The notes under the pieces were generated by a model. That model worked only from the letters and a program-made list of their open reading frames with translations, was not told the origin of the DNA and ran no database searches. DNA of 64,000 bases from a bacterium (GTDB lineage Bacteria; Cyanobacteriota; Vampirovibrionia; Gastranaerophilales; JAILCC01): NCBI GenBank assembly GCA_024680555.1, contig JAILCC010000013.1:1-64000 (forward strand), written 5' to 3'. The translations under genes and the position numbers were made by a program. Positions 1-64,000 of this stretch are shown here, in pieces. Position 1 is the stretch's first letter; every line of letters begins with the position of its first letter.

Positions 1-1
1 A

Positions 2-397
2 ATGAATACAGATCCTATAGCAGATATGTTAACAAGAATCAGAAATGCAAATATTGCAAAGCATTCTGATGTTCAAATTCCTGTTTCAAACTTGAAATTG
101 GAACTTGCTAAACTTCTTAAATCCGAAGGCTATATTGAAAACTTTGACGTAGTTGAAGGTGAAAAATTCAAAATGATTAAAGTAACCCTCAAATATGACG
201 AAGTCGGTCAACCGGTTATCGCTAACCTTAGACGTGTAAGCCGTCCCGGTTTAAGAGATTACAGAAAATCCAAAAACCTTCCTAAAGTTATGGATGGTAT
301 GGGTATAGCTATCATATCAACAAGTAAAGGTCTTTTAACTGACCGTCGTGCTAAAAAAGAACACGTTGGCGGTGAAGTTCTTTGTTACGTATGGTAG
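2..397 (+). CDS. rpsH: 30S ribosomal protein S8
   Basis: Primary 16S rRNA-binding protein of the small subunit; in many bacteria it also represses the spc operon translationally. The 131-residue protein starts MNTDPIADMLTRIRNA and ends with the family signature GLLTDRRAKKEHVGGEVLCYVW-type tail (key residues TDRRA and GGEVLCYVW), so it is full length for the family. The ATG lies at the second base of the window, so its ribosome binding site and any upstream neighbours (rplE or rpsN in usual spc operons) are not visible. The TAG stop is followed after one base by a structured repeat element rather than directly by rplF, which is unusual. Confidence 0.97.
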   Translation: MNTDPIADMLTRIRNANIAKHSDVQIPVSNLKLELAKLLKSEGYIENFDVVEGEKFKMIKVTLKYDEVGQPVIANLRRVSRPGLRDYRKSKNLPKVMDGMGIAIISTSKGLLTDRRAKKEHVGGEVLCYVW

Positions 398-398
398 T

Positions 399-503
399 GG
401 ATTCTCGTTAAGCCGACTGTAGTGCCGAAGGCACAAAAGGAGCGCTGTCCCCACGAGTAGAGTTATGGAATTGACTTCAAAATCTACGAGTTGCGAGTAA
501 TCC
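399..503 (+). repeat. Structured intergenic repeat, copy A
   Basis: About 105 nt that recur, with clear similarity, at 1167-1266. Ends pair: GGATT (399-403) with AATCC (499-503), continued by CTCG (404-407) with CGAG (494-497) leaving T498 bulged. Inside are a hairpin GTGCC-GAA-GGCAC (422-434) and a stem GTAGA (457-461)/TCTAC (483-487). The block begins one base after the rpsH stop codon. No open frame runs through it. It could be a regulatory or processing RNA structure in the ribosomal transcript or a small dispersed repeat; its family was not recognised. Downstream, two further short hairpins are seen at 558-570 and 577-594 before rplF. Confidence 0.75.
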
Positions 504-625
504 GAAAAATATAAGAATGTAGAGTGCGTATAATTACATTCAACATTAAACAGTATAAGGTCGATGACCTGAAAACCTATCTTTGAATGGATAGAAATAA
601 TGGCAAAGTAAAAGGAGAAAACAAA

Positions 626-1165
626 ATGTCAAGAATTGGCAAAAAACCAATAGAAATTCCTCAAGGTGTTGAGGTTACGATTTCAGGAAATACAGTTACG
701 GCAAAAGGTCCTTTGGGACAAGAATCCATAACATTCAGACCTGAAATAAAAGTAGAAAAGAAAGAAAATGTTATTGAAGTTACCAGAATAAACGATGAAA
801 GAGAATCTCGTGCATTTCACGGTTTAACAAGAACTTTAATTCACAACCTTGTTGTTGGTGTTAAAGACGGTTTTACTAAAGAACTTGAAATCAACGGTGT
901 TGGTTACAGGGTTCAAAAGGCAGGAAAAGACCTTGATTTTCAATTAGGTTATTCTCACCCCGTAAAAGTTCTTGCTCCTGAAGGTATTGAATTTATCGTT
1001 GAAGGTGCTAACAAAATTACTGTTAAAGGCAGAAACAAACAAGTTGTTGGTGATGTTGCCGCTGAAATCAGAAGCAAACGTGGACCTGAAGTATATAAAG
1101 GCAAAGGTATTAAGTACGTTGGCGAACATATCAGAAGAAAAGCAGGTAAAACAGGTAAGAAATAG
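626..1165 (+). CDS. rplF: 50S ribosomal protein L6
   Basis: Large-subunit protein near the factor-binding centre. The 179-residue product starts MSRIGKKPIEIPQGV and contains the L6 signature RSKRGPEVYKGKGIKYVGE near the C-terminus; length is normal for L6. The ATG at 626 is chosen over an in-frame start at 587 because AAAGGAG (611-617) lies 8 nt upstream and because L6 proteins begin MSRIGK. The gap from rpsH is 228 nt, far longer than the few tens of bases usual in spc operons, and holds repeat copy A. The TAG stop is again followed after one base by copy B. Confidence 0.97.
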   Translation: MSRIGKKPIEIPQGVEVTISGNTVTAKGPLGQESITFRPEIKVEKKENVIEVTRINDERESRAFHGLTRTLIHNLVVGVKDGFTKELEINGVGYRVQKAGKDLDFQLGYSHPVKVLAPEGIEFIVEGANKITVKGRNKQVVGDVAAEIRSKRGPEVYKGKGIKYVGEHIRRKAGKTGKK

Positions 1166-1166
1166 C

Positions 1167-1266
1167 GGATTTTCGCTAAGCCGACTGTAGTGCCGTAGGC
1201 ACGAAAGGAGCGCTATCCTCACGAAGAGTTATGGAATGGACAAACTCTACGAGTTGCGAGTAATCC
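1167..1266 (+). repeat. Structured intergenic repeat, copy B
   Basis: About 100 nt, same orientation and same position relative to the preceding stop codon as copy A (one base after the rplF TAG). The closing stem is kept: GGATT (1167-1171)/AATCC (1262-1266) plus TTCG (1172-1175)/CGAG (1257-1260), where the C-to-T change relative to copy A leaves a G-U pair. The hairpin GTGCC-GTA-GGCAC (1190-1202) differs from copy A only in its loop. The third stem is AGAGTT (1225-1230)/AACTCT (1243-1248), rebuilt with other bases than copy A. Stem-preserving changes and a 4-nt loop deletion suggest the RNA fold matters. Confidence 0.75.
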
Positions 1267-1404
1267 GGAATGATAAAGATTTCGAAATAAGTTCGGAATA
1301 AAATGAAAAATAAAAGTAGCCCATACAAAGCAACGCAGGCGGAGGGGCAAAGGTAAAAACTCATAAGACCTGTGTATTACAAAAAAGAAAGCTTAGGTGA
1401 AAAA

Positions 1405-1773
1405 ATGATTAAAAAGAAAAATGCAAAGGAACAAATTAGAAAAGTTCACAGACGTATCAGAGTTAAAATTGAAGGTTGTGCAGAAAGACCGAGATTAGCC
1501 GTATATAAGAGCGGCAAACACATTTATGCTCAACTCATTGATGATGTAAATCATGCAACTTTAGCTTCTGCAAGCACTCTTGATAAAGACTTGAGAGAAC
1601 AAGTTAAAAATGGTGCATGTGTTGAAGCGGCAAAATTAGTAGGAACAGCAATCGGTAACAAGGCTAAAGAAAAAGGAATCGAATGTGTTGTATTTGACAG
1701 AGGCGGTTTCCTTTATCACGGCAGAGTTGCAGCGCTCGCTGATGCAGCAAGAGAAGCTGGTTTGTTCTTCTAA
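1405..1773 (+). CDS. rplR: 50S ribosomal protein L18
   Basis: Binds 5S rRNA in the central protuberance. The 122-residue protein shows the L18 pattern: a basic start ([19 protein letters not shown]), then [20 protein letters not shown], and the C-terminal [24 protein letters not shown] signature. ATG at 1405 is preferred to the upstream in-frame GTG at 1372; AGGTGA lies just upstream, and L18 proteins rarely carry the extra 11 residues. A strong terminator follows 21 nt after the stop, so rpsE, the usual next gene, is not in this transcript. Confidence 0.95.
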
Positions 1774-1794
1774 TTTGAATAAAAAAATAAAAAG

Positions 1795-1824
1795 TCCTCC
1801 AAATAATTTTGGGGGATTTTTTTG
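1795..1824 (+). terminator. Rho-independent terminator after rplR
   Basis: TCCTCCAAA (1795-1803) pairs with TTTGGGGGA (one G-U pair) across a short AT loop and is followed by a run of T residues. It closes the ribosomal protein transcript. Confidence 0.85.
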
Positions 1825-1882
1825 ATTTTTTTTTAATGCTAGTGTATTATAAATTTGGTTTAGATAAATAGTGGGTGAAATT

Positions 1883-2236
1883 ATGGAATCTATTGCTCCT
1901 GAGTTCAAAAATGAAAACGAAAGAAATATCGTACTTATACTGTTGATATTGACACTGCTTCCTGTTGGGATATTTATTGCGGCGGTTATATATTTTGCGA
2001 TGAGGGAGTATTTTTCAGCAAATGCATTTGCTATATTCAGAGCAATTTTCAATTTTGATATAATGCTATTGCTTGTTTTTGTTGCGCTCTACATATTGAC
2101 TATGATTATTGGAATTACCGGATTTTTAATGACATTTGTTCCGATAGTACATTTGATTGTTGTACTTCTTTCAATAGTTGCAATTATTAACAACAAGCGA
2201 GTTGAAATTCCTGTTCCGATGAAGATTTTTCAATAA
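1883..2236 (+). CDS. Small membrane protein, DUF4870/Tic20-like
   Basis: Product of 117 residues with a short polar N-terminus (MESIAPEFKNENERN) followed by about three hydrophobic segments (roughly residues 14-38, 54-76 and 78-100) and a C-terminal KR-VEIPVPMKIFQ tail. The arrangement, with a conserved membrane core and a short hydrophilic end of the 'xYPLxIxxF' kind, resembles the DUF4870 family of small inner-membrane proteins; this is a by-eye match and could be wrong. ATG at 1883 is used because GGGTGA sits just upstream; an in-frame GTG exists at 1871. It stands alone between the rplR terminator and the convergent nagZ. No function can be assigned. Confidence 0.6.
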   Translation: MESIAPEFKNENERNIVLILLILTLLPVGIFIAAVIYFAMREYFSANAFAIFRAIFNFDIMLLLVFVALYILTMIIGITGFLMTFVPIVHLIVVLLSIVAIINNKRVEIPVPMKIFQ

Positions 2237-2238
2237 TT

Positions 2239-2505
2239 ATCATCCTTGAATTTTTCAATCCAAATGTAGGTGTTTGGGTAGCATTGGCTATTCAGATGCT
2301 TTGCCTGATTATTTATTGTGTACCAAATGTTTTTTATGCAATTTGTGCATTCAAGAGCAAATGGGTTGTTTGGGTTGTGGTGAAAAATTTTTTCGGTATC
2401 TTTTTTCATAGGTACCTCCCTGCGTGTTCAATATTCTATTATCGCAGGTGTCAGAAAAATTTTTATCGCCGTTTATATCCGTTTTTAAGTCAAAATATCA
2501 GCTAA
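2239..2505 (+). pseudogene. Possible membrane-protein remnant
   Basis: An open frame without a good start or ribosome binding site reads hydrophobic sequence (for example NPNVGVWVALAIQML and YCVPNVFYAICAF) and then degenerates into a basic tail overlapping the 3' end of nagZ on the other strand. The PNVFYAICAF portion is faintly like the C-terminal half of PMP3/YqaE small membrane proteins. It may be a decayed gene or chance. Apart from this the gap holds only an inverted repeat CCTGCG/CGCAGG near 2420-2450. Confidence 0.2.
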
Positions 2506-3948
2506 TGCTTTTAGGCAAAAAGGCTTATAGCAGCACAGAGAAATTATACATTCCGCCTTGCTCATCTCGGGAATGAAATCATCTGTGCCGCAATGTACAA
2601 GTATTTTATTCCCCTTAATTTTGTTGAATAAATCAATTTGACCGTGATGAATTGACGGATTATATGATAAAAAGATTATAGTATCACTATTATTTGTTTT
2701 TTCTGAAATATTTTTAATATCTTCTCGGGCAGGGTTAAGAGGATACTTAATTTCTTCACATGGTATGCTTCTCATAAAATTTGATAGAGTTGTTTTTATG
2801 TAGCTCAGATTAAAAATTTCTTCGTTATTAAAAGAAATAATTTTGATATTTTTGTTTTTATCTATAGGCAAAAAGTTTTTGCCGCTAAGTATTTGCGGGG
2901 TTTTTTGCGCAATTTGGGTTATTATTTTTTTGCTTTTTTCCGTATCAAAAGAATCAGTGGTAATATTTTTAATTTTTTCTTTTTTGATGGTTAATATTTT
3001 CTCGTAAGCTTTTTCAATACAATTTTGTAGCTCTTTATCTTGATTTAATGAAATTTCACCAATTGCATTTATAAGTTCATCGGTTGTATTTCTGAATATC
3101 AGCATATCAATACCGGCTTTTAGCGCAAGAATAATACTCTCTTTCAATCCATAATTTTGTGTAATTCCGCCCATAACCATATCATCGCTGAAAATTATCC
3201 CTTTAAAATTTAGTTCATTTTTAAGATAATTTATGGCATTTTTAGAGAGTGAAGCGGGGGTGGGAGTTTTGTCAAAGAATGAAAAATGAATATGCGAAAC
3301 CATTATGCTGTCGGCATTATTCTTTATTGCTTCTTTAAAACAAATCAAATGAGTTTTGTAAAATTCATCAAAATTCATATCTATATATGGCATAACCTTG
3401 TGAGAATCGCAATTTGTATCGCCGTGCCCGGGATAATGTTTTGCACAAGATAAAATGCCGTTTTCTTTAAAGGTGTCTATGGCGATTTTTGAATTTGTGT
3501 TTACTATTTCGGGAGTGTTTCCGAAAGACCTGACTCCTATAATCGGGTTGGTGGGGTTAGAGTTTACATCGACAACGGGAGCAAAATTCAAATTCAAACC
3601 CATTGATGCTAAATCTTTTGCTAAAATGCCATAATGCGTTTTTATATCGTTTTTTTTAAGGTGGCTTAGCGCTTTCGGGGTGAGGTACTCGACTTTTTTA
3701 TCAAAGAAAATTGTCCGTTCGACAAGTCCGCCCTCTTGGTCAATGGAGAGAAATAACGGAATTTCTGAATATTGTTTCAGCCTTTGTACGGTTTTTGTAA
3801 AATCGGTTCTGCATTTTAAATTTTCTGCAAAAAATATAATACCGCCAAGACCGTCTTTTACTAAGTCAGTCAGCTTTTTAGATGGAATTTCACCCTCGTA
3901 ACCAAGGATAAAAAGCTGCAATAATTTTTTGTATAAATTATTTTTCAT
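2485..3948 (-). CDS. nagZ: Beta-N-acetylhexosaminidase, GH3 (NagZ-like)
   Basis: Glycoside hydrolase family 3 enzyme that releases N-acetylglucosamine, in most bacteria from muropeptides during peptidoglycan recycling. Motifs read: FLSIDQEGGLVER near residue 75, LNLNFAPVVDVNSNP near 130, the KHYPGHGDT...DSH loop with the catalytic histidine near 170-185, and GIIFSDDMVMGGI near 255 carrying the aspartate nucleophile. A C-terminal domain of about 190 residues follows the barrel. No signal peptide is seen, which fits cytosolic recycling. ATG at 3948 is preferred to one at 3963: neither has a Shine-Dalgarno site, but a TATTAT hexamer lies exactly 6 nt before 3948, as for a leaderless message. Confidence 0.88.
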   Translation of the reverse strand: MKNNLYKKLLQLFILGYEGEIPSKKLTDLVKDGLGGIIFFAENLKCRTDFTKTVQRLKQYSEIPLFLSIDQEGGLVERTIFFDKKVEYLTPKALSHLKKNDIKTHYGILAKDLASMGLNLNFAPVVDVNSNPTNPIIGVRSFGNTPEIVNTNSKIAIDTFKENGILSCAKHYPGHGDTNCDSHKVMPYIDMNFDEFYKTHLICFKEAIKNNADSIMVSHIHFSFFDKTPTPASLSKNAINYLKNELNFKGIIFSDDMVMGGITQNYGLKESIILALKAGIDMLIFRNTTDELINAIGEISLNQDKELQNCIEKAYEKILTIKKEKIKNITTDSFDTEKSKKIITQIAQKTPQILSGKNFLPIDKNKNIKIISFNNEEIFNLSYIKTTLSNFMRSIPCEEIKYPLNPAREDIKNISEKTNNSDTIIFLSYNPSIHHGQIDLFNKIKGNKILVHCGTDDFIPEMSKAECIISLCCYKPFCLKALADILT

Positions 3949-4093
3949 AAAATAATAATACATTTAAACGGCAGAAATTTCCATCGAAAAGATGAAAAAA
4001 GAGAATTAAAATCATAAGTATATATGATTACAAAAACTCAGACTGCTTTTAAAATGAAACTATACTCCTTAGAAAACAATACACAAAAGTTTT

Positions 4094-4131
4094 AGCTATG
4101 CATCCCTGATTTAAGTTCGCATAGCTTTTTT
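4094..4131 (+). terminator. Hairpin with T-tract between nagZ and next gene
   Basis: AGCTATGC (4094-4101) and GCATAGCT (4119-4126) form an 8-bp stem over a 17-nt loop, followed on the plus strand by a T-run. Both neighbouring genes lie on the minus strand, on which the tail is only TAAAACTTTT. It may end the minus gene at 4130 weakly, or end an unrecognised plus-strand transcript from 3964-4093. Confidence 0.5.
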
Positions 4132-4765
4132 ATTTCTTTGCTGGTTCTTCCGTTTTTGCGATAGTCTCTTTCGGATATGGGTTGGCGTCTGCTGATTGTC
4201 TTGCGGTTTTGTTTGAGAAATAATCTGAAATAGCGCCGAAAATCAGACCGCCGATAGCACCTTGTAGTGCTAATACGCCCGTTCCAAGTAACGATGGGAA
4301 TGCTTTGTTTCTCAATGCAAAAGTCAGCGGACTTGCAATTGCAAAAGCAAGTGTACCATATTTTTTACCTGCTGCAAGGTTAATATAAGGATTGCCTTTC
4401 GGGGTTAATTCAGCGGCTTCGTCTTTTTCTACTGCTTGGAATGAGGTTAAACCGGCTGTTTCTTCGGCAAATTTTTCTGCTCGTTTATTTCTTATTCTAT
4501 CAATTAGTGCGCCGATACATGTGTTAAAGATAAGGGGAATTGCTGCCAAAAGGAGAGTACCTTTTGCTGCGGGAATACCAGTAGCGGATCTTGATAATTT
4601 ATCTGCTCCATATGTAACTGCACTACCAATTGCTCCCATGACAAAACCTGTATACATTCCGGCATGAGTTTTTGCCGGGGTGATTTTTCGTGGTGCTTGT
4701 GTTGTGGTTTGTGTTTGTACCTGAGCTTGAGCAACATCTGCCTGTCCGAAACTAATACTATTCAT
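4130..4765 (-). CDS. Lineage-type membrane protein of unknown function
   Basis: Product of 211 residues not recognised as a named family. It opens MNSISFGQADVAQAQ, then a Gln/Thr-rich stretch, a glycine-rich hydrophobic segment (GFVMGAIGSAVTYGADK, about 40-57), a second (TLLLAAIPLIFNTCIGALID, about 70-90), and two more in the C-terminal half (about 137-155 and 162-183), ending in a charged tail NPYPKETIAKTEEPAKK. The pattern of glycine-rich paired helices suggests a small integral membrane protein. The 'ISFGQ' opening is shared loosely with the proteins at 9573 and 36398. AGGTAAGG precedes the ATG. It appears monocistronic. Confidence 0.7.
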   Translation of the reverse strand: MNSISFGQADVAQAQVQTQTTTQAPRKITPAKTHAGMYTGFVMGAIGSAVTYGADKLSRSATGIPAAKGTLLLAAIPLIFNTCIGALIDRIRNKRAEKFAEETAGLTSFQAVEKDEAAELTPKGNPYINLAAGKKYGTLAFAIASPLTFALRNKAFPSLLGTGVLALQGAIGGLIFGAISDYFSNKTARQSADANPYPKETIAKTEEPAKK

Positions 4766-4894
4766 GCCTTACCTGCCTATCCTTATGAGTTATCTGTACA
4801 ACTTACAAAACAGGGCAAGGCATTTTTTTTACAAATATTTTGGGTTTGTTAAGAAAAGTTTACCATTTATCAGAGTTTTTCAATTTTATACAGC

Positions 4895-6064
4895 CTAATT
4901 TAAAAGTTCTATTAACTGACAAACTTCAATATCTGATTTTTGTTTGATTAGACCTTGTTTTAGTCCCAAAATGCACGATGGGCAAGTTGTAACAACACAA
5001 TTTGCATCGGAACGTATTATGCTTTCCGCTTTTTTACTGCTTATTTCTTTTGATATTTTATTGTTGTCAAAAAGGAAGCTGCCTGCTGCGCCGCAGCATG
5101 TATCTTCTGTTTCAACGATATTACAGTCGGATAAAAGTTTTTTAATGGCAGATTTTTCTTTTATATCTGCGTGACATGGATAATGTACGGCTATTTTATC
5201 GCATTTTAGGGCTGGTTTATAGTTTATGATATCTAATAATTCATAAATGCTGATGATTTTGGGTGTTAATTCTTCTGCCTTTTCTTTTTCTTTTCCGTCT
5301 ATGTATTCTGCGTAACTTAAAAATGTGCTTTTGCAGCTGGCGCAGTCAAAAATCAAATAATCAAAATCTTTTTCAAGTGCGGTTTTTATATTTTCTCGTG
5401 CTATTTCTTTAAAACACTCAAAGTCTCCTGCACTTTTTAGCGGCAGTCCGCAGCAGTTAAAGTCGGCTTCAATGATTTCTGCAGGAGTATTTTGGAGGAT
5501 ATTTTTTATGGCATTTTGATTTGAGGGGTTTACATAATTATTTATACAGCCTTTGAAATACAATGCTTTAATCGTTTTTGCCGAAGGTTTTTTTTCTGCC
5601 TGCGGTTTGACTTTTATTTTTAGAAAATATCTTGAAAGTTTGTTATTCGGACAATTAAACAGGTTAATCATCTCTAAAATTTTGAAATTTCTGATAATAT
5701 CTATGAAGATTTTTGCGAATTTCATCAGCTTTTTATTAGCCAAAATTCTTGCCGGAAAGAGCTTTTTCTGGTTTTTGATGCCGTTTTTTAGCATGTCAAA
5801 CTGTGCAGTTTCAATGATTTTTTGTGCATTTATGCCGCTCGGGCAGAATAGGGAACATTTGTTGCAATGGAGGCATAAATCCATGTATTCCAAAACTTTT
5901 TTAGAATATTTTGCATCATTATTTAAAATGGCATTCAGTAGTTTGAATTTGCCCCTTGAAACTGCGCATTCTTTTTTCAGTGCTTCATATACCGGACAAA
6001 CGCCCTGACATTGTCCGCAGCCTGAACATTTATAAATCTCTTCTTTATAATCATTCAATTTCAT
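4895..6064 (-). CDS. glcF: Glycolate/lactate oxidase iron-sulfur subunit (GlcF-like)
   Basis: Electron-transfer subunit that accepts electrons from the FAD-linked oxidase encoded just upstream. The N-terminal part carries two [4Fe-4S] motifs, CSGCGQCQGVCP (about residues 13-24) and CLHCNKCSLFCP (about 65-76). Two cysteine-rich CCG domains follow: FNCCGLP with a CASC pair, then DTCCGAAGSF with TCPSC near the end, as in GlcF and heterodisulfide-reductase-like proteins. ATG at 6064 overlaps the glcD stop by 14 nt, implying translational coupling; a TTG two codons upstream is less likely. Substrate cannot be read from sequence: glycolate, D-lactate or another 2-hydroxy acid. Confidence 0.85.
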   Translation of the reverse strand: MKLNDYKEEIYKCSGCGQCQGVCPVYEALKKECAVSRGKFKLLNAILNNDAKYSKKVLEYMDLCLHCNKCSLFCPSGINAQKIIETAQFDMLKNGIKNQKKLFPARILANKKLMKFAKIFIDIIRNFKILEMINLFNCPNNKLSRYFLKIKVKPQAEKKPSAKTIKALYFKGCINNYVNPSNQNAIKNILQNTPAEIIEADFNCCGLPLKSAGDFECFKEIARENIKTALEKDFDYLIFDCASCKSTFLSYAEYIDGKEKEKAEELTPKIISIYELLDIINYKPALKCDKIAVHYPCHADIKEKSAIKKLLSDCNIVETEDTCCGAAGSFLFDNNKISKEISSKKAESIIRSDANCVVTTCPSCILGLKQGLIKQKSDIEVCQLIELLN

Positions 6065-7466
6065 AGTCAAAAACTTTATTCGGATTCATTATGCCTTTGG
6101 CATCAAAAAGGTTTTTAATTTGCTTCATGTATTTAAGTGCAAAAGTGTCCACGCTGTATTTAAGATACTTTGCTTTCACCGAGCCTATACCGTGTTCGCC
6201 TGATATTTTGCCGCCAAAATTTATTGCCTGTAAAAATAATTCTTTTATTGCCTTATTTACTCTTTGTGTTTCTTCTTTATCTCTCAGGTCAAATGCAATA
6301 TGCGGATGAAAATTTCCGTCACCTGCGTGCCCGACTATACTGATATTGAGGTTGTATTTTTCTGCAATTTCATAGGTTCTTTCTATCATCATTGGCATTT
6401 TGCTTCTAGGTACAACCATATCTTCCGATAAAACATTAGGTCTGAGCTTTGCAACTGCCCCGAAAGAGCTTCTGCGAGCTGCCCACAATTTTGTCTTTTC
6501 TTCTTCTGTCGATGCAATTTGAATTTCAGTAGAATTAAAATCCCGACAAATTGATTTTATTTGTTGTATTTGCTTTTCAATAGCATTTTCATCACCATCG
6601 ACTTCAATAAACAGTGTTGCTGCGTTGTCTGTTAACAAGCCTGCGGGTGCGTATTTTTCTATGGTTTTCATTGTGATTTCGTCCATAATATCAAGAACTG
6701 ATGGGACAATTTTATTTAAAATTATTGAATTTATTGCGTTAGCGGCATTATCAACAGTTTTGAAGTACGCTAAGAGCAAGTTTGTGTTTTCGGGTTTGGG
6801 AATTAGACGGAAAGTAGCTTCCGTTATTATGCCCAATGTACCCTCTGAACCCACAAAAAGTTGGGTAAGATTATAACCCGTAGCATTCTTTATCGTATTT
6901 GAACCTGTTTTTATTATTTCCCCCGTTGAAAGGACAACAGTTAAATCAAGGACATAATCTTTTGTGCCGCCGTATTTGAATGTTCTTGAGCCACTGGAGG
7001 ACATTGCAAGCGAACCGCCGATTGTGGAAACTTTCAGATTAGACGGATCGGGCGGATAAAACAGACCATTTTTTTCGACAAAAGCTTGCATATCACCAAC
7101 AATTACGCCGGTTTGAACTTTTATTGTTTGATTTTGTATATCAAAATCAAGGATATTATTCATTTTATTTGTGCAAATAACAATTCCGCCCTTAAAAGGA
7201 ACGCAAGCACCCGCCATGTTTGTTCCTGCCCCTCTTGTTGTTACAGGAATGGCGTATTTGTATGCGATTTTCATGATTTCGCTTATTTGCTGTGTAGTTT
7301 GTGGCATAAGAACATAATCGGGCAAATATAAGTCCGTACTGACTGCCGTAGAATCGGTTGCATACATAATACGGTCTTCTTTGCTCGTCAGGATATTTTC
7401 TTTGCCCAAAATTTTTTCAAAAGCTTTTGTGATTTTGTTTTCTTGCTTGTCTGTTGTTTTAATCAT
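6051..7466 (-). CDS. glcD: FAD-linked 2-hydroxyacid dehydrogenase (GlcD/D-lactate type)
   Basis: Flavoprotein oxidising glycolate, D-lactate or a similar 2-hydroxy acid. The 471-residue protein has the FAD_binding_4 domain (VTTRGAGTNMAGACVP near 75-90, then PPDPSNLKVSTIGGSLAMSSSGSRTFKYGGTKDY and SEGTLGIITEATFRLIPKP) and the FAD-oxidase C-terminal domain with VGHAGDGNFHPHI and SGEHGIGSVKAKYL, which carry the usual metal/substrate histidines. It starts 3 nt after the HIT gene and overlaps glcF, so the three genes form one operon. Paired with glcF it probably feeds electrons to a quinone or ferredoxin-type acceptor. Confidence 0.9.
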   Translation of the reverse strand: MIKTTDKQENKITKAFEKILGKENILTSKEDRIMYATDSTAVSTDLYLPDYVLMPQTTQQISEIMKIAYKYAIPVTTRGAGTNMAGACVPFKGGIVICTNKMNNILDFDIQNQTIKVQTGVIVGDMQAFVEKNGLFYPPDPSNLKVSTIGGSLAMSSSGSRTFKYGGTKDYVLDLTVVLSTGEIIKTGSNTIKNATGYNLTQLFVGSEGTLGIITEATFRLIPKPENTNLLLAYFKTVDNAANAINSIILNKIVPSVLDIMDEITMKTIEKYAPAGLLTDNAATLFIEVDGDENAIEKQIQQIKSICRDFNSTEIQIASTEEEKTKLWAARRSSFGAVAKLRPNVLSEDMVVPRSKMPMMIERTYEIAEKYNLNISIVGHAGDGNFHPHIAFDLRDKEETQRVNKAIKELFLQAINFGGKISGEHGIGSVKAKYLKYSVDTFALKYMKQIKNLFDAKGIMNPNKVFDYEIE

Positions 7467-7469
7467 CGT

Positions 7470-7811
7470 TTAACCCGGTGGCCATTTCATCGGTCTGCCG
7501 GCAAGTACGTGAATATGTAAGTGAAACACTTCTTGCCCTGCTTCTTTCTTTGTATTTATAACGGTTCTAAATCCGTTTTTTGCCCCCTTTATTTTGGCAA
7601 CTTCTTTTACCGCAAGCATAAGTTTTGCTAAAAGTTCTTTGTCATTTACATCTTCAAGCGTTTCATAGTGTTGTTTCGGAATGACAAGAGTATGGATTGG
7701 TGCTTGCGGATTAAGGTCATCAAACGCTACAACGTCGCTGTTTTCATACACGAAGTTGCATGGGATTTGTCCGTTTGCCAGTTTGCAAAAAATACAATCA
7801 TCTTTAATCAT
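7470..7811 (-). CDS. HIT-family nucleotide-binding hydrolase
   Basis: Small histidine-triad protein of 113 residues (HinT branch), a purine-nucleoside phosphoramidate or adenylyl hydrolase in characterised relatives. It begins MIKDDCIFCKLANGQIP, has the zinc-type CxxC of this branch, PIHTLVIPKQHYETL in the middle and the diagnostic HLHIHVLAGRPM triad near the end. ATG at 7811 is chosen because GAGG lies 8 nt upstream and family members start at this point; longer in-frame starts are unlikely. It is the first gene of an operon with glcD (3-nt gap) and glcF. Confidence 0.92.
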   Translation of the reverse strand: MIKDDCIFCKLANGQIPCNFVYENSDVVAFDDLNPQAPIHTLVIPKQHYETLEDVNDKELLAKLMLAVKEVAKIKGAKNGFRTVINTKKEAGQEVFHLHIHVLAGRPMKWPPG

Positions 7812-8040
7812 ATTCCAATCCTCATGGTATTTTGACAACAGTATTTTAGCACGAAATTTGCCCTGAAAAATACACAAAAAGATAAAGATTTTGTAATTGT
7901 GAATAAAATGTTACAATGTCTCAAATGCCTGCGAGAAAATAAAATGCGCTCAAACCTATTAAATTGGTGGCAATATTTTTGAGGATAAAACCTTTTATTA
8001 AGTATGGGTAAAATCTTTTTAGGCTAAGGAGGAAATATTT

Positions 8041-8460
8041 ATGGCAGAAGTTACGGCAATTTCTAACAACGTACCTGTAACAGTTGAGGAAAAAGTACAA
8101 CCGAAAATTGATACAAATGACGATTTAACCAACGAGGACGAAAGCGTTTTCACTATGGAAGAAGCATTAAGTATTGCAGAAAACCAAAAACCTGAAGAAG
8201 TAGAAAAAGAAAACAAATATAGTTTTGCGGACGATGCTATTGACGAAGTAAAAGATTTTACAAAAATGATAGCTTTCGGTCTTGTTGAAGCACCGATAGA
8301 GATTACGGCATTCGCTACCAAGTTGACATTTGCGGCGGCTGAAGATATTACTCTGAGAGTTGCATCAGGTGTGCGTAAAGTTGCGGATTTTGTGGGGAAT
8401 ACCTGTGATTCAATTTTCGGAAGCGAAAAAGCTCCGGTTCCGGCTCCCATAAACGAATAA
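8041..8460 (+). CDS. Unknown acidic protein with amphipathic C-terminal half
   Basis: A 139-residue product of no recognised family, with an excellent ribosome binding site (AAGGAGG, spacing 8). Residues 1-65 are low-complexity and acidic (many E, D and N), and the second half (about 70-125) reads as amphipathic or weakly hydrophobic helices (IAFGLVEAPIEITAFATKLTF, VASGVRKVADFVGNT), ending in a proline-rich tail. No signal peptide or clear membrane span. It stands alone between the divergently read HIT operon and the dfx promoter. The 229-nt upstream gap has no other gene. Confidence 0.7.
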   Translation: MAEVTAISNNVPVTVEEKVQPKIDTNDDLTNEDESVFTMEEALSIAENQKPEEVEKENKYSFADDAIDEVKDFTKMIAFGLVEAPIEITAFATKLTFAAAEDITLRVASGVRKVADFVGNTCDSIFGSEKAPVPAPINE

Positions 8461-8510
8461 TATTATTGAAATTGTTTAATTCCCCGATTGGCGAATGCGG
8501 CTTTGGCTAC

Positions 8511-8538
8511 TTGGCTTTATACTGTTAGATGTTATAAA
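8511..8538 (+). promoter_or_regulatory. Possible sigma-70 promoter for dfx-ftn
   Basis: TTGGCT (8511-8516), 16-nt spacer, TATAAA (8533-8538), about 15 nt before the dfx ATG. No operator-like palindrome for a peroxide or iron regulator was recognised around it. Confidence 0.4.
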
Positions 8539-8552
8539 GCGGAGATATCCTT

Positions 8553-8951
8553 ATGGCTAAACAGTTTGAAATATATAAATGTGAAATTTGCGGAAATATT
8601 ATTGAAGTTCTCTTTGGCGCCGCAGGTGAACTTGTGTGCTGCGGAGAACCAATGACTCTTATGATAGAAAAAACGCAAGAAGAAATGCATGAAAAGCATT
8701 TACCCGTATTGGAAAAAGGTCTGAGCGGAGATGTTATTGTTAAAGTTGGTGAAGTTCCCCACCCTATGACCAAAGAGCATTATATACAGATGATAGAGGT
8801 TTTTACCAAGGACGGAATTCTTGAAAGAAAGTATTTATTTCCTAGCCAAAAACCTGAATTTTTGATAAAATTAAATCAAGGTATAACTCATGCTCGTGAG
8901 TATTGCAATATTCATGGGTTGTGGATGAAAGGAGAAAACAATGTTATCTAA
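8553..8951 (+). CDS. dfx: Desulfoferrodoxin / superoxide reductase
   Basis: Reduces superoxide to hydrogen peroxide without releasing oxygen, a typical anaerobe defence. The 132-residue protein has the N-terminal rubredoxin-like desulforedoxin domain (CEICG near residue 10 and VCCGEPM near 28, the four-cysteine iron site). The superoxide reductase domain follows, with HEKHLPV (about 49), GEVPHPMTKEHYI (about 68) and the C-terminal CNIHGLW supplying the His4-Cys iron site. Both iron centres are complete, so it is the two-iron type. It overlaps ftn by 11 nt, so oxygen defence and iron storage are co-expressed. Confidence 0.95.
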   Translation: MAKQFEIYKCEICGNIIEVLFGAAGELVCCGEPMTLMIEKTQEEMHEKHLPVLEKGLSGDVIVKVGEVPHPMTKEHYIQMIEVFTKDGILERKYLFPSQKPEFLIKLNQGITHAREYCNIHGLWMKGENNVI

Positions 8952-9429
8952 GAAGATGGAAGCTGAATTTAATACTCAAATTAACAAAGAAATGTATTCT
9001 GCATATCTTTATCTCGCAATGTCAACTTATTGTGCAAATGTTGGATGCTGCGGATATGCAAGCTGGTTAAAAGTTCAAGCCAATGAAGAAATGGAACATG
9101 CAATGAAAATGTATGATTATGTCCTTGAAAGAGGCGGCGATGTCGTTCTTGAGGCTATTGAAAAACCGCAATCAACTTGGAATAATCTTGTAGATGTTTG
9201 TGAAAATGTATTGAAACACGAACAATATGTTACAAGCTGCATAAATCACCTTATGGGAGTTGCGGTTGAAGAAAAAGATTATGCTTCAAATTCTTTCCTT
9301 ACTTGGTATGTAAATGAACAAATTGAAGAAGAAGCAAATGCTGATGAACTTTGTAAAAAAACAAAATTTGCAGGCGATGATAAAAATGCTATTTTGCTTT
9401 TGAACGAAAAATTGGCAGAAAGAAAATAG
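8941..9429 (+). CDS. ftn: Bacterial ferritin (non-heme)
   Basis: Iron-storage protein of 162 residues that oxidises Fe(II) and stores it in a 24-mer shell. The four-helix ferritin pattern is complete: NKEMYSAYLYLAMS (first helix, ferroxidase Glu), ANEEMEHAMKM (Glu and His ligands), and FLTWYVNEQIEEEANADEL (Gln and Glu ligands) before the last helix. GGAGAAAACA lies upstream within the end of dfx, so translation is coupled. Removal of free iron fits with the superoxide reductase encoded just before it. A terminator follows at 9451. Confidence 0.95.
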   Translation: MLSKKMEAEFNTQINKEMYSAYLYLAMSTYCANVGCCGYASWLKVQANEEMEHAMKMYDYVLERGGDVVLEAIEKPQSTWNNLVDVCENVLKHEQYVTSCINHLMGVAVEEKDYASNSFLTWYVNEQIEEEANADELCKKTKFAGDDKNAILLLNEKLAERK

Positions 9430-9450
9430 CGTAAATTAATAATATTGGAA

Positions 9451-9472
9451 AAGGGGCAAATGCCCCTTTTTT
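9451..9472 (+). terminator. Terminator after dfx-ftn
   Basis: AAGGGGCA-AA-TGCCCCTT stem followed by T residues, directly downstream of ftn. Confidence 0.9.
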
Positions 9473-9513
9473 GTTCAAATTGTTAATTTTTGTAAAAGTT
9501 TTTCCGGAATTTC

Positions 9514-9540
9514 TAAAGAATTTTGTTTCGATGCCGATAA
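9514..9540 (+). promoter_or_regulatory. Sigma-28 (FliA) type promoter 1
   Basis: TAAAGAAT (9514-9521), 11-nt spacer, GCCGATAA (9533-9540). The enterobacterial FliA consensus is TAAAGTTT-N11-GCCGATAA, so the -10 half is a perfect match. It ends 32 nt before the ATG of the EF-hand/thioredoxin gene. Confidence 0.75.
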
Positions 9541-9572
9541 CACTAATGAGTAATTAGCACAAGGATTTTGGC

Positions 9573-11117
9573 ATGGAAATAGATAAAATTCAATTCGGAC
9601 AAATGGCTGAACAAAGAGGGGTTGATGCCGCTTTTGAAGATTTGGATGTAAACAATGACGGCAGAATTACTTCTGCTGATTTGGAGTTGGCGAAAAACAG
9701 CGACATAAAAAATTCTATTGCGAATATCCTTGATGGTGTTGATGAAGACAATGATATTGTTCTTCTTGATGAAACAGAAGAACTTTCTTCTATGGTTAAA
9801 GCAGGAGGAAAGAAATCTTCCGCTGCCGAAGAAGAGTGGTTGGACACAACAAGAGAACAGTCGGCAAAAGACGGTATTCCCGTTACCGATAAAGAGAATT
9901 TTGAAAAAGATGTGCTGAACAGTACAGGTGTAACTTATGTGGTTATGGGGTATCTCGGCGGATGTTCTCATTGCAATGAATTAGAAGCTGTCTTGGCTCA
10001 ATTTAAGGATGAATTAAAGGATGTTTGTAATATCTATAATATGAGCTGGGGCGAAAATATTGATTTTTGCAGGGATTTAGCATATAACCAAGCAGGCGTA
10101 AAACCGCCCGCAGGATTTCCTTGTGTTTTGAAATTTTATAACGGTAAGCTTGTTTCAAGAACGTATTCCGGTTACGGTAGTTCTACGAATGTTGATGCAC
10201 AGGCTTCTTGGGCAGGTGAAGCATTTTATACCGGTTATCAGTATAAGGATGAAAATGGGCGTACAAAATCCTGTAAGGAGTACAATCCGCAAACTCACAG
10301 TTTGGAATGGAAACATACACCTATGTTAATCGATTTGATTAAGAAAGATGTTGCGGAAACTAAAGAAAATCCTAATGTGTTAAGGGATGCAAACGGTCAG
10401 TTACGAACTACTGCCGATAGATTTGATGAAGATGTGAAAAAATCAAAAGGCACGACATACGTTGTTATGGGGTGTATCGGTTGCAATGCAATGTTGATGG
10501 GTAATATAAGGCAAAACCAAAGTAAGCTTGCAGGAGTGGCAAATGTCTTCCAAATGGACTGGGAAGATAGTGCAAATACGGAATTATGCAGAAAAATTGC
10601 CTATGAAATGGGTAAACTCGAATATCCTGCGCATTTTCCGGTTGTAGCAAAATTCGTTGACGGTGAATTTGTTGAAATTATACCTCGAACAAATGACCAC
10701 AGTACTTGGCGTGACGATGCAATACAAGCACTTATTGATAATGCGGTTGGCACACCTCAGTTGAACGGACAAACTGATACCTCCGCTGAGAAAGCTAATG
10801 AGGAAGAAACGACTCAAATGGAAAAAACGGGGGCAGATAATCAGGATAAAGTTAAAGTTGAATTAAAAAGCAAGTTAAAATCTCTTAGAAATGACATTTA
10901 CGAAAAAGAATTTTGGCGAATACAGCTTCAAAATAAAGCTGATGAAATAAAAGAAGAATATAAAAAACAAAAAGAAAACTCGCAAAATTCTTCTAATTCT
11001 AATTTGGAAAATTTAAAATCTCAGGAAAAAATATACACTACTCAGCTGGATTCGGTAAATGCCGAAATAAGCAGGTTGAACTTATTGTATCTTGAAATAG
11101 AAGAGCAATTAAAATAA
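9573..11117 (+). CDS. EF-hand protein with two thioredoxin-like domains and coiled coil
   Basis: A 514-residue protein with an unusual domain order. Residues 1-12 carry the 'IQFGQ' opening; residues 21-40 form a canonical EF-hand loop (DVNNDGRITSAD, Ca2+ ligands from D25), with a degenerate second loop near 57-68. Two thioredoxin-like domains follow: residues about 118-200 with VVMGYLGGCSHC (C131/C134) and about 290-375 with VVMGCIGCNAM (C301/C304); each has a later FPCVLKFYNGK or FPVVAKFVDGE strand of the thioredoxin type with its cis-proline region. Residues about 420-514 are a Lys/Glu-rich coiled coil. No signal peptide or membrane span is seen. AAGGAT precedes the ATG, and a FliA-type promoter lies upstream. 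Role unknown; calcium-dependent thiol chemistry is only a guess. Confidence 0.8.
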   Translation: MEIDKIQFGQMAEQRGVDAAFEDLDVNNDGRITSADLELAKNSDIKNSIANILDGVDEDNDIVLLDETEELSSMVKAGGKKSSAAEEEWLDTTREQSAKDGIPVTDKENFEKDVLNSTGVTYVVMGYLGGCSHCNELEAVLAQFKDELKDVCNIYNMSWGENIDFCRDLAYNQAGVKPPAGFPCVLKFYNGKLVSRTYSGYGSSTNVDAQASWAGEAFYTGYQYKDENGRTKSCKEYNPQTHSLEWKHTPMLIDLIKKDVAETKENPNVLRDANGQLRTTADRFDEDVKKSKGTTYVVMGCIGCNAMLMGNIRQNQSKLAGVANVFQMDWEDSANTELCRKIAYEMGKLEYPAHFPVVAKFVDGEFVEIIPRTNDHSTWRDDAIQALIDNAVGTPQLNGQTDTSAEKANEEETTQMEKTGADNQDKVKVELKSKLKSLRNDIYEKEFWRIQLQNKADEIKEEYKKQKENSQNSSNSNLENLKSQEKIYTTQLDSVNAEISRLNLLYLEIEEQLK

Positions 11118-11143
11118 CTTTCTGATGCTAATTTAATATTTTC

Positions 11144-11172
11144 TTGTATCAACAATTTTTTATGAGTATAAT
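11144..11172 (+). promoter_or_regulatory. Sigma-70 promoter for dnaB
   Basis: TTGTAT (11144-11149), 17-nt spacer, TATAAT (11167-11172), 30 nt before the dnaB ATG. Confidence 0.7.
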
Positions 11173-11202
11173 GGAATAACTCATTATGTTGTTGGGGATA
11201 GC

Positions 11203-12552
11203 ATGGATAAGAAGAAATTGCCGCCGCAGAGCATAGAAGCGGAAGAAAATGTATTAGGTGCGATGTTGATAAACCCTCTTGTGGTTCCTCGTATTGCTGA
11301 AATATTGTCGGCTGATATGTTTTATGACCCTGCCAATCAAGAAATATATGCTGCAATTATGGAGCTTTTTAACACTGTACGTCCTATCGATATTGTTACT
11401 GTTTCGGAATTGTTGAATTCAAAAAATAAGCTTAAACTCGTAGGTGGCAGGTCTAAAATCAATGATTTGGCGGTTCACGTTGTTACAACTGCCAATGCTG
11501 AATATTATGCCCAAATTGTTGCTGAAAAATCCGAACTGAGAGATTTAATAAATACAGGTTCCGACATTGTGGAAAAAGCGTATGATGAAGATTCAGCGAG
11601 TGTAGTATTGGAACTTGCGGAAAGTGCAATATTTTCTATCGCACAAAAACGTACGAAATCCGACCTTGTTCATGTCAAAGATATTGTCGGTGAAGCATAT
11701 GAACAGATTGATGCAAGATATCATAACAGTGGCGAATTAGCAGGTGTAACCAGCGGTTTTTATGACCTTGATGCCCTGACGTCAGGCTTTCAAAAATCAG
11801 ACCTTATAATTTTGGCGGCAAGACCGTCAGTCGGTAAAACTACTTTTGCGATGAATATTGCTCAGAATGTTGCAACAATAGCTAAAAAGCCTGTTTTGAT
11901 TTTTTCTCTTGAGATGAAAAAAGACCAAATTGTCCGCCGTATGCTTTGTTCTCAAGCAGAAGTTGATATGGGCAGACTTAATACAGGCAGAATGCAAAAC
12001 AAGGACTGGCTTGATTTGTCGGATGCAATGGGTGTTCTTGCGGAAGCTCCTATCTATATTGACGACACCCCGGTTTTAACGATTACCGATTTGCGTGCAA
12101 AATGCCGTAAAGCTGCCATGAAACTCGGTGATATCGGTCTTATTGTAATTGACTACTTGCAGCTTATGGAAGGTAGCACAAAGGGCGGTAATCAGGATAC
12201 AAACCGTGTTAATGTTATTTCTGCTATTTCAAGAGGGCTGAAGGCTATAGCAAGAGAAATTGATGTTCCGATAATTGCGCTTTCTCAGCTATCACGTGAT
12301 ATTGAAAAACGTCAAACAAAAATGCCGATGCTTTCCGACCTTCGTGAATCCGGTTCTATCGAACAAGATGCCGATATCGTTATGTTTATACACAGAGAAG
12401 ATTATTACGGCAGAGAAGATGTTGAAGTTGAAAACAGAGGTAAGGCAAAAATCATTATTGCAAAGCAAAGAAACGGTCAGGTCGGAGATATAGAACTCTT
12501 GTTCCAAGCTAATATTACGAAGTTTAAAAACAAGGCAAAACGTGAACTTTAA
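11203..12552 (+). CDS. dnaB: Replicative DNA helicase DnaB
   Basis: Hexameric helicase that unwinds DNA at the replication fork. The 449-residue product has the N-terminal DnaB domain (PPQSIEAEENVLGAMLINP, residues 6-25), then the RecA-like core. The core carries Walker A RPSVGKTTFAMN (about 205-217), FSLEMKKDQIVRRML, Walker B LIVIDYLQLM (about 310), ALSQLSRDIEKR, SDLRESGSIEQDADIVMFIHRE, and a C-terminal AKQRNGQVGDIELLF. Length is normal and no intein is present. The start ATG has GGGGAT upstream and its own promoter at 11144. Confidence 0.97.
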   Translation: MDKKKLPPQSIEAEENVLGAMLINPLVVPRIAEILSADMFYDPANQEIYAAIMELFNTVRPIDIVTVSELLNSKNKLKLVGGRSKINDLAVHVVTTANAEYYAQIVAEKSELRDLINTGSDIVEKAYDEDSASVVLELAESAIFSIAQKRTKSDLVHVKDIVGEAYEQIDARYHNSGELAGVTSGFYDLDALTSGFQKSDLIILAARPSVGKTTFAMNIAQNVATIAKKPVLIFSLEMKKDQIVRRMLCSQAEVDMGRLNTGRMQNKDWLDLSDAMGVLAEAPIYIDDTPVLTITDLRAKCRKAAMKLGDIGLIVIDYLQLMEGSTKGGNQDTNRVNVISAISRGLKAIAREIDVPIIALSQLSRDIEKRQTKMPMLSDLRESGSIEQDADIVMFIHREDYYGREDVEVENRGKAKIIIAKQRNGQVGDIELLFQANITKFKNKAKREL

Positions 12553-12579
12553 GAAATCGTAACAAAGGTTGATTGTCTA

Positions 12580-12608
12580 TCGACTAAACTTGAAACATGA
12601 GATATAAT
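12580..12608 (+). promoter_or_regulatory. Possible promoter for tdk
   Basis: Good -10 hexamer TATAAT (12603-12608) with a poor -35 (TCGACT, 12580-12585) at 17-nt spacing. It would give a leader of about 115 nt containing the hairpin at 12621-12650. Confidence 0.4.
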
Positions 12609-12620
12609 GAAAATGTTCTC

Positions 12621-12650
12621 GTTGGGGCATGCCAAAGGCGGAGTCCCGAC
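12621..12650 (+). other. Stem-loop in tdk leader
   Basis: GTTGGG (12621-12626) pairs with CCCGAC (12645-12650), one G-U pair, enclosing a small inner hairpin GCC-AAA-GGC (12631-12639). No T-run follows, so it is not a terminator. The inner part resembles the central hairpin of the rpsH/rplF repeats only loosely. Confidence 0.4.
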
Positions 12651-12731
12651 AATTAGGGAGAAAGATGTAAGGGGTTTGCAGATACTTATATAGTATGACT
12701 CCTATTTTACTCCACATTATGAGGAGCAGGA

Positions 12732-13358
12732 TTGTATAATTACAGATTTGAACTAATTACAGGTCCTATGAGTTGTGGCAAAACCGAAGAATTGCTTCGC
12801 AGGTTGAGACGTGCGACCATTGCGGGCAAGAGAATTAAGGTTTTCTCTCCGTTGATGGATACAAGAGTTTTGGCTGACTGTATTGAATCAAGAACAGGCA
12901 GCAGGATGGAAGCGCTCAAAGTCAGAAGCGCAAGAGAGATTTTGGAATACATTAAAGATACCGATGAAATCATTGCAATTGACGAGCTGCAATTTTTCGA
13001 CAGTGCTATAGTCGGTGTGATAAGAACCCTTATGGCCAATGGTAAAAAGGTTATTGGTGCAGGGTTAGAATTAGATTTTAAGGAAGAACCGTTTGGTTGT
13101 ATGCCGCAATTGCTATGCTATGCGGACAAAATTGATAAGTTGAGTGCCATTTGTATGAAATGCGGAAGCGAGCACGGTGTCAGAACGCAGCGTCTTATTG
13201 ACGGGGAACCTGCGGATAAAAATTCGCCGCTTATTATGATTGGCGGTGATGAAACATACGAAGCCCGCTGCTTGAACTGTTATGAAATTAACAATGAATT
13301 TCATTCAATAAAAGGCACAATAGAGAGTAAAAGAAAACAAGAGTTCGTTATTCACTAA
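12732..13358 (+). CDS. tdk: Thymidine kinase (type II)
   Basis: Phosphorylates thymidine in nucleotide salvage. The 208-residue protein has the P-loop GPMSCGKTEELLRR (about residues 11-24), the Walker B/lid region IIAIDELQFFD (about 80-90), LDFKEEPFGCMPQLL, and the zinc-binding pairs CMKC (about 140) and CLNC near 180 that mark type II enzymes. The start is a TTG at 12732: GAGGAG sits 5 nt upstream and the family N-terminus fits; no better ATG exists nearby. It sits alone after dnaB with its own likely promoter and a strong terminator. Confidence 0.93.
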   Translation: MYNYRFELITGPMSCGKTEELLRRLRRATIAGKRIKVFSPLMDTRVLADCIESRTGSRMEALKVRSAREILEYIKDTDEIIAIDELQFFDSAIVGVIRTLMANGKKVIGAGLELDFKEEPFGCMPQLLCYADKIDKLSAICMKCGSEHGVRTQRLIDGEPADKNSPLIMIGGDETYEARCLNCYEINNEFHSIKGTIESKRKQEFVIH

Positions 13359-13385
13359 CGAACTAACTTGCCATGATGCGTCCTT

Positions 13386-13414
13386 TCTCACACTTTTCCG
13401 TGTGAGATTTTTTT
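13386..13414 (+). terminator. Terminator after tdk
   Basis: Perfect 8-bp stem TCTCACAC/GTGTGAGA with a 6-nt loop and seven T residues. Confidence 0.92.
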
Positions 13415-13458
13415 GCGGATTTTGGTCTGCTGTTGCAATACAGACCAAAAGGAATGCC
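13415..13458 (+). repeat. Variant of the 27.4-kb repeat with perfect inverted repeat
   Basis: TTTTGGTCTG (13420-13429) and CAGACCAAAA (13441-13450) form a perfect 10-bp inverted repeat over an 11-nt loop. The frame GCGGATTTTG ... CAGACCAAAAGGAATGCC resembles the direct repeats at 27357 and 27463 (GCGAATTTTG ... CAGACCGAAGGGAATGCC). The rest of the 309-nt gap between tdk and the giant gene is AT-rich and holds the FliA-type promoter. Confidence 0.5.
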
Positions 13459-13594
13459 ATCTCAATGAGTAAAATTATGAGATATAATTTGATTTTCTCA
13501 TATATAAATATGACTTTTATAAAGAAACGCCCAAGTTTTTTAAAAATAAGCTATAATTACTATGTAACGTTTTTTTACATTGTTCCGTTTTAAT

Positions 13595-13622
13595 TAAAGT
13601 TTTATATATATGCTGCCGATAG
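13595..13622 (+). promoter_or_regulatory. Sigma-28 (FliA) type promoter 2
   Basis: TAAAGTTT (13595-13602, perfect -35), 12-nt spacer, GCCGATAG (13615-13622). It lies 45 nt before the ATG of the 4,397-residue repeat protein. Confidence 0.7.
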
Positions 13623-13667
13623 GTATTAAGTGTTTTTCAGGGAGTGTGTGTAAATAGGAGAAATAGT

Positions 13668-16600
13668 ATGCCTGACGTAAATAATTTGGGTAAAAGAATT
13701 GTCAATTACGCAGAAGTAAACAAGATTGAGCAAGATGAAGCTAAAAAAGCATTAGAAAAGGAAGATACCAGACAGGATGAAGAAGGTGTTTCTGGTATTG
13801 AGACCTTTGATGCCGATGAAAGTGTTATTGCAGAACAAGAATATAAAGCAATGATAGACAGGCTCAGGCTTGCCGGAAAACTCGAAACAATAAATCTTGT
13901 TGATTCTGATGGTAATGATTTGGGCATATCAGTACTGGTAAATAAAAGTGAAACCGGAGCAAACTATTCTTATACGTTCAAAGATAATAAATTAACCATA
14001 AATGCAAATAAATGTATTGTTTCAATCGGGGTAAATGAAAACCTGACGGATGCAGCTGCTATTGATGCAGCAAAACAAAATGCCGCAAATATAGAAGTTG
14101 TATTTAGCGGTGTTCACGTAAAATTAAATTCTGATGTTGCGGTAAAGCAAATTACGAGCAGTGCGATAAATGCAATTATAAACGGTTCCAATGATGCTGA
14201 TACTATTATTTCAACAGGTATGAATACAACAGTTAACGCAAGAGGCGGAAACGATACGGTTGTTTCAAAAGGTATGAAAGATGTAGTTCGTGGCGGCTCG
14301 GGTAATGATAATATTACAGCCACAGGTATGGGTTCCAACGTATTTGGTACGGAGGGAAGAAATACCATATCCGCAAACGGTGTAGGTATGTTTATTGATT
14401 CCGGTAAAGGCGAGAGCACCCTTAATGTTCATGGTAATTCTATTGCAATCAGCGGCGGTGTGTCAGGGAACAATCAAATTAATGCACAAGGTCAAGATAT
14501 TAAGGTAATAAGCGGAAACGCTTCTAATGACATTACTTTATCGGGAACAAATGTTTCTGTTGAATATGATAACGAAACAACTGGTGATGTTAATACTGCC
14601 GATAAAATTGTTATAAACGGAGAAACCGTTCAAGAAAAAGTTATTGATGAGGCAAACGGCTTTGATGCAAACGGGTACAGAACTGTTTCTGACGGAAAAG
14701 GCGGAACACGCAAACTAAATTATAACGGTTACGATGCTAACGGTTACAATATTGATGGATATAATGCGCAAGGTTATAACGCAAGAGGACTTGATAAAGA
14801 CAATTATAATATTGACGGATACAAGGCTGTTACCGGTACAGACGGCGAAACTCGCCTTGTTGACAAAGATGGCTATGACCAAGACGGTTATAATCCCGAC
14901 AAAATAGGAACCGATGAATATTATAAAGGTGACTATAACGAATACGGCTTTGATGAAAACGGATACGATAAAGACGGTTACAATATGTGGGGGGTAGATA
15001 GAAACGGAAATTCTCAAGTCCATAATGACGGATTTGATGCCAACGGCAGGTTGTGGCAAAACGGAAAATTGTATACGGGTATTTATAGCGTAAATAACTT
15101 GATGTATGAAAAAGGTGATTTGCTCACAGGCGTCAGCTCGGTAGACCAAAAACTTTATAAGTCAGGGGAGCTTGACAAAGTAAAACAGGATTATAAAGGA
15201 AAACTCTATACAGATGGCAGTTTAGATACGACTAAACAGGATTTTAATAATGTTTTGTATATAGGCGGTTCAAAATCAACAAATCCGGAAGATGAATTTG
15301 AAAGAAAACTCTATCATAACGGTAGTTTGACGACAGGTACGATTCTTTCTTCCACGAATAAATTGTATACAAACGGAAGTCTTGCCCCCGGACTTATTCA
15401 ATATAGCGGAAACAATCTTTGGTATAATAACGGTGAACTTGCAAACGGTAAAATTGGCGATAAGTACTTTGAGGGCGGGGTAGAAAAAGACGAGCCCGAA
15501 CATCCCGAAAATGGTATTGATGCACTCGGCAGACGTTGGATAAATAATGAACTTGCAAACGATGTTATTGTTGATGAAACAGAAAAGACCTATGAGGGTA
15601 CCACAGAAAAAGCTACTCTCAAAGAATATCATTTGTATGACGGCGGATTCCTTTCAACTGAAGAAAATAAAGTTGTAAACGATAACGGGAAGAAATATCT
15701 TTTCTACAAAGGTTCTCTTGTTCAAGGTGAATATTTGTACAAACAAGATGATGTGGAAATTTTGTTCCAACAAGGTACTCCCGCATCAGGTTTGGTAACT
15801 TACGGTGAAAAAACGTATTATAACGGCTACAAAGCTGACGGTGCTATTTATGAAAACGGTGTTCCGACTTTGTATGCTCAAGGCAATGTTGATACCACGG
15901 AAAAACTTGTTCCGAACATAAATAATCCGTACACGAACAAGACCGAAACAGTTTTGTTTAAAGACGGAACTATAGCAAGCGGTTTGGAAACATTTGGCGG
16001 TGTAACATACTACAACGGTACTCCCGCAACAGGTGAATATAACGGTTCTACTTATGAAAACGGACAAAAAGTAACCGGAAAAGTCGTTGCTGATGACGGA
16101 AAACTGTATGTTGACGGTGATTTGGCAGACGGAACACAAGAACATGATGACAAATTGTATGTTGATGGTGTAAAAACCAATGTAGCAGAAACTGAACATG
16201 ACGGCAAATTGTATCTGAGCGGCGAAAAAGCTACAGGTACACAGGTTTCTAATACAAATGTGCTTTATATTGACGGTGAAAAAGCAGCAGGAAATCAAGA
16301 ATACAACGGCACTTTGTATGTTGATGGTGAACGAGCACAAGGTGTAGTGGGCGAATACCACTATACTGACGGTCAATTGACCAACGGTACTGTTAACGGT
16401 GTTGAATATGTCGGCGGTGAAGTTGCGTTTAACCCCGCTACTGCGGTAGAAGCAACTGAAGATGTTGTAACTGCGGTAGTAAATTTGGCGATGAAAGTTT
16501 CGGCTTCATTTGGTGCTGAAATTCAAAACGTTGCTGCATCCACAACAGAGGGAGTCTCACTTGTTAATGTAAAATATACTGATGACGGCTCTGCAATTAA

Positions 16601-19600
16601 GGAATTTACCGTAACAACAGAAAACGGTACAAGAACGTATCATATTAATTATTATGATCACGAACCCGTTGTTGAACATGAAACGCACAGATATGCAGAC
16701 AGAACAGAAACAATATGGCGTTATTATTATGTAGAAGGCGCATTAAGAAGAGAAGAAGTAAACGTATTATACAATAACAATACTTATAAATATACAACAA
16801 ATGAATATGCGGAAGACGGTTTAAATACTCGCAGAATAATTGCAGAAACAGATGTTGACGGAAATTATACTAAATCATGGTATGAACTGGATAAAGACAA
16901 CAAACTGTATTTAGATTGCAAGCATTATAACGGTGTAGATGCCAATGGTGATAAATGCAACAGTTGGGAGTATTTCTATCAAAGCGGTGCTTTAAAGAAT
17001 AATGATATAGTAACTTATTACAAAGACGGAAGTTCGTATGGTGTTGAGAATACATGTACCGAAAGCGGTATGGTAAAAACCAAAATCGAGATTGCGAACG
17101 ATACCATGGGTAATTATACAAAGTTATGGTATGAATTAGACGAAAATAATGACCTTTACGCTAGTTGCAGCCATTCTGTAGTGAAAGATGCTGAAAATAA
17201 AGGAATAAATATTTGGGAATATTTCTATGTGGACGGTTCCGTAAAGAGCAAAGATATAACTACAACCTTTGTTAATGGTGATACTCATAATGTTTATGAA
17301 GCATATACTAAAGACGGAACGGTAAAATCAAGAACAGAAACCGAAAATATTGATGAAGGACATTATACAAAGGTTTGGTACGATTTAGACAACAACAACG
17401 AACTGTACGTATCAACAAAACATAATACGGTTACAAATGAAGACGGAACAAAGTTTAATACTTGGGAGTACTATTATGAGGACGGCAGTGTTAACAAAAC
17501 AGAAACGTATGTTGAAGAAGTTAACGGCATAAAGAAAAATGAAATAATAACTGCACATGTAAGAGGCGAAAAAACGAGTACAATCGCTGATATAGATAAT
17601 CATGGTATTACTGCGGAAAATACTGTTACAACGGTTGAACACAATAGTGATTCAACGATAAAGAAATTTACTGTTGTATCCGGAACAAGTATGGTAGAGG
17701 GATTAATAAATTACTATGACACTGATGACTACTATGTACACAGATATGAAGACGGTGCAAGTATTTGGGAATACTTTAGAGCTGACAAAACCATAAAAGC
17801 CAGAGAAATACTTTATTCTAATGGTAACGCTTTAGATGAGAAATATGACCATAATGGAAAAACAATATCAAAGACAGAAACAATTGTATCTGAGCAAGGA
17901 ACGACAAAAACATGGTCAGAATTAAATGCTGATAACGAATTATATGTTACAACCCGCCATTATACAGGGGTTGATAAAAATGGAGATAAAGTAAACGAGT
18001 GGGATTATTATTACGAAAACCACTCTGTAAAGAGCAACGATATTGTAACTTATTACAAAGACGGAAGTTCGTATGCTGTTGAAAATCAATATACTGAAAA
18101 CGGAACGGTTAAATCTAAAATAGAAACAGCTTGGGATACCATGGGCAATTATGCCAAATTATGGTATGAACTTGATGAAAATAATGAGTTGTATGTTGAT
18201 TGCAGCCACTTCTCGGTAAAAGATGCTGAAAATAATGGTATAAATATCTGGCAGTATCACTATACTGATGGTTCCGTAAAGAGCAAAGATATAACTACAA
18301 CCTTTGTTAACGGTGATTATTACAATATTACCGAGTATTATACAAAAGAGGGAATGGTAAAATCCAAAACCGAAACCGAAAATATCGATGAAGGGCATTA
18401 TACAAGATTATGGTATGACTTGGATGATAATAACAAGTTGTATGTATCAACAAAACATCATACCGATACCTATGCTGACGGAACAAAATTAAATACTTGG
18501 GAGTATTTATATCCCGATGGCAGTGTAAAGAAGACAGACATATATACTGAAGAAGTTAACGGCATAAAGAAAAACGAAGAAATTAAAAATTATGCAATAG
18601 GTGAAAAGGCTACCACGATTGTCGCAATAGATAATCATGATATTACTGCTGCAAATACTGTTACAACGGTAGAACATAACGAAGATACAACGGTGAAAAA
18701 ATTCGTAGTTGTGTCAGGTAATAGTATGGTTGAAGGCTTAATAAACTACTACGATAGTGATGACTATTATGTACACAGGTATGAAGACGGTGCAAGTATA
18801 TGGGAATACTTCAGGGCTGATAAAACCATAAAGTCCAGAGAGATATATTATGCTAACGGAGAAAGTTTAAATGAAAAATATGACCACAATGGCAAGACGA
18901 TATCAAGGACTAAAACTGAAAAATCAGCAACCGGAACAATAACCAGAACTTGGGAAGAATTGGATGCTAACAATGAATTATATGTAGTAACACGTCATTA
19001 TTACGGTTTGGATAGTAACGGAAACAAAACGAATGAATGGGATTATTATTATGAAGACCATTCTTTGAAGAACAAAGATGTATCAACGTATTACAGCGAT
19101 GGTAGTTCAAGACATGTTGAAGATGAATATACGCAAAGTGGTATTCACAAGCGCAGTATTGTTGCCGAGTATGATAAAGACGGCAACTATAGAAAAACTT
19201 GGAATGAGTTAAATGAAAAGAACGAGTTGTATTTGGAATGCGAGCATTATAACGGAGTAGATGACCAAGGTGATAAATGCAATAGCTGGAAATATTACAG
19301 ACCGGATAACACATTGAAATCCATTGATGTAACAACTTATTATACCGACGGCAGTAATAATAACCTTTCTGAAAGATATGCCGAAGATGGAATCACTGTT
19401 ATAGACAGAACTCGTTCTGCTACACATGCTGATGGGCATTATATAAGAGAATGGTATGATTTAGATGCCAATGGCAATATATACAGAAGTACCGTTCATA
19501 CGACAACAACTGATGCGAACGGTGCAAGCGTAAATACTTGGGAATACTATTACACAGATGGTGTTACCGTTAAATCACAAGAGCAAAGAATAAATCGTAC

Positions 19601-22600
19601 TGACGGAACTGTTGAAGAAACTGTTACTAGATATGATACTGCAGGTAATATTACTTATAAGTCAGTCTATACACAAGATTCTGAAACGACTCAAACTGTT
19701 TACTATTTGCGCAACGAAGCAACAGGTGAACTCTATAAGAGTCGTGTAGATAAAAAAGTTTCAAGAGTTTCCGATGACGGAACAAAAAATCAAAACGATA
19801 TTGATTATTATCCCGATGGTGTAACCAAAAAACAAGAAAGAATTGATATAAGGTATCCGAACGGCAGCAGGCATGAAGAAAATATTAACTATTCTCCTGA
19901 CGAAACAATAACTGGCAAAACTCTTGAGGAAAGAGATGTTTCCGGAAATACTTTATATGTAAGATACGTTCTTGACGATAACGGTAATCTTTATGCTATT
20001 GAAAAACGTTATCACCATTATGATGAAGCCGGTAATAGAATTGACAGAACAGAAACATATTATGATGACGGTTCATTGAAATCATTTAGTGAAACGATAA
20101 GAGATGTGAGCGGTCATACGACAACCAGGTCGCATGAAAACTATGCTAAAGGTACTGTTCAAGGCGAAATCGGAGAAGACGTATTCAAGAGCGGCTTCTA
20201 CGAAGAAGAGATAGATGGTGAAATCGTCCGTGTTCACTACACTGGTGGCGCAAGAACGACGGGTAAAGTCGGAGATATTATGTACAAGAACGGACTTCCC
20301 GCAAATGGTGACGTGAATAATAGCCTTTACAAAAACGGTATTTTGGACACCACTAATCAAATATATGACGGCAGATTATATCTGGGCGGTTCTATTCCTA
20401 AGGGTTATGCGAGATATACTGCTGATGGTGATGTTGAAAAACTTTATAACAACGGTATTTTGTATACCGGCAAATGCAATGAAGATATGTTGATGTATGA
20501 AAGCGGCTTGGTCCTCTCCGGTATTAGCTCGGTTAACCAAAAACTCTACAAAGACGGTATTGTTGATATAACAAAACAAGATTATGAAGGCCGTTTGTAC
20601 AAGAACGGTGTACTTCAAACCAAAACACAAGAGTTTGAAGTAGGCGGAGTTACAAGGTTATATATCGGTGGCTACTTTGCCTCAGACAAACCAGAATACA
20701 CTCTAAAAGTTACAGATGATACAAAACTGTTCTTGAACGGTGTTTGGGCAACTGACAGAGATTTTTATGAATACAATCAAAACAGACAACTGTTTATTAA
20801 CGGTGTACTTTCTAAAAATCCTGAAGATGAGTACAATAACCATTTATACAGAAATGGTGAAAAAGTTTACGGTTGGGCTGTATCAGGTTCTACTAAGCTG
20901 TATGCTAACGGTGAATTGTATACCGAAAAAACTGCTTATGACGGTAAATTGTTTAATGAAGGCTCTTTGGATACTGTTGACCAAGCTTATAACTGCTACT
21001 TATACATTGGCGGATATCTTTCCACAACCAAGCGTGATTTTGAAAATAAATTGTACGGCGAAGACGGCAGACTGGACACAACTACGCAGGGCTTTGTCGT
21101 TAACGGTACAGACAGATTGTACATAGACGGTGAGTTTGCGCAAAATACCCCTGCTTATGCACTCAAAACCGATACAACGGTAAAATTGTATAAAGACGGT
21201 GTATTCGCTTCAAATGAGGCTGAATATGAATTTGAATACTATTATTTTGAAAATGGTGTTCTTTCTAATAAGAGTGATGTTACTTTAGGCAGTGGCAAAA
21301 GATATCTGAAAGGTCTGTTGGTAGAAGAACGAGGCTACAATACCTATGTTGGCGGTGAACCGTATACAGGCGACCTTGACGGTGTTCATTATGAAAGAGG
21401 TGTCCATGAGGATGGCATAGATCCAAACACAGGCAAATATTGGCTTGAGGGTATGCCTGCCGACGGTATTGTGGAAATCGAAGGTCAAAAACGACTCTAC
21501 AACAACGGCGATTGGAATCAGGCTGAAGAAGCAGAATGGCGTGAATATGAAGACGGAAAGTATAAATATTATCTGTTTGAAAATGGTGTTCTCTCTACTG
21601 CTGAATTGAAATTATCCAAAACTAACAAATTATATACAAACGGTGTCCTTACTAGCGGCAGAATAGAATACGGCTCGGGTAGTGATATGCGAGTGTTCTA
21701 CAATGGCGAATGGGCAAACGGATATTTACCTGTCGAAACAGGTGATACAAACTATTATATAAATGGTAGAGTTTCTGATCCGTCTAATCCCGACATACCG
21801 GGAGTTGATCCGGATGCTGAAATTACTGGTGGTGTGCAAGCTTCTTCCGCTGCGGCAACAAAAGCTAAAAGTATTATTTCAACATTGGTTGCTTCTTTGC
21901 CCGAGGGCATTTCCTACCACAATACATACGCTGCTGACGACATAAAAGATGCAACGATATATGATGCTGTATATACCGGAAGCAACTTGACTTCATTTAC
22001 TGTAAAATTACCGCTGGTTGTTCCATCTACAGGTACAACGGCAGTACATTATAACGTTACATATTCAGGTTCTAACGTAGCAACAATAACTGAACAGGTA
22101 TATAGTGAAAATGTCTATTCAATGGCATATAGCGGAACGGATTCTTACAATACACACAACTATAGTGCTTGCAGATATTATTATGAAGGCGGAAAAGTTT
22201 CTAAAGTTGAAGACATGTCGAACGCTAATACTTATGCATATTCTTATTCTTATGCCGGTGATACGGAAGATTCCACAATTACATATATAGAATACGATTC
22301 GGATGATAACCCCAAATATATGAGATTAATAGGTGAATCGGCTGTTATATACAACTATGCTTCAAATGATACAAGAAACCATATTACTCAAGGTGATATG
22401 AGTTCTGTTAACCATACGGACAATCATTCTACCGCTTATGAAGCAAGCCAGTATGAGTACAGAACAATTCACAGTGGCGACCACAGTGCGGCTTTGACAG
22501 TTTCTCATAGTAATATGATGACTTACTCTCAATCCCTCAGCGATAGTTCGACTTTTTCAACAAGTGTATTTGATGGTGATTTGCTGACGAAGAGAACACA

Positions 22601-25600
22601 AGTAAGTTCTGAGGGTTCAAATTATACGATTGAATGTACGTATAATTCCAAAAACCAACTTTTGACAGAAAAGTGTATAAATGGTGGAAGTTATGTGGGT
22701 GATACTTCATATGACAGCATTTCATTTGTATATGGCAGCTGTTCTACTGCAACTTATACCGTAACATATACTTATAATGCAATGGATTTGCCGTCCAAAG
22801 TTACTCAAACAGACGATTACGGAAATGTAATCAGAACCATTGACTACACATATAATACGGATAAATTGTATGCTACGGTAACAATGACTGATACAGACGG
22901 AAGTGTTGTAACCAAAGAATATAAGTATAATGACGATAAAATGATTAAGGAATACAAATATACCGATAAATACGGACAAGTTACAACAACAACGTATGAA
23001 TATAATTCCGCAAAATTACCCAAGACTATTTCTCAAACAAAGGATACAGAAGTTACTACCGTAGAATATACATACAATAGTAAAGGTCAAATTGTTGCGG
23101 AACATTCGGAAACAAATACAAGCGGTAGCGGTACTCAAATTGTTAACGACAAAGAGTATCGTTATGATACGAATGCAAGACTTGTATATGAAAAATCTGA
23201 ATCAAAAACAAAATATGATTCCCAAGAAGAATATACTATTACATCCTCTTCAACCACTACGTATAGCAGATATGATAACGGTGATTATCAATCAATTACT
23301 ACAATTGAAGATAATGCCAGCGAAACAACTACAAGTGTTAAAGAATATGATACAAACGGTTTCTTGGTTGCAGAAAGAATTGATGAAGTCGGTAAGTACA
23401 GTTCCGAAGATAATATGTCCAGACAAATAGCGTATACCTATGATGCAGACGGCTATATGACAAGAAAGGTTGTTACGGGAACGAATGCTCATACCGAAAC
23501 CTATACGTACCATGATAATAATAATGTTGCTTCCTATACGAATACTTCACCTACAGGTGGAACTACGCTTATAAATTATGATAATAAGGGTAAGATAACA
23601 ACAAAAACAACTACAAGAGGTGAAGATTCAGTTACGGAAACATACACATACACAACTAACGGTTCTATCGCACAAATCAATTCAAGCGACGGCTCATATA
23701 CTCATTATACTTATGATGCAAAAGGTATGTTGTCCGGAATTGCTACTAAAGAGTCAGAAGGAACGGAAAAGACAGAAACATACACTTACGATTCCGCAGG
23801 AAGATTGTCTAAGATTGAAATAGACGGCGAAGTTAAAAAAGAAATTACTTATGATTCAAAAGGTGTAAAACTTACGGAAAAAGAGTATGTGGCTGAATCA
23901 AGCTATTATGGTATGTACACAGTTCCTGCTCATACTATTGAAAAACGATATAATTCTCATGGTCAAATTACTTATGATTCAACAGTATACACACCGGAAG
24001 GTGATTACTATAAAACAACCAGCACAACTTATGAGTATGATTCGACTAATGGCAATCTGTTAAAACAAGAAAAAAAAGATAAGGACGGTAACGTTATCGA
24101 AAGATATACCTATGAGTATTCGGGTAGGATTAAAACAAAGCAAACATATTATGCTACCAGTGTGTCTGGATATTATTTCGATAATGAGGGTAATTACGAA
24201 TATGGTTCAGCTGAGCATACCGTAGTAAGTACATATAATCCGACCGATGGCAAGTTAACAAGTGAAACCGTTACGAGAAACGGTCAGGAAATGAAATATA
24301 CAACATACTATTCTGACGGAAGAACAACACATACGCAAAGAGTTATATCCGCTCGTTATAGTTATGAAGAAGGAGGATATGCTCCTATAAAGACTGAAAC
24401 TACATATAACGAGCACGGCGCAGAAACACTTATTGTACAATCAAATGTCGACGGAAGTATTGTGCAGGAAAGAACTACTAACGAATATTATGAAGATGGT
24501 ACGACGCTAAAAACCAAAACCCATTGGGATTATCATGGTGACAGTATTACGGATGAAGAATATCCTACAACGTATATCCCATCTACTACGGTAACGCAAT
24601 ACAATATAAAAGGAAAAATTACATCCGAAGTTGAAACGAATGAACGTGGCGAAAAAGTTTCGGGCGAATATAATGAATATTATGATGATAATGAAACAAT
24701 AGCCAAACAGACAGAATATTCAAGAAGAGGTTTCAATCTTGATAATTATTCAGGAATTTCGGCAACAAGAATACAAGAATATGATGCAAATTCTAATTTG
24801 ACTTCAGATGTATATAAAGAAGGCGATGCAACCGTTAATACGAGTGCCGAAATACTGCGAAGAGTAGATTATACATATAACGGTAATCAAACAACAATTG
24901 TTACCTATGCAAAAAGAGGTGATAGCTATTATGATTATGATAAAGGTGAATATGCATATATTCCGACCGAGGAAACTATGACATATAAAACACTTTCTGA
25001 AACAACTGAATATGGAACGCATGATACTGATTATACAATAAGTGATGTTAAGTATGATGTTTCAGATAGAAGCAATCCGGTCAAGATGATTGAAGTAACA
25101 AAGATTTATGCATCAGATGACAGTCCGCAAGTAATTAAGCAGGAGACATATAATTACCATGCAAGAGCAATTTCTTCGTCAGATTATATACCGACAAAAA
25201 CTACAATCGAATATACTGCCTCAGGACGTGTAACACATAGTATTGAAATAAATACTAATAATAATGGAAAATTATATGAAACTACAAATGAATACTATGA
25301 TGATGAAAATGAAACCCTGAAAAAAGAAACGTATTATGATTATCAGGGTATCAGCGATTATAGTTCGGAAGGGCATGTTTATTCTCCTACAATAACCGTA
25401 TCAGAATATAATATTGCAGGAAAAATAACAAATACTACCAAATCGAACGCTACTACCAATGAAAAAATGACCGAAACTACGAACGAGTATTTTGATGATA
25501 ATACGACAATAAAGAAAAAGACAGAGTATAATTATCACGGTCAGAGCAAATACGAGGATGGCGAGTATGTTTATACTCCTACAACAACCGTAACCGAATA

Positions 25601-26861
25601 TAATACTCAAAATAAAATCACACACAACATAAAAACCGCAGATGGAGTTAAACTTTCCGAAACAATCAATACATATCAAACAGATGGTATTACATTACAG
25701 AAAAAAATTGTTTATACTACGAATACTTATGTGTCCTACTATAGCAATGTTGATGTAACGGAAATAACCGATTACGATGCTGATAGCCGAATTACATCTG
25801 CCGTGACGAGACTCGGAGATAATACCGTAAATGAAACCGGTGATTTGCTTATGAGTACCACTTATGTTTATGACGGTAATAAAATTACCCAAACAGATTA
25901 TGTGACGCGCGGCGGTTCCGATTATGTCGGCGGTGAAACCGTATATTATCCGACAGAAACGCAAAAAGAATATTTGAGCTTTGGTAATTCATATAACGAT
26001 AAAGTTTTGCGTCAAACATCATATAAATATGATTCGGCTGATACAACGCAAAAAACAAAAACAGAAGAAACTATCAATACGTGGGATAATCTTGAAAATC
26101 CGACACGAATTACCCAAAAAACACAATATAATTATCGTGGCGAATACATGTATGATAGAGATACCGCTACTCACAGTTATGTTCCGACTATCACGACTAC
26201 TCAATATAATGAAGATTCAAGAGAAATAAGTACCAGTGAAGTAACTGCAGACGGTACAAACAAAAAACTTCATGAAACAATAAATACATACTATCCGGGT
26301 AAATCTCAAAAGAGTGAACAGTCTGTATATGACTATGAAGGTGAATACTCAGGTGCAAGTACATACGTTCCGACTACTACCGTAAGAAGGTGGAATGAAC
26401 AAGGAAACAAAACGTATGAACGAGAAACCTCCGAAGACGGAAACAATACAATATATAATGACTACAGCTGTACGTACTATGACGGCGGTGTAATGAAGAA
26501 TGTCGAAATATCCACAAATTCTTCAGGCGTAACAACGACAACAGAATATTATAATATTACCAAGTATGATTATGGCACTTCGCAACTGCAAAAATCAGTA
26601 GAGAAGAAAGACAGTACTGGTACCGTAACGGAATCGACAAGTTATACGTATCATGATAACAAAGAAAAAGCTACGGAAACAGTATATAAACGGAGTGGCT
26701 TGTCCTGGACATATACTGTTGGTGCATACAAATATTACTACAATACTAAAGTGCCGACACATGTTTACATTGAGTATGATTTGGACGGTGATATTACAAA
26801 AATCGAGGTAAAAGATGATGCCGGCAATACGATTGAACCGACCAACGTGTATGATGCATAA
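13668..26861 (+). CDS. Giant multi-repeat protein (RTX-like, LYxNG, WEYYY and YD-type repeats)
   Basis: One uninterrupted 4,397-residue frame of no named family. Approximate regions: 1-170, acidic unique start without signal peptide; 170-305, RTX-like glycine/aspartate repeats (GGSGNDNITATG); 325-460, repeats of the form DxxGYN; 461-925, LYxNGxLxTG repeats; 970-2160, long repeats around NTWEYYYEDGSVKSK arranged in ~343-residue superunits; 2165-2705, a second LYxNG block; 3020-4397, tyrosine/threonine-rich YD (Rhs-like) repeats such as YTYNAMDLPSKV and TTTVTEYN. Tyr, Asp, Asn, Gly and Thr dominate and Cys is rare. No toxin domain, LPxTG or pilin motif is seen at either end. ATG at 13668 follows AGGAG by 7 nt. 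A FliA-type promoter suggests co-expression with motility or surface genes; a secreted or surface fibre is the likeliest reading, but the export route is unknown. Confidence 0.85.
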   Translation: MPDVNNLGKRIVNYAEVNKIEQDEAKKALEKEDTRQDEEGVSGIETFDADESVIAEQEYKAMIDRLRLAGKLETINLVDSDGNDLGISVLVNKSETGANYSYTFKDNKLTINANKCIVSIGVNENLTDAAAIDAAKQNAANIEVVFSGVHVKLNSDVAVKQITSSAINAIINGSNDADTIISTGMNTTVNARGGNDTVVSKGMKDVVRGGSGNDNITATGMGSNVFGTEGRNTISANGVGMFIDSGKGESTLNVHGNSIAISGGVSGNNQINAQGQDIKVISGNASNDITLSGTNVSVEYDNETTGDVNTADKIVINGETVQEKVIDEANGFDANGYRTVSDGKGGTRKLNYNGYDANGYNIDGYNAQGYNARGLDKDNYNIDGYKAVTGTDGETRLVDKDGYDQDGYNPDKIGTDEYYKGDYNEYGFDENGYDKDGYNMWGVDRNGNSQVHNDGFDANGRLWQNGKLYTGIYSVNNLMYEKGDLLTGVSSVDQKLYKSGELDKVKQDYKGKLYTDGSLDTTKQDFNNVLYIGGSKSTNPEDEFERKLYHNGSLTTGTILSSTNKLYTNGSLAPGLIQYSGNNLWYNNGELANGKIGDKYFEGGVEKDEPEHPENGIDALGRRWINNELANDVIVDETEKTYEGTTEKATLKEYHLYDGGFLSTEENKVVNDNGKKYLFYKGSLVQGEYLYKQDDVEILFQQGTPASGLVTYGEKTYYNGYKADGAIYENGVPTLYAQGNVDTTEKLVPNINNPYTNKTETVLFKDGTIASGLETFGGVTYYNGTPATGEYNGSTYENGQKVTGKVVADDGKLYVDGDLADGTQEHDDKLYVDGVKTNVAETEHDGKLYLSGEKATGTQVSNTNVLYIDGEKAAGNQEYNGTLYVDGERAQGVVGEYHYTDGQLTNGTVNGVEYVGGEVAFNPATAVEATEDVVTAVVNLAMKVSASFGAEIQNVAASTTEGVSLVNVKYTDDGSAIKEFTVTTENGTRTYHINYYDHEPVVEHETHRYADRTETIWRYYYVEGALRREEVNVLYNNNTYKYTTNEYAEDGLNTRRIIAETDVDGNYTKSWYELDKDNKLYLDCKHYNGVDANGDKCNSWEYFYQSGALKNNDIVTYYKDGSSYGVENTCTESGMVKTKIEIANDTMGNYTKLWYELDENNDLYASCSHSVVKDAENKGINIWEYFYVDGSVKSKDITTTFVNGDTHNVYEAYTKDGTVKSRTETENIDEGHYTKVWYDLDNNNELYVSTKHNTVTNEDGTKFNTWEYYYEDGSVNKTETYVEEVNGIKKNEIITAHVRGEKTSTIADIDNHGITAENTVTTVEHNSDSTIKKFTVVSGTSMVEGLINYYDTDDYYVHRYEDGASIWEYFRADKTIKAREILYSNGNALDEKYDHNGKTISKTETIVSEQGTTKTWSELNADNELYVTTRHYTGVDKNGDKVNEWDYYYENHSVKSNDIVTYYKDGSSYAVENQYTENGTVKSKIETAWDTMGNYAKLWYELDENNELYVDCSHFSVKDAENNGINIWQYHYTDGSVKSKDITTTFVNGDYYNITEYYTKEGMVKSKTETENIDEGHYTRLWYDLDDNNKLYVSTKHHTDTYADGTKLNTWEYLYPDGSVKKTDIYTEEVNGIKKNEEIKNYAIGEKATTIVAIDNHDITAANTVTTVEHNEDTTVKKFVVVSGNSMVEGLINYYDSDDYYVHRYEDGASIWEYFRADKTIKSREIYYANGESLNEKYDHNGKTISRTKTEKSATGTITRTWEELDANNELYVVTRHYYGLDSNGNKTNEWDYYYEDHSLKNKDVSTYYSDGSSRHVEDEYTQSGIHKRSIVAEYDKDGNYRKTWNELNEKNELYLECEHYNGVDDQGDKCNSWKYYRPDNTLKSIDVTTYYTDGSNNNLSERYAEDGITVIDRTRSATHADGHYIREWYDLDANGNIYRSTVHTTTTDANGASVNTWEYYYTDGVTVKSQEQRINRTDGTVEETVTRYDTAGNITYKSVYTQDSETTQTVYYLRNEATGELYKSRVDKKVSRVSDDGTKNQNDIDYYPDGVTKKQERIDIRYPNGSRHEENINYSPDETITGKTLEERDVSGNTLYVRYVLDDNGNLYAIEKRYHHYDEAGNRIDRTETYYDDGSLKSFSETIRDVSGHTTTRSHENYAKGTVQGEIGEDVFKSGFYEEEIDGEIVRVHYTGGARTTGKVGDIMYKNGLPANGDVNNSLYKNGILDTTNQIYDGRLYLGGSIPKGYARYTADGDVEKLYNNGILYTGKCNEDMLMYESGLVLSGISSVNQKLYKDGIVDITKQDYEGRLYKNGVLQTKTQEFEVGGVTRLYIGGYFASDKPEYTLKVTDDTKLFLNGVWATDRDFYEYNQNRQLFINGVLSKNPEDEYNNHLYRNGEKVYGWAVSGSTKLYANGELYTEKTAYDGKLFNEGSLDTVDQAYNCYLYIGGYLSTTKRDFENKLYGEDGRLDTTTQGFVVNGTDRLYIDGEFAQNTPAYALKTDTTVKLYKDGVFASNEAEYEFEYYYFENGVLSNKSDVTLGSGKRYLKGLLVEERGYNTYVGGEPYTGDLDGVHYERGVHEDGIDPNTGKYWLEGMPADGIVEIEGQKRLYNNGDWNQAEEAEWREYEDGKYKYYLFENGVLSTAELKLSKTNKLYTNGVLTSGRIEYGSGSDMRVFYNGEWANGYLPVETGDTNYYINGRVSDPSNPDIPGVDPDAEITGGVQASSAAATKAKSIISTLVASLPEGISYHNTYAADDIKDATIYDAVYTGSNLTSFTVKLPLVVPSTGTTAVHYNVTYSGSNVATITEQVYSENVYSMAYSGTDSYNTHNYSACRYYYEGGKVSKVEDMSNANTYAYSYSYAGDTEDSTITYIEYDSDDNPKYMRLIGESAVIYNYASNDTRNHITQGDMSSVNHTDNHSTAYEASQYEYRTIHSGDHSAALTVSHSNMMTYSQSLSDSSTFSTSVFDGDLLTKRTQVSSEGSNYTIECTYNSKNQLLTEKCINGGSYVGDTSYDSISFVYGSCSTATYTVTYTYNAMDLPSKVTQTDDYGNVIRTIDYTYNTDKLYATVTMTDTDGSVVTKEYKYNDDKMIKEYKYTDKYGQVTTTTYEYNSAKLPKTISQTKDTEVTTVEYTYNSKGQIVAEHSETNTSGSGTQIVNDKEYRYDTNARLVYEKSESKTKYDSQEEYTITSSSTTTYSRYDNGDYQSITTIEDNASETTTSVKEYDTNGFLVAERIDEVGKYSSEDNMSRQIAYTYDADGYMTRKVVTGTNAHTETYTYHDNNNVASYTNTSPTGGTTLINYDNKGKITTKTTTRGEDSVTETYTYTTNGSIAQINSSDGSYTHYTYDAKGMLSGIATKESEGTEKTETYTYDSAGRLSKIEIDGEVKKEITYDSKGVKLTEKEYVAESSYYGMYTVPAHTIEKRYNSHGQITYDSTVYTPEGDYYKTTSTTYEYDSTNGNLLKQEKKDKDGNVIERYTYEYSGRIKTKQTYYATSVSGYYFDNEGNYEYGSAEHTVVSTYNPTDGKLTSETVTRNGQEMKYTTYYSDGRTTHTQRVISARYSYEEGGYAPIKTETTYNEHGAETLIVQSNVDGSIVQERTTNEYYEDGTTLKTKTHWDYHGDSITDEEYPTTYIPSTTVTQYNIKGKITSEVETNERGEKVSGEYNEYYDDNETIAKQTEYSRRGFNLDNYSGISATRIQEYDANSNLTSDVYKEGDATVNTSAEILRRVDYTYNGNQTTIVTYAKRGDSYYDYDKGEYAYIPTEETMTYKTLSETTEYGTHDTDYTISDVKYDVSDRSNPVKMIEVTKIYASDDSPQVIKQETYNYHARAISSSDYIPTKTTIEYTASGRVTHSIEINTNNNGKLYETTNEYYDDENETLKKETYYDYQGISDYSSEGHVYSPTITVSEYNIAGKITNTTKSNATTNEKMTETTNEYFDDNTTIKKKTEYNYHGQSKYEDGEYVYTPTTTVTEYNTQNKITHNIKTADGVKLSETINTYQTDGITLQKKIVYTTNTYVSYYSNVDVTEITDYDADSRITSAVTRLGDNTVNETGDLLMSTTYVYDGNKITQTDYVTRGGSDYVGGETVYYPTETQKEYLSFGNSYNDKVLRQTSYKYDSADTTQKTKTEETINTWDNLENPTRITQKTQYNYRGEYMYDRDTATHSYVPTITTTQYNEDSREISTSEVTADGTNKKLHETINTYYPGKSQKSEQSVYDYEGEYSGASTYVPTTTVRRWNEQGNKTYERETSEDGNNTIYNDYSCTYYDGGVMKNVEISTNSSGVTTTTEYYNITKYDYGTSQLQKSVEKKDSTGTVTESTSYTYHDNKEKATETVYKRSGLSWTYTVGAYKYYYNTKVPTHVYIEYDLDGDITKIEVKDDAGNTIEPTNVYDA
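16590..19690 (+). repeat. Three ~1,030-bp tandem superunits inside the giant gene
   Basis: Units opening with TTVEHN..T.KKF..VSG begin near 17626 and 18655, and a more divergent one near 16590, giving a period of about 1,030 bp (343 residues). Each contains about four ~85-residue subunits of the pattern KxNxWEYYxxDxSVKSxDI ... YxKxWYELDxNNELY. The second and third superunits are closest to each other, consistent with a recent tandem duplication. Confidence 0.75.
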
Positions 26862-26890
26862 AGTAAACTAATAGCATAAAATTTGTACAA

Positions 26891-26921
26891 AAACTGAAGC
26901 GTATTTGCGCTTCAGTTTTTT
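26891..26921 (+). terminator. Terminator after the 4,397-residue gene
   Basis: AAACTGAAGCG (26891-26901) and CGCTTCAGTTT (26908-26918), 11-bp stem, 6-nt loop, T-run. Confidence 0.92.
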
Positions 26922-26969
26922 GTCATGGGTGCTATTTGTAAAAAGTTCTTAATAATTAGCGGAAAAAAT

Positions 26970-26996
26970 TAAAGATTTTATTATATATGCCGATAT
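26970..26996 (+). promoter_or_regulatory. Sigma-28 (FliA) type promoter 3
   Basis: TAAAGATT (26970-26977), 11-nt spacer, GCCGATAT (26989-26996), 32 nt before the ATG at 27029. Geometry equals promoter 1. Confidence 0.72.
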
Positions 26997-27028
26997 AAGG
27001 GAATGTAAGTTTTCTATAGGAGTTCGGC

Positions 27029-27301
27029 ATGGCTGATAATGGAATGAATATTTTTCAAAATATCGGTTTTCGTGTAAATACGGGAAACGGTAATCAAGAA
27101 ATACAAGTTACGGGTAAAAATATTCAAAAAGCATTTGAAAATATTTTTGCAGCCCCTATTGCGGACTTTTTCACCAATTCTCAAGCAGAAGAAAAAGAAA
27201 TTGTTGATTATCCTGAAGCTATCGATGCTGCCATGCTTCAATATGCAAAAATGCAGAATATTCTTGGCGACGAAGAGCACAAGATAAACATCGTTTTCTA
27301 A
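27029..27301 (+). CDS. Small unknown protein under FliA-type promoter
   Basis: Soluble-looking 90-residue product with no recognised domain. It opens MADNGMNIFQNIGFRVNTGNGN, has a central segment KNIQKAFENIFAAPIADFFTN and an acidic C-terminal half (EEKEIVDYPEAIDAAMLQYAKMQNILGDEEH). No signal peptide or transmembrane segment. TAGGAG lies 6-7 nt before the ATG. It is a single-gene unit between two terminators, directly after the giant gene, and its promoter matches those of that gene and of the EF-hand protein, so the three may work together. Size and composition would also suit a chaperone, but nothing in the sequence proves that. Confidence 0.75.
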   Translation: MADNGMNIFQNIGFRVNTGNGNQEIQVTGKNIQKAFENIFAAPIADFFTNSQAEEKEIVDYPEAIDAAMLQYAKMQNILGDEEHKINIVF

Positions 27302-27330
27302 CACAAAGTTTATTTTCCTATTTATTCTTG

Positions 27331-27354
27331 CCCGACCTGACATCGGGTTTTTTT
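27331..27354 (+). terminator. Terminator after the 90-residue gene
   Basis: CCCGA-(7 nt)-TCGGG stem followed by seven T residues. Confidence 0.8.
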
Positions 27355-27356
27355 AT

Positions 27357-27497
27357 GCGAATTTTGCGTAGGCAGACCGAAGGGAATGCCGAAGAGGCGA
27401 TTGTGAAGTCTGCGACAAGCGCAGCGCAGCAGGCGCAACAATCGTGGAGCAAAATTAAAGAAGCGAATTTTGCGTAGGCAGACCGAAGGGAATGCCG
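27357..27497 (+). repeat. Structured intergenic element with 35-nt direct repeats
   Basis: An identical 35-nt sequence occurs at 27357-27391 and 27463-27497. Between and around them lies a nested fold: AATTTTGC (27360-27367) pairs with GCAAAATT (27449-27456); GGCA (27371-27374) pairs with TGCC (27387-27390); CGATTGT/ACAATCG (about 27398-27443) encloses CTGCG/CGCAG. The block is clearly GC-richer than its flanks. It has no convincing open frame. A shorter relative lies at 13415. The stretch 27498-27593 shows nothing else. Confidence 0.65.
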
Positions 27498-27593
27498 TCG
27501 CTGCAAATAGGTCTTTTGAATGCAGAGATATCGTCATATTTTTTATATTTCTTAACGTTTCTTAATATTTGAGGCATAAAAAAGCACTTTTTT

Positions 27594-27622
27594 TTGATAA
27601 TTTTACTTTAATAATGTACAAT
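27594..27622 (+). promoter_or_regulatory. Sigma-70 promoter for the 27648-rlmH operon
   Basis: TTGATA (27594-27599), 17-nt spacer, TACAAT (27617-27622), 25 nt before the ATG at 27648. Confidence 0.65.
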
Positions 27623-27647
27623 AGGGGATAATATAAAGGAATTTGTT

Positions 27648-28058
27648 ATGGAAAACTTTGATGTGGAAATTTTGGAACAGGTAAATTTGAAAGAAACTTT
27701 CAAAGAAATTTTGGATGATTATGTAATGTTTGATGAAACATTCAACACCAATCCTGTTATGTATGAATGCTTTGCAAATTATGCGTTTATTACAAAACCC
27801 GATTTGAAGGGTAAATATTTGGAAAGCTATTTGATTGACTTGAAACAAGATGTCGTTGAGTTTTTTGAAGAAAAAGCTGACAGAAGCTACAATTATCAGA
27901 CCTTGGAAAATCTTGCATTCTTCCGTTTGAATAAGATTTCTCAACAGTATGATTTGGCAAAGAATTATATTAAAGATGAAGAACAATTGAGTAAAATTTC
28001 AAATAAAGCTAAAGAATACAAAAAGGATTTGGATATAATTCAGGCATTGGATTATTAG
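27648..28058 (+). CDS. Unknown acidic helical protein upstream of rlmH
   Basis: A 136-residue product, not recognised. It is acidic and looks almost wholly alpha-helical (ILEQVNLKETFKEILDDYVMFDETF, LESYLIDLKQDVVEFFEEK, QYDLAKNYIKDEEQLSKISNKAKEYKKD-type segments), with no signal peptide or membrane span. AAAGGA lies upstream of the ATG and a good promoter at 27594. Only 2 nt separate it from rlmH, so the two are co-transcribed and probably translationally coupled; that hints at, but does not show, a role linked to the ribosome. Confidence 0.75.
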   Translation: MENFDVEILEQVNLKETFKEILDDYVMFDETFNTNPVMYECFANYAFITKPDLKGKYLESYLIDLKQDVVEFFEEKADRSYNYQTLENLAFFRLNKISQQYDLAKNYIKDEEQLSKISNKAKEYKKDLDIIQALDY

Positions 28059-28060
28059 TA

Positions 28061-28531
28061 ATGAAAGTATCCATTATCTGTGTCGGTAAAATTAGAGAAA
28101 AATTTATAAATGATGGCATAGAAGAATTTCGCAAAAGAATGACTCCGTATGTGTCATTAGAAATTCTGGAAGTACCGGCATATCAGATAAAGCAGCAGGC
28201 AGACGAACTCAAAGCTAGGCAAGTTGAGGCTGAAAAAATTCTCGGTTTAATTGGAAAAGATGATTATAGCATTGCTCTTGTTATAAAGGGCAATGCTATT
28301 TCTTCGGAAGGCTTAGCTCAAAAAATAGATGAGTTATCTAAAAGCGGAATAAACAAAATAAATTTTATTATTGGTGGTTCGACCGGTCTTGATGAAAGCG
28401 TAATAGAAAAAGCCGAGTATAAACTCAGCTTTTCTAAAATGACTTTTCCTCATCAGTTGATGCGGTTAATCCTTATGGAACAGTTATATCGTGCTTTTAA
28501 AATTATAAATCACGAACCGTATCACAAGTGA
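28061..28531 (+). CDS. rlmH: 23S rRNA (pseudouridine1915-N3)-methyltransferase RlmH
   Basis: SPOUT-class methyltransferase that modifies pseudouridine 1915 in helix 69 of 23S rRNA using S-adenosylmethionine. The 156-residue length is standard. Motifs: start MKVSIICVGKIREKF, IGKDDYSIALVIKGNAISSEGLA, the cofactor-binding knot FIIGGSTGLDESV (about residues 102-115), LSFSKMTFPHQLMRLILMEQLYRA and the diagnostic C-terminal NHEPYHK. No separate ribosome binding site is seen, so translation likely depends on the preceding gene. The minus-strand gene at 28532 converges directly on it. Confidence 0.95.
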   Translation: MKVSIICVGKIREKFINDGIEEFRKRMTPYVSLEILEVPAYQIKQQADELKARQVEAEKILGLIGKDDYSIALVIKGNAISSEGLAQKIDELSKSGINKINFIIGGSTGLDESVIEKAEYKLSFSKMTFPHQLMRLILMEQLYRAFKIINHEPYHK

Positions 28532-28960
28532 TTATAATTCTGTTTGAATTGTTTTTTGAACTCTTTTCTTTGCGCGTTCTAAAGATTTAATTCTTGAATT
28601 TGTTTGTCTTACGATTTTTCTTAAAGCGGCACGTTCTTGTTTGACTCTTTTGAATTCTTGGTCTGCAACATTAAAGTTGCTTTGTGCTGTTTCAAGCTTT
28701 GTGCGTAAGTCATTTTGTGCTGCTTCCAGACTTGTGATTGAGCTTTGTAAGCTTTGTGTCGTAAGAGTTTCTGTTTGATTCATTTGTTGTGTGCCTCGAA
28801 TTACAACAGGTTGGTCAACTTTTACTGTTGTGGTTAAATCCGTTGTTGCAGGTGCTTGTGTGTTTAAATCACCAAAAATGTTATCTTCACTCATTGCAGG
28901 GCTCATTAGTCCGACTGCTGCAATTGCAATAACTCCTGCTGTAAGTAAGTTCTTTTTCAT
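28532..28960 (-). CDS. Exported coiled-coil protein of unknown function
   Basis: A 142-residue product with a clear signal peptide (MKKNLLTAGVIAIAAVGLMSPAMS, cleavage expected near residue 24), a Thr/Gln-rich middle, and a C-terminal half (about 65-142) rich in Gln, Lys, Arg and Glu in heptad-like order, reading as a long coiled coil. ATG at 28960 is chosen because AAGGAGAG lies at good spacing; an upstream in-frame start at 28987 would bury the signal peptide. It probably acts in the periplasm or at the envelope. Its stop abuts the end of rlmH on the other strand. Confidence 0.75.
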   Translation of the reverse strand: MKKNLLTAGVIAIAAVGLMSPAMSEDNIFGDLNTQAPATTDLTTTVKVDQPVVIRGTQQMNQTETLTTQSLQSSITSLEAAQNDLRTKLETAQSNFNVADQEFKRVKQERAALRKIVRQTNSRIKSLERAKKRVQKTIQTEL

Positions 28961-29015
28961 ATTTGACTCTCCTTCCAAGTTTCCCATTTATAATGTGCTA
29001 TATGTGTATATATTA

Positions 29016-29975
29016 TCACTTTTTCAATATTGTATCAACTAAGTTAAAAACTTTTTCGGGTGAAATATCTTGCATGCATGGTGCATTGTCAATATCAGAG
29101 TTTATGTATTTGCATACTTTTTTGTCGCATGGTGTACAACTTAAATCGGAAGCTATGGCAAAATGCTTTTCGCCGTACGGCCCGCTTCTTGTAACAGGGC
29201 AAGAGCCGTATAAGCCTATGCAAGTTGTACCTGTGGCGGTAGCGATATGCAACGGGCCTGTGTCCCCTGAAATAACAATGTCTGCATTTGCTAATAATGC
29301 TGCTGTCTCCAAAATAGATGTTTCTCCTGCAAATATTTTAATTTGCGGAAATTTGTCTATAAGTTCTTGAGCGTTTTCTTTGTCTTCTTTATCTCCGACT
29401 ACAAAAATCTGTGCATCGTAGTTTTCTAAAATAAGTTTGGCAAGTTTTATCCAGTATTCCAAACACCATTTTCTGCCTTGTCTTGCTTTGCTTGCACCCA
29501 TATTAAAACAAATTTTGGTTTTGTTTGTTGAAAGTTGAGATTGCATTTTTTCTTTTAGGTTGTTTGGAATACACAAATGTATATTTTTGTCTAAAACAAG
29601 TTCAGGTACTGCACGTTTTCCTGTTTCAAAGAAGTTTTCAACGGCGTGGTATTTGTATGATTTTTTATAATTTACGATTTTTTTGCCGCCAGTCAGCATT
29701 GCCAAAATTCGCATTCTTATGGATGGCTGCAAATTTAGTATCAAATCATATTTTTCTTTGGATAGCATAAATGCTGTTTTTATTATAGTAGAGTAGTTTT
29801 TGCCCGACAAAATAAAAATTTTATTTATATCATCATCGTTTTGTAATAATTGAGCAGGGGTTTCTCCCGCCAGATAGTCAACAATCCAACCGGAATTTTT
29901 TAAAGCCCTGACAAGTCCTGTGGTTTCTACCACATCGCCAATTGCACCTGTTCTTATTACCAAAACTTTTTTCAT
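29016..29975 (-). CDS. Glycosyltransferase family 9 (heptosyltransferase-like)
   Basis: Cytoplasmic enzyme of the ADP-heptose:LPS heptosyltransferase family, adding sugars to lipopolysaccharide core or a similar glycan. The 319-residue protein begins MKKVLVIRTGAIGDVVETTGLVRALK, the usual GT9 start with RxGAxGDV. It has ICFNMGASKARQGRKW mid-protein and the donor-binding ISGDTGPLHIATATGTTCIGLYGSCPVTRSGPYG near 235-270. A Cys-rich tail (LSCTPCDKKVCKY) is typical of many family members. Acceptor and exact sugar cannot be told. It follows a membrane protein gene by 1 nt. Presence of such an enzyme supports a diderm envelope. Confidence 0.9.
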   Translation of the reverse strand: MKKVLVIRTGAIGDVVETTGLVRALKNSGWIVDYLAGETPAQLLQNDDDINKIFILSGKNYSTIIKTAFMLSKEKYDLILNLQPSIRMRILAMLTGGKKIVNYKKSYKYHAVENFFETGKRAVPELVLDKNIHLCIPNNLKEKMQSQLSTNKTKICFNMGASKARQGRKWCLEYWIKLAKLILENYDAQIFVVGDKEDKENAQELIDKFPQIKIFAGETSILETAALLANADIVISGDTGPLHIATATGTTCIGLYGSCPVTRSGPYGEKHFAIASDLSCTPCDKKVCKYINSDIDNAPCMQDISPEKVFNLVDTILKK

Positions 29976-29976
29976 T

Positions 29977-30441
29977 TTATACCTTAAATTGAGGCTTATC
30001 CTCTTTTTTCTCTACATTCCCATATAATGATACCACAAGAAGTGCGGAACCCATATTAAAAATCATATTCATAAATGCAACGCAAAAAATTAAAATACAT
30101 AATACAACAAATGCCGAAAATGAGCCGAAAAATGCCATAATCATATCATAAGTACCTGCAAAAATGCTTCCTAATAGAAGCGCCAATACCAAAAAACTTA
30201 CGGTAGCGGTAATGATTGAAACGAAGCCTGATACGCCGCCTATTATTATTCCGTCTTTTTGCTCAAAACTATCCATAAAATGGTTTTGCTTTAGCATAAA
30301 CACAGTAATGGCACCGATACCAAAAAACACAAATACAACGAAAAGTTGTATGATGGGGATGGCAAGCAAAAATCCCAAGACAAGTCCTATAACACCTCCT
30401 AAAAATGCGGATGGTCTGAGATATGCAGGTAAATTTTGCAT
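29977..30441 (-). CDS. Four-helix membrane protein of unknown function
   Basis: A 154-residue, very hydrophobic product not matched to a known family. Segments likely to span the membrane: about 12-33 (FLGGVIGLVLGFLLAIPIIQ), 33-50, 65-97 and 105-142. The last charged residues (EKKEDKPQFKV) form a short cytosolic tail. A strong AGGAGG site precedes the ATG. The gap to the GT9 gene is 1 nt, so they form an operon and may act together in envelope glycan synthesis, which is inference only. Confidence 0.75.
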   Translation of the reverse strand: MQNLPAYLRPSAFLGGVIGLVLGFLLAIPIIQLFVVFVFFGIGAITVFMLKQNHFMDSFEQKDGIIIGGVSGFVSIITATVSFLVLALLLGSIFAGTYDMIMAFFGSFSAFVVLCILIFCVAFMNMIFNMGSALLVVSLYGNVEKKEDKPQFKV

Positions 30442-30498
30442 TTATTTCCTCCTAACAACAAATATTATAATGTATTTTTAAAAGATTTCAAAATAAAA

Positions 30499-30630
30499 GC
30501 GACCCTAAGGTCGCATCAGTCAAGAAAGGAATGGTTAGACTATTAACATTCTTATTTAACCATTACTGCCTTTCTTTGTGCAAATATGTAAATTTTATGA
30601 AACAAAAAGAAAAGAGGCTTTGTGCCTCTT
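30499..30630 (-). ncRNA. Candidate minus-strand small RNA with two terminator-like hairpins
   Basis: Read on the minus strand: a hairpin AAGAGGC/GCCTCTT (30630-30612) followed by a T-rich tract. Then comes a long imperfect stem in which AAGAAAGG and AATGGTTA (plus-strand positions 30522-30537) pair with TAACCATT and CCTTTCTT (30557-30576). Last is a perfect GCGACC/GGTCGC hairpin (30514-30499) followed by TTTTATTTT. No open frame is present. The two ends look like minus-strand terminators although no minus-strand gene lies upstream, so a small RNA is plausible. Its promoter was not identified. The rest of the 451-nt gap is AT-rich. Confidence 0.35.
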
Positions 30631-30877
30631 AATACAACTTCCTTTAAAATCTTCCCAATTTTGAGTCTTATGAAACTTTTGAATTATTCATTTCTTACAC
30701 TTACATAAAAAATTTTTTTAAAAGTGAATTGCGTTATAAAAATGGCTGAAAATTATTGAAAACATTGAAATATAGCTCAATGATATAATCAGTATATATA
30801 TAATATTTTTTTAGTATTTCAGTAGAATATAAAAACAAATTGTAACAATTTTGTAATAATTTTTGGAGTTTAGGACG

Positions 30878-30886
30878 TGATATAAT
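30878..30886 (+). promoter_or_regulatory. Extended -10 promoter placed for a leaderless message
   Basis: TGA-TATAAT (TATAAT 30881-30886) with the TG of an extended -10 and no clear -35. The ATG at 30893 starts 6 nt after the hexamer, where transcription would begin. No Shine-Dalgarno site is at usable distance. Confidence 0.5.
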
Positions 30887-30892
30887 CTAAGC

Positions 30893-33800
30893 ATGATTAT
30901 CAATGCAATCAGTGATAAATACAGGGAAGAGCTGCTGTCCGAGCGAGTAGCAGAATTGATTTTGTCCGGAGTAAAAACGGATGAAATTTTGGTATTGACT
31001 CTTAACAGTTTTAAAAAAGAGCAGATATCCGCTCTTATATATGACCGTATTTTTTCCAATGATAAGAAAGGGTTTGCCTCTCTTAATATTTCCACTTTTG
31101 CAGGCATTGTATATAATTCGATTTTAAAAAACTGGGCTGATATTGAAAACCTGCTTGTGCGTGGTGATGGTGAAAGCGAAGTGTATCCGACTCTTTGCGG
31201 GTTAGATGCAGCGCAGTACTTCTTGCAAAAAATTATTCAAGAAGAAGATTTTGAAGATTATTTTTCTAAAAAAAATCTGATGCACCAGCTTCTCAGGCGG
31301 TATAAACTTATTGTTGAAAATGTATTATCCGACAGTGAAGTGGTTCAAAAATCAAATATATTAAATGAAACATTTGCTGCAAGTGCTCTGAAAGCAATAA
31401 AGAGCTACAAGCTTGTTTCTTCAAAGAACAGATTTTTTGATAATTTGAAGCAAACTGCATCTTTTTTATATTTTTTAAAGCAGGGTAAAATCAAAGATTT
31501 TGATAAAATTAAGTATTTTATTGCTGATGATGCTGATGAATACAGTTTTGCTGCGTTTGAATTTTGTAAGTACATGACAAAAACGGCTAAGGAAAGTTAC
31601 TTCTATCTTGACAGGGATGGCTGCACAAGAGAGGGATATTTGTGCGGATATACCGGAGTGTATGATGATTTGATAAAGCTCGGACAAAAGGAAATAAATA
31701 TAAATTCAAACCATAATATGCTGAAGGATGCTCAAGTTTTACAAAGAAATATGGTTAATCAAGAGCATAACGAGCTTGTTAATTTTGAGGCGGCTTCGTA
31801 TTCAAAAAGGCTTGAAATGATTGAGGCAGCGACGGTTAGGATAGAAAAACTTCTCTCTGATGGGATTCCTATTTATAAAATTCATATAGTTACGCCGCTT
31901 GCGGATGAGAATTTGATTTATTCATTAAAAGAGTTTTTTAACCAAAGAAAAATAAAAGTCCAACTGTTAACAGGAAATAAAAAAATAGTTGATGATATAT
32001 ATGTATATGCGATTATAACAATTTTTGAGTTGTTAAATCCCCATTGGGGACTGAAACCAAACGGTTTTGACATTCGTATTTTGTTGAATGAAATATTGAA
32101 AATACCTGTTTATGAGTTACAGGATTGGATTTCATATTATGAGAAAAAAGGGGAACTTTCTTCGGAAAAATCCGAAAAGTACGAAAATTACAATTCTTTA
32201 ATCGATTTGTTGAATGATGAAGAATTAAAAAATGCTTCATTGATTGAACAGTATGAAAGAATTTTTGCCGAAATTATTGCTCCCAATATGCACGAAAATT
32301 CTGACTTTAATCCGATAAATTTATTTATGAAATCATTAAATGAGTTTGAAAAAATAAGAGCCAATTATCAGAAATATGACGGCATAGAGCTGACTCCCGT
32401 TGATTGGTTATTGCATATTAAAAATTCAATCGTATCTCAAAATCCTTCTAAGCCTGCGCATATTGATAAAAATGCACTTGTGGTTTCAACTGCGCAAAAA
32501 ATAGTGGATTTTTCTCTAAACAGCGATTATCAGATATGGCTTGATACATCTTCTTCCGAATGGATAAAAGAGGATACGGGAACGATTTATAATTCGTGGG
32601 TTTTCCAAAAAAATTATAAAGAGTTGGACTTTTCTCAGGAAATGAACAAAAAACGAACGGTCGAAAAAACCGCAAAATTATTGAGAAAGCTGATAATGTG
32701 TACTAATAAAAAAGTTATAGCGCTCTCAAGTGTTTTTGATGCATCGGGCAGAGAAAACTTTGGTGAATTGGCAAACTATATTGAAATCGCAGAAGAAAAC
32801 AAGAAAGAATTTGATTTTACTCCGAGAGATGACCAAAAAGAAATATTAGATTATTCGGGCGGCAAGATGGCTGTTCCTGCCGTGCCGGGAGCGGGTAAAA
32901 CGACGGTTATGCTTGCGTTGTTGGCGGCTCTTGTTGATAGATGTGTTTCTCCGAATAATATACTTGTTCTGACCTATATGGAATCTGCTGCGAGAAACTT
33001 TTTAAATCGATACAAAAAAATATCAAAAAATAAAAACTCTCTGCCTCAAATCAGTACCATCCACGCATTTGCTTTCAAAATATTGATGGAAAATAACAAT
33101 TATGCAAAAGTTAATCTATCCGAAGACTTTTCAATTTGTGATGATGGTATAAAAACATCAATAGTAAAAGATATTTGCGCAAGAAATCTTCCTGTAGGGG
33201 AAGACCTTGATGATTATTCGGCATTGATGCTCTCTGCAATTTCAAAAACAAAGATTAACAGGGTTAATAATAAGGCAATAAAAGATTTTGCCAATTCGGA
33301 CTTGCAAATAAAAGAATTTTCTCAAATTTATTATGCATATAAAAACAGACTAAAGGAACTCGCCCTGTTAGATTATGATGATTTATTGGTTTATGCCGTG
33401 GAGCTTTTGCATGATAATTCTGATATTGCGGAGTATTACAGAAAACAGTTTAAATACATTATTGAAGATGAGGCGCAGGATTCTTCTTCTATTCAGCAGG
33501 AGTTAATCGGAATTTTGGCTTCTGAAAAATCAAACTTAATTCGCTGTGGGGATGTTAATCAGGCAATACTCGGAACTTTTAGCAATTCTGATGTAAAAGG
33601 TTTCAAAAAATTTATTTCCGAAAATCGAAAAGTCGAAATGTTCCGTTCCCAAAGATGTTCAAAAAACATATATACTCTGGCAAATGAGCTTGTAGATAAA
33701 GCGTTGCACTCTTCGGTTACGAAAGATGCTTTTTATGATTTAAAGATGGAAGAAGTCGAAGGCAAAAACCCAAAAAGCACGCAGCCAGTTGAATATAAAA

Positions 33801-34840
33801 TTCTTGATAAGCCGATTGATGAAAAAGAGTTTGTTATCAATGATATTAAGTCCAAATTAACGGACAGAGACAATTTGCCTACCATTGCAATACTGCTGCG
33901 TAAAAATCGTCAAGTTGCTTCTTGGGCTGCTTTTATTGAAAAACAAGGTTTAAAAGTTATGTGCAGGGGTGATAGTTATAAGCAAAAAAAGGTTTTTACC
34001 TTCATTCTGTCCGCTATGGAACTTTTTATACAGCCTTGGAATAACAAAATTGCCGCAAAATTTTATAAAGAAATTTGCGATATCGGAAAATTCAAATATG
34101 ATGAGGAATTATATAATTTCATAGAAAAAAATCCCAACAAATTTTTGCAGCCGGATTTTTTGAAAAATACTCATTTCCCTAATAAAGATTTGGAGAATTT
34201 TTGGTGGGAAGCATTTTTTGTTACGGAAAGTCAAACTCTTGATATCCAGAAAATTATTACATTTTGTGCCAACAGATATTTTGATGACGTAATTGACAAG
34301 TCGAATGCGTATTTGTTTGCAATACTGGTAAAACGTTATACAAACACGCTTATTGCAGACGAGAAATTCCAATTAAACTATATCCCCGAAGTGCTGAAAT
34401 ATTTTAAAAATCTTCTCTCCCAAAGAACATTGAAGGGGATAAATTTCTTTGCTAAAGAAGATGAAGATGAAGAATTAAACGGTTTTGTACAGATTATGAC
34501 CGTTCATAAAGCAAAAGGGGCTGAGTTCGATTATGTTTATATGCCCGAGTTTACCGATTATAATTATGCTTTGGGCTTTTCCGATATATGTACGAAAATA
34601 CAAAATCGTAAGAAGCCTCTGCTTTCAAAATTAGATAAACTCATTGAGGGAAAAGAAAAAATTGTATCTGAAGCCGCAAAAGAAGAATTGCACGAAACCT
34701 TGCGTCTTATATATGTTGCAATAACGAGGGCAAAATTAGGCTTAACTTTTTCGTATAGTTCAAAAAATGATTTTAAAAAAGATAATGAGCCGGTTCAATT
34801 TTTGGAGGAATTATTGGCAAGCAGATTAACGGCAAAGTAA
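30893..34840 (+). CDS. UvrD/Rep-family helicase with a second, degenerate helicase half
   Basis: A 1,315-residue superfamily 1 DNA helicase. The C-terminal half (about 640-1315) is complete: Q-motif FTPRDDQKEIL, Walker A PAVPGAGKTT (about 662-671), ISTIHAFAFKIL, LDYDDLLVYA, motif II IIEDEAQD (about 856-863), GDVNQAIL, FRSQRCSKNI, VQIMTVHKAKGAEFDYVYMPE and YVAITRAK (about 1270). The N-terminal half has traces of the same order, VLTLNSFKKEQISALI (motif Ia), LNISTFAGIVYNSIL (Ib) and FIADDADEYSFAA (II-like, about 210), but no Walker A. It therefore looks like an inactive helicase fused to an active one, as in AddAB/RecBCD-like partner arrangements. No nuclease motif was recognised. Likely DNA repair. 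Confidence 0.85.
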   Translation: MIINAISDKYREELLSERVAELILSGVKTDEILVLTLNSFKKEQISALIYDRIFSNDKKGFASLNISTFAGIVYNSILKNWADIENLLVRGDGESEVYPTLCGLDAAQYFLQKIIQEEDFEDYFSKKNLMHQLLRRYKLIVENVLSDSEVVQKSNILNETFAASALKAIKSYKLVSSKNRFFDNLKQTASFLYFLKQGKIKDFDKIKYFIADDADEYSFAAFEFCKYMTKTAKESYFYLDRDGCTREGYLCGYTGVYDDLIKLGQKEININSNHNMLKDAQVLQRNMVNQEHNELVNFEAASYSKRLEMIEAATVRIEKLLSDGIPIYKIHIVTPLADENLIYSLKEFFNQRKIKVQLLTGNKKIVDDIYVYAIITIFELLNPHWGLKPNGFDIRILLNEILKIPVYELQDWISYYEKKGELSSEKSEKYENYNSLIDLLNDEELKNASLIEQYERIFAEIIAPNMHENSDFNPINLFMKSLNEFEKIRANYQKYDGIELTPVDWLLHIKNSIVSQNPSKPAHIDKNALVVSTAQKIVDFSLNSDYQIWLDTSSSEWIKEDTGTIYNSWVFQKNYKELDFSQEMNKKRTVEKTAKLLRKLIMCTNKKVIALSSVFDASGRENFGELANYIEIAEENKKEFDFTPRDDQKEILDYSGGKMAVPAVPGAGKTTVMLALLAALVDRCVSPNNILVLTYMESAARNFLNRYKKISKNKNSLPQISTIHAFAFKILMENNNYAKVNLSEDFSICDDGIKTSIVKDICARNLPVGEDLDDYSALMLSAISKTKINRVNNKAIKDFANSDLQIKEFSQIYYAYKNRLKELALLDYDDLLVYAVELLHDNSDIAEYYRKQFKYIIEDEAQDSSSIQQELIGILASEKSNLIRCGDVNQAILGTFSNSDVKGFKKFISENRKVEMFRSQRCSKNIYTLANELVDKALHSSVTKDAFYDLKMEEVEGKNPKSTQPVEYKILDKPIDEKEFVINDIKSKLTDRDNLPTIAILLRKNRQVASWAAFIEKQGLKVMCRGDSYKQKKVFTFILSAMELFIQPWNNKIAAKFYKEICDIGKFKYDEELYNFIEKNPNKFLQPDFLKNTHFPNKDLENFWWEAFFVTESQTLDIQKIITFCANRYFDDVIDKSNAYLFAILVKRYTNTLIADEKFQLNYIPEVLKYFKNLLSQRTLKGINFFAKEDEDEELNGFVQIMTVHKAKGAEFDYVYMPEFTDYNYALGFSDICTKIQNRKKPLLSKLDKLIEGKEKIVSEAAKEELHETLRLIYVAITRAKLGLTFSYSSKNDFKKDNEPVQFLEELLASRLTAK

Positions 34841-34894
34841 ATGGCAAATTTTTTTATTTACGTACATTAAAGCATGTGAAAGGTGTTAGGTTTT

Positions 34895-36394
34895 ATGACT
34901 TCAGTCAGTGGTAACAGTGGTGATATAAGGACAACAATCTTCTATTTTAATGATTTGCATGCAAATATCAGCGGCGCAAAAAGGTTAAAATCGGCATCAG
35001 ATGAATTTGATGCGGTTATTCAAAAACAACCCGACTCTGATTGTTTTAAGTTTTGTGCCGGAGATTCCTACATCGGGCGAAATAAAAGCAACTTTATCGG
35101 CAGATTTTTAAATTCTTTGAATCTTGACGGTATGGTTTTGGGTAATCATGAAATGGATATGGGAACAAAGCAGCTTTCAGGCTTTATGGACGGAAATAAA
35201 TTCAAAGTTTTCACGTCAAATATAGATTATAAAAAAGACTGTAACTTAAAAGATGATATTGAGGCGGAACGTCTTGTAAAAAGTGCCGTTATTGAAAAGA
35301 ACGGACATAAATACGGCATAGTCGGTGCGACTGCTGCCGATATGCTTGATACAATATCGGTTGACTCCAAAGAGGACTGTCAGGATGTTGAATTTATGCG
35401 TTTTGAGGCATCTCAAAAGGCAATTCAAGCTGAGGTAAATAAATTAAAAGAACAGGGTATAAATAAAATAATTTTGATTTCGCACCTTGGTATCGAGCGT
35501 GACCAAAAATTGGCAAAAGAAACAGAGGGTATAGATATAATTGTCGGCGGACATTCACATACTACGCTCGATGGTGTTGTACAAGGGCAAAACTATTTTT
35601 CATCCAAATCGGGTGAGCCTGTATTGATAGTTCAGGCAGGTCAAAACGGCGAAAAGTTCGGACTTCTTGATGTCGTTTTTTCAAAGGACGGAATTTTAAA
35701 AGAGATTTCAAATAAAATAAATCCGTTAAAAAATTATCAAAAAAGTCTGCTTGTTGATTACATAGAAGATATTTCTTCCCCAAAAAAGGAAAACTTGGCG
35801 GTATTAACATCGGCTTTGAAATTGAAAACCGATGAGTTTGAAGAACATCCGCTTTCTTGTTTTGTTGCTGATGCGATGAAAGAAAAAACGGGTGCTCAAA
35901 TAGCATTTCACAATAAAGGCTGCCAAAAGATTCCTTTAAAAGAGGGTATGATAACAAACAGAGATATTCAAACTGCGCTGCCCTATATAAACTCTGTAAG
36001 TATGTATAAAATGAGTGAAAAAGATGTTATAGATGCAATCAATGCTACGCTTCACGAAAAAAATGATTCTCACAAAATAAGCAATATGCAGGTAGCAGGC
36101 ATGACATACACAATTGATAAAGATGGCAACCTGAAAGATGTATATGTTATTGACGGAGATAAAAAAATTAAATTGGATGAAAAAAATCCGTCTAACGATA
36201 AGTTCTTTACCGTTGCGTATGGCGCATTTTTTGCCGGCGGTCCCGGAGTCTTGAAGATGCTTAATGCTCCCGAAAAAAGGATAAAGAAGTTCGATTGGTT
36301 TGATCAGGATGTAACAATTGAACTCATTAAAAAAAGAGCTGTTGATGGTAAAATAGATATAAAAACAGATGGTAGAATAAAAATAGAAAGATAA
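34895..36394 (+). CDS. 5'-nucleotidase/UshA-type metallophosphoesterase without signal peptide
   Basis: A 499-residue dinuclear-metal phosphoesterase of the UshA/5'-nucleotidase group. Metal-binding motifs are all present: FYFNDLHANI (D-x-H, about residues 15-24), CAGDSYIG (about 56), LGNHEMDMG (about 80), LISHLGIERD (about 190) and IIVGGHSHTTLDG (about 213). The C-terminal 5'-nucleotidase domain follows (ALPYINSVSMYKM, GAFFAGGPGVLKML). Relatives are usually periplasmic, yet this one begins MTSVSGNSGDIRTT with no signal peptide or membrane span. ATG at 34895 is preferred to a GTG at 34883 because AAAGGTG lies about 9 nt upstream. The gene follows the helicase by 54 nt and precedes 36398 by 3 nt. 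Confidence 0.85.
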   Translation: MTSVSGNSGDIRTTIFYFNDLHANISGAKRLKSASDEFDAVIQKQPDSDCFKFCAGDSYIGRNKSNFIGRFLNSLNLDGMVLGNHEMDMGTKQLSGFMDGNKFKVFTSNIDYKKDCNLKDDIEAERLVKSAVIEKNGHKYGIVGATAADMLDTISVDSKEDCQDVEFMRFEASQKAIQAEVNKLKEQGINKIILISHLGIERDQKLAKETEGIDIIVGGHSHTTLDGVVQGQNYFSSKSGEPVLIVQAGQNGEKFGLLDVVFSKDGILKEISNKINPLKNYQKSLLVDYIEDISSPKKENLAVLTSALKLKTDEFEEHPLSCFVADAMKEKTGAQIAFHNKGCQKIPLKEGMITNRDIQTALPYINSVSMYKMSEKDVIDAINATLHEKNDSHKISNMQVAGMTYTIDKDGNLKDVYVIDGDKKIKLDEKNPSNDKFFTVAYGAFFAGGPGVLKMLNAPEKRIKKFDWFDQDVTIELIKKRAVDGKIDIKTDGRIKIER

Positions 36395-36397
36395 ATT

Positions 36398-36898
36398 ATG
36401 GATATGCAAGTAAATTTTGGAACAAAAACAGGTGTAATGAGATGTGTAAAACGGTTTAAGCCTTTGCCCATTGTTCCTATGTTCAGTCAAAACAATACGA
36501 GATATTTTCTCTTTGGCAAGAATAATACGTTAATAGGCGCTTTTAATTACGACAGAAGCGGTATCCTGTCAAATGTAAACTTGGATGAGCGTATTAAAAG
36601 AACAAAAACCGCAGCGGATGCGATTTTTTCAATAAAAGATTTCGTTACTAATATGGCGAAAAAAGACGGTATTGATTTTGTTAATTTTGGTATCGTTGTC
36701 AACGGAAGAAGGAACGAAGCATTGAAAAAATTATGCGGAAAACTCAGCGACATAAAAGAAGTTGGTGTTATAGACGGAGTTTTGAGATACGTTGGAATTT
36801 TAAATCCTAAAAAGGAATTTGAAATTTTGAGCGAATTGTCCAAAGGCGCTCAACCGTATGTTGCTCCGGTACGTAAAAGATTTTCCGTTCACGCATAG
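36398..36898 (+). CDS. Unknown basic protein in operon with nucleotidase
   Basis: A 166-residue product not recognised. It opens MDMQVNFGTKTGVMR, sharing the 'xFG' start with two other proteins of the window, then has a strand-rich first half (RYFLFGKNNTLIGAFNYDRSG) and a helical segment (ERIKRTKTAADAIFSIKDFVTNMAKK), with a basic C-terminal tail (VRKRFSVHA). No signal peptide or membrane span. It starts 3 nt after the nucleotidase stop and therefore belongs to its transcript. rpe converges on it with a 1-nt gap. Confidence 0.7.
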   Translation: MDMQVNFGTKTGVMRCVKRFKPLPIVPMFSQNNTRYFLFGKNNTLIGAFNYDRSGILSNVNLDERIKRTKTAADAIFSIKDFVTNMAKKDGIDFVNFGIVVNGRRNEALKKLCGKLSDIKEVGVIDGVLRYVGILNPKKEFEILSELSKGAQPYVAPVRKRFSVHA

Positions 36899-36899
36899 T

Positions 36900-37532
36900 T
36901 TATTTTAGTGAGTTTATGGCACCTTGGGTGTCATCTGCGTTGTATATGTAATTGCCTGCGACAAGGGCATTGGCTCCATTTGTTACGGCAATTTTGGCAG
37001 TTTGGGCGTTTATGCCGCCATCGACTTCAAGGTATATATTTTTCAAATTTTTATAGTGTTGTAGTTTTTCGGCGCAGTCTTCCATAAATTTTTGTCCGCC
37101 AAACCCGGGTTCTACAGTCATAACAAGAATTAAATCAATGTAATCGTATAAGCCGTCCAGTACATCCGGAGTGGTTTTGGGCTTTATTGATATTCCGGCT
37201 TTCATCCCATTGAGTCTGATTTTTTGAAGTATTTCTTTGGGATTTTTTACGGCTTCATAGTGAAAAGTCAAAATATCTGCACCAGCTTGGGCAAAGGGTT
37301 CAATATACTTTTCGGGATTTTCTATCATTAAGTGTACATCCAAGGGAAGTTTTGTTATATTTTTTATTGATTTTACAACAGGAACACCAATAGTTATATT
37401 GGGAACAAAGTGTCCGTCCATTACATCTATATGAATCCAATCGGCACCTGCGGCTTCGACCTTTTTTATGTCTCTTTCAAGATTGGCAAAATCTGCCGAT
37501 AATATGGATGGTGCAACAATAATATTATTCAT
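36900..37532 (-). CDS. rpe: Ribulose-phosphate 3-epimerase
   Basis: Interconverts D-ribulose 5-phosphate and D-xylulose 5-phosphate in the pentose phosphate pathway. The 210-residue TIM barrel shows APSILSADFANLERDI at the start, WIHIDVMDGHFVPNITIG (about 31-48, metal-binding His and Asp), LDVHLMIENPEKYI, MTVEPGFGGQKFM (about 135-147) and EVDGGINAQTA with the second catalytic Asp (about 170). Complete and normal length. Its start overlaps the 3' end of rnc by 8 nt, so the two are translationally coupled. Confidence 0.97.
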   Translation of the reverse strand: MNNIIVAPSILSADFANLERDIKKVEAAGADWIHIDVMDGHFVPNITIGVPVVKSIKNITKLPLDVHLMIENPEKYIEPFAQAGADILTFHYEAVKNPKEILQKIRLNGMKAGISIKPKTTPDVLDGLYDYIDLILVMTVEPGFGGQKFMEDCAEKLQHYKNLKNIYLEVDGGINAQTAKIAVTNGANALVAGNYIYNADDTQGAINSLK

Positions 37533-38250
37533 GTTTCTCTCCGTTTAATAATCCTAACAGTTCGCAAGCCTTGAGAGCGGCTTCTTTTTGGGCGGCTTTT
37601 TTTGTTGTTCCCACTCCGGAGGCAAGATATTCATTTTCAAAAAACACATCAACATAAAAAGTTCTATTATGTGGCGGTCCTTCTTGTTTTGTCAGAACAT
37701 ACTCCGGAACATTGTTAGAAAATGCCTGATAGTATTCCTGCAAAAGCGCTTTTGTATTGCCTTTTAAGCCCTCTTGGTCAACTATTGTAATTTCTTCTTC
37801 AAAAAGATTTTGTAAAAAGTCAGTCGTTTCAGATAATCTGCCGTCTAAGTACAATGCTCCGAGTAGAGCTTCAAAGGCGCATGCAATTGTAGAGTGTCGA
37901 TTTCGCCCTCCGTTAGAGTCTTCGGCAGTTCCAAGAAGTATATATTTTTTCAGATTTATTTTTTCTGAAATTTTGTATAATGTTTCATCACTGACAACCG
38001 TGGAGCGAATTTGTGACAAGTCACCCTCTTTGTAACTTGGGAAGCGACTGTACAAGTAGTTGCTGATAATCAGCTTTAGAACCGCATCACCCAAAAACTC
38101 AAGCCTTTCGTTACAAAGTTCAAAAGGAAGGTTATTTTCATTGCAGTATGAACTGTGAGTAAGCGCAATATTAAGGTTTTCCGTATTGCATTTGAGATTT
38201 ACGGAAGCCAAAAATTCGTTTAGTTGTTCTATACGTTCTTGCGAAATCAT
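37525..38250 (-). CDS. rnc: Ribonuclease III
   Basis: Double-strand-specific endoribonuclease that processes rRNA precursors and structured mRNA. The 241-residue protein has the catalytic domain with NERLEFLGDAVLKLIIS (about residues 46-63, metal-binding Glu and Asp), STIACAFEALLGALYLDG (about 120-137) with the essential downstream Glu, and a C-terminal double-stranded RNA-binding domain (TKALLQEYYQAF ... GVGTTKKAAQKEAALKACELL). No Shine-Dalgarno site precedes the ATG; a TATTAT hexamer lies exactly 6 nt upstream, compatible with a leaderless message. Divergent from rimM across an 87-nt gap. Confidence 0.96.
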   Translation of the reverse strand: MISQERIEQLNEFLASVNLKCNTENLNIALTHSSYCNENNLPFELCNERLEFLGDAVLKLIISNYLYSRFPSYKEGDLSQIRSTVVSDETLYKISEKINLKKYILLGTAEDSNGGRNRHSTIACAFEALLGALYLDGRLSETTDFLQNLFEEEITIVDQEGLKGNTKALLQEYYQAFSNNVPEYVLTKQEGPPHNRTFYVDVFFENEYLASGVGTTKKAAQKEAALKACELLGLLNGEKHE

Positions 38251-38337
38251 AAAAGAATAATACTATAAAAAGTGCCTTTCGGAAATAGTAATTTTTGAAT
38301 AGTTTTTCATGCTAAAATAAATGCGTGGAGTAATCTT

Positions 38338-38853
38338 ATGCAAGAAAAACTTATTTCAATAGGGAAAATAACTAATTTTCACGGAATAGCAGGCGAAGTA
38401 AAGGTCGGTTACAGTAAAGGTAAAGAAAAACAACTGCTGGGTGAAAAAACTTTCTATGTCAAAAAAGACGGCGCATACAAAGAATTGTCTCTTTCCAAAA
38501 TAAGATTTCACAAAAATGTTGCAATTATAAAATTTAAAGAGTTTTCTTCCATAAACGACGTTATGGATTACAAAGGCTGCAACGTATTTATCCCTATAGA
38601 AAATCTTAGAAATAATCTTGAAGAAGACGAGTTTCTTGTGGATGATTTAGTCGGGGTTGATGCGTTTGATAATGAAGATAATTTTGTCGGTAAAGTCGAG
38701 TTTATAGATAAGCAGGGAAGTTCTGACCTGCTGGGAATAAAAAACAGTGAGGGAAAAGAGTTTTTGGTTCCTTTTGTAAAAGCGCTTGTTCCGATAGTTG
38801 ATTTAGATAATAAAAAAGTGGTAATAAATGCAATAGAGGGGTTATTGGATTAG
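38338..38853 (+). CDS. rimM: Ribosome maturation factor RimM
   Basis: Binds S19 and assists maturation of the 30S head domain. The 171-residue protein has the N-terminal RimM barrel (LISIGKITNFHGIAGEVKVGY) and the C-terminal PRC-barrel part (EDEFLVDDLVGVDAFDNEDN, VEFIDKQGSSDLLGIKNSEGKEFLVPFVKALVPIVD). GGAG lies a few bases before the ATG. It starts an operon with trmD (2-nt gap) and uppP. The rimM-trmD pairing is common in bacteria and supports the call. Confidence 0.95.
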   Translation: MQEKLISIGKITNFHGIAGEVKVGYSKGKEKQLLGEKTFYVKKDGAYKELSLSKIRFHKNVAIIKFKEFSSINDVMDYKGCNVFIPIENLRNNLEEDEFLVDDLVGVDAFDNEDNFVGKVEFIDKQGSSDLLGIKNSEGKEFLVPFVKALVPIVDLDNKKVVINAIEGLLD

Positions 38854-38855
38854 GT

Positions 38856-39593
38856 ATGAAGTTCAATGTTATTACACTTTTTCCTGATTTTATCGAGAGT
38901 TATTTTGATTGTAGTATTATGAAGCGTGCTAAAGAAGCAGGCGTTATATCTGTCAATGTTATAAATCCGAGAGATTTTTCAAAATCTAAGCATAAAAAAG
39001 TTGATGATACTCCTTATGGCGGCGGAGCAGGCATGGTTTTGATGTGTGAGCCGTTTTTTGATGCATACAATTCTGTTGTGGTTTGTGAAAATTCAAAAAC
39101 AATACTCTTAACTCCGCAAGGCAAGCCTTTTAATCATGATATGTCCAAAGAGTTCTCAAAATACGAAGAATTGACAATTATATGCGGACACTATGAAGGG
39201 TTTGACGAAAGGATAAGACAAAATATAAATTGCGAAGAAGTTTCTGTCGGAGATTTTGTACTGACCGGCGGTGAACTTCCGGCATTGTGCCTGATAGACA
39301 GTATTTCAAGAAATATTGAGGGAACGCTTGGTAAAATTGAGTCAGCAGAAAGTGATAGTTTTTGCGATAATTTGCTCGAATATCCTCAATATACAAAACC
39401 TTATGAATATAATGGTTTGAGGGTGCCTGAGGTTTTGATTTCGGGAAATCATGCCGAAATAGCTAAGTGGCGCAGAAAAGAGCAACTAAAAAGGACGAAA
39501 GAGCGCAGACCTGATTTGTATGAAAAATTTGTTTCGGGTAATCTTTCAAAAGAAGATGAAAAATTGATAAAAGAAGTGAATGAGGGAGTATAG
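38856..39593 (+). CDS. trmD: tRNA (guanine37-N1)-methyltransferase TrmD
   Basis: Methylates G37 of tRNAs reading CNN codons, preventing frameshifts. The 245-residue protein shows MKFNVITLFPDFI, DDTPYGGGAGMVL (about residues 49-61), the SAM-binding trefoil knot ICGHYEGFDERI and EEVSVGDFVLTGGELPALCLID (about 107-150), and the C-terminal YTKP...VPEVLISGNHAEIAKWRRKEQ. Complete. It lies 2 nt after rimM and ends one base before the uppP ATG. Confidence 0.97.
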   Translation: MKFNVITLFPDFIESYFDCSIMKRAKEAGVISVNVINPRDFSKSKHKKVDDTPYGGGAGMVLMCEPFFDAYNSVVVCENSKTILLTPQGKPFNHDMSKEFSKYEELTIICGHYEGFDERIRQNINCEEVSVGDFVLTGGELPALCLIDSISRNIEGTLGKIESAESDSFCDNLLEYPQYTKPYEYNGLRVPEVLISGNHAEIAKWRRKEQLKRTKERRPDLYEKFVSGNLSKEDEKLIKEVNEGV

Positions 39594-40439
39594 ATGGATT
39601 ATTTGCATACTATAATAATGGGAATTGTCCAAGGTTTAACGGAGTTTTTGCCGGTAAGCAGTTCTGGGCATATAGTTTTGACGAGTGTAATCTATAAATT
39701 ATTGACCGGTGCCGATTTTACGGTGGCAGGTGATGAAGAAGTTTTTTTGGATATAATGCTTCATTTTGGCACGCTCGTTGCTATATGTATTTATTTCAGA
39801 AATGAAATTATGAGCGTGCTTAGAGCGTTTTGGGCGGCAATAAAAACAAAAAAATTTGAAAATTATGAATCAATGCTCCCTGTTTATATCATTGTCGGTA
39901 CTTTTTTTACTTGTTTAATCGTTTATCCGATAAAAGATTTTTGCGAAAACCTTTTGACGATGCCGTATATCGTGGGTATGACATTGATGACTACGGGTTT
40001 AATACTGTTGATTTCCGAAATTTTATCTAAAAGAATTTCCGAAAAAATTTCTGTTGTAAATATGAAAAAATCAATTCTGATAGGAATAGCGCAGGGGTTG
40101 GCGGCGATACCTGGAATTTCACGCTCGGGCTCGACAATTGCAACGGCTTTGGCTCTCGGTATAGACAGGGCAAGTGCGGCAAGATATTCGTTTTTGCTCA
40201 GTGTTCCCGTAATAATGCTTGCAGTTTTGTATAAAATTCCCGAAATATTGAAACCTGAAGTTTTTTCCGATATTGCAATTATGCCGATTTTGACCGGAAC
40301 AGTTGTTTCTGCGGTTGTCGGATATTTTTGCATAAAATACTTTATGGCATTTTTGAATAAATTCTCTTTAAATATTTTTGCATATTATTGTATGGTTGTT
40401 GGGCTTTTTGTCGCCGTATATTTTGGCTTTTTTGCCTAA
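39594..40439 (+). CDS. uppP: Undecaprenyl-diphosphatase UppP (BacA)
   Basis: Inner-membrane enzyme that recycles undecaprenyl pyrophosphate to the carrier lipid for cell-wall and surface-glycan synthesis. The 281-residue protein has the family motifs MGIVQGLTEFLPVSSSGHIVL (about residues 9-29) and GIAQGLAAIPGISRSGSTIATALALG (about 163-188), and about eight hydrophobic segments. The ATG abuts the trmD TAG. The operon rimM-trmD-uppP thus mixes translation and envelope functions. The next gene converges on it from the minus strand. Confidence 0.95.
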   Translation: MDYLHTIIMGIVQGLTEFLPVSSSGHIVLTSVIYKLLTGADFTVAGDEEVFLDIMLHFGTLVAICIYFRNEIMSVLRAFWAAIKTKKFENYESMLPVYIIVGTFFTCLIVYPIKDFCENLLTMPYIVGMTLMTTGLILLISEILSKRISEKISVVNMKKSILIGIAQGLAAIPGISRSGSTIATALALGIDRASAARYSFLLSVPVIMLAVLYKIPEILKPEVFSDIAIMPILTGTVVSAVVGYFCIKYFMAFLNKFSLNIFAYYCMVVGLFVAVYFGFFA

Positions 40440-40450
40440 AAAGAGAAGTT

Positions 40451-41845
40451 TTAATTTTCTTTTTTAACTTCAGGTTCGGTATTATCTTCCGCAGGAGTTT
40501 CTTCTTTTTGAGGGTTTTCTATTTCGTTTAGTGCTTCTGTCCCAACCATTTGTTCAAGAACAATTCTTTTCATCAAAAAATCTTGGCGTGTTTTGTATTG
40601 ATAGTCCAGAGCTTCTGTATAAAATGTATTGGCAAGAATGGTATTAGGTGAATTTTTCTTGTTCATTTCTTCGTATTCTTGCTGCCTTTCCTCTGCTATT
40701 TTTACTGCGAGTTCATACGCTTCTTTTGCGCCTTTGTATGCCATATAGTTCATTAGCAGTGATTCCTGAAGTTCATCAATGGCTCTTGCGAGAATTACGA
40801 GGTCAGCATCATTTACTTTTGTAAGGCGAGCTTTTGCACCGTCATTTATCATTGTACCCATAACGTTGCTACCGATAATAGAACCTGCCGTCAATGCAGG
40901 GTTAACAAAAGCTTGCCCGACCAAAGGTGCTGCTCCTAAAATAGGTTCAAGTATTTTTTTAAATCCGTTTTTATTTACTTCTTCTCCGTTTGGGTTTGAG
41001 AGCTTCATTATCGCAAAATATACCGTGTCGCTTTTTTGTACCGCACTTACCCAAAGAGTACTTAGCTCTTGGAGCATTTGAGGTCTGTCGTCAGTAAGTT
41101 CCGTCTTAATTTCTTTTACAATATTTTTTGTATCATTGTCTTGCACGTATTTTGCTATATTAGTATCTTCCGGTGCAGTTTCAACATTTTCCGTATTTTT
41201 TGAAGTAACTTCGGGTTCGGTTTCAACTTTATTTTTTTCTTTTTTACCCAACCTAAAAATCAATTTTGGTTCTTTTTCTTCTTTGTCGTTGTTTTTGTGC
41301 GAAAGAATAGCATTTGCCTTTTCTTCCTGTTTTAATTTCTTTTCTTCGAGCTTCTTTGCTGCACGTTCCGCTTTTTCTTCTTGTTTTAATCTTTTTTCTT
41401 CAAGTTTTTTGGCGGCAAGTTGTTCTTTGTCTTCAATTTTTTTATTTGCATCAAGTTGCTTTTGTTCGACAAGTTTCTGTTTTTGAATTTCTTTTTCTTC
41501 TTTTTCTTTTTGAAGTTCAATTTGTCTTTTTTCTGCAAGCCTTTGTCTTTGCATATCTTTTAGATTTTGTTCTTCTTTCTTTTTGTCTTGGCTTGATGTG
41601 TTTGTTAATTGTTGTTTCTTTGCATTGCCCGAAGCTTTTTTGTTTGTTGTTTCATTGTTCTTGTTTGCGTATTTATGAAGATTTTCTAGCTCTTGGACAC
41701 TAAGATTTATTGGCGGATATGCTATTTTTTCTGTTTTAAAATAAGTGCCTATTCTGCCTTGAGGCTCTCTAAGATTGGTATCAGCTAATGCAGAGCTGCC
41801 GATTAGCAGCACCATGAGCGTTGCGGTGGAGATTTTTTTTATCAT
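40451..41845 (-). CDS. Exported Lys/Glu-rich protein, paralogue of upstream neighbour
   Basis: A 464-residue product with a signal peptide (MIKKISTATLMVLLIGSSALA, cleavage about 21). A long central region (about 75-200) is built of K, E, Q, L and A in TolA-like order, such as AAKKLEEKRLKQEEKAERA, predicted to be an extended helix. The C-terminal domain (about 255-440) contains LWVSAVQKSDTVYFAIMKL, a glycine/alanine-rich segment and DADLVILARAIDELQESLLMNYMAYK. That domain is clearly homologous to the C-terminal half of the gene at 41842. The ATG overlaps the stop of that gene by 4 nt. Function unknown; a periplasm-spanning or envelope protein is likely. Confidence 0.8.
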   Translation of the reverse strand: MIKKISTATLMVLLIGSSALADTNLREPQGRIGTYFKTEKIAYPPINLSVQELENLHKYANKNNETTNKKASGNAKKQQLTNTSSQDKKKEEQNLKDMQRQRLAEKRQIELQKEKEEKEIQKQKLVEQKQLDANKKIEDKEQLAAKKLEEKRLKQEEKAERAAKKLEEKKLKQEEKANAILSHKNNDKEEKEPKLIFRLGKKEKNKVETEPEVTSKNTENVETAPEDTNIAKYVQDNDTKNIVKEIKTELTDDRPQMLQELSTLWVSAVQKSDTVYFAIMKLSNPNGEEVNKNGFKKILEPILGAAPLVGQAFVNPALTAGSIIGSNVMGTMINDGAKARLTKVNDADLVILARAIDELQESLLMNYMAYKGAKEAYELAVKIAEERQQEYEEMNKKNSPNTILANTFYTEALDYQYKTRQDFLMKRIVLEQMVGTEALNEIENPQKEETPAEDNTEPEVKKEN

Positions 41846-42729
41846 AATTCCCCTCCCTCAAGACCTGTGGCTTGAAGCTGATTTGGCGTGGCGAGGTTTA
41901 GATTGTTGACTGTTTCTTCGCCCGCAAAGCGTTCAAGTTCAATTCTCGCTGCTTTTATTTGATTTTTTAATTTTATTTCTTCAAGAAGCTGTTTATCGTA
42001 TAGCGATTTGGTTACGAGAATGTTAGCTTCATCTTTTTGAGCTAACGCAATATTATAATTCTTTTTATATACCGCAATTTTTGAGCGGCAATCTTTTAAA
42101 AGTTCAATTGAACTTTTGTATGAATAGTAGTTTTTTATAAGTCCGTTTTGTAATTCTTCAATTAAGGATGCCAGTTGTATCAACTCTGTGTCGGTAACGG
42201 GAATGTTTTGCGGTCCGAAGCCGAGTTTATTTTTGGCTGCTTGTGTTGTCAATGAAGCTCCTGCTGCGGCTGCGGAGGCAATAGAGGCATCTAGTCCAAA
42301 CATGTATGGGAGCAGGGTTGCACCGTTAATCAAGGCTGAAATACTTCTCGCCATTTTTGAGGAGTGTTTTTTCCTTTCCTCCGGATTCATTGTGACTTTT
42401 TTAAGTGCAAATTTAATTACATTGTTGCGTTCAACCGTCGCTTTCCAGAGGTTTGTAATATCTTCAACGTCCTGTTTCTTTTGAACTTGAAACAGTTTTA
42501 TCTTTGCTTCATCAGACGGCGAAAGTTTTACACCCTCTATTTTCTTTGCGGGTTCGGTTTTTTGAATTTTATGTTTGTGGATATTCTGTATGTCTAATTC
42601 CACTTCATTGAAATCTTGTTCAACGGGTTGCGGCTGCTTTTTATTAAACAACGACAAAGCTTCTGCCGTTGCGGTAAAAGAAAAAACAGTAAAAATACCT
42701 GTGCATATAATAAGCAAGAGTTTTTTCAT
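41842..42729 (-). CDS. Exported protein, paralogue of the 40451 gene
   Basis: A 295-residue product with a signal peptide (MKKLLLIICTGIFTVFSFTATAEA). The main domain (about residues 75-250) runs DITNLWKATVERNNVIKFALKKV, then a Gly/Ala-rich segment (ASIASAAAAGASLTTQAAKN), then DTELIQLASLIEELQNGLIKNYYSYKSSIELLKD, matching its neighbour at 40451 in order and spacing but without the long charged helix. ATG at 42729 is chosen because AAGGAAGG lies upstream and the signal peptide then starts correctly. The two genes overlap (ATGA) and were probably produced by tandem duplication. Function unknown. Confidence 0.8.
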   Translation of the reverse strand: MKKLLLIICTGIFTVFSFTATAEALSLFNKKQPQPVEQDFNEVELDIQNIHKHKIQKTEPAKKIEGVKLSPSDEAKIKLFQVQKKQDVEDITNLWKATVERNNVIKFALKKVTMNPEERKKHSSKMARSISALINGATLLPYMFGLDASIASAAAAGASLTTQAAKNKLGFGPQNIPVTDTELIQLASLIEELQNGLIKNYYSYKSSIELLKDCRSKIAVYKKNYNIALAQKDEANILVTKSLYDKQLLEEIKLKNQIKAARIELERFAGEETVNNLNLATPNQLQATGLEGGEL

Positions 42730-42780
42730 AGCCAACCTTCCTTTAATACATTCTAGCATGCATATAATTAAAAATAAAAA

Positions 42781-42804
42781 AAGGGTTAATAAAACTTAAC
42801 CCTT
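42781..42804 (-). terminator. Terminator after the STAS gene
   Basis: AAGGGTTAA/TTAACCCTT stem with a 6-nt loop. On the minus strand it is followed by a T-rich run. Confidence 0.85.
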
Positions 42805-42840
42805 GAATATTTAGGCTGGAATATGTATCAATAATCTCCA

Positions 42841-43188
42841 TTACGCTATAAGCGCAATCTCCTCGTGAATTGAACTCTCTTCTTCTCCCTCGTTGTGGAT
42901 AATATCCAATATCAAACAACTGTTTTCAAGTATTTTTTGAACGTTGTCTTTTACGTTGAAAAGTTTTATGTGAACGTTGTTTGTAATGGATATCTTTTGA
43001 ACCGTTCTTAATATTCCGAAACCGATAATATCAATATTTTCTATTTCGGAAAAATCAATAGAAACGCTTGTTACGCCGTTTTCTACGTTATGCTTTACCT
43101 CGTTTACCAGTTCATTTACGTGACTGCGCATAAAGATGTCTTTGTGCGGTTTTATCGTCGTTGAATGATTTCTGTTGAGGTTATTCAT
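42841..43188 (-). CDS. STAS-domain protein (anti-sigma antagonist-like)
   Basis: A 115-residue protein with the STAS fold pattern: HVNELVNEVKHNVENGVTSVSIDFSEIENIDIIGFGILRTVQKIS..NVHIKLFNVKDNVQKILENS. In SpoIIAA-type antagonists the loop after the central strand carries D-S/T-S-G with a phosphorylated serine. Here the loop reads IENIDIIGFGIL, with no serine or threonine, so it may work without phosphorylation or bind lipid/partner proteins like other STAS subfamilies. AGGGAAGAG precedes the ATG. It is divergent from the giant pilin-like gene and has its own terminator. Partner unknown. Confidence 0.75.
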   Translation of the reverse strand: MNNLNRNHSTTIKPHKDIFMRSHVNELVNEVKHNVENGVTSVSIDFSEIENIDIIGFGILRTVQKISITNNVHIKLFNVKDNVQKILENSCLILDIIHNEGEEESSIHEEIALIA

Positions 43189-43543
43189 CTCTTCCCTTTA
43201 CAAAATTGTGTAAAATTCGTGTCCCCGTGACAATAAAAATCTTATCAAATTTGCCATGATTGCACAAATTTATTCAAAAATTATTTTAGACCATGCCCCC
43301 TATCTCTATTGAAACATGCCCGAAAGTCCATGGTGGCATGGGTTTCCATGAATTATTAAAAAATATAATAATGTTAACAAATGTTAACAACAATGAATAT
43401 TAAGCAGAACATTTAGTTTTGTAAAAAATATTTAAGTTATGTAAATAAAACTTAATAAGTGCTAAACAAATTGTGGCATGATTTGGCTAAAAGTAGTATA
43501 ATTATAATTGTACGTACGTTATTACAGAACCGGGTAATTGAAT
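43189..43543 (+). promoter_or_regulatory. Regulatory gap before the giant pilin-like gene
   Basis: 355 nt without a gene. It holds CATGCC (43315-43320) / GGCATG (43335-43340) as an inverted repeat, an exact tandem decamer ATGTTAACAA twice at 43371-43390 (each with the palindrome GTTAAC), and a TATAAT (43497-43502) with a weak -35 about 41 nt before the ATG. The tandem decamers could be operator sites; nothing identifies the regulator. Confidence 0.4.
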
Positions 43544-46500
43544 ATGAGTAGAAAGCATGCATTTACTTTGCCTGAAGTATTAGCTTCTTTGGCAATTTTA
43601 GGAATTGTTGCGCTTCTTATGTTAGCTGCAATAAGAAGTGACGAAAATACAGCACAGCTGTATAATGCGCAGTATGATAAGGTATACGAAGATGTGTACT
43701 CCGCATCGAAAATGGTATTAACACTTGACAGAAATGATACCATGAAGTTTGGTGCCGAGGAGGGGTCTGATGGTCTTAGAGCCGCTTTTGCCGACCGCCT
43801 TGATATCGCAGACACATGGGATCATGGTACTGGTTGGGCTTCTAGCGAGAATGATGCGCTTTCTAAGATAGGTGTGGATAAGGGGGACATTTCCGGTGTC
43901 ACCCTCAGTAACGGTACGAGAATCGGTTTTGTAAGTGCGAATAACGTAAGTGGAGGTGCTTCCGGTTTAGCCTCTACTATGGGATGGAGTGCAGATAATT
44001 TGGTAGGTGCTTTGGCTGTGGACTTGAATGGCAGCAATCCAAGAAACAGCTTGGGCAATGATCAATCCCTCATACCCTTGTATGCAGACGGTGTAAAACA
44101 AGATGCAAGGTCCGGACAATTGGCTGCGGATACTACTCAGTCTACAGTTTCATGTACGGACTTGTCAGACGCAAGTAAGGATATTGAGTGTAATATAGTT
44201 GGGGGAGAATGTGTTTGTAGTTGTACAAGAGTAGAAACGTACAATGGTCAAGAATTTCCAATGGTTAATATAAACGGTCAGTGTAAAAGCGACTGTTTAA
44301 ATATTGCCAGAAACCCCGAAGTGAATAATGCCAATGCCATGGTAGATTATTCTCGTGAAGATGGGCGTTGTTATTCTTGTAAAATGAGTGTTGAACACGA
44401 ATGTAATGCTAAAAGTTGGATATTTAACGACGTATCATGCGAATGTATAGATCCGACGGCACCATGTGAAGAACCCGGATTTGAACGTAATCAAACAACA
44501 GGTGCATGCGAATGTGCTTTAACTCCCGAAACATGTGGTCTTGCTCCAGGAGAAGAACTTCCTGAAGGAATGTGCGCATGTTGCGGTGCAGGTCAACTTG
44601 TTGGTGTAAATGGTCTATGTGTTGATGAAAATGAAGTGTGCGGTGAGGATAAACATGCAAATGCAAACAGAACCGGTTGTGAATGTCTTGTTATGAATCA
44701 AGATTGCGCAAGCGGTTTTTATAATACAGACACTTGTTCATGCGAATGTGATGCTGATGCTGGACGAGTTTCAAATGATATGACTAACGGAGCGGCACAA
44801 TGTGCTTGCGAGGGAAATACTGCTTGTGCGGAACACAATGGTACGTATGATGATATAAATACTTGTTCTTGTAATTGTCCTGCTCCATATATTCCTAACG
44901 GTGCGGTTGGTGCAGCTGCAGCTTGTGTTTGTAGTATGACTGCAAGCGGTTGTGCTGCGCAAAACGGTATTTTAAATGATATGGAATGTAAGTGTGAACC
45001 TTGTCCTGTCGGCACTTATCCTGAAAACGGCAATTGCGTAAAGGGTGATAATAATAGCGGCGACAATGGCAACGGAAATGGTGACAATGGTGATCAGCCC
45101 GGCACAGGCGGAGGCGGTGGAACATATTTGCCGGGAGTCTGCCCGACTAAATTTGGAATGAGCTTTGAAATAAAGGATGTAATAACCAATGTACCCAGAT
45201 GGGATGCGCCATATTACTGCTCAGAAAGAGGCTACAAACTTATAACAGATACACAACTTCTTGAATTAAGAAAAAGATTATTTAACGGTTGTTCTGTTTC
45301 TTCCGGCAGTCATTCAAATAAAACTGATACGGTTTATTCTTGTCCTTCCGGTTCAATAGATAATTCTTTATTAGAAAAATTGTCATTTGATGATGCTCAA
45401 ATCAATGGCAAATATTATATGTTATCTTCGGAAAGATATCAGTATGATGAATGTGAGGATTGTTATTGGGACGATACTATGTCTGGTTCAATTTCCCATT
45501 CAGACAATGAGTTTCATTATTCTCCCTACGATTCATACTATGAGCGATATTATTATGGAGACGATGATGAATATTACTGGGAGGAAGAAGTAGGTGTAGC
45601 TATATGCGTGGAAGATGGTGATTTCCCCCATGAAGTGAAAAATAATGTATGCTTATACACTCCTGCTGCAAATTGTAATGCCGGTGATATCATAATTAGT
45701 GATGCAAGGGGTTTATATAACATCAGAAATAACCTCTCTGCAAATTATTGTTTGGTTGCAGACATCGATTTGGCTGCACAAAAGAATAAAATTCCCAAGT
45801 ATGATGAAGCAAAAGGTTGGGATCCGATAGAAGGTCCGCCTGAATACTGTTACTATTACGATGAATTTAATTATTGCGAAGCTTATTATGGATTTAGCGG
45901 TACATTTAACGGTAACGGACATACTATAAGCAATTTATACATAAACCGTCCTGATGAACTTGAAACAGGCTTGTTTGGATATGTAGCACGCGGTGCAACG
46001 ATTAAAAATCTTGGTCTTGCAAATGTTAATGTTTCCGGTGCAAGGAACACAGGTGCATTGGCAGGAAACAACTATGGTAATATTACAAATACGTATGTTA
46101 CCGGTAAAGTTGTCGGTTCACGTCCTTATATAGGCGGACTTGTTGGTTCAAACGGCGGAGTTATTAACAGTTCCGTTTCCGCTGCGAATGTTGAAAGTGA
46201 TACTGTTGCTACCGGCGGTATTGTCGGAAGTAACTTTGGCGGAGAAACTATGAACTCATATTTCACCGGAACCGTAACAAGTACAAGCTGTTGGATTGGC
46301 GGTGTTGCCGGAGATGGTTATTATGGCGAATTGAAAAATAGTTATTCAATTGGTCATGTGTATGCTGATTGTGATGCCGGTGGCGTACAAGGTTTAGTTA
46401 CCGGTGCAACAGTTAAAGATTCTTATTCGGATTCTACAGTACAAAATATTCCGGCTATAGGTACAAACAATGGAAGTGTTACAAATGTAAGAGCTCTTAC

Positions 46501-49500
46501 AACTTCGCAAATGAAAGTTTCTAAGACTTCCAGAAATATTTATAAGAACTGGCCGTCAGATATTTGGTGCTTTAATTGCGGCAACTATCCGGTATTAAAA
46601 GATATGCCGAAAGGAACACCTCAGCCTTCCGGTGCAAATTCTTGCGGAAGAGCATGTTCTTGTCCTGCAGCTTCAACAGGTACTTATGATGAGTGTACAT
46701 GCATAGGAGGTGCGCCTCTATACGAATCATTAGACAATATTTGTCAAACTTGTGCTCAAGCGACAAGTGATGCAACACCATATTGGAATAGTGAAACCCA
46801 CCAATGTGAAGCGTGTCCTGCAGATAAACCATACTATAACGGATATGGTTGTTTGCCTTGTAGTGATACTGCATTTCCTATACAACAGGGTAACAAGTGC
46901 GTATCTTGCGCATCTGTTGACAGTACAAAACCATATTGGAACGGAACAGAATGTATAGCGTGTCCTAATGGAATGGATTGCAGTAATCCTGTAAATCCGG
47001 ATAAGCCTGAATGTCCTGCTATATATAAATTAACAGGTCCTACTGAGGAAGGCAATTGCGGTGCAGGTTATATTGCTATAACGACACCTGAGCAGCTTGC
47101 CCAAATAGGTAATTGCTATCCATCAAATGCAAATTATTGTTTGATGAATAGTATAGATTTGTCTAATTTCGGTTCAACATATGATGGTGGCGAAGGATGG
47201 CTGCCTATTTCAGGCTATCAAGGTACATTCGATGGTAATGGTCATGCCATTAAAAATTTGTATATGAACAGACATAATATAAATGGACCATTCTATGGCC
47301 TTTTTGAACAATTAAGAAATAGTACTATTAAGAATTTATCCCTTCTCAATGAGTATATAAATATAATTGCTATTAAAACACGTAGTAACAGTGTTGGCTA
47401 TATTGGTGGACTAGCAGGTTCTCTCAGTACCAATACTACTGTTGAAAGGGTATATATAGATGCAAATATAACATTAAACAGTATGGTTGGAGAACAACAG
47501 TCAATGGCTGGCGGTGTTGCTGCTGGTACCAGTTCTTCTACAGTTATTCGAAATGTACATACTGATGGCAGTGTAACAGTAAATAATACCGGTGGAGGGC
47601 AAAATTCATTTGCAGGTGGTATTATTGGGAATGATGGAGGAGCAAAGATATCAGATTGCCGTTCTGATGTAAATGTAACATCTGTTTCAAACGGACAAAA
47701 TGCAGTTGCCGGAGGTATTGCTGGATGGTATATTGCGGATAATTATTATAAATCGAAAATGGTCAATTGTATTGCAACAGGTAAAATAAATGGTAGATAT
47801 GGTGGCGGAGTAGTGGGTTACTATCAGGATTATGGTAGAAATGAAGGCGGGCATATAGAAAGTAGTCTTTATTTTGATACCCAAGCAACAGAAACAGCAA
47901 AAGGTACAGGAAACAATAAATCTGTTGATGCTATTACAGGACTCACTACAGCACAAAGCCACAAAACCAACCTTGACGATGTTTATACAGGTTGGTCAAC
48001 TACTGATTGGTGTTTCTCTTGCGGCGATTATCCTGTATTGAAAAATATGCCCGAGGGCGCTCCGGATGGCTCAGCTTGTGCATTGCAATGTTCAACATGT
48101 CCGAGTGACTCTTGGGATTACGGCAGAGATAGCAGCGGCAATCTCCAATGCGATTGTTCGTTCAATCCTCAAACGTATGATTATGTTTATAACGTTTCTT
48201 ATAACTCAACACTAAACAGATGTGATTTCTTCTGTCCTGCTGAGTCAACCGGAGAATATCCGGACTGTGATTGCTCGGCTAACACAGGAAATGAGTTATA
48301 TGATAATTATTATAATTATTGTACAAGTTGCTATAGCATGTACTGGCATTACAGTCCTCGTTGGAATAATGAAACTAAACAGTGTGAGGCTTGTCCGTCA
48401 GAAACTCCGTTCTTTAGCGAATGGGATAATGCATGTATAACTTGTGCAGATTATGATATCAATACGCCTGTTTGGGATAGTAACGAGTTCTATTGCAAAT
48501 CTTGTTATGATGCTGACAATTCAAGACCGTATTGGACAGGAACAGAGTGTGTATCTTGCGCTTCTGTTGATGCAAGCAAACCGGTATGGAATACTTCAAC
48601 CAATGAATGTACTACATGCGAACTTTCAACATTTGGTGAAAAATCATATTGGAACGGAACAGAGTGCGTATCTTGCGAAAGTGTCGATTCTACAAAAACG
48701 GCATGGAACGGAAGTGAATGCGTATCTTGTTCATCGTTGAATTCAAGTAAGCCCGGTTGGTTAATCAATGCGTGCGTAACTTGTCCGGATTCGTTGTATC
48801 CTGTACAACAAGGTGATGCTTGTGTATCATGTGCATCTATAGATTCGGCAACACCGTATTGGAACGGAACAGAATGCGTTGCATGTCTAGACGGTGTAAA
48901 TTGTTCAGGTGATGTTCCGAAACTTACCGGAGAAACACCTGAAGGCAATTGCGGCAGCGGTTATATTGCTATAACAAGTGTTGCTCAATTGGCTGTTATC
49001 GGCAGAGATAGCAGATATCCTTTGAATGGTAATTATTGCGTAATGAACGATATAGATATCAGCAGTTACTCTGAAAGTGCTGTTGGCGGTTGGTTGCCGA
49101 TAGGTACTTCAGTTGGTTCATTCACAGGTACTTTGGACGGTAACGGACATACAATTAACGGCTTATATATTTCAAGAGGTTATCCGGGCGTTGAATCTCA
49201 AGGTCTGATTGGAAAAACGCATAACGCAACCATTAAAAACATAAGACTTCAAAATGTAAATATTGCTGATGCTTGGGCATGGGTTGGTGGACTTGTCGGT
49301 TCATCAGATTCAACTACAAATATAATAAATTCATCAGTATCCGGTAGTATTACCGGTGAAGCTATTGTCGGCGGTTTGGTCGGCGGCGGATATTACAATA
49401 TCAAGAATTCATATTCAACAGGTACCGTTGTTGTTCACGGTTCTCGTGGTGGCGGTCTTGTTGGTGAATTGTCCGGTAATATAGAAAATTCATTCTCAAC

Positions 49501-52500
49501 TGCGAGCGTCACCGGTGTAGAATACCTCGGTGGACTTGTAGGTTGGTCAATATACAGACAAGCAACAATTAAAGATTCCTATGCGACAGGTGATATAACC
49601 GGTAACGCAGACTATGCATACGGCGACATTGGCGGTTTGGTCGGCTCTATACGTGATGGCGGTACTGTACAAAACTGCTATTCCACAGGAAGAGTTGTTG
49701 GCCAAAACTCTAACCAAGGCGGTTTGTTAGGTTATAAAAATGCTACTGTTACGAATTCATACTATGACAGAGAAACATCCGGTCAAACCGATACAGGCAA
49801 GGGTACACCTCTTACTACGGCTCAGATGAAATCTATCGCAGCAGACAATACTTATGTGGGTTGGTCTGAAGATGTATGGTGCTTCGGCTGCAGCGATTAT
49901 CCTCATCTTAAAAATATGCCGGAAGGCGCACCGGGTTGGACTTTGTGTGCAAGAAGCTGCGGCTCTTGTCCTTTAGGTTCAAAAGGTACATATCCTTCAT
50001 GCTCTTGCAGAGAAGGTTATGAATATAGCGAATTTGCTAATTTGTGCGCAGTTCCTTGTCCTAACAACGGTTCTATATACGATTATCCGAATTGTGATTG
50101 TTCTGGTGAAGACGGACATAACAGATATGATTACGTTACAAATACTTGCGTAAGTTGTGCTGTTTATGGTTCAGACTTACCAATTTGGAACGGCAGCGAA
50201 TGTATTTCTTGCGCAAGTGCAACAAGCGCATTAACTCCGTACTGGGATGGTACTCAATGTACAAATGTTCCCGATGGAATGGAATATGATGAAGAAGACG
50301 ATATAATCAGATTGACTGCTCCTACAGACAAAGGCTATTGTGATGCGGGATATATAGCTATATTCTCTGCTCATCAAATGGCTCTAATCGGTCAAGACAG
50401 CAGATATTCTCTATCAGATAGATATTGTCTGATGAACGATATCAACCTTGGCAACTATTCATCCAATACTGCTAACGGTTGGTTGCCTATAGGTGATAAT
50501 AAGAATGCGTTTACCGGTACTTTTGACGGTAATATGCAAACTATAAGCGGTTTGTTCATAAATCGTCCGTCTACCGGATATAATGGTTTGTTCGGCCGCA
50601 CGAATAATGCTACATTAAAAAATGTTATTATAGCAAATGCGGATTTAGCAAGTGTGGGCGGCACCTATTCAGGAATACTTGTTGGCTATAGCACTGGCGG
50701 CAGTATCAATAACGTAGGAACTTCCGGTTCTATAGCGGGTGCAGGTTCTTATGTTGGTGGTCTCGTGGGAGCTACATCCAATACGTCAATACAAAAGTCA
50801 TACTCTACGGCAAATGTTACCGGCGGAACTTATGTCGGTGGTTTGATAGGTAGGTATGTTTCTAACAGTATAAAATACTGTTATGCTACAGGTGATGTCG
50901 AAGGTATAAATCAAGTTGGCGGTTTTGTGGGTGATTTATCGGGACATGCATATTATTGTTACGCATTAGGTGATGTAGTAGCTACCGGAAATAGTGCAAT
51001 AGCTGGCGGCTTTGCCGGAACATTAGGATGGAATCTGTACGATTCATTTGCTCGAGGCAATGTTACTGTTTTGGGTACCGGTGCAAATACACAAGCAGGC
51101 GGATTGGCGGGTCAACAGTCAACTCAAAACGGTTCTGTATCTCGTTCTTATTCTACCGGTACGGTTATGGCTATAGAAGGAAAAATCGGTGCGTTTATTG
51201 GTAATAGACTAACCAATACAAATATAACAGCTAATACTGCTAACTATTATAATTCTGATACTGCAGGAGACCTTCCTGGTATTGGAGATGGTAATACAGA
51301 TACAATAGAAGTGACAGGCGTTCCCAGCGGCGTTTTGATGTCATCCAAAAACCCTGTAAACTTGTATTCGTCTTGGAATGCAAATATTTGGTGCTTCAAT
51401 TGCGGAGCTTATCCTGTTCTTAAAGATATGCCTGACGGGGCATTTAGTGCTTCAAGCTGCGGAGCGGTATGCGCATGCCCTACAGAGGCAACCGGTGAAT
51501 ATGGTAATAGCGACGGTTCAGCATATCCTACTTGTAGATGCTCAGGTATAAACAAAAAATATGTATATGATGAATGGAATAACATTTGTCAGTCTTGTGC
51601 TGAAATAAATGCAGAAAAACCATATTGGACAGGCACAATATGTTCAATCTCTTGTGAAAATCAATTGTACCCTGTACAAGGTGAAGATGAGTGTCATTAT
51701 TGCAGCTATGTTGATGAAAATAAACCGTACTACGATGGTGCGGAATGTAAAGAAACTCCTGACAATATGGATTGTACAGAAAAAGGTACTTGTACTCTCA
51801 AGGGTGAGACATCCGAAGGCAATTGCGGAGAAGGGTATATTGCTATAACATATCCTGCTCAACTACATGCAATCGGCAGACACGAAGATTATCCGTTGGA
51901 TGCTAACTATTGTTTAATGAAGAATATTGACCTCTCTGCTTATTCATCAGGCGAAGGTTGGGAACCAATCGGTACTTCAGCGCAAGCATTTACCGGTATA
52001 TTTGACGGTAACGGAAAAGAAATTTCAAATCTCCATATAAACAGACCAAATGTTGATTATCAAGGTTTGTTCGGAAGAGTTCAAAGAGCAACAATATCAA
52101 ATCTCGGATTGGTTAATGTAGATGTTACAGGTAGAAGTTATGTGGGCGGTATTTCCGGTGGTAACCCACGTTCTGTTACTGACGATGGTATAAAAATTGA
52201 CAAATGCTATGCTACAGGTACGGTCAATGGCTCTTCCTATGTAGGTGGTTTGCTAGGTCAAGGTTACGGTACATTTGTTAAGATTTCAAATTCATATTTT
52301 GATGGTACTGTTTCTGGGGGTAGTAATGTCGGAGGTATTGCTGGTGTATCGTTCTATTATTCTAATACTAGTACTGTTGAAAAATGTTATGCCTTAGGTT
52401 CAGTAAGTGGTAGTAATTATGTTGGGGGTATAACCGGCTCTGGTAATCTTGCAAGAACTTTCTTCTCTGGTTCAGTAAGAGGTAGTAATTATGTGGGTGG

Positions 52501-55500
52501 GGTTTCTGGATATGGTTATGCTAGTTCTTCATATGCTTCAGGTTCAGTTAGCGGAAATAATTATGTTGGCGGAATTTCCGGTATATTGAACTTTACGTAT
52601 GTAGTGGTATCCGGTTCTTATGCTGCAGCACGAGTTACAGGTACAGGCAGTAGTGTCGGAGGTCTTGTTGGATTTTCTTATGCTTCGCTTCCTATTTCTG
52701 CTTCATACTTCAATACCGATACAACAAATCAAACAAAGCCTATAGGTAACTCCAATGAAGAAAAATATAATTATGCAGCTGTTAATACAGAACAAATGTA
52801 TTCTATACCAAACGAAACGGTTTATAATGGTTGGTCTGAAGCTATATGGTGTTTCTTCTGCGGTGATTACCCTGTACTGAAAGGTATGCCTGAGGGTGCG
52901 CCTGATGTATCATATTGTGCATTTGATTGCGAAAATTGCCCGCCTCATTCAAACGGTGATTATCCTTCATGCTCATGTACTGATGACAACGCTGTATATA
53001 GTCAGGTTAAAAACCAATGTATATATTCTTGTCCCGAAAATATGGACGGGAAATATCCTAAGTGCGATTGCTCCTCTAATGCGGGACATGAAGCATATAA
53101 TGTTGCTGAAAATATTTGTGTAAATTGCGCATCTTTGGATCCGACAACACCTGTATGGAACGGCAACGCTTGTGTTTCTTGTACTCAAGCAACAAGCAGC
53201 GATACTCCTTATTGGAACGGTTCAACATGTTCAGCATGTCCTAACGGATATGAATGTTCTGAAGTTATAAAACTTACCGGTCCGACGGAAAAAGGCTATT
53301 GCGATGCAGGTTATATAGCAATATTCTCACCTGAACAATTGCTCAAGATAGGTATTGATGAACATTATCCGCTTGATGCTAACTATTGCTTGATGAACAA
53401 TATTAACGCATCTCGTGGTAGTTTTGGTCATCAATTTATTAAAGGTTGGACTCCGATTGGTACATACACGGATAAAGAAGATAATAACCCATTCACAGGT
53501 ATATTTGATGGTAACGGCAACGAAATAACAAATCTCTATATAAGAAATAGCGGTTTGGAACGAGTAGGCTTGTTCGGCTATATTACGGGTACTGTTAAAA
53601 ACCTTGGTATAGTCAATGCAGCTATATCCAATGACAAACCTTTTGCAGGTATTCTTGCAGGTCAGGCAGGAGATGATTCTGTCATTGAGAATGTGTATGT
53701 CAAAGGTACTATTAAAGCTCCATTCTTTGTTGGCGGTATGATTGGTTACGGTAAAATTAAGTCAATGAAGGATTCCTATGCTGAAGTAGATGTTACTGCT
53801 ACTCAAAATAGTACACAAGCGATACAAAATCACTGGCATAGTTATACGAGAGATGATGGTACTGGCGGCTTGATTGGCTTTGCTTTGCCTTCTTCCAGTA
53901 ACACTTATGCTTCCAGTGTTGTTATTCAAAATGTTCATGTTTCCGGAAATGTAAAAGGTACCATAAATGTCGGCGGTTTGATAGGTTATGGTAAAATCGG
54001 CATAAAAGATTCTTATACTACTTGTGATGTTCAAGGTACGTCTACTGTCGGCGGATTTATAGGTAATAGACCTAGTGGTTCGAGCGGTTCTGTAACCAAT
54101 TGCCATGCTACAGGTAATGTAAAATCAACCGGCGGGTATGTTGGTGGCTTTGTCGGATACACTTCTTGGGGCTCTGTGTCTAATTGTTATGCTACCGGTG
54201 ATGTAGAAGGTACAGATGGCGATGTCGGTGGTTTTGCCGGTTTAGGACAAAGCATTAGCAGTTCATACGCTACCGGTAATGTTACAGGTAAAGGCTCAAA
54301 TGTATCAACCGGAGGTTTTGCCGGTGCTACGACTATTTCCAGTGGTGCAAGTAAATGTTTCTCAACCGGAAATGTAGTTTCCTCAGGTAAATCTGCCGGA
54401 GGTTTTGCGGGAAGAATTATACCTGAACCAAATACATCTTATTCAACATCCAGTTTTGATAGCTTTGCCGGAGTTGTAAATTGTTATTCAACAGGTGATA
54501 TAGATTCTACGGCTACATATACCGGTGGTTTTGCAGGCACTACATTTAAGTCTGGTGTAAAATACAGCTATACATTAAGTCATATAAATTCTCACGGAGA
54601 ATATGTCGGAGGATTCTTCGGTTTGCGTGGTGATGCAGAAACAGGAGAATACCAAGGCGGTTGTGCTGCAGTATTCTATAATATCGATAATACAGGTGTT
54701 GTTCCTGCAGTTGCTATAGGTAGTGACGATAATGTATATGGCTTACCTACAGAAAACTTGATGGTTTCAAAGAATAATTATAACCAATACAGTACTTGGG
54801 ATAGCGGTGTTTGGTGCTTCAATTGCGGGGCATATCCTCAACTGAAAGGTATGCCTGCAGGTGCCCCGAGTACAACGTCTTGCGACTTTGCTTGTTCTTG
54901 TCCTACAGGTTCAACAGGTGCTTACGGTTCATGTAATTGTGCTACTGCAGGAACGACTACACCATTCTATAATGTTGTAGATAACGTTTGCGAAGCTTGT
55001 AGCGTAATTCATCCGGAAGCAACATTCTGGAACGGTACAAGATGTGTACCTTCTTGCGCATCTACCATCAATCCTGTATATAGCGATGGCGAATGTATAA
55101 GTTGTACTCAAGCAACGAGTGCGGAAACACCATACTGGAACGGTGCGGAATGTACAGCTTGTCCTGATAATATGGATTGCAGCGGCAGTGTTCCGAAATT
55201 GACTGGTGAAACACCGGAAGGTAATTGCGGTGCAGGTTATATTGCAATTTCTTCAGCAGGTCAATTATCTCAAATCGGCGCTAACTCAAATTATCCTCTG
55301 AGCGCTAATTACTGCTTGCTGAACGATATCAGTTTGGCTGAATTCGGTTCTAACTTTGAAGGCGGAGCCGGTTGGGTACCTATCGGTAACTATGCTGAAA
55401 ATAAAAATAGCAAGTTTACAGGTACTTTTGACGGTAACGGAAAAGCAATAAGTGATATATATATATATAGACCTAAAAACATAGTAGGTATGTTTGCTAA

Positions 55501-58500
55501 CAGACCGACAGATTATCAAGGTTTGTTTGGCTATACTGAAAATGCTACAATCAAGAACCTGACACTTACTGGTGTAGATATTACCGCAAATAATACAATA
55601 GGTGCTATGGTTGCATATAAAAAAGGCGGTACTATTACCAATGTTAGCGTAAATGGTGTATTGAAAGGTAACAACAACATAGGTGGTGTTGCCGGAGTAA
55701 GCTATGGCGATATTACAAATGCAGATGTAGATATTGAAATAGGCGGAATAGCTGCTAATGCAACAGCTTCAAGCTACTGCGGTGCTATAGCCGGATATTT
55801 ATACGAAGGTACGATATCAGAATGTACTTCGTCCGGTACTATCAATGCTGCAGGTGGCGGTATTGCAGGTTATATCGGAACAAATGCTTCAATAACCAAC
55901 TCTCACACTTCAGCATATATTAAAGGCAGCGGCGGCGGCTTGGTATCCTATGTTGACAAAACATCCAGCGTATCGCATTCTTATGCTACAGGTGATGTTG
56001 CTAGCGGTGCAGGTTTTGTCCAAAGTAACTCTGGTAACATATCCTACTGCTACTCCACCGGTAAGGTTTCCAGTGGTGCTGGTTTTGCATACTATAACTA
56101 CGGTAAAATATCCTCTGCGTTTACGACAGGTGATGTCGTCGGTTCTAATACGGCAGGATTTGTATATTCCAACGGCGGTACTTATCAGTATTACGACGAA
56201 CAACAAAAGAAATATGTATACGCAGGCTACGATGCGGAAATTAAAGATTGTTATTGTACCGGCAGAGTAAAACTCACGAACAGCTATTACTATAATATGT
56301 CCAGCCTCTCATTAGGTGCTTTTGTCGGTCAAAATACTTATGGTGCTAAGATTACAAATTGTTATACTATAAGCAGATTCTCCGTAAACAATAACAGTGA
56401 TAACAGTCCTGAAGCTTCCGGCGGCTTTGTTGGAAGAATAGTCGGCAATTCATCTTATGGTTACGGAAATATTTCTGATTCATATTACAATACGGATTAT
56501 GTAAGCAAGAGACTCAATGCAATAGGCGTATATCCGGAAGAATATACAGAAACGGTTATAGGCCTGACATCTACTCAAATGTCAGTACCAAAGAAACCAA
56601 ACAATCCATACGCAAATTGGGATGATAGCAAGTGGTGCTTTAATTGCGGAACATTCCCGCAACTTAAAGGTATGCCGGAAGGCGCACCGGCTGCTAATTC
56701 TTGCGGCACGAATTGTGCTTGTCCTGACGGTTCAACCGGAACGTACAGTTCTTGCGAATGTACAAGAAACAGGGCTACATACGATCCGATGAGAAACGAA
56801 TGCTCATATAATTGTCCGTATGAAGCTGCTGAGGGCAGTGAATATCCGGCATGTGATTGTTCCGCTAATGGCGGCAGTGAGGCATTTGATTCGGTATTGA
56901 ATGTATGTGCAAGTTGCGATGCTATAAATAAGAAAACTCCGCTATGGAGTGCAGATAGAAATGAATGTATACCTTGTTCTTCTCAAAATGCTGCAACTCC
57001 TGCTTGGGATGATGTAAACGGAACATGTTCTACATGTATGTTGGCTACAGACGGTCAAAGACCGAAATTCAGAAAAGTTTGTCCTGCAGGAATGTATTTG
57101 TATGGTGATGAATGTCGTATCCCGAATACGCCTGTTTGTAAATTTACTGTCGGTTCGCTATGCTTAGTTGATAAAATGGCACGTTATGATGAAGAAACAA
57201 ATCCTGACGGATTTACACCAATTCTTTCTAGTACCGAAACTGAAGAAATGGTTGCTCAATATAACCTAGGTACTATTCATTCTGGAGAAGATGCAAATGA
57301 CTACTGGGCAGGTGCAATGAAGTACTGTCAAGACAGAGGTGCAAGACTTGCTACTCCGAATGAAATAATGGAATTGGCAAAAGCTATATACAACGAAGAA
57401 TTCAGCTTGTGCGAAGGCGAATGTACTGTTACAAATGAAAGCCACACAGGTGTACAAGGTGATGTTTGTTGTGCCGTAAGAAGGACTATTGACGGTATAG
57501 AAATGAGATGGGACGGTCAATATGAAGAAATGATTGATTGGCTCACTGACGGTATGTGGGAAAAGACATACGTTTGGACAAGTGCAGGTAACTCTGATTT
57601 GAGAGCATATAGAGTACTCTTCGATTATGATCGTTTCACTTGCTCTGCTTCCAATCGTACAGTTACCAACACAATGGCTCTTTGTGTAGCTGATGCAGGT
57701 ACATTTACTCAAGAACCTGAATATGGCTGCTATGCTTGCGGTACTGGTTCGCATTATGATGAAGCTACGGACAGATGTATTTGTAACGTCGGATATTATG
57801 GTGATGGTGATGTATGTATACCTTGCGGAACTAACGCATCTACCGCATCCATAGATTCTCCTGATTCCTCGTACTGTATGTGTAATCAAGGCTACTACGG
57901 CGATGGTTTGATTTGTGATGCTTGTCCGAGCAATTCATATTGCCCAGGTGGCGGAAATGAGCCTACATTCTGTGATGAAGGCACTTGGTACTATGAAGGA
58001 GAGTGCTTGCCTGTGTGCGGTGAAAATGCAGTTATTATAAACGGTGTATGCAAAGTTATTGCTCAAAGTGGTACTTGCGAAGCAGGTTATATCGGTATAA
58101 CTTCCGCACAAGACCTTGCTAAAATTGGTAATGACAGTAATTATCCGTTGAATGGTAACAATGCGAAGTATTGCTTGATGAATAATATAAGTCTGTCAGA
58201 ATATGCTTCTGGCGAAGGTTGGACTCCGATAGGTGATTATGCGACAGATACAAGTAATCAATTTAAAGGCATATTTGACGGTAATAATAAAGTAATATCA
58301 GGTTTAACCATAAACAGAGGTGATTCTAATTACCAAGGCTTGTTTGGATATGTAAGTGGCGGCGAAATAAGAAATCTTGGCGTCAATGTTAATAGAATTT
58401 CAGGCAAGTCGATTGTTGGTGGTATTGCTGGCGAAGTGGCCGGCAGGTCAATAAATCATTCATACGTAATAATTTCTGACAGTATCAATTCTGCAGGTTC

Positions 58501-61500
58501 CGATGTAGGTTCTCTTGTCGGTGGTATTGTTGGTCGTGCGTATGGAACCACTGTATCTAATTGCTATGTAAAAGGCGGAAGCATTATTGGTACATTTAAT
58601 GTCGGTGGTGCTATTGGTATTGGCGGTATATTGGAAAAATCTTATGTTGAGGATGTTGCCTTTCGTAGAGGTGGCGGTCTTTTTGGTTTTGCAGGAACAG
58701 TTCAAAACTGTTATGTCAAGAATTTAAGACGAGCAGCAGGTGCGACGGATACTATTTCCGGACTTGTTGATAATGCTCCTCAAAGTGCAGATATATCATC
58801 AACGTATGTTGTTTCTCCTTCCTCTACAATCAATTACATTGGTTCATATCAGCAAATTGGCTCGGCATCTGGTGTATATTTTGATAACACTGTTACTGGT
58901 GCAAAAAATGCATATTATGGTGGCGGAATATCAGGCATTACAGGAGTTTCTACCGAACAAATGACATCTATACAAAATGACACAGCATATACAGGTTGGT
59001 CAACTGATGTGTGGTGCTTCGAATGTGGTGATTATCCTGTTTTGAAAGATATGCCTGCAGGAGCTCCTGACGCAAAATACTGTGCAACTGCCGAACGTGG
59101 ATGCGAAACATGCAGTGGTGGTTCAGCCGGAGCTAATTGTCCTGATTGTGTATGTCCTTTGGCAAACGGCACATACTATGCAAACGCAAACCTTTGTGTA
59201 TATGTTTGTCCTCCGGGAGCAAGAGGAGACTATTCTGATTGCGATTGCACACCAAATACATCAACTCCGTATTATGATGAAACAACAAATACTTGTAGCA
59301 CATGTTTAGCAATGTATGGTGAACAAAAACCTGTATTGGCAGCAGAAAATACTTGTATCTCCTGCTATGAATCAAATCCGAATGCTCCGGCATGGAAAAA
59401 TGACCATTGTGTTACATGTTATGAAAAGAATAATAATAAGCCGTATTACTTCAATTCTTGTTGTAATGCTTGTGCAGATACAGATTTGCCATATCAAAAC
59501 GGTGAAGGATGTGAAAACTGTCCTTCAGATACTCCGTACTTTGATGGGGTTACTTGTTCTGCCGAACCGACAAATATTGAATTTAGCGACGGTGCGTGGA
59601 GATTGATGGCTTCTTTGGAAAATGGCAATTGCGGCGCAGGCTATATTGCAATAAGTACGGCTGATCAACTTGCAAAAATCGGCGTTCCCGATAGCTGCGG
59701 AATTGTTCAATATCCGTTGAACGATAAATATTGCTTGATGAATGATATCAACATATCAGGAAGAGCTTGGGTGCCGATAGCACAATATGGTGCAAGTACA
59801 AGCAACATATTTACCGGTACATTTGACGGTAATAATAAAACCATTAGCGGTTTAAGCGGCGGTGGCGCTTCTCAACACCGTGGTTTATTCGGCTATAACA
59901 ACGGTACTATTGTAAATCTTAGAGTTACCGGACCGGGTGTCGGCGCAGCTTGTTATGCAGGCGGTTTGGCTTCTATAAACGGTCCTAGCGGTGTAATCAG
60001 AAATTGTAGTGCAGATGTTCCTGTTTCTGCTTATGCAGGATGCGGTTGGATGGGTAATATCGCTATAGGCGGCTTAGTTGGTACATCTTATGGTATTATT
60101 GACCATTCATTCGCAACAGGTAGCGTAACACCTTCGACAACAGCCGGCGGCGGCTTGGTTGGTGTACAAAATAGCGGTACAATTTCCAACAGTTATGCAA
60201 CAGGTAGAGTTTATTCTGCGTATGATGCGCACTACTCTTTGAACCTTGGCGGTTTGGTCGCTATACAAGATGGTGGTACAATCACCAACTGTTATGCAAC
60301 GGGTGATGTAGAATACGGTACAAAAACAGGTAACATAAACCATACGGCAGGAAGTCTTGTTGGTGTATCCAGTGGCGTAATTTCTAAGAGCTATGGTTTG
60401 GGTAAAGTCCTTGGCGGCAGTAGAACATCTTATTCTAATTATGGCGGACTTGTCGGACGTAAATCAGGCACTGCGGTCAGTGCATCATACTATAATATGG
60501 AAACAACTCAACAATCTGACACCGGCAGGGGTATAGGACTTACTACCGCTCAAATGCAGGTATCAAAAGGTTCTTCTAACCCTTATGCAACATGGTCAAC
60601 AGATGATTGGTGCTTCAATGACGGAGCATATCCCGTATTGTTGAATATGCCGGCAGAGGCAGAACAAAGTGCAAGTACATCAGCTTGCGGAACAGTTTCA
60701 ACTTCCTGCCCTGCAAATTCAACAGGTACGTATGATAGTTGTATTTGTACAATTAAAAACCAAGAGTATGATGCAATTCAAAATTTGTGCATAAAGGTTT
60801 GTCCTGACGGTACAATAGGAACATATCCGGCATGTGTAGTTGATGAAACGGATGATGCTTGTCCTGTGTACGATGAAACAATAAATGATTGCTTATCGTG
60901 TGGAGAAGTATATGGCGATGCATTGTATGATGCCCCAATATGTCCTGAGGGAGCAGAACTGACTAAGAAAGGTTGCATAAAGACTGAAGTAGTTAACTGC
61001 GAATTCAAAATTGGTAATTTGTGCCTTGCAGAATTAGTTAGTAGCAATGCAAATAACTATATTAGTGTTAAGGATGAAACGGATGAATTCGTTGAAAAAT
61101 ATCACCTCGGAACGAAATATATAAATTCAAATGAAACTATAACAAAAGATTATTGGGCTTATGCAATGAAATATTGTCAAGATAGACAAATGAGATTGCC
61201 TACGACTGATGAACTTTTGCTTATTGCGGCTGAAGTGTACGATGCTCCGAATGGAGTCGGTTCACCAACTGCATGTGCTAATATAGTTAATAGTGATTAT
61301 GCTGGTGTTCAAAACGGATGTTCTGCTTCCACGGCTGCAACACGTCTTGATAATGAATTGGAAACATGGTTAAGAGGAAGTATATCTGAAGAATCAGCTT
61401 TCACAATCTTTTCAAATGCTGCTTCTACCAATACAAGTAATAATTCTACAGCGTACAGACGAGCGTTCTCATTGGCGTCTACTTCATCATCAAATGCGCT

Positions 61501-62581
61501 TAGAAGTACTATACGTGGTAATATACTTTGTGTAACAGATGTATCAAAGGAAAATACTTCATATAGTTATATGGTAACTCCTGTTTCACATTCCTGTACT
61601 CCTTGTGATGAAAATGCAACTTATGACTATTCTATACAAAAGTGTTTATGTAATGCCGGTTATTATGGTAACGGAGTTACATGCAGTACTTGCCCTGTGA
61701 ACGGATATTGTCCTGGCGGTAATGAGGATGATGTTTTATGCGATAATGATAGCATATATGATACTGAAGGCAATGTCTGCACGTCTTGTGATGCTTTGTA
61801 TGGTGAAGATGCTCCTGTTCTCGGTGCAACGGGTTGTATAAGTTGCGCAGCATACAATAGTGCTACACCTGTTTGGGATGATGTTTCAGGAACATGCGTA
61901 GCTGAAGGAAATGCTATTGATTTAAGTTTTGAAATCATAAATAACAAGGTTTATGCTCCCGGAGAATGCGAAGGTAGCGTATGTTTTGAAGATATGGGAA
62001 TGGGCGCAAATTACTGGATGGCGGCAAAAGATTTCTGTGCAGGTTTGGGCGGAAGACTTCCTAATGATATAGAAATGGCGGAAATCTCTGCTGCGATGTA
62101 TGCAGATAGCGAGTGTACTATAAGCGAAATTGGTGAATATAGCATGTGCAGTAATGATAGTGCTACAACAACAAGTGTATGGGGGCTTTTGGGTAGTACG
62201 GAAGCCGTATTGTGGACGAATGTTGCCGAGGGCAGAAATATTCACATTTGGACTTTCGGTTCTTGGGGCGACTCCAGAAATAACGCAAGTTCAGATAATT
62301 CTGACGTAAAAGCTATGTGTATAATAGCCAGTAATGAAGAACCGGACTGCGGTGAGTTGGAATGGTATGACAATGCAGGTGGCGCAAACAGGTATTATTA
62401 TACCGGTGATAATGCTGCCAGCGCGGCATGTAGAGCCAAAATTATCAGTATGCGAACGGATAGTTTCTGTACTTCAAGAGGTGACATTTGTTATGAAAAT
62501 GGCGGAGTTGATGGAAATTCTGTATTATGTTGTAACGGAAGTGCACCATGCGAGTGCCAAAATGGAGAATTGGCGTTTTAA
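43544..62581 (+). CDS. Giant pilin-anchored Cys-rich GLUG-repeat protein
   Basis: An uninterrupted frame of 6,345 residues. The start MSRKHAFTLPEVLASLAILGIVALLML is a type IV prepilin/pseudopilin signal: cleavage expected between A and F, Glu at +5, then a hydrophobic helix. Residues to about 190 look like a whole minor pilin, ending AVDLNGSNPRNSLGNDQ. Then come Cys-rich segments with a GDNGNGNGDNGD linker near 505. Nine GLUG-type modules follow (about residues 710-5700), each running GNCGxGYIAI, NYCLMNxIxLS, FDGNGxxI, GLFG, several GGLVG...YATG units and WCFxCGxYPVLK. They are separated by CxxC-rich linkers such as CVSCASVD..PYWNGTEC. Four modules near the start and end resemble DUF1566 (YWAGAMKYCQDRGARL). 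It is probably a surface adhesin exported by Sec and processed by prepilin peptidase. ATG at 43544 has only a weak GGGTAA site. Confidence 0.88.
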   Translation: MSRKHAFTLPEVLASLAILGIVALLMLAAIRSDENTAQLYNAQYDKVYEDVYSASKMVLTLDRNDTMKFGAEEGSDGLRAAFADRLDIADTWDHGTGWASSENDALSKIGVDKGDISGVTLSNGTRIGFVSANNVSGGASGLASTMGWSADNLVGALAVDLNGSNPRNSLGNDQSLIPLYADGVKQDARSGQLAADTTQSTVSCTDLSDASKDIECNIVGGECVCSCTRVETYNGQEFPMVNINGQCKSDCLNIARNPEVNNANAMVDYSREDGRCYSCKMSVEHECNAKSWIFNDVSCECIDPTAPCEEPGFERNQTTGACECALTPETCGLAPGEELPEGMCACCGAGQLVGVNGLCVDENEVCGEDKHANANRTGCECLVMNQDCASGFYNTDTCSCECDADAGRVSNDMTNGAAQCACEGNTACAEHNGTYDDINTCSCNCPAPYIPNGAVGAAAACVCSMTASGCAAQNGILNDMECKCEPCPVGTYPENGNCVKGDNNSGDNGNGNGDNGDQPGTGGGGGTYLPGVCPTKFGMSFEIKDVITNVPRWDAPYYCSERGYKLITDTQLLELRKRLFNGCSVSSGSHSNKTDTVYSCPSGSIDNSLLEKLSFDDAQINGKYYMLSSERYQYDECEDCYWDDTMSGSISHSDNEFHYSPYDSYYERYYYGDDDEYYWEEEVGVAICVEDGDFPHEVKNNVCLYTPAANCNAGDIIISDARGLYNIRNNLSANYCLVADIDLAAQKNKIPKYDEAKGWDPIEGPPEYCYYYDEFNYCEAYYGFSGTFNGNGHTISNLYINRPDELETGLFGYVARGATIKNLGLANVNVSGARNTGALAGNNYGNITNTYVTGKVVGSRPYIGGLVGSNGGVINSSVSAANVESDTVATGGIVGSNFGGETMNSYFTGTVTSTSCWIGGVAGDGYYGELKNSYSIGHVYADCDAGGVQGLVTGATVKDSYSDSTVQNIPAIGTNNGSVTNVRALTTSQMKVSKTSRNIYKNWPSDIWCFNCGNYPVLKDMPKGTPQPSGANSCGRACSCPAASTGTYDECTCIGGAPLYESLDNICQTCAQATSDATPYWNSETHQCEACPADKPYYNGYGCLPCSDTAFPIQQGNKCVSCASVDSTKPYWNGTECIACPNGMDCSNPVNPDKPECPAIYKLTGPTEEGNCGAGYIAITTPEQLAQIGNCYPSNANYCLMNSIDLSNFGSTYDGGEGWLPISGYQGTFDGNGHAIKNLYMNRHNINGPFYGLFEQLRNSTIKNLSLLNEYINIIAIKTRSNSVGYIGGLAGSLSTNTTVERVYIDANITLNSMVGEQQSMAGGVAAGTSSSTVIRNVHTDGSVTVNNTGGGQNSFAGGIIGNDGGAKISDCRSDVNVTSVSNGQNAVAGGIAGWYIADNYYKSKMVNCIATGKINGRYGGGVVGYYQDYGRNEGGHIESSLYFDTQATETAKGTGNNKSVDAITGLTTAQSHKTNLDDVYTGWSTTDWCFSCGDYPVLKNMPEGAPDGSACALQCSTCPSDSWDYGRDSSGNLQCDCSFNPQTYDYVYNVSYNSTLNRCDFFCPAESTGEYPDCDCSANTGNELYDNYYNYCTSCYSMYWHYSPRWNNETKQCEACPSETPFFSEWDNACITCADYDINTPVWDSNEFYCKSCYDADNSRPYWTGTECVSCASVDASKPVWNTSTNECTTCELSTFGEKSYWNGTECVSCESVDSTKTAWNGSECVSCSSLNSSKPGWLINACVTCPDSLYPVQQGDACVSCASIDSATPYWNGTECVACLDGVNCSGDVPKLTGETPEGNCGSGYIAITSVAQLAVIGRDSRYPLNGNYCVMNDIDISSYSESAVGGWLPIGTSVGSFTGTLDGNGHTINGLYISRGYPGVESQGLIGKTHNATIKNIRLQNVNIADAWAWVGGLVGSSDSTTNIINSSVSGSITGEAIVGGLVGGGYYNIKNSYSTGTVVVHGSRGGGLVGELSGNIENSFSTASVTGVEYLGGLVGWSIYRQATIKDSYATGDITGNADYAYGDIGGLVGSIRDGGTVQNCYSTGRVVGQNSNQGGLLGYKNATVTNSYYDRETSGQTDTGKGTPLTTAQMKSIAADNTYVGWSEDVWCFGCSDYPHLKNMPEGAPGWTLCARSCGSCPLGSKGTYPSCSCREGYEYSEFANLCAVPCPNNGSIYDYPNCDCSGEDGHNRYDYVTNTCVSCAVYGSDLPIWNGSECISCASATSALTPYWDGTQCTNVPDGMEYDEEDDIIRLTAPTDKGYCDAGYIAIFSAHQMALIGQDSRYSLSDRYCLMNDINLGNYSSNTANGWLPIGDNKNAFTGTFDGNMQTISGLFINRPSTGYNGLFGRTNNATLKNVIIANADLASVGGTYSGILVGYSTGGSINNVGTSGSIAGAGSYVGGLVGATSNTSIQKSYSTANVTGGTYVGGLIGRYVSNSIKYCYATGDVEGINQVGGFVGDLSGHAYYCYALGDVVATGNSAIAGGFAGTLGWNLYDSFARGNVTVLGTGANTQAGGLAGQQSTQNGSVSRSYSTGTVMAIEGKIGAFIGNRLTNTNITANTANYYNSDTAGDLPGIGDGNTDTIEVTGVPSGVLMSSKNPVNLYSSWNANIWCFNCGAYPVLKDMPDGAFSASSCGAVCACPTEATGEYGNSDGSAYPTCRCSGINKKYVYDEWNNICQSCAEINAEKPYWTGTICSISCENQLYPVQGEDECHYCSYVDENKPYYDGAECKETPDNMDCTEKGTCTLKGETSEGNCGEGYIAITYPAQLHAIGRHEDYPLDANYCLMKNIDLSAYSSGEGWEPIGTSAQAFTGIFDGNGKEISNLHINRPNVDYQGLFGRVQRATISNLGLVNVDVTGRSYVGGISGGNPRSVTDDGIKIDKCYATGTVNGSSYVGGLLGQGYGTFVKISNSYFDGTVSGGSNVGGIAGVSFYYSNTSTVEKCYALGSVSGSNYVGGITGSGNLARTFFSGSVRGSNYVGGVSGYGYASSSYASGSVSGNNYVGGISGILNFTYVVVSGSYAAARVTGTGSSVGGLVGFSYASLPISASYFNTDTTNQTKPIGNSNEEKYNYAAVNTEQMYSIPNETVYNGWSEAIWCFFCGDYPVLKGMPEGAPDVSYCAFDCENCPPHSNGDYPSCSCTDDNAVYSQVKNQCIYSCPENMDGKYPKCDCSSNAGHEAYNVAENICVNCASLDPTTPVWNGNACVSCTQATSSDTPYWNGSTCSACPNGYECSEVIKLTGPTEKGYCDAGYIAIFSPEQLLKIGIDEHYPLDANYCLMNNINASRGSFGHQFIKGWTPIGTYTDKEDNNPFTGIFDGNGNEITNLYIRNSGLERVGLFGYITGTVKNLGIVNAAISNDKPFAGILAGQAGDDSVIENVYVKGTIKAPFFVGGMIGYGKIKSMKDSYAEVDVTATQNSTQAIQNHWHSYTRDDGTGGLIGFALPSSSNTYASSVVIQNVHVSGNVKGTINVGGLIGYGKIGIKDSYTTCDVQGTSTVGGFIGNRPSGSSGSVTNCHATGNVKSTGGYVGGFVGYTSWGSVSNCYATGDVEGTDGDVGGFAGLGQSISSSYATGNVTGKGSNVSTGGFAGATTISSGASKCFSTGNVVSSGKSAGGFAGRIIPEPNTSYSTSSFDSFAGVVNCYSTGDIDSTATYTGGFAGTTFKSGVKYSYTLSHINSHGEYVGGFFGLRGDAETGEYQGGCAAVFYNIDNTGVVPAVAIGSDDNVYGLPTENLMVSKNNYNQYSTWDSGVWCFNCGAYPQLKGMPAGAPSTTSCDFACSCPTGSTGAYGSCNCATAGTTTPFYNVVDNVCEACSVIHPEATFWNGTRCVPSCASTINPVYSDGECISCTQATSAETPYWNGAECTACPDNMDCSGSVPKLTGETPEGNCGAGYIAISSAGQLSQIGANSNYPLSANYCLLNDISLAEFGSNFEGGAGWVPIGNYAENKNSKFTGTFDGNGKAISDIYIYRPKNIVGMFANRPTDYQGLFGYTENATIKNLTLTGVDITANNTIGAMVAYKKGGTITNVSVNGVLKGNNNIGGVAGVSYGDITNADVDIEIGGIAANATASSYCGAIAGYLYEGTISECTSSGTINAAGGGIAGYIGTNASITNSHTSAYIKGSGGGLVSYVDKTSSVSHSYATGDVASGAGFVQSNSGNISYCYSTGKVSSGAGFAYYNYGKISSAFTTGDVVGSNTAGFVYSNGGTYQYYDEQQKKYVYAGYDAEIKDCYCTGRVKLTNSYYYNMSSLSLGAFVGQNTYGAKITNCYTISRFSVNNNSDNSPEASGGFVGRIVGNSSYGYGNISDSYYNTDYVSKRLNAIGVYPEEYTETVIGLTSTQMSVPKKPNNPYANWDDSKWCFNCGTFPQLKGMPEGAPAANSCGTNCACPDGSTGTYSSCECTRNRATYDPMRNECSYNCPYEAAEGSEYPACDCSANGGSEAFDSVLNVCASCDAINKKTPLWSADRNECIPCSSQNAATPAWDDVNGTCSTCMLATDGQRPKFRKVCPAGMYLYGDECRIPNTPVCKFTVGSLCLVDKMARYDEETNPDGFTPILSSTETEEMVAQYNLGTIHSGEDANDYWAGAMKYCQDRGARLATPNEIMELAKAIYNEEFSLCEGECTVTNESHTGVQGDVCCAVRRTIDGIEMRWDGQYEEMIDWLTDGMWEKTYVWTSAGNSDLRAYRVLFDYDRFTCSASNRTVTNTMALCVADAGTFTQEPEYGCYACGTGSHYDEATDRCICNVGYYGDGDVCIPCGTNASTASIDSPDSSYCMCNQGYYGDGLICDACPSNSYCPGGGNEPTFCDEGTWYYEGECLPVCGENAVIINGVCKVIAQSGTCEAGYIGITSAQDLAKIGNDSNYPLNGNNAKYCLMNNISLSEYASGEGWTPIGDYATDTSNQFKGIFDGNNKVISGLTINRGDSNYQGLFGYVSGGEIRNLGVNVNRISGKSIVGGIAGEVAGRSINHSYVIISDSINSAGSDVGSLVGGIVGRAYGTTVSNCYVKGGSIIGTFNVGGAIGIGGILEKSYVEDVAFRRGGGLFGFAGTVQNCYVKNLRRAAGATDTISGLVDNAPQSADISSTYVVSPSSTINYIGSYQQIGSASGVYFDNTVTGAKNAYYGGGISGITGVSTEQMTSIQNDTAYTGWSTDVWCFECGDYPVLKDMPAGAPDAKYCATAERGCETCSGGSAGANCPDCVCPLANGTYYANANLCVYVCPPGARGDYSDCDCTPNTSTPYYDETTNTCSTCLAMYGEQKPVLAAENTCISCYESNPNAPAWKNDHCVTCYEKNNNKPYYFNSCCNACADTDLPYQNGEGCENCPSDTPYFDGVTCSAEPTNIEFSDGAWRLMASLENGNCGAGYIAISTADQLAKIGVPDSCGIVQYPLNDKYCLMNDINISGRAWVPIAQYGASTSNIFTGTFDGNNKTISGLSGGGASQHRGLFGYNNGTIVNLRVTGPGVGAACYAGGLASINGPSGVIRNCSADVPVSAYAGCGWMGNIAIGGLVGTSYGIIDHSFATGSVTPSTTAGGGLVGVQNSGTISNSYATGRVYSAYDAHYSLNLGGLVAIQDGGTITNCYATGDVEYGTKTGNINHTAGSLVGVSSGVISKSYGLGKVLGGSRTSYSNYGGLVGRKSGTAVSASYYNMETTQQSDTGRGIGLTTAQMQVSKGSSNPYATWSTDDWCFNDGAYPVLLNMPAEAEQSASTSACGTVSTSCPANSTGTYDSCICTIKNQEYDAIQNLCIKVCPDGTIGTYPACVVDETDDACPVYDETINDCLSCGEVYGDALYDAPICPEGAELTKKGCIKTEVVNCEFKIGNLCLAELVSSNANNYISVKDETDEFVEKYHLGTKYINSNETITKDYWAYAMKYCQDRQMRLPTTDELLLIAAEVYDAPNGVGSPTACANIVNSDYAGVQNGCSASTAATRLDNELETWLRGSISEESAFTIFSNAASTNTSNNSTAYRRAFSLASTSSSNALRSTIRGNILCVTDVSKENTSYSYMVTPVSHSCTPCDENATYDYSIQKCLCNAGYYGNGVTCSTCPVNGYCPGGNEDDVLCDNDSIYDTEGNVCTSCDALYGEDAPVLGATGCISCAAYNSATPVWDDVSGTCVAEGNAIDLSFEIINNKVYAPGECEGSVCFEDMGMGANYWMAAKDFCAGLGGRLPNDIEMAEISAAMYADSECTISEIGEYSMCSNDSATTTSVWGLLGSTEAVLWTNVAEGRNIHIWTFGSWGDSRNNASSDNSDVKAMCIIASNEEPDCGELEWYDNAGGANRYYYTGDNAASAACRAKIISMRTDSFCTSRGDICYENGGVDGNSVLCCNGSAPCECQNGELAF
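45671..60660 (+). repeat. Nine GLUG-type modules with Cys-rich linkers
   Basis: Modules begin near 45671, 47029, 48920, 50312, 51797, 53272, 55200, 58065 and 59605, and each ends at a WCFxCGxYP motif followed by PxGAP and a Cys-rich linker. They are about 1.0-1.6 kb long and differ mainly in the number of internal GGxxG...SYATGxV units; the sixth and seventh are longest. Similarity is strongest at the module edges, so expansion by recombination within the gene is likely. Confidence 0.8.
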
Positions 62582-62615
62582 CATATAATTAAACGTATAA
62601 ATAATAAGCAGGTAG

Positions 62616-62645
62616 GTCGGGTTTGCTAACCCGACTTATTTTTGT
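62616..62645 (+). terminator. Terminator after the giant pilin-like gene
   Basis: GTCGGG (62616-62621) / CCCGAC (62630-62635) followed by TTATTTTTG. Confidence 0.85.
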
Positions 62646-62688
62646 TGACGTAGATTTTGTATGTTTTTGTCGGCGATGGGAGAAACAA

Positions 62689-62716
62689 AAAGACCTCTCC
62701 CATTGGAGAGGTCTTT
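62689..62716 (-). terminator. Terminator for the hydrogenase gene (bidirectional)
   Basis: Perfect 12-bp stem AAAGACCTCTCC/GGAGAGGTCTTT over a 4-nt loop, T-rich on both strands; it lies 70 nt after the hydrogenase stop codon. Confidence 0.88.
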
Positions 62717-62785
62717 TATTTGATTCTGCGGAAAACCGGACATGTTCAGATGCTGAAACAAGTTCAGCATGACATGTTATTTATT

Positions 62786-64000
62786 TTATACACAACCTGA
62801 AAAGTCTTTGTAAGAACCTTTCTTTTTATCTGAATATGTTGTGTGCAAAAGTTCGTGTGCTTTGTGAGAACCCGGTTTTTCAAGATATTCGTTATAAAGT
62901 TTTTGAATATCGGGGTTCTTGTGAGAGCATCTGATTGTAAGGTTTTTATCTTCTGTATAAAGACCTTCTGCACGTTGAACTTTGATAGAAGCGTCTTCGC
63001 AGCTTGTCGGTTGTCCTGCGCCATTTACACAGCCGCCGGGGCAAGCCATAACTTCAAGAATTTGGAACTTAGCTGTTCCTGCTTTGATTTCTTGAATTGA
63101 TTTTTCAGCTTCACGAAGTGTTGATACAACTCTGACTGTTACGGGAGTGCCTTTGATATCGAGAGTTGCTTCTTTACAACGACTGGAAGCATCTACGCCT
63201 CTCATCGGTTTGATGTCGAGCATAGGAAGTTCTTCGCCTGTTATCATATTGTATGCAGTTCTTACTGCTGCTTCTGCTACACCGCCTGATGCACCAAAGA
63301 TTGTTCCTGCACCAGTGTATTCGCCAAACGGTGAATCAGCTTCTTCGGGTTCAAGCGCTTTGAAGTCGATACCTGCTGATTTAATCATCTTGCCAAATTC
63401 TTTTGTTGTGATTACAATATCTGTTTCAAACTTGCCGTCTTTGGAAAGTTCAACACGTTTGGCTTCAACTTTTTTAGCAGTACAAGGCATTATTGAAAGG
63501 ACAACAAGGTTGTCGAGATTGATTTCAGGTCTTGTTTTCGGAAGAAGTGTTTTGAGAACAGGTGAAAGCATACCTTGCGGAGATTTACAGGATGATAGGT
63601 GGTTCAACATATCAGGGTGCTGAGTTTCCATATATCTAACCCATGCAGGGCAGCAAGATGTGAACAACGGAAGGTTTTCACCTTTTGTAAGTCTTTCAAC
63701 AAATTCGTTTGCTTCTTCCATAATTGTAAGGTCAGCGGAGAAGTTTGTATCAAATACAAGTGTTGCACCCATTTGGCGAAGTGCGGCATAGATTTTGCCG
63801 ATAACGTTTTCGCCTGGTTTCATTCCGAAAAGTTCGCCAAGAGCAACTCTGACAGATGGAGCCATTTGAACAACAACTTTCTTTTCAGGGTCATTCAAAG
63901 CGTTCCAAGCCTTTTCAACTTCTGAATTGATAGTCAAAGCGCCTGTCGGACAAACAGCTTGGCATTGTCCGCAAAATACGCAGTCAACATCGCAAAGTTC
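62786..64000 (-). CDS. hydA: [FeFe] hydrogenase, catalytic subunit (5'-truncated by window)
   Basis: Produces or consumes H2, usually to dispose of fermentation electrons from ferredoxin and/or NADH. The visible 404 residues are open to the window edge, so the N-terminus lies outside. At the edge a [4Fe-4S] motif CVFCGQCQAVCPTGAL is seen. The H-cluster motifs follow in order: FTSCCPAWVRYME (L1), SIMPCTAKKVEAKR (L2) and EVMACPGGCVNGAGQP (L3), each with its cluster cysteines. FGASGGVAEAAVRTAY lies between L2 and L3, and the small-subunit-like tail ends YSDKKKGSYKDFSGCV. This is a group A type enzyme; whether it is part of an electron-bifurcating complex depends on genes beyond the edge. Confidence 0.93.
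   Translation of the reverse strand, partial: ELCDVDCVFCGQCQAVCPTGALTINSEVEKAWNALNDPEKKVVVQMAPSVRVALGELFGMKPGENVIGKIYAALRQMGATLVFDTNFSADLTIMEEANEFVERLTKGENLPLFTSCCPAWVRYMETQHPDMLNHLSSCKSPQGMLSPVLKTLLPKTRPEINLDNLVVLSIMPCTAKKVEAKRVELSKDGKFETDIVITTKEFGKMIKSAGIDFKALEPEEADSPFGEYTGAGTIFGASGGVAEAAVRTAYNMITGEELPMLDIKPMRGVDASSRCKEATLDIKGTPVTVRVVSTLREAEKSIQEIKAGTAKFQILEVMACPGGCVNGAGQPTSCEDASIKVQRAEGLYTEDKNLTIRCSHKNPDIQKLYNEYLEKPGSHKAHELLHTTYSDKKKGSYKDFSGCV

Follow-up and report, generated by a model that had tools for sequence, protein, structure and literature searches.

The giant frame and its N terminus

The window analysed here is the whole 64,000-nucleotide stretch of contig JAILCC010000013.1, from the genome of an uncultured, non-photosynthetic relative of cyanobacteria (G000; a MAG of 25 contigs, 87% complete). 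It contains a single open frame that starts with ATG at 43544 and runs without an internal stop, encoding 6,345 residues, 329 of them Cys (5.2%), with 59 CxxC motifs. The protein consists, in order, of a prepilin leader, a pilin domain of about 200 residues, a Cys-rich neck, nine GLUG modules with Cys-rich linkers, and lectin-like domains (Table 1). The gene appears to stand alone. The original prediction of a complete prepilin signal and a pilin-like domain leading into nine GLUG modules and CxxC-bearing linkers in one 19-kb frame was thus borne out. It had also counted two giant surface-type genes in the window; the other giant frame (13644-26861) has neither a pilin signal nor any Pfam match, and nothing was found that links the two. 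This second frame (4,405 residues, GTG start, no obvious signal) has, by eye, an RTX-like start followed by LY.DG.L-type and YD-like repeats.

Table 1. Features of the giant pilin locus, in window coordinates.
Feature	Position	Strand	Basis or remark
STAS-domain gene, divergent from the giant pilin gene	42841..43188	-	PF01740 above cut-off; beside the giant gene in three genomes
Intergenic region, putative promoter/control region	43189..43543	.	DNA partly conserved in three genomes
Gene of the predicted giant modular type IV pilin, 6,345 aa	43544..62581	+	Single open frame; orthologs in G003 and G286
Predicted prepilin leader MSRKHA	43544..43561	+	PF07963 and TIGR02532 above cut-off; mature FTLPE, Glu5
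Complete pilin module, predicted as a long alpha1 helix with a beta-sheet head	43562..44155	+	Aligned with 211-249 aa pilins; AlphaFold2 model
Cys-rich neck	44156..45148	+	Alignment of three orthologs
Lectin-like ("DUF1566-like") domain d1	45164..45643	+	By eye only; no Pfam or NCBIfam match
GLUG beta-solenoid module 1	45680..46612	+
GLUG module 2	47057..48055	+
GLUG module 3	48950..49924	+	AlphaFold2 model with the following linker: beta-solenoid
GLUG module 4	50339..51436	+
GLUG module 5	51824..52894	+
GLUG module 6 (long)	53300..54859	+
GLUG module 7 (long)	55226..56680	+
Lectin-like ("DUF1566-like") domain d2, residues ~4516-4715	57089..57688	+	HMM of d2-d4
GLUG module 8	58076..59059	+
GLUG module 9	59630..60655	+
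Lectin-like domain d3, residues ~5796-5995	60929..61528	+	HMM of d2-d4
Lectin-like domain d4, near the C terminus, residues ~6116-6290	61889..62413	+	HMM of d2-d4
Terminator-like hairpin, bidirectional, 3' of the giant pilin gene	62688..62717	.

The N terminus, a class III (prepilin) signal, reads MSRKHA followed by FTLPEVLASLAILGIVALLMLAAIR. It scored above the cut-offs of Pfam N_methyl (25.4 bits against 21.2, and 30.4 bits in the genome scan) and of the corresponding NCBIfam model (24.0 against 16.3). Cleavage of the leader is expected after Ala6, so that the predicted mature protein begins FTLPEVLASLAILG, has Glu at position 5 and opens with a hydrophobic alpha1. The classical Gly at position -1 is replaced by Ala, which occupies this position in 20 of the 31 prepilin-like N termini of the window genome; we therefore read it as a lineage trait and not as a defining failure. 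In a genome of another genus of the same family (G003), unlike the window genome, Gly is the commonest residue at -1 (10 of 17).

Over their whole length, residues 1 to about 200 could be aligned with stand-alone pilins of 211-249 residues from other genomes of the order, with which they share the head motif G..VD.N....N...D. The AlphaFold2 model of this module contains a helix at residues 9-61 plus a beta-sheet (pLDDT 73.6); a Foldseek search of the model against the PDB matched no solved pilin, and the alpha1 profile matched solved pilins at an E value of 7.5e-8. In the alignment of the pilin module and neck (residues 1-535), 31 Cys columns are invariant among the three orthologs described below, suggesting a conserved neck that is stabilised by disulfides.

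GLUG modules and lectin-like domains

Pfam Glug, whose entry we take to be IPR011493, matched the middle third of the protein far above its cut-off (E = 9e-37). The nine modules start at residues 713, 1172, 1803, 2266, 2761, 3253, 3895, 4845 and 5363, are about 300-510 residues long and are 38-46% identical to module 5. They share the opening C..GYIAI...YCLMNDI and the ending WCF.CG.YPVLK.MP, a W-C-F...YP.LK.MP signature closing all nine. Structure prediction of a module with its linker had been proposed as a check of the original prediction, and the AlphaFold2 model of module 3 and the following linker is a beta-solenoid, a common ligand-presenting scaffold (pLDDT 79.9 overall, exceeding 90 in the larger part of the module). 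Among solved structures, it comes closest to the N-terminal regions of IgA1 proteases (3n6z, 6xja), with a profile E value of 5.6e-24 and a Foldseek E value of 3.4e-7 to 3n6z. Since the median motif spacing is 28.5 residues, the roughly 3,290 solenoid residues would make about 115 coils, which we estimate at approximately 55 nm with 0.48 nm per coil.

The four domains d1-d4 are termed lectin-like here from their sequence pattern. They had originally been called DUF1566-like, an assignment that found no support, because the DUF1566 models of Pfam and NCBIfam did not match them even at E ≤ 1; one weak Pfam match to Xlink (E = 0.07) was obtained. Instead, d2-d4 are homologous to domains found at the C termini of ordinary pilins of 350-390 residues in the window genome, in which an HMM built from d2-d4 matched four pilins (L046, L045, L053 and L048; E values from 2e-11 to 2e-5). 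The giant pilin thus consists in part of domains that small pilins also carry.

Orthologs, neighbours and other appendage proteins

A search of related genomes for pilin-GLUG fusions, also proposed with the original prediction, yielded two orthologs. The one in G003 (contig CASDUJ010000034.1) is syntenic, 42% identical over residues 1-535 and has eight module starts in at least 4,695 residues, reaching the contig end. The other, in G286 (JAQVDK010000010.1), is 33% identical over the aligned N terminus and has ten module starts in at least 7,128 residues before being cut by the contig end. G286 carries the public label Eubacteriales (JAQVDK01, isolate STE_11; L121-L122, L140), which is probably wrong, because the cyanobacterial RpaB equivalog scored above its cut-off in both G286 and the window genome, placing both with Cyanobacteriota. 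A comparison of AtpB gave no information on the lineage. Vampirovibrionia/Gastranaerophilales would fit the gene content, the genome size and the set of pilins.

The STAS proteins encoded beside the giant gene in G003 and G286 are 81.8% and 59.8% identical to that of the window, and the genes past the STAS gene in G286 differ from those in the window, indicating that the STAS-giant pair itself is the conserved unit. The intergenic DNA contains GCATG..TTTCCATG in all three genomes and TATAATTAT.ATTGT..ACGTACGTTATTA in two of them; Rfam gave nothing convincing on the 5' region of the giant gene. Speculatively, the giant pilin may be under a control of its own, as the conservation of the STAS gene and of the intergenic DNA would suggest. 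The STAS protein reads DIIGFG, identically in all three orthologs, at the position where SpoIIAA/RsbV-type proteins presumably have their phosphorylatable Ser. Past the STAS gene, the window has two related secreted-looking genes (40451-42759) without a Pfam family, which are kept beside the giant gene in G003 and were not found in the G286 stretch examined.

The window genome encodes a secretin (PilQ), a PilB-type ATPase and a PilC platform protein in one cluster (C9:19.4-24.4 kb), as well as a second T2SSE-family ATPase frame elsewhere. It has 27 N_methyl matches, including Cys-rich proteins of about 960 and about 2,000 residues, and a GLUG pilin of 938 residues was found apart from these. 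A prepilin peptidase (PF01478) was not found in this MAG, which may be a gap given its 87% completeness. The peptidase is encoded at L124:1434-2468 in G003, whose pilins have 1,276-2,402 residues, the gene of the 2,402-residue one lying about 4 kb from that of the peptidase. The Cys-rich pilins of 1,276-2,402 residues (L020, L112-L115, L123) have, as judged by eye, a common C-terminal EF-hand-like segment, GNGQIDNGKELFGDQ; the L113 pilin has eight ephrin-receptor-like Cys repeats. At L038:17904-18929 (C9, ~30.9-31.9 kb) of the window genome, a pilin N terminus (84 residues) is followed by a 253-residue frame with the shared lectin-like domain, possibly a frameshifted pilin gene or a sequencing error.

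Searching the order for the GLUG module also revealed frames of about 2,000 to 11,061 residues in a large sister family (f2). We considered its giant frames (3,000-11,000 residues) as pilins and rejected this assignment, as their N termini are FliD-like or flagellin. FliD is the flagellar cap, a protein at the filament tip. In a complete 2,985-residue protein (G196), FliD_N and FliD_C flank GLUG; this is the one protein in which both domains were confirmed by Pfam, and the other inspected f2 frames, apart from a flagellin, are FliD-like at their ends by eye. In a frame of 8,905 residues, a 600-residue N-terminal piece did not match FliD_N, and the C-terminal piece matched Flagellin_IN. The giant FliD-like GLUG proteins comprise 2,425-11,061 residues (L100-L119; G169:C5, G216:C1, G107:C9, G175:C1, G285:C4, G196:C7 and others), and a flagellin of 2,083 residues (L119:5612-11860, G083:C16) has eight Glug stretches between Flagellin_N and Flagellin_C. 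The presence of GLUG in FliD and flagellin would be expected if the module serves contacts borne by appendages. Its occurrence on another filament, probably at the end, lends support to surface and tip display of the giant pilin, short of proof.

Proposed function and comparison with known systems

We consider it fairly probable that the gene product is a giant modular type IV pilin that presents an adhesive rod of great length on the pilus, probably at its tip. Display of an adhesin is its most likely role; surface location, tip position and ligand are what we infer. The alternatives, in order of falling likelihood, are that the prepilin signal is a mere anchor, that the protein belongs to a secretion or competence machine, that the ectodomain is an enzyme, and that the frame is an artefact.

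Of these, the artefact and an M26 protease could be rejected. Fusion of several genes during assembly, which the original prediction had named as a finding that would overturn it, deserves a thought because the genome is a MAG of 25 contigs. However, the modules within the 6,345-codon frame are just 60-80% similar at the DNA level, and no exact repeat in the gene exceeds 23 bp, which makes short-read collapse or chimerism unlikely, and two independent orthologs have the same order of pilin, neck and modules. The fusion reading is accordingly extremely improbable, and chance or misassembly is ruled out for practical purposes. An M26-type peptidase, as the GLUG/M26 label would have it, could be argued from the Pfam Peptidase_M26_N match and from the profile and structure matches to IgA1 proteases. 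Yet M26_N and Glug are the only matches on the M26 side, the similarity is limited to the N-terminal beta-helical region, and no HExxH zinc site exists among the 6,345 residues, so that M26 catalysis is refuted by the missing metal site and we give an enzymatic ectodomain next to no credence.

The prepilin signal might act as a membrane anchor only, leaving the protein, cut or not, in the inner membrane with a periplasmic or surface-reaching ectodomain that never enters a pilus. This would fit a genome in which no prepilin peptidase was found and a giant gene that lies outside the PilQ/PilB/PilC cluster, and it would avoid exporting an extreme ectodomain that is hard to square with a secretin. 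We nevertheless regard it as unlikely, because the full pilin head, beyond alpha1, is conserved in three genomes, Glu5 is present and the pilus machinery exists. Less probable again is that the protein works in type II secretion or competence, as a pseudopilin-type component of a secretion or uptake machine with a periplasmic or tip rod for ligand capture, and is no surface adhesin. The single set of secretin, ATPase and platform could serve either role, and alpha1 weakly matches ComGE and GspI, but these matches span alpha1 alone and lie far under the family cut-offs, and the beta-solenoid and lectin-like modules, as well as GLUG on flagellar caps, indicate surface binding.

If the protein is a giant modular pilin, its precursor would be inserted by Sec and cleaved after Ala6 by the prepilin peptidase, and the Cys-rich ectodomain would fold and form disulfides outside the cytoplasm. 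The PilB/PilC motor would then add the pilin module to a type IV pilus, with export via PilQ; we know of no precedent for export of such a large protein through a secretin. The mature protein of roughly 700 kDa would project its rod chain (solenoid plus linkers) from the pilus, the tip being the likeliest site. There, the lectin-like domains and the faces of the solenoids might recognise glycans or proteins on a surface, a host or another microbe. In placing it at the tip we adopt the reasoning that has been applied to modular pilins generally (PMC8179133). Other pilus tips have a capping subunit without Glu5 (PMC10191384), and with its Glu5 the giant pilin is not obviously such a subunit.

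If displayed on pili, subunits some 30-fold longer than ordinary pilins would be a concrete test of the cargo size that the type IV pilus machine and secretin can export. The occurrence of one solenoid module on both pilins and flagellar caps suggests that evolution has commonly taken the route of attaching binding modules to the ends of filaments, and it offers a clue to how relatives of cyanobacteria in the gut and the environment, most of them uncultured, adhere to surfaces or partners. We put forward more tentatively, as an idea somewhat likelier to fail than to hold, that in this side branch of the cyanobacteria GLUG solenoids of one family are an interchangeable long-reach contact module at the ends of filaments unrelated to each other, namely type IV pili (giant pilins, more than 7,000 residues) and flagella (FliD-like caps, up to about 11,000 residues), and that the giant pilins are a conserved STAS-linked family with the largest pilins known.

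The original prediction of a new system did not stand. Modular pilins numbered more than 1,200 proteins in 264 architectures in 2021, with 860 residues as the extreme multi-domain case, and pilin plus IPR011493 (IPR012902-IPR011493) was among them, read there as M26 (PMC8179133); grafted adhesion modules have been proven by experiment elsewhere (PMC8179133; PMC9934059). The giant pilin, far above that extreme, fits the plan in that a pilin module comparable to small stand-alone pilins is followed by GLUG and lectin-like domains; smaller Cys-rich pilins (938, ~960 and ~2,000 residues) are encoded in the window genome as well. As two relatives carry the gene too, it is probably a real long-reach surface adhesin on the modular-pilin plan. 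New here are the scale, the STAS-linked family in three genomes, the lectin-like domains common to small pilins and the GLUG modules common to flagellar caps; we found no earlier description of giant pilins, GLUG adhesins or FliD with GLUG in the open-licence literature.

Among characterised systems, Streptococcus sanguinis PilB and PilC have the same small N-terminal pilin module, large C-terminal graft and Glu5, and adhesion has been shown for them (PMC8179133, PMC9934059); compared with PilB (~50 kDa), the giant pilin has 6,345 residues, nine solenoids with Cys-rich linkers, a secretin lineage and a conserved STAS neighbour. It would work like the PilC/PilY1 tip adhesins of type IVa pili, as a large modular adhesin at the tip (PMC8179133, PMC10191384), except that the giant protein is itself a pilin, and a Pfam scan of its 6,345 residues found no PilY1 C-terminal beta-propeller (IPR008707). 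The minor-pilin tips of Tad pili (KilN, TadG; PMC12075869) likewise are large minor pilins whose C-terminal modular domains functionalise the tip, but they belong to another pilus type (Tad/T4c), are dimeric or trimeric and are far smaller. IgA1 proteases (3n6z, 6xja, 6xjb, 7uvk) share the homologous beta-helical GLUG/M26_N region; the giant pilin differs from them in lacking the catalytic HExxH, in its ninefold module, in the Cys-rich context and in the pilin carrier. In the GLUG-bearing FliD and flagellin proteins of the order, modules of this family are likewise carried by a protein of an appendage; unlike the giant pilin, these carriers are flagellar and Cys-poor (0-0.6% Cys, and 1.5% in the flagellin).
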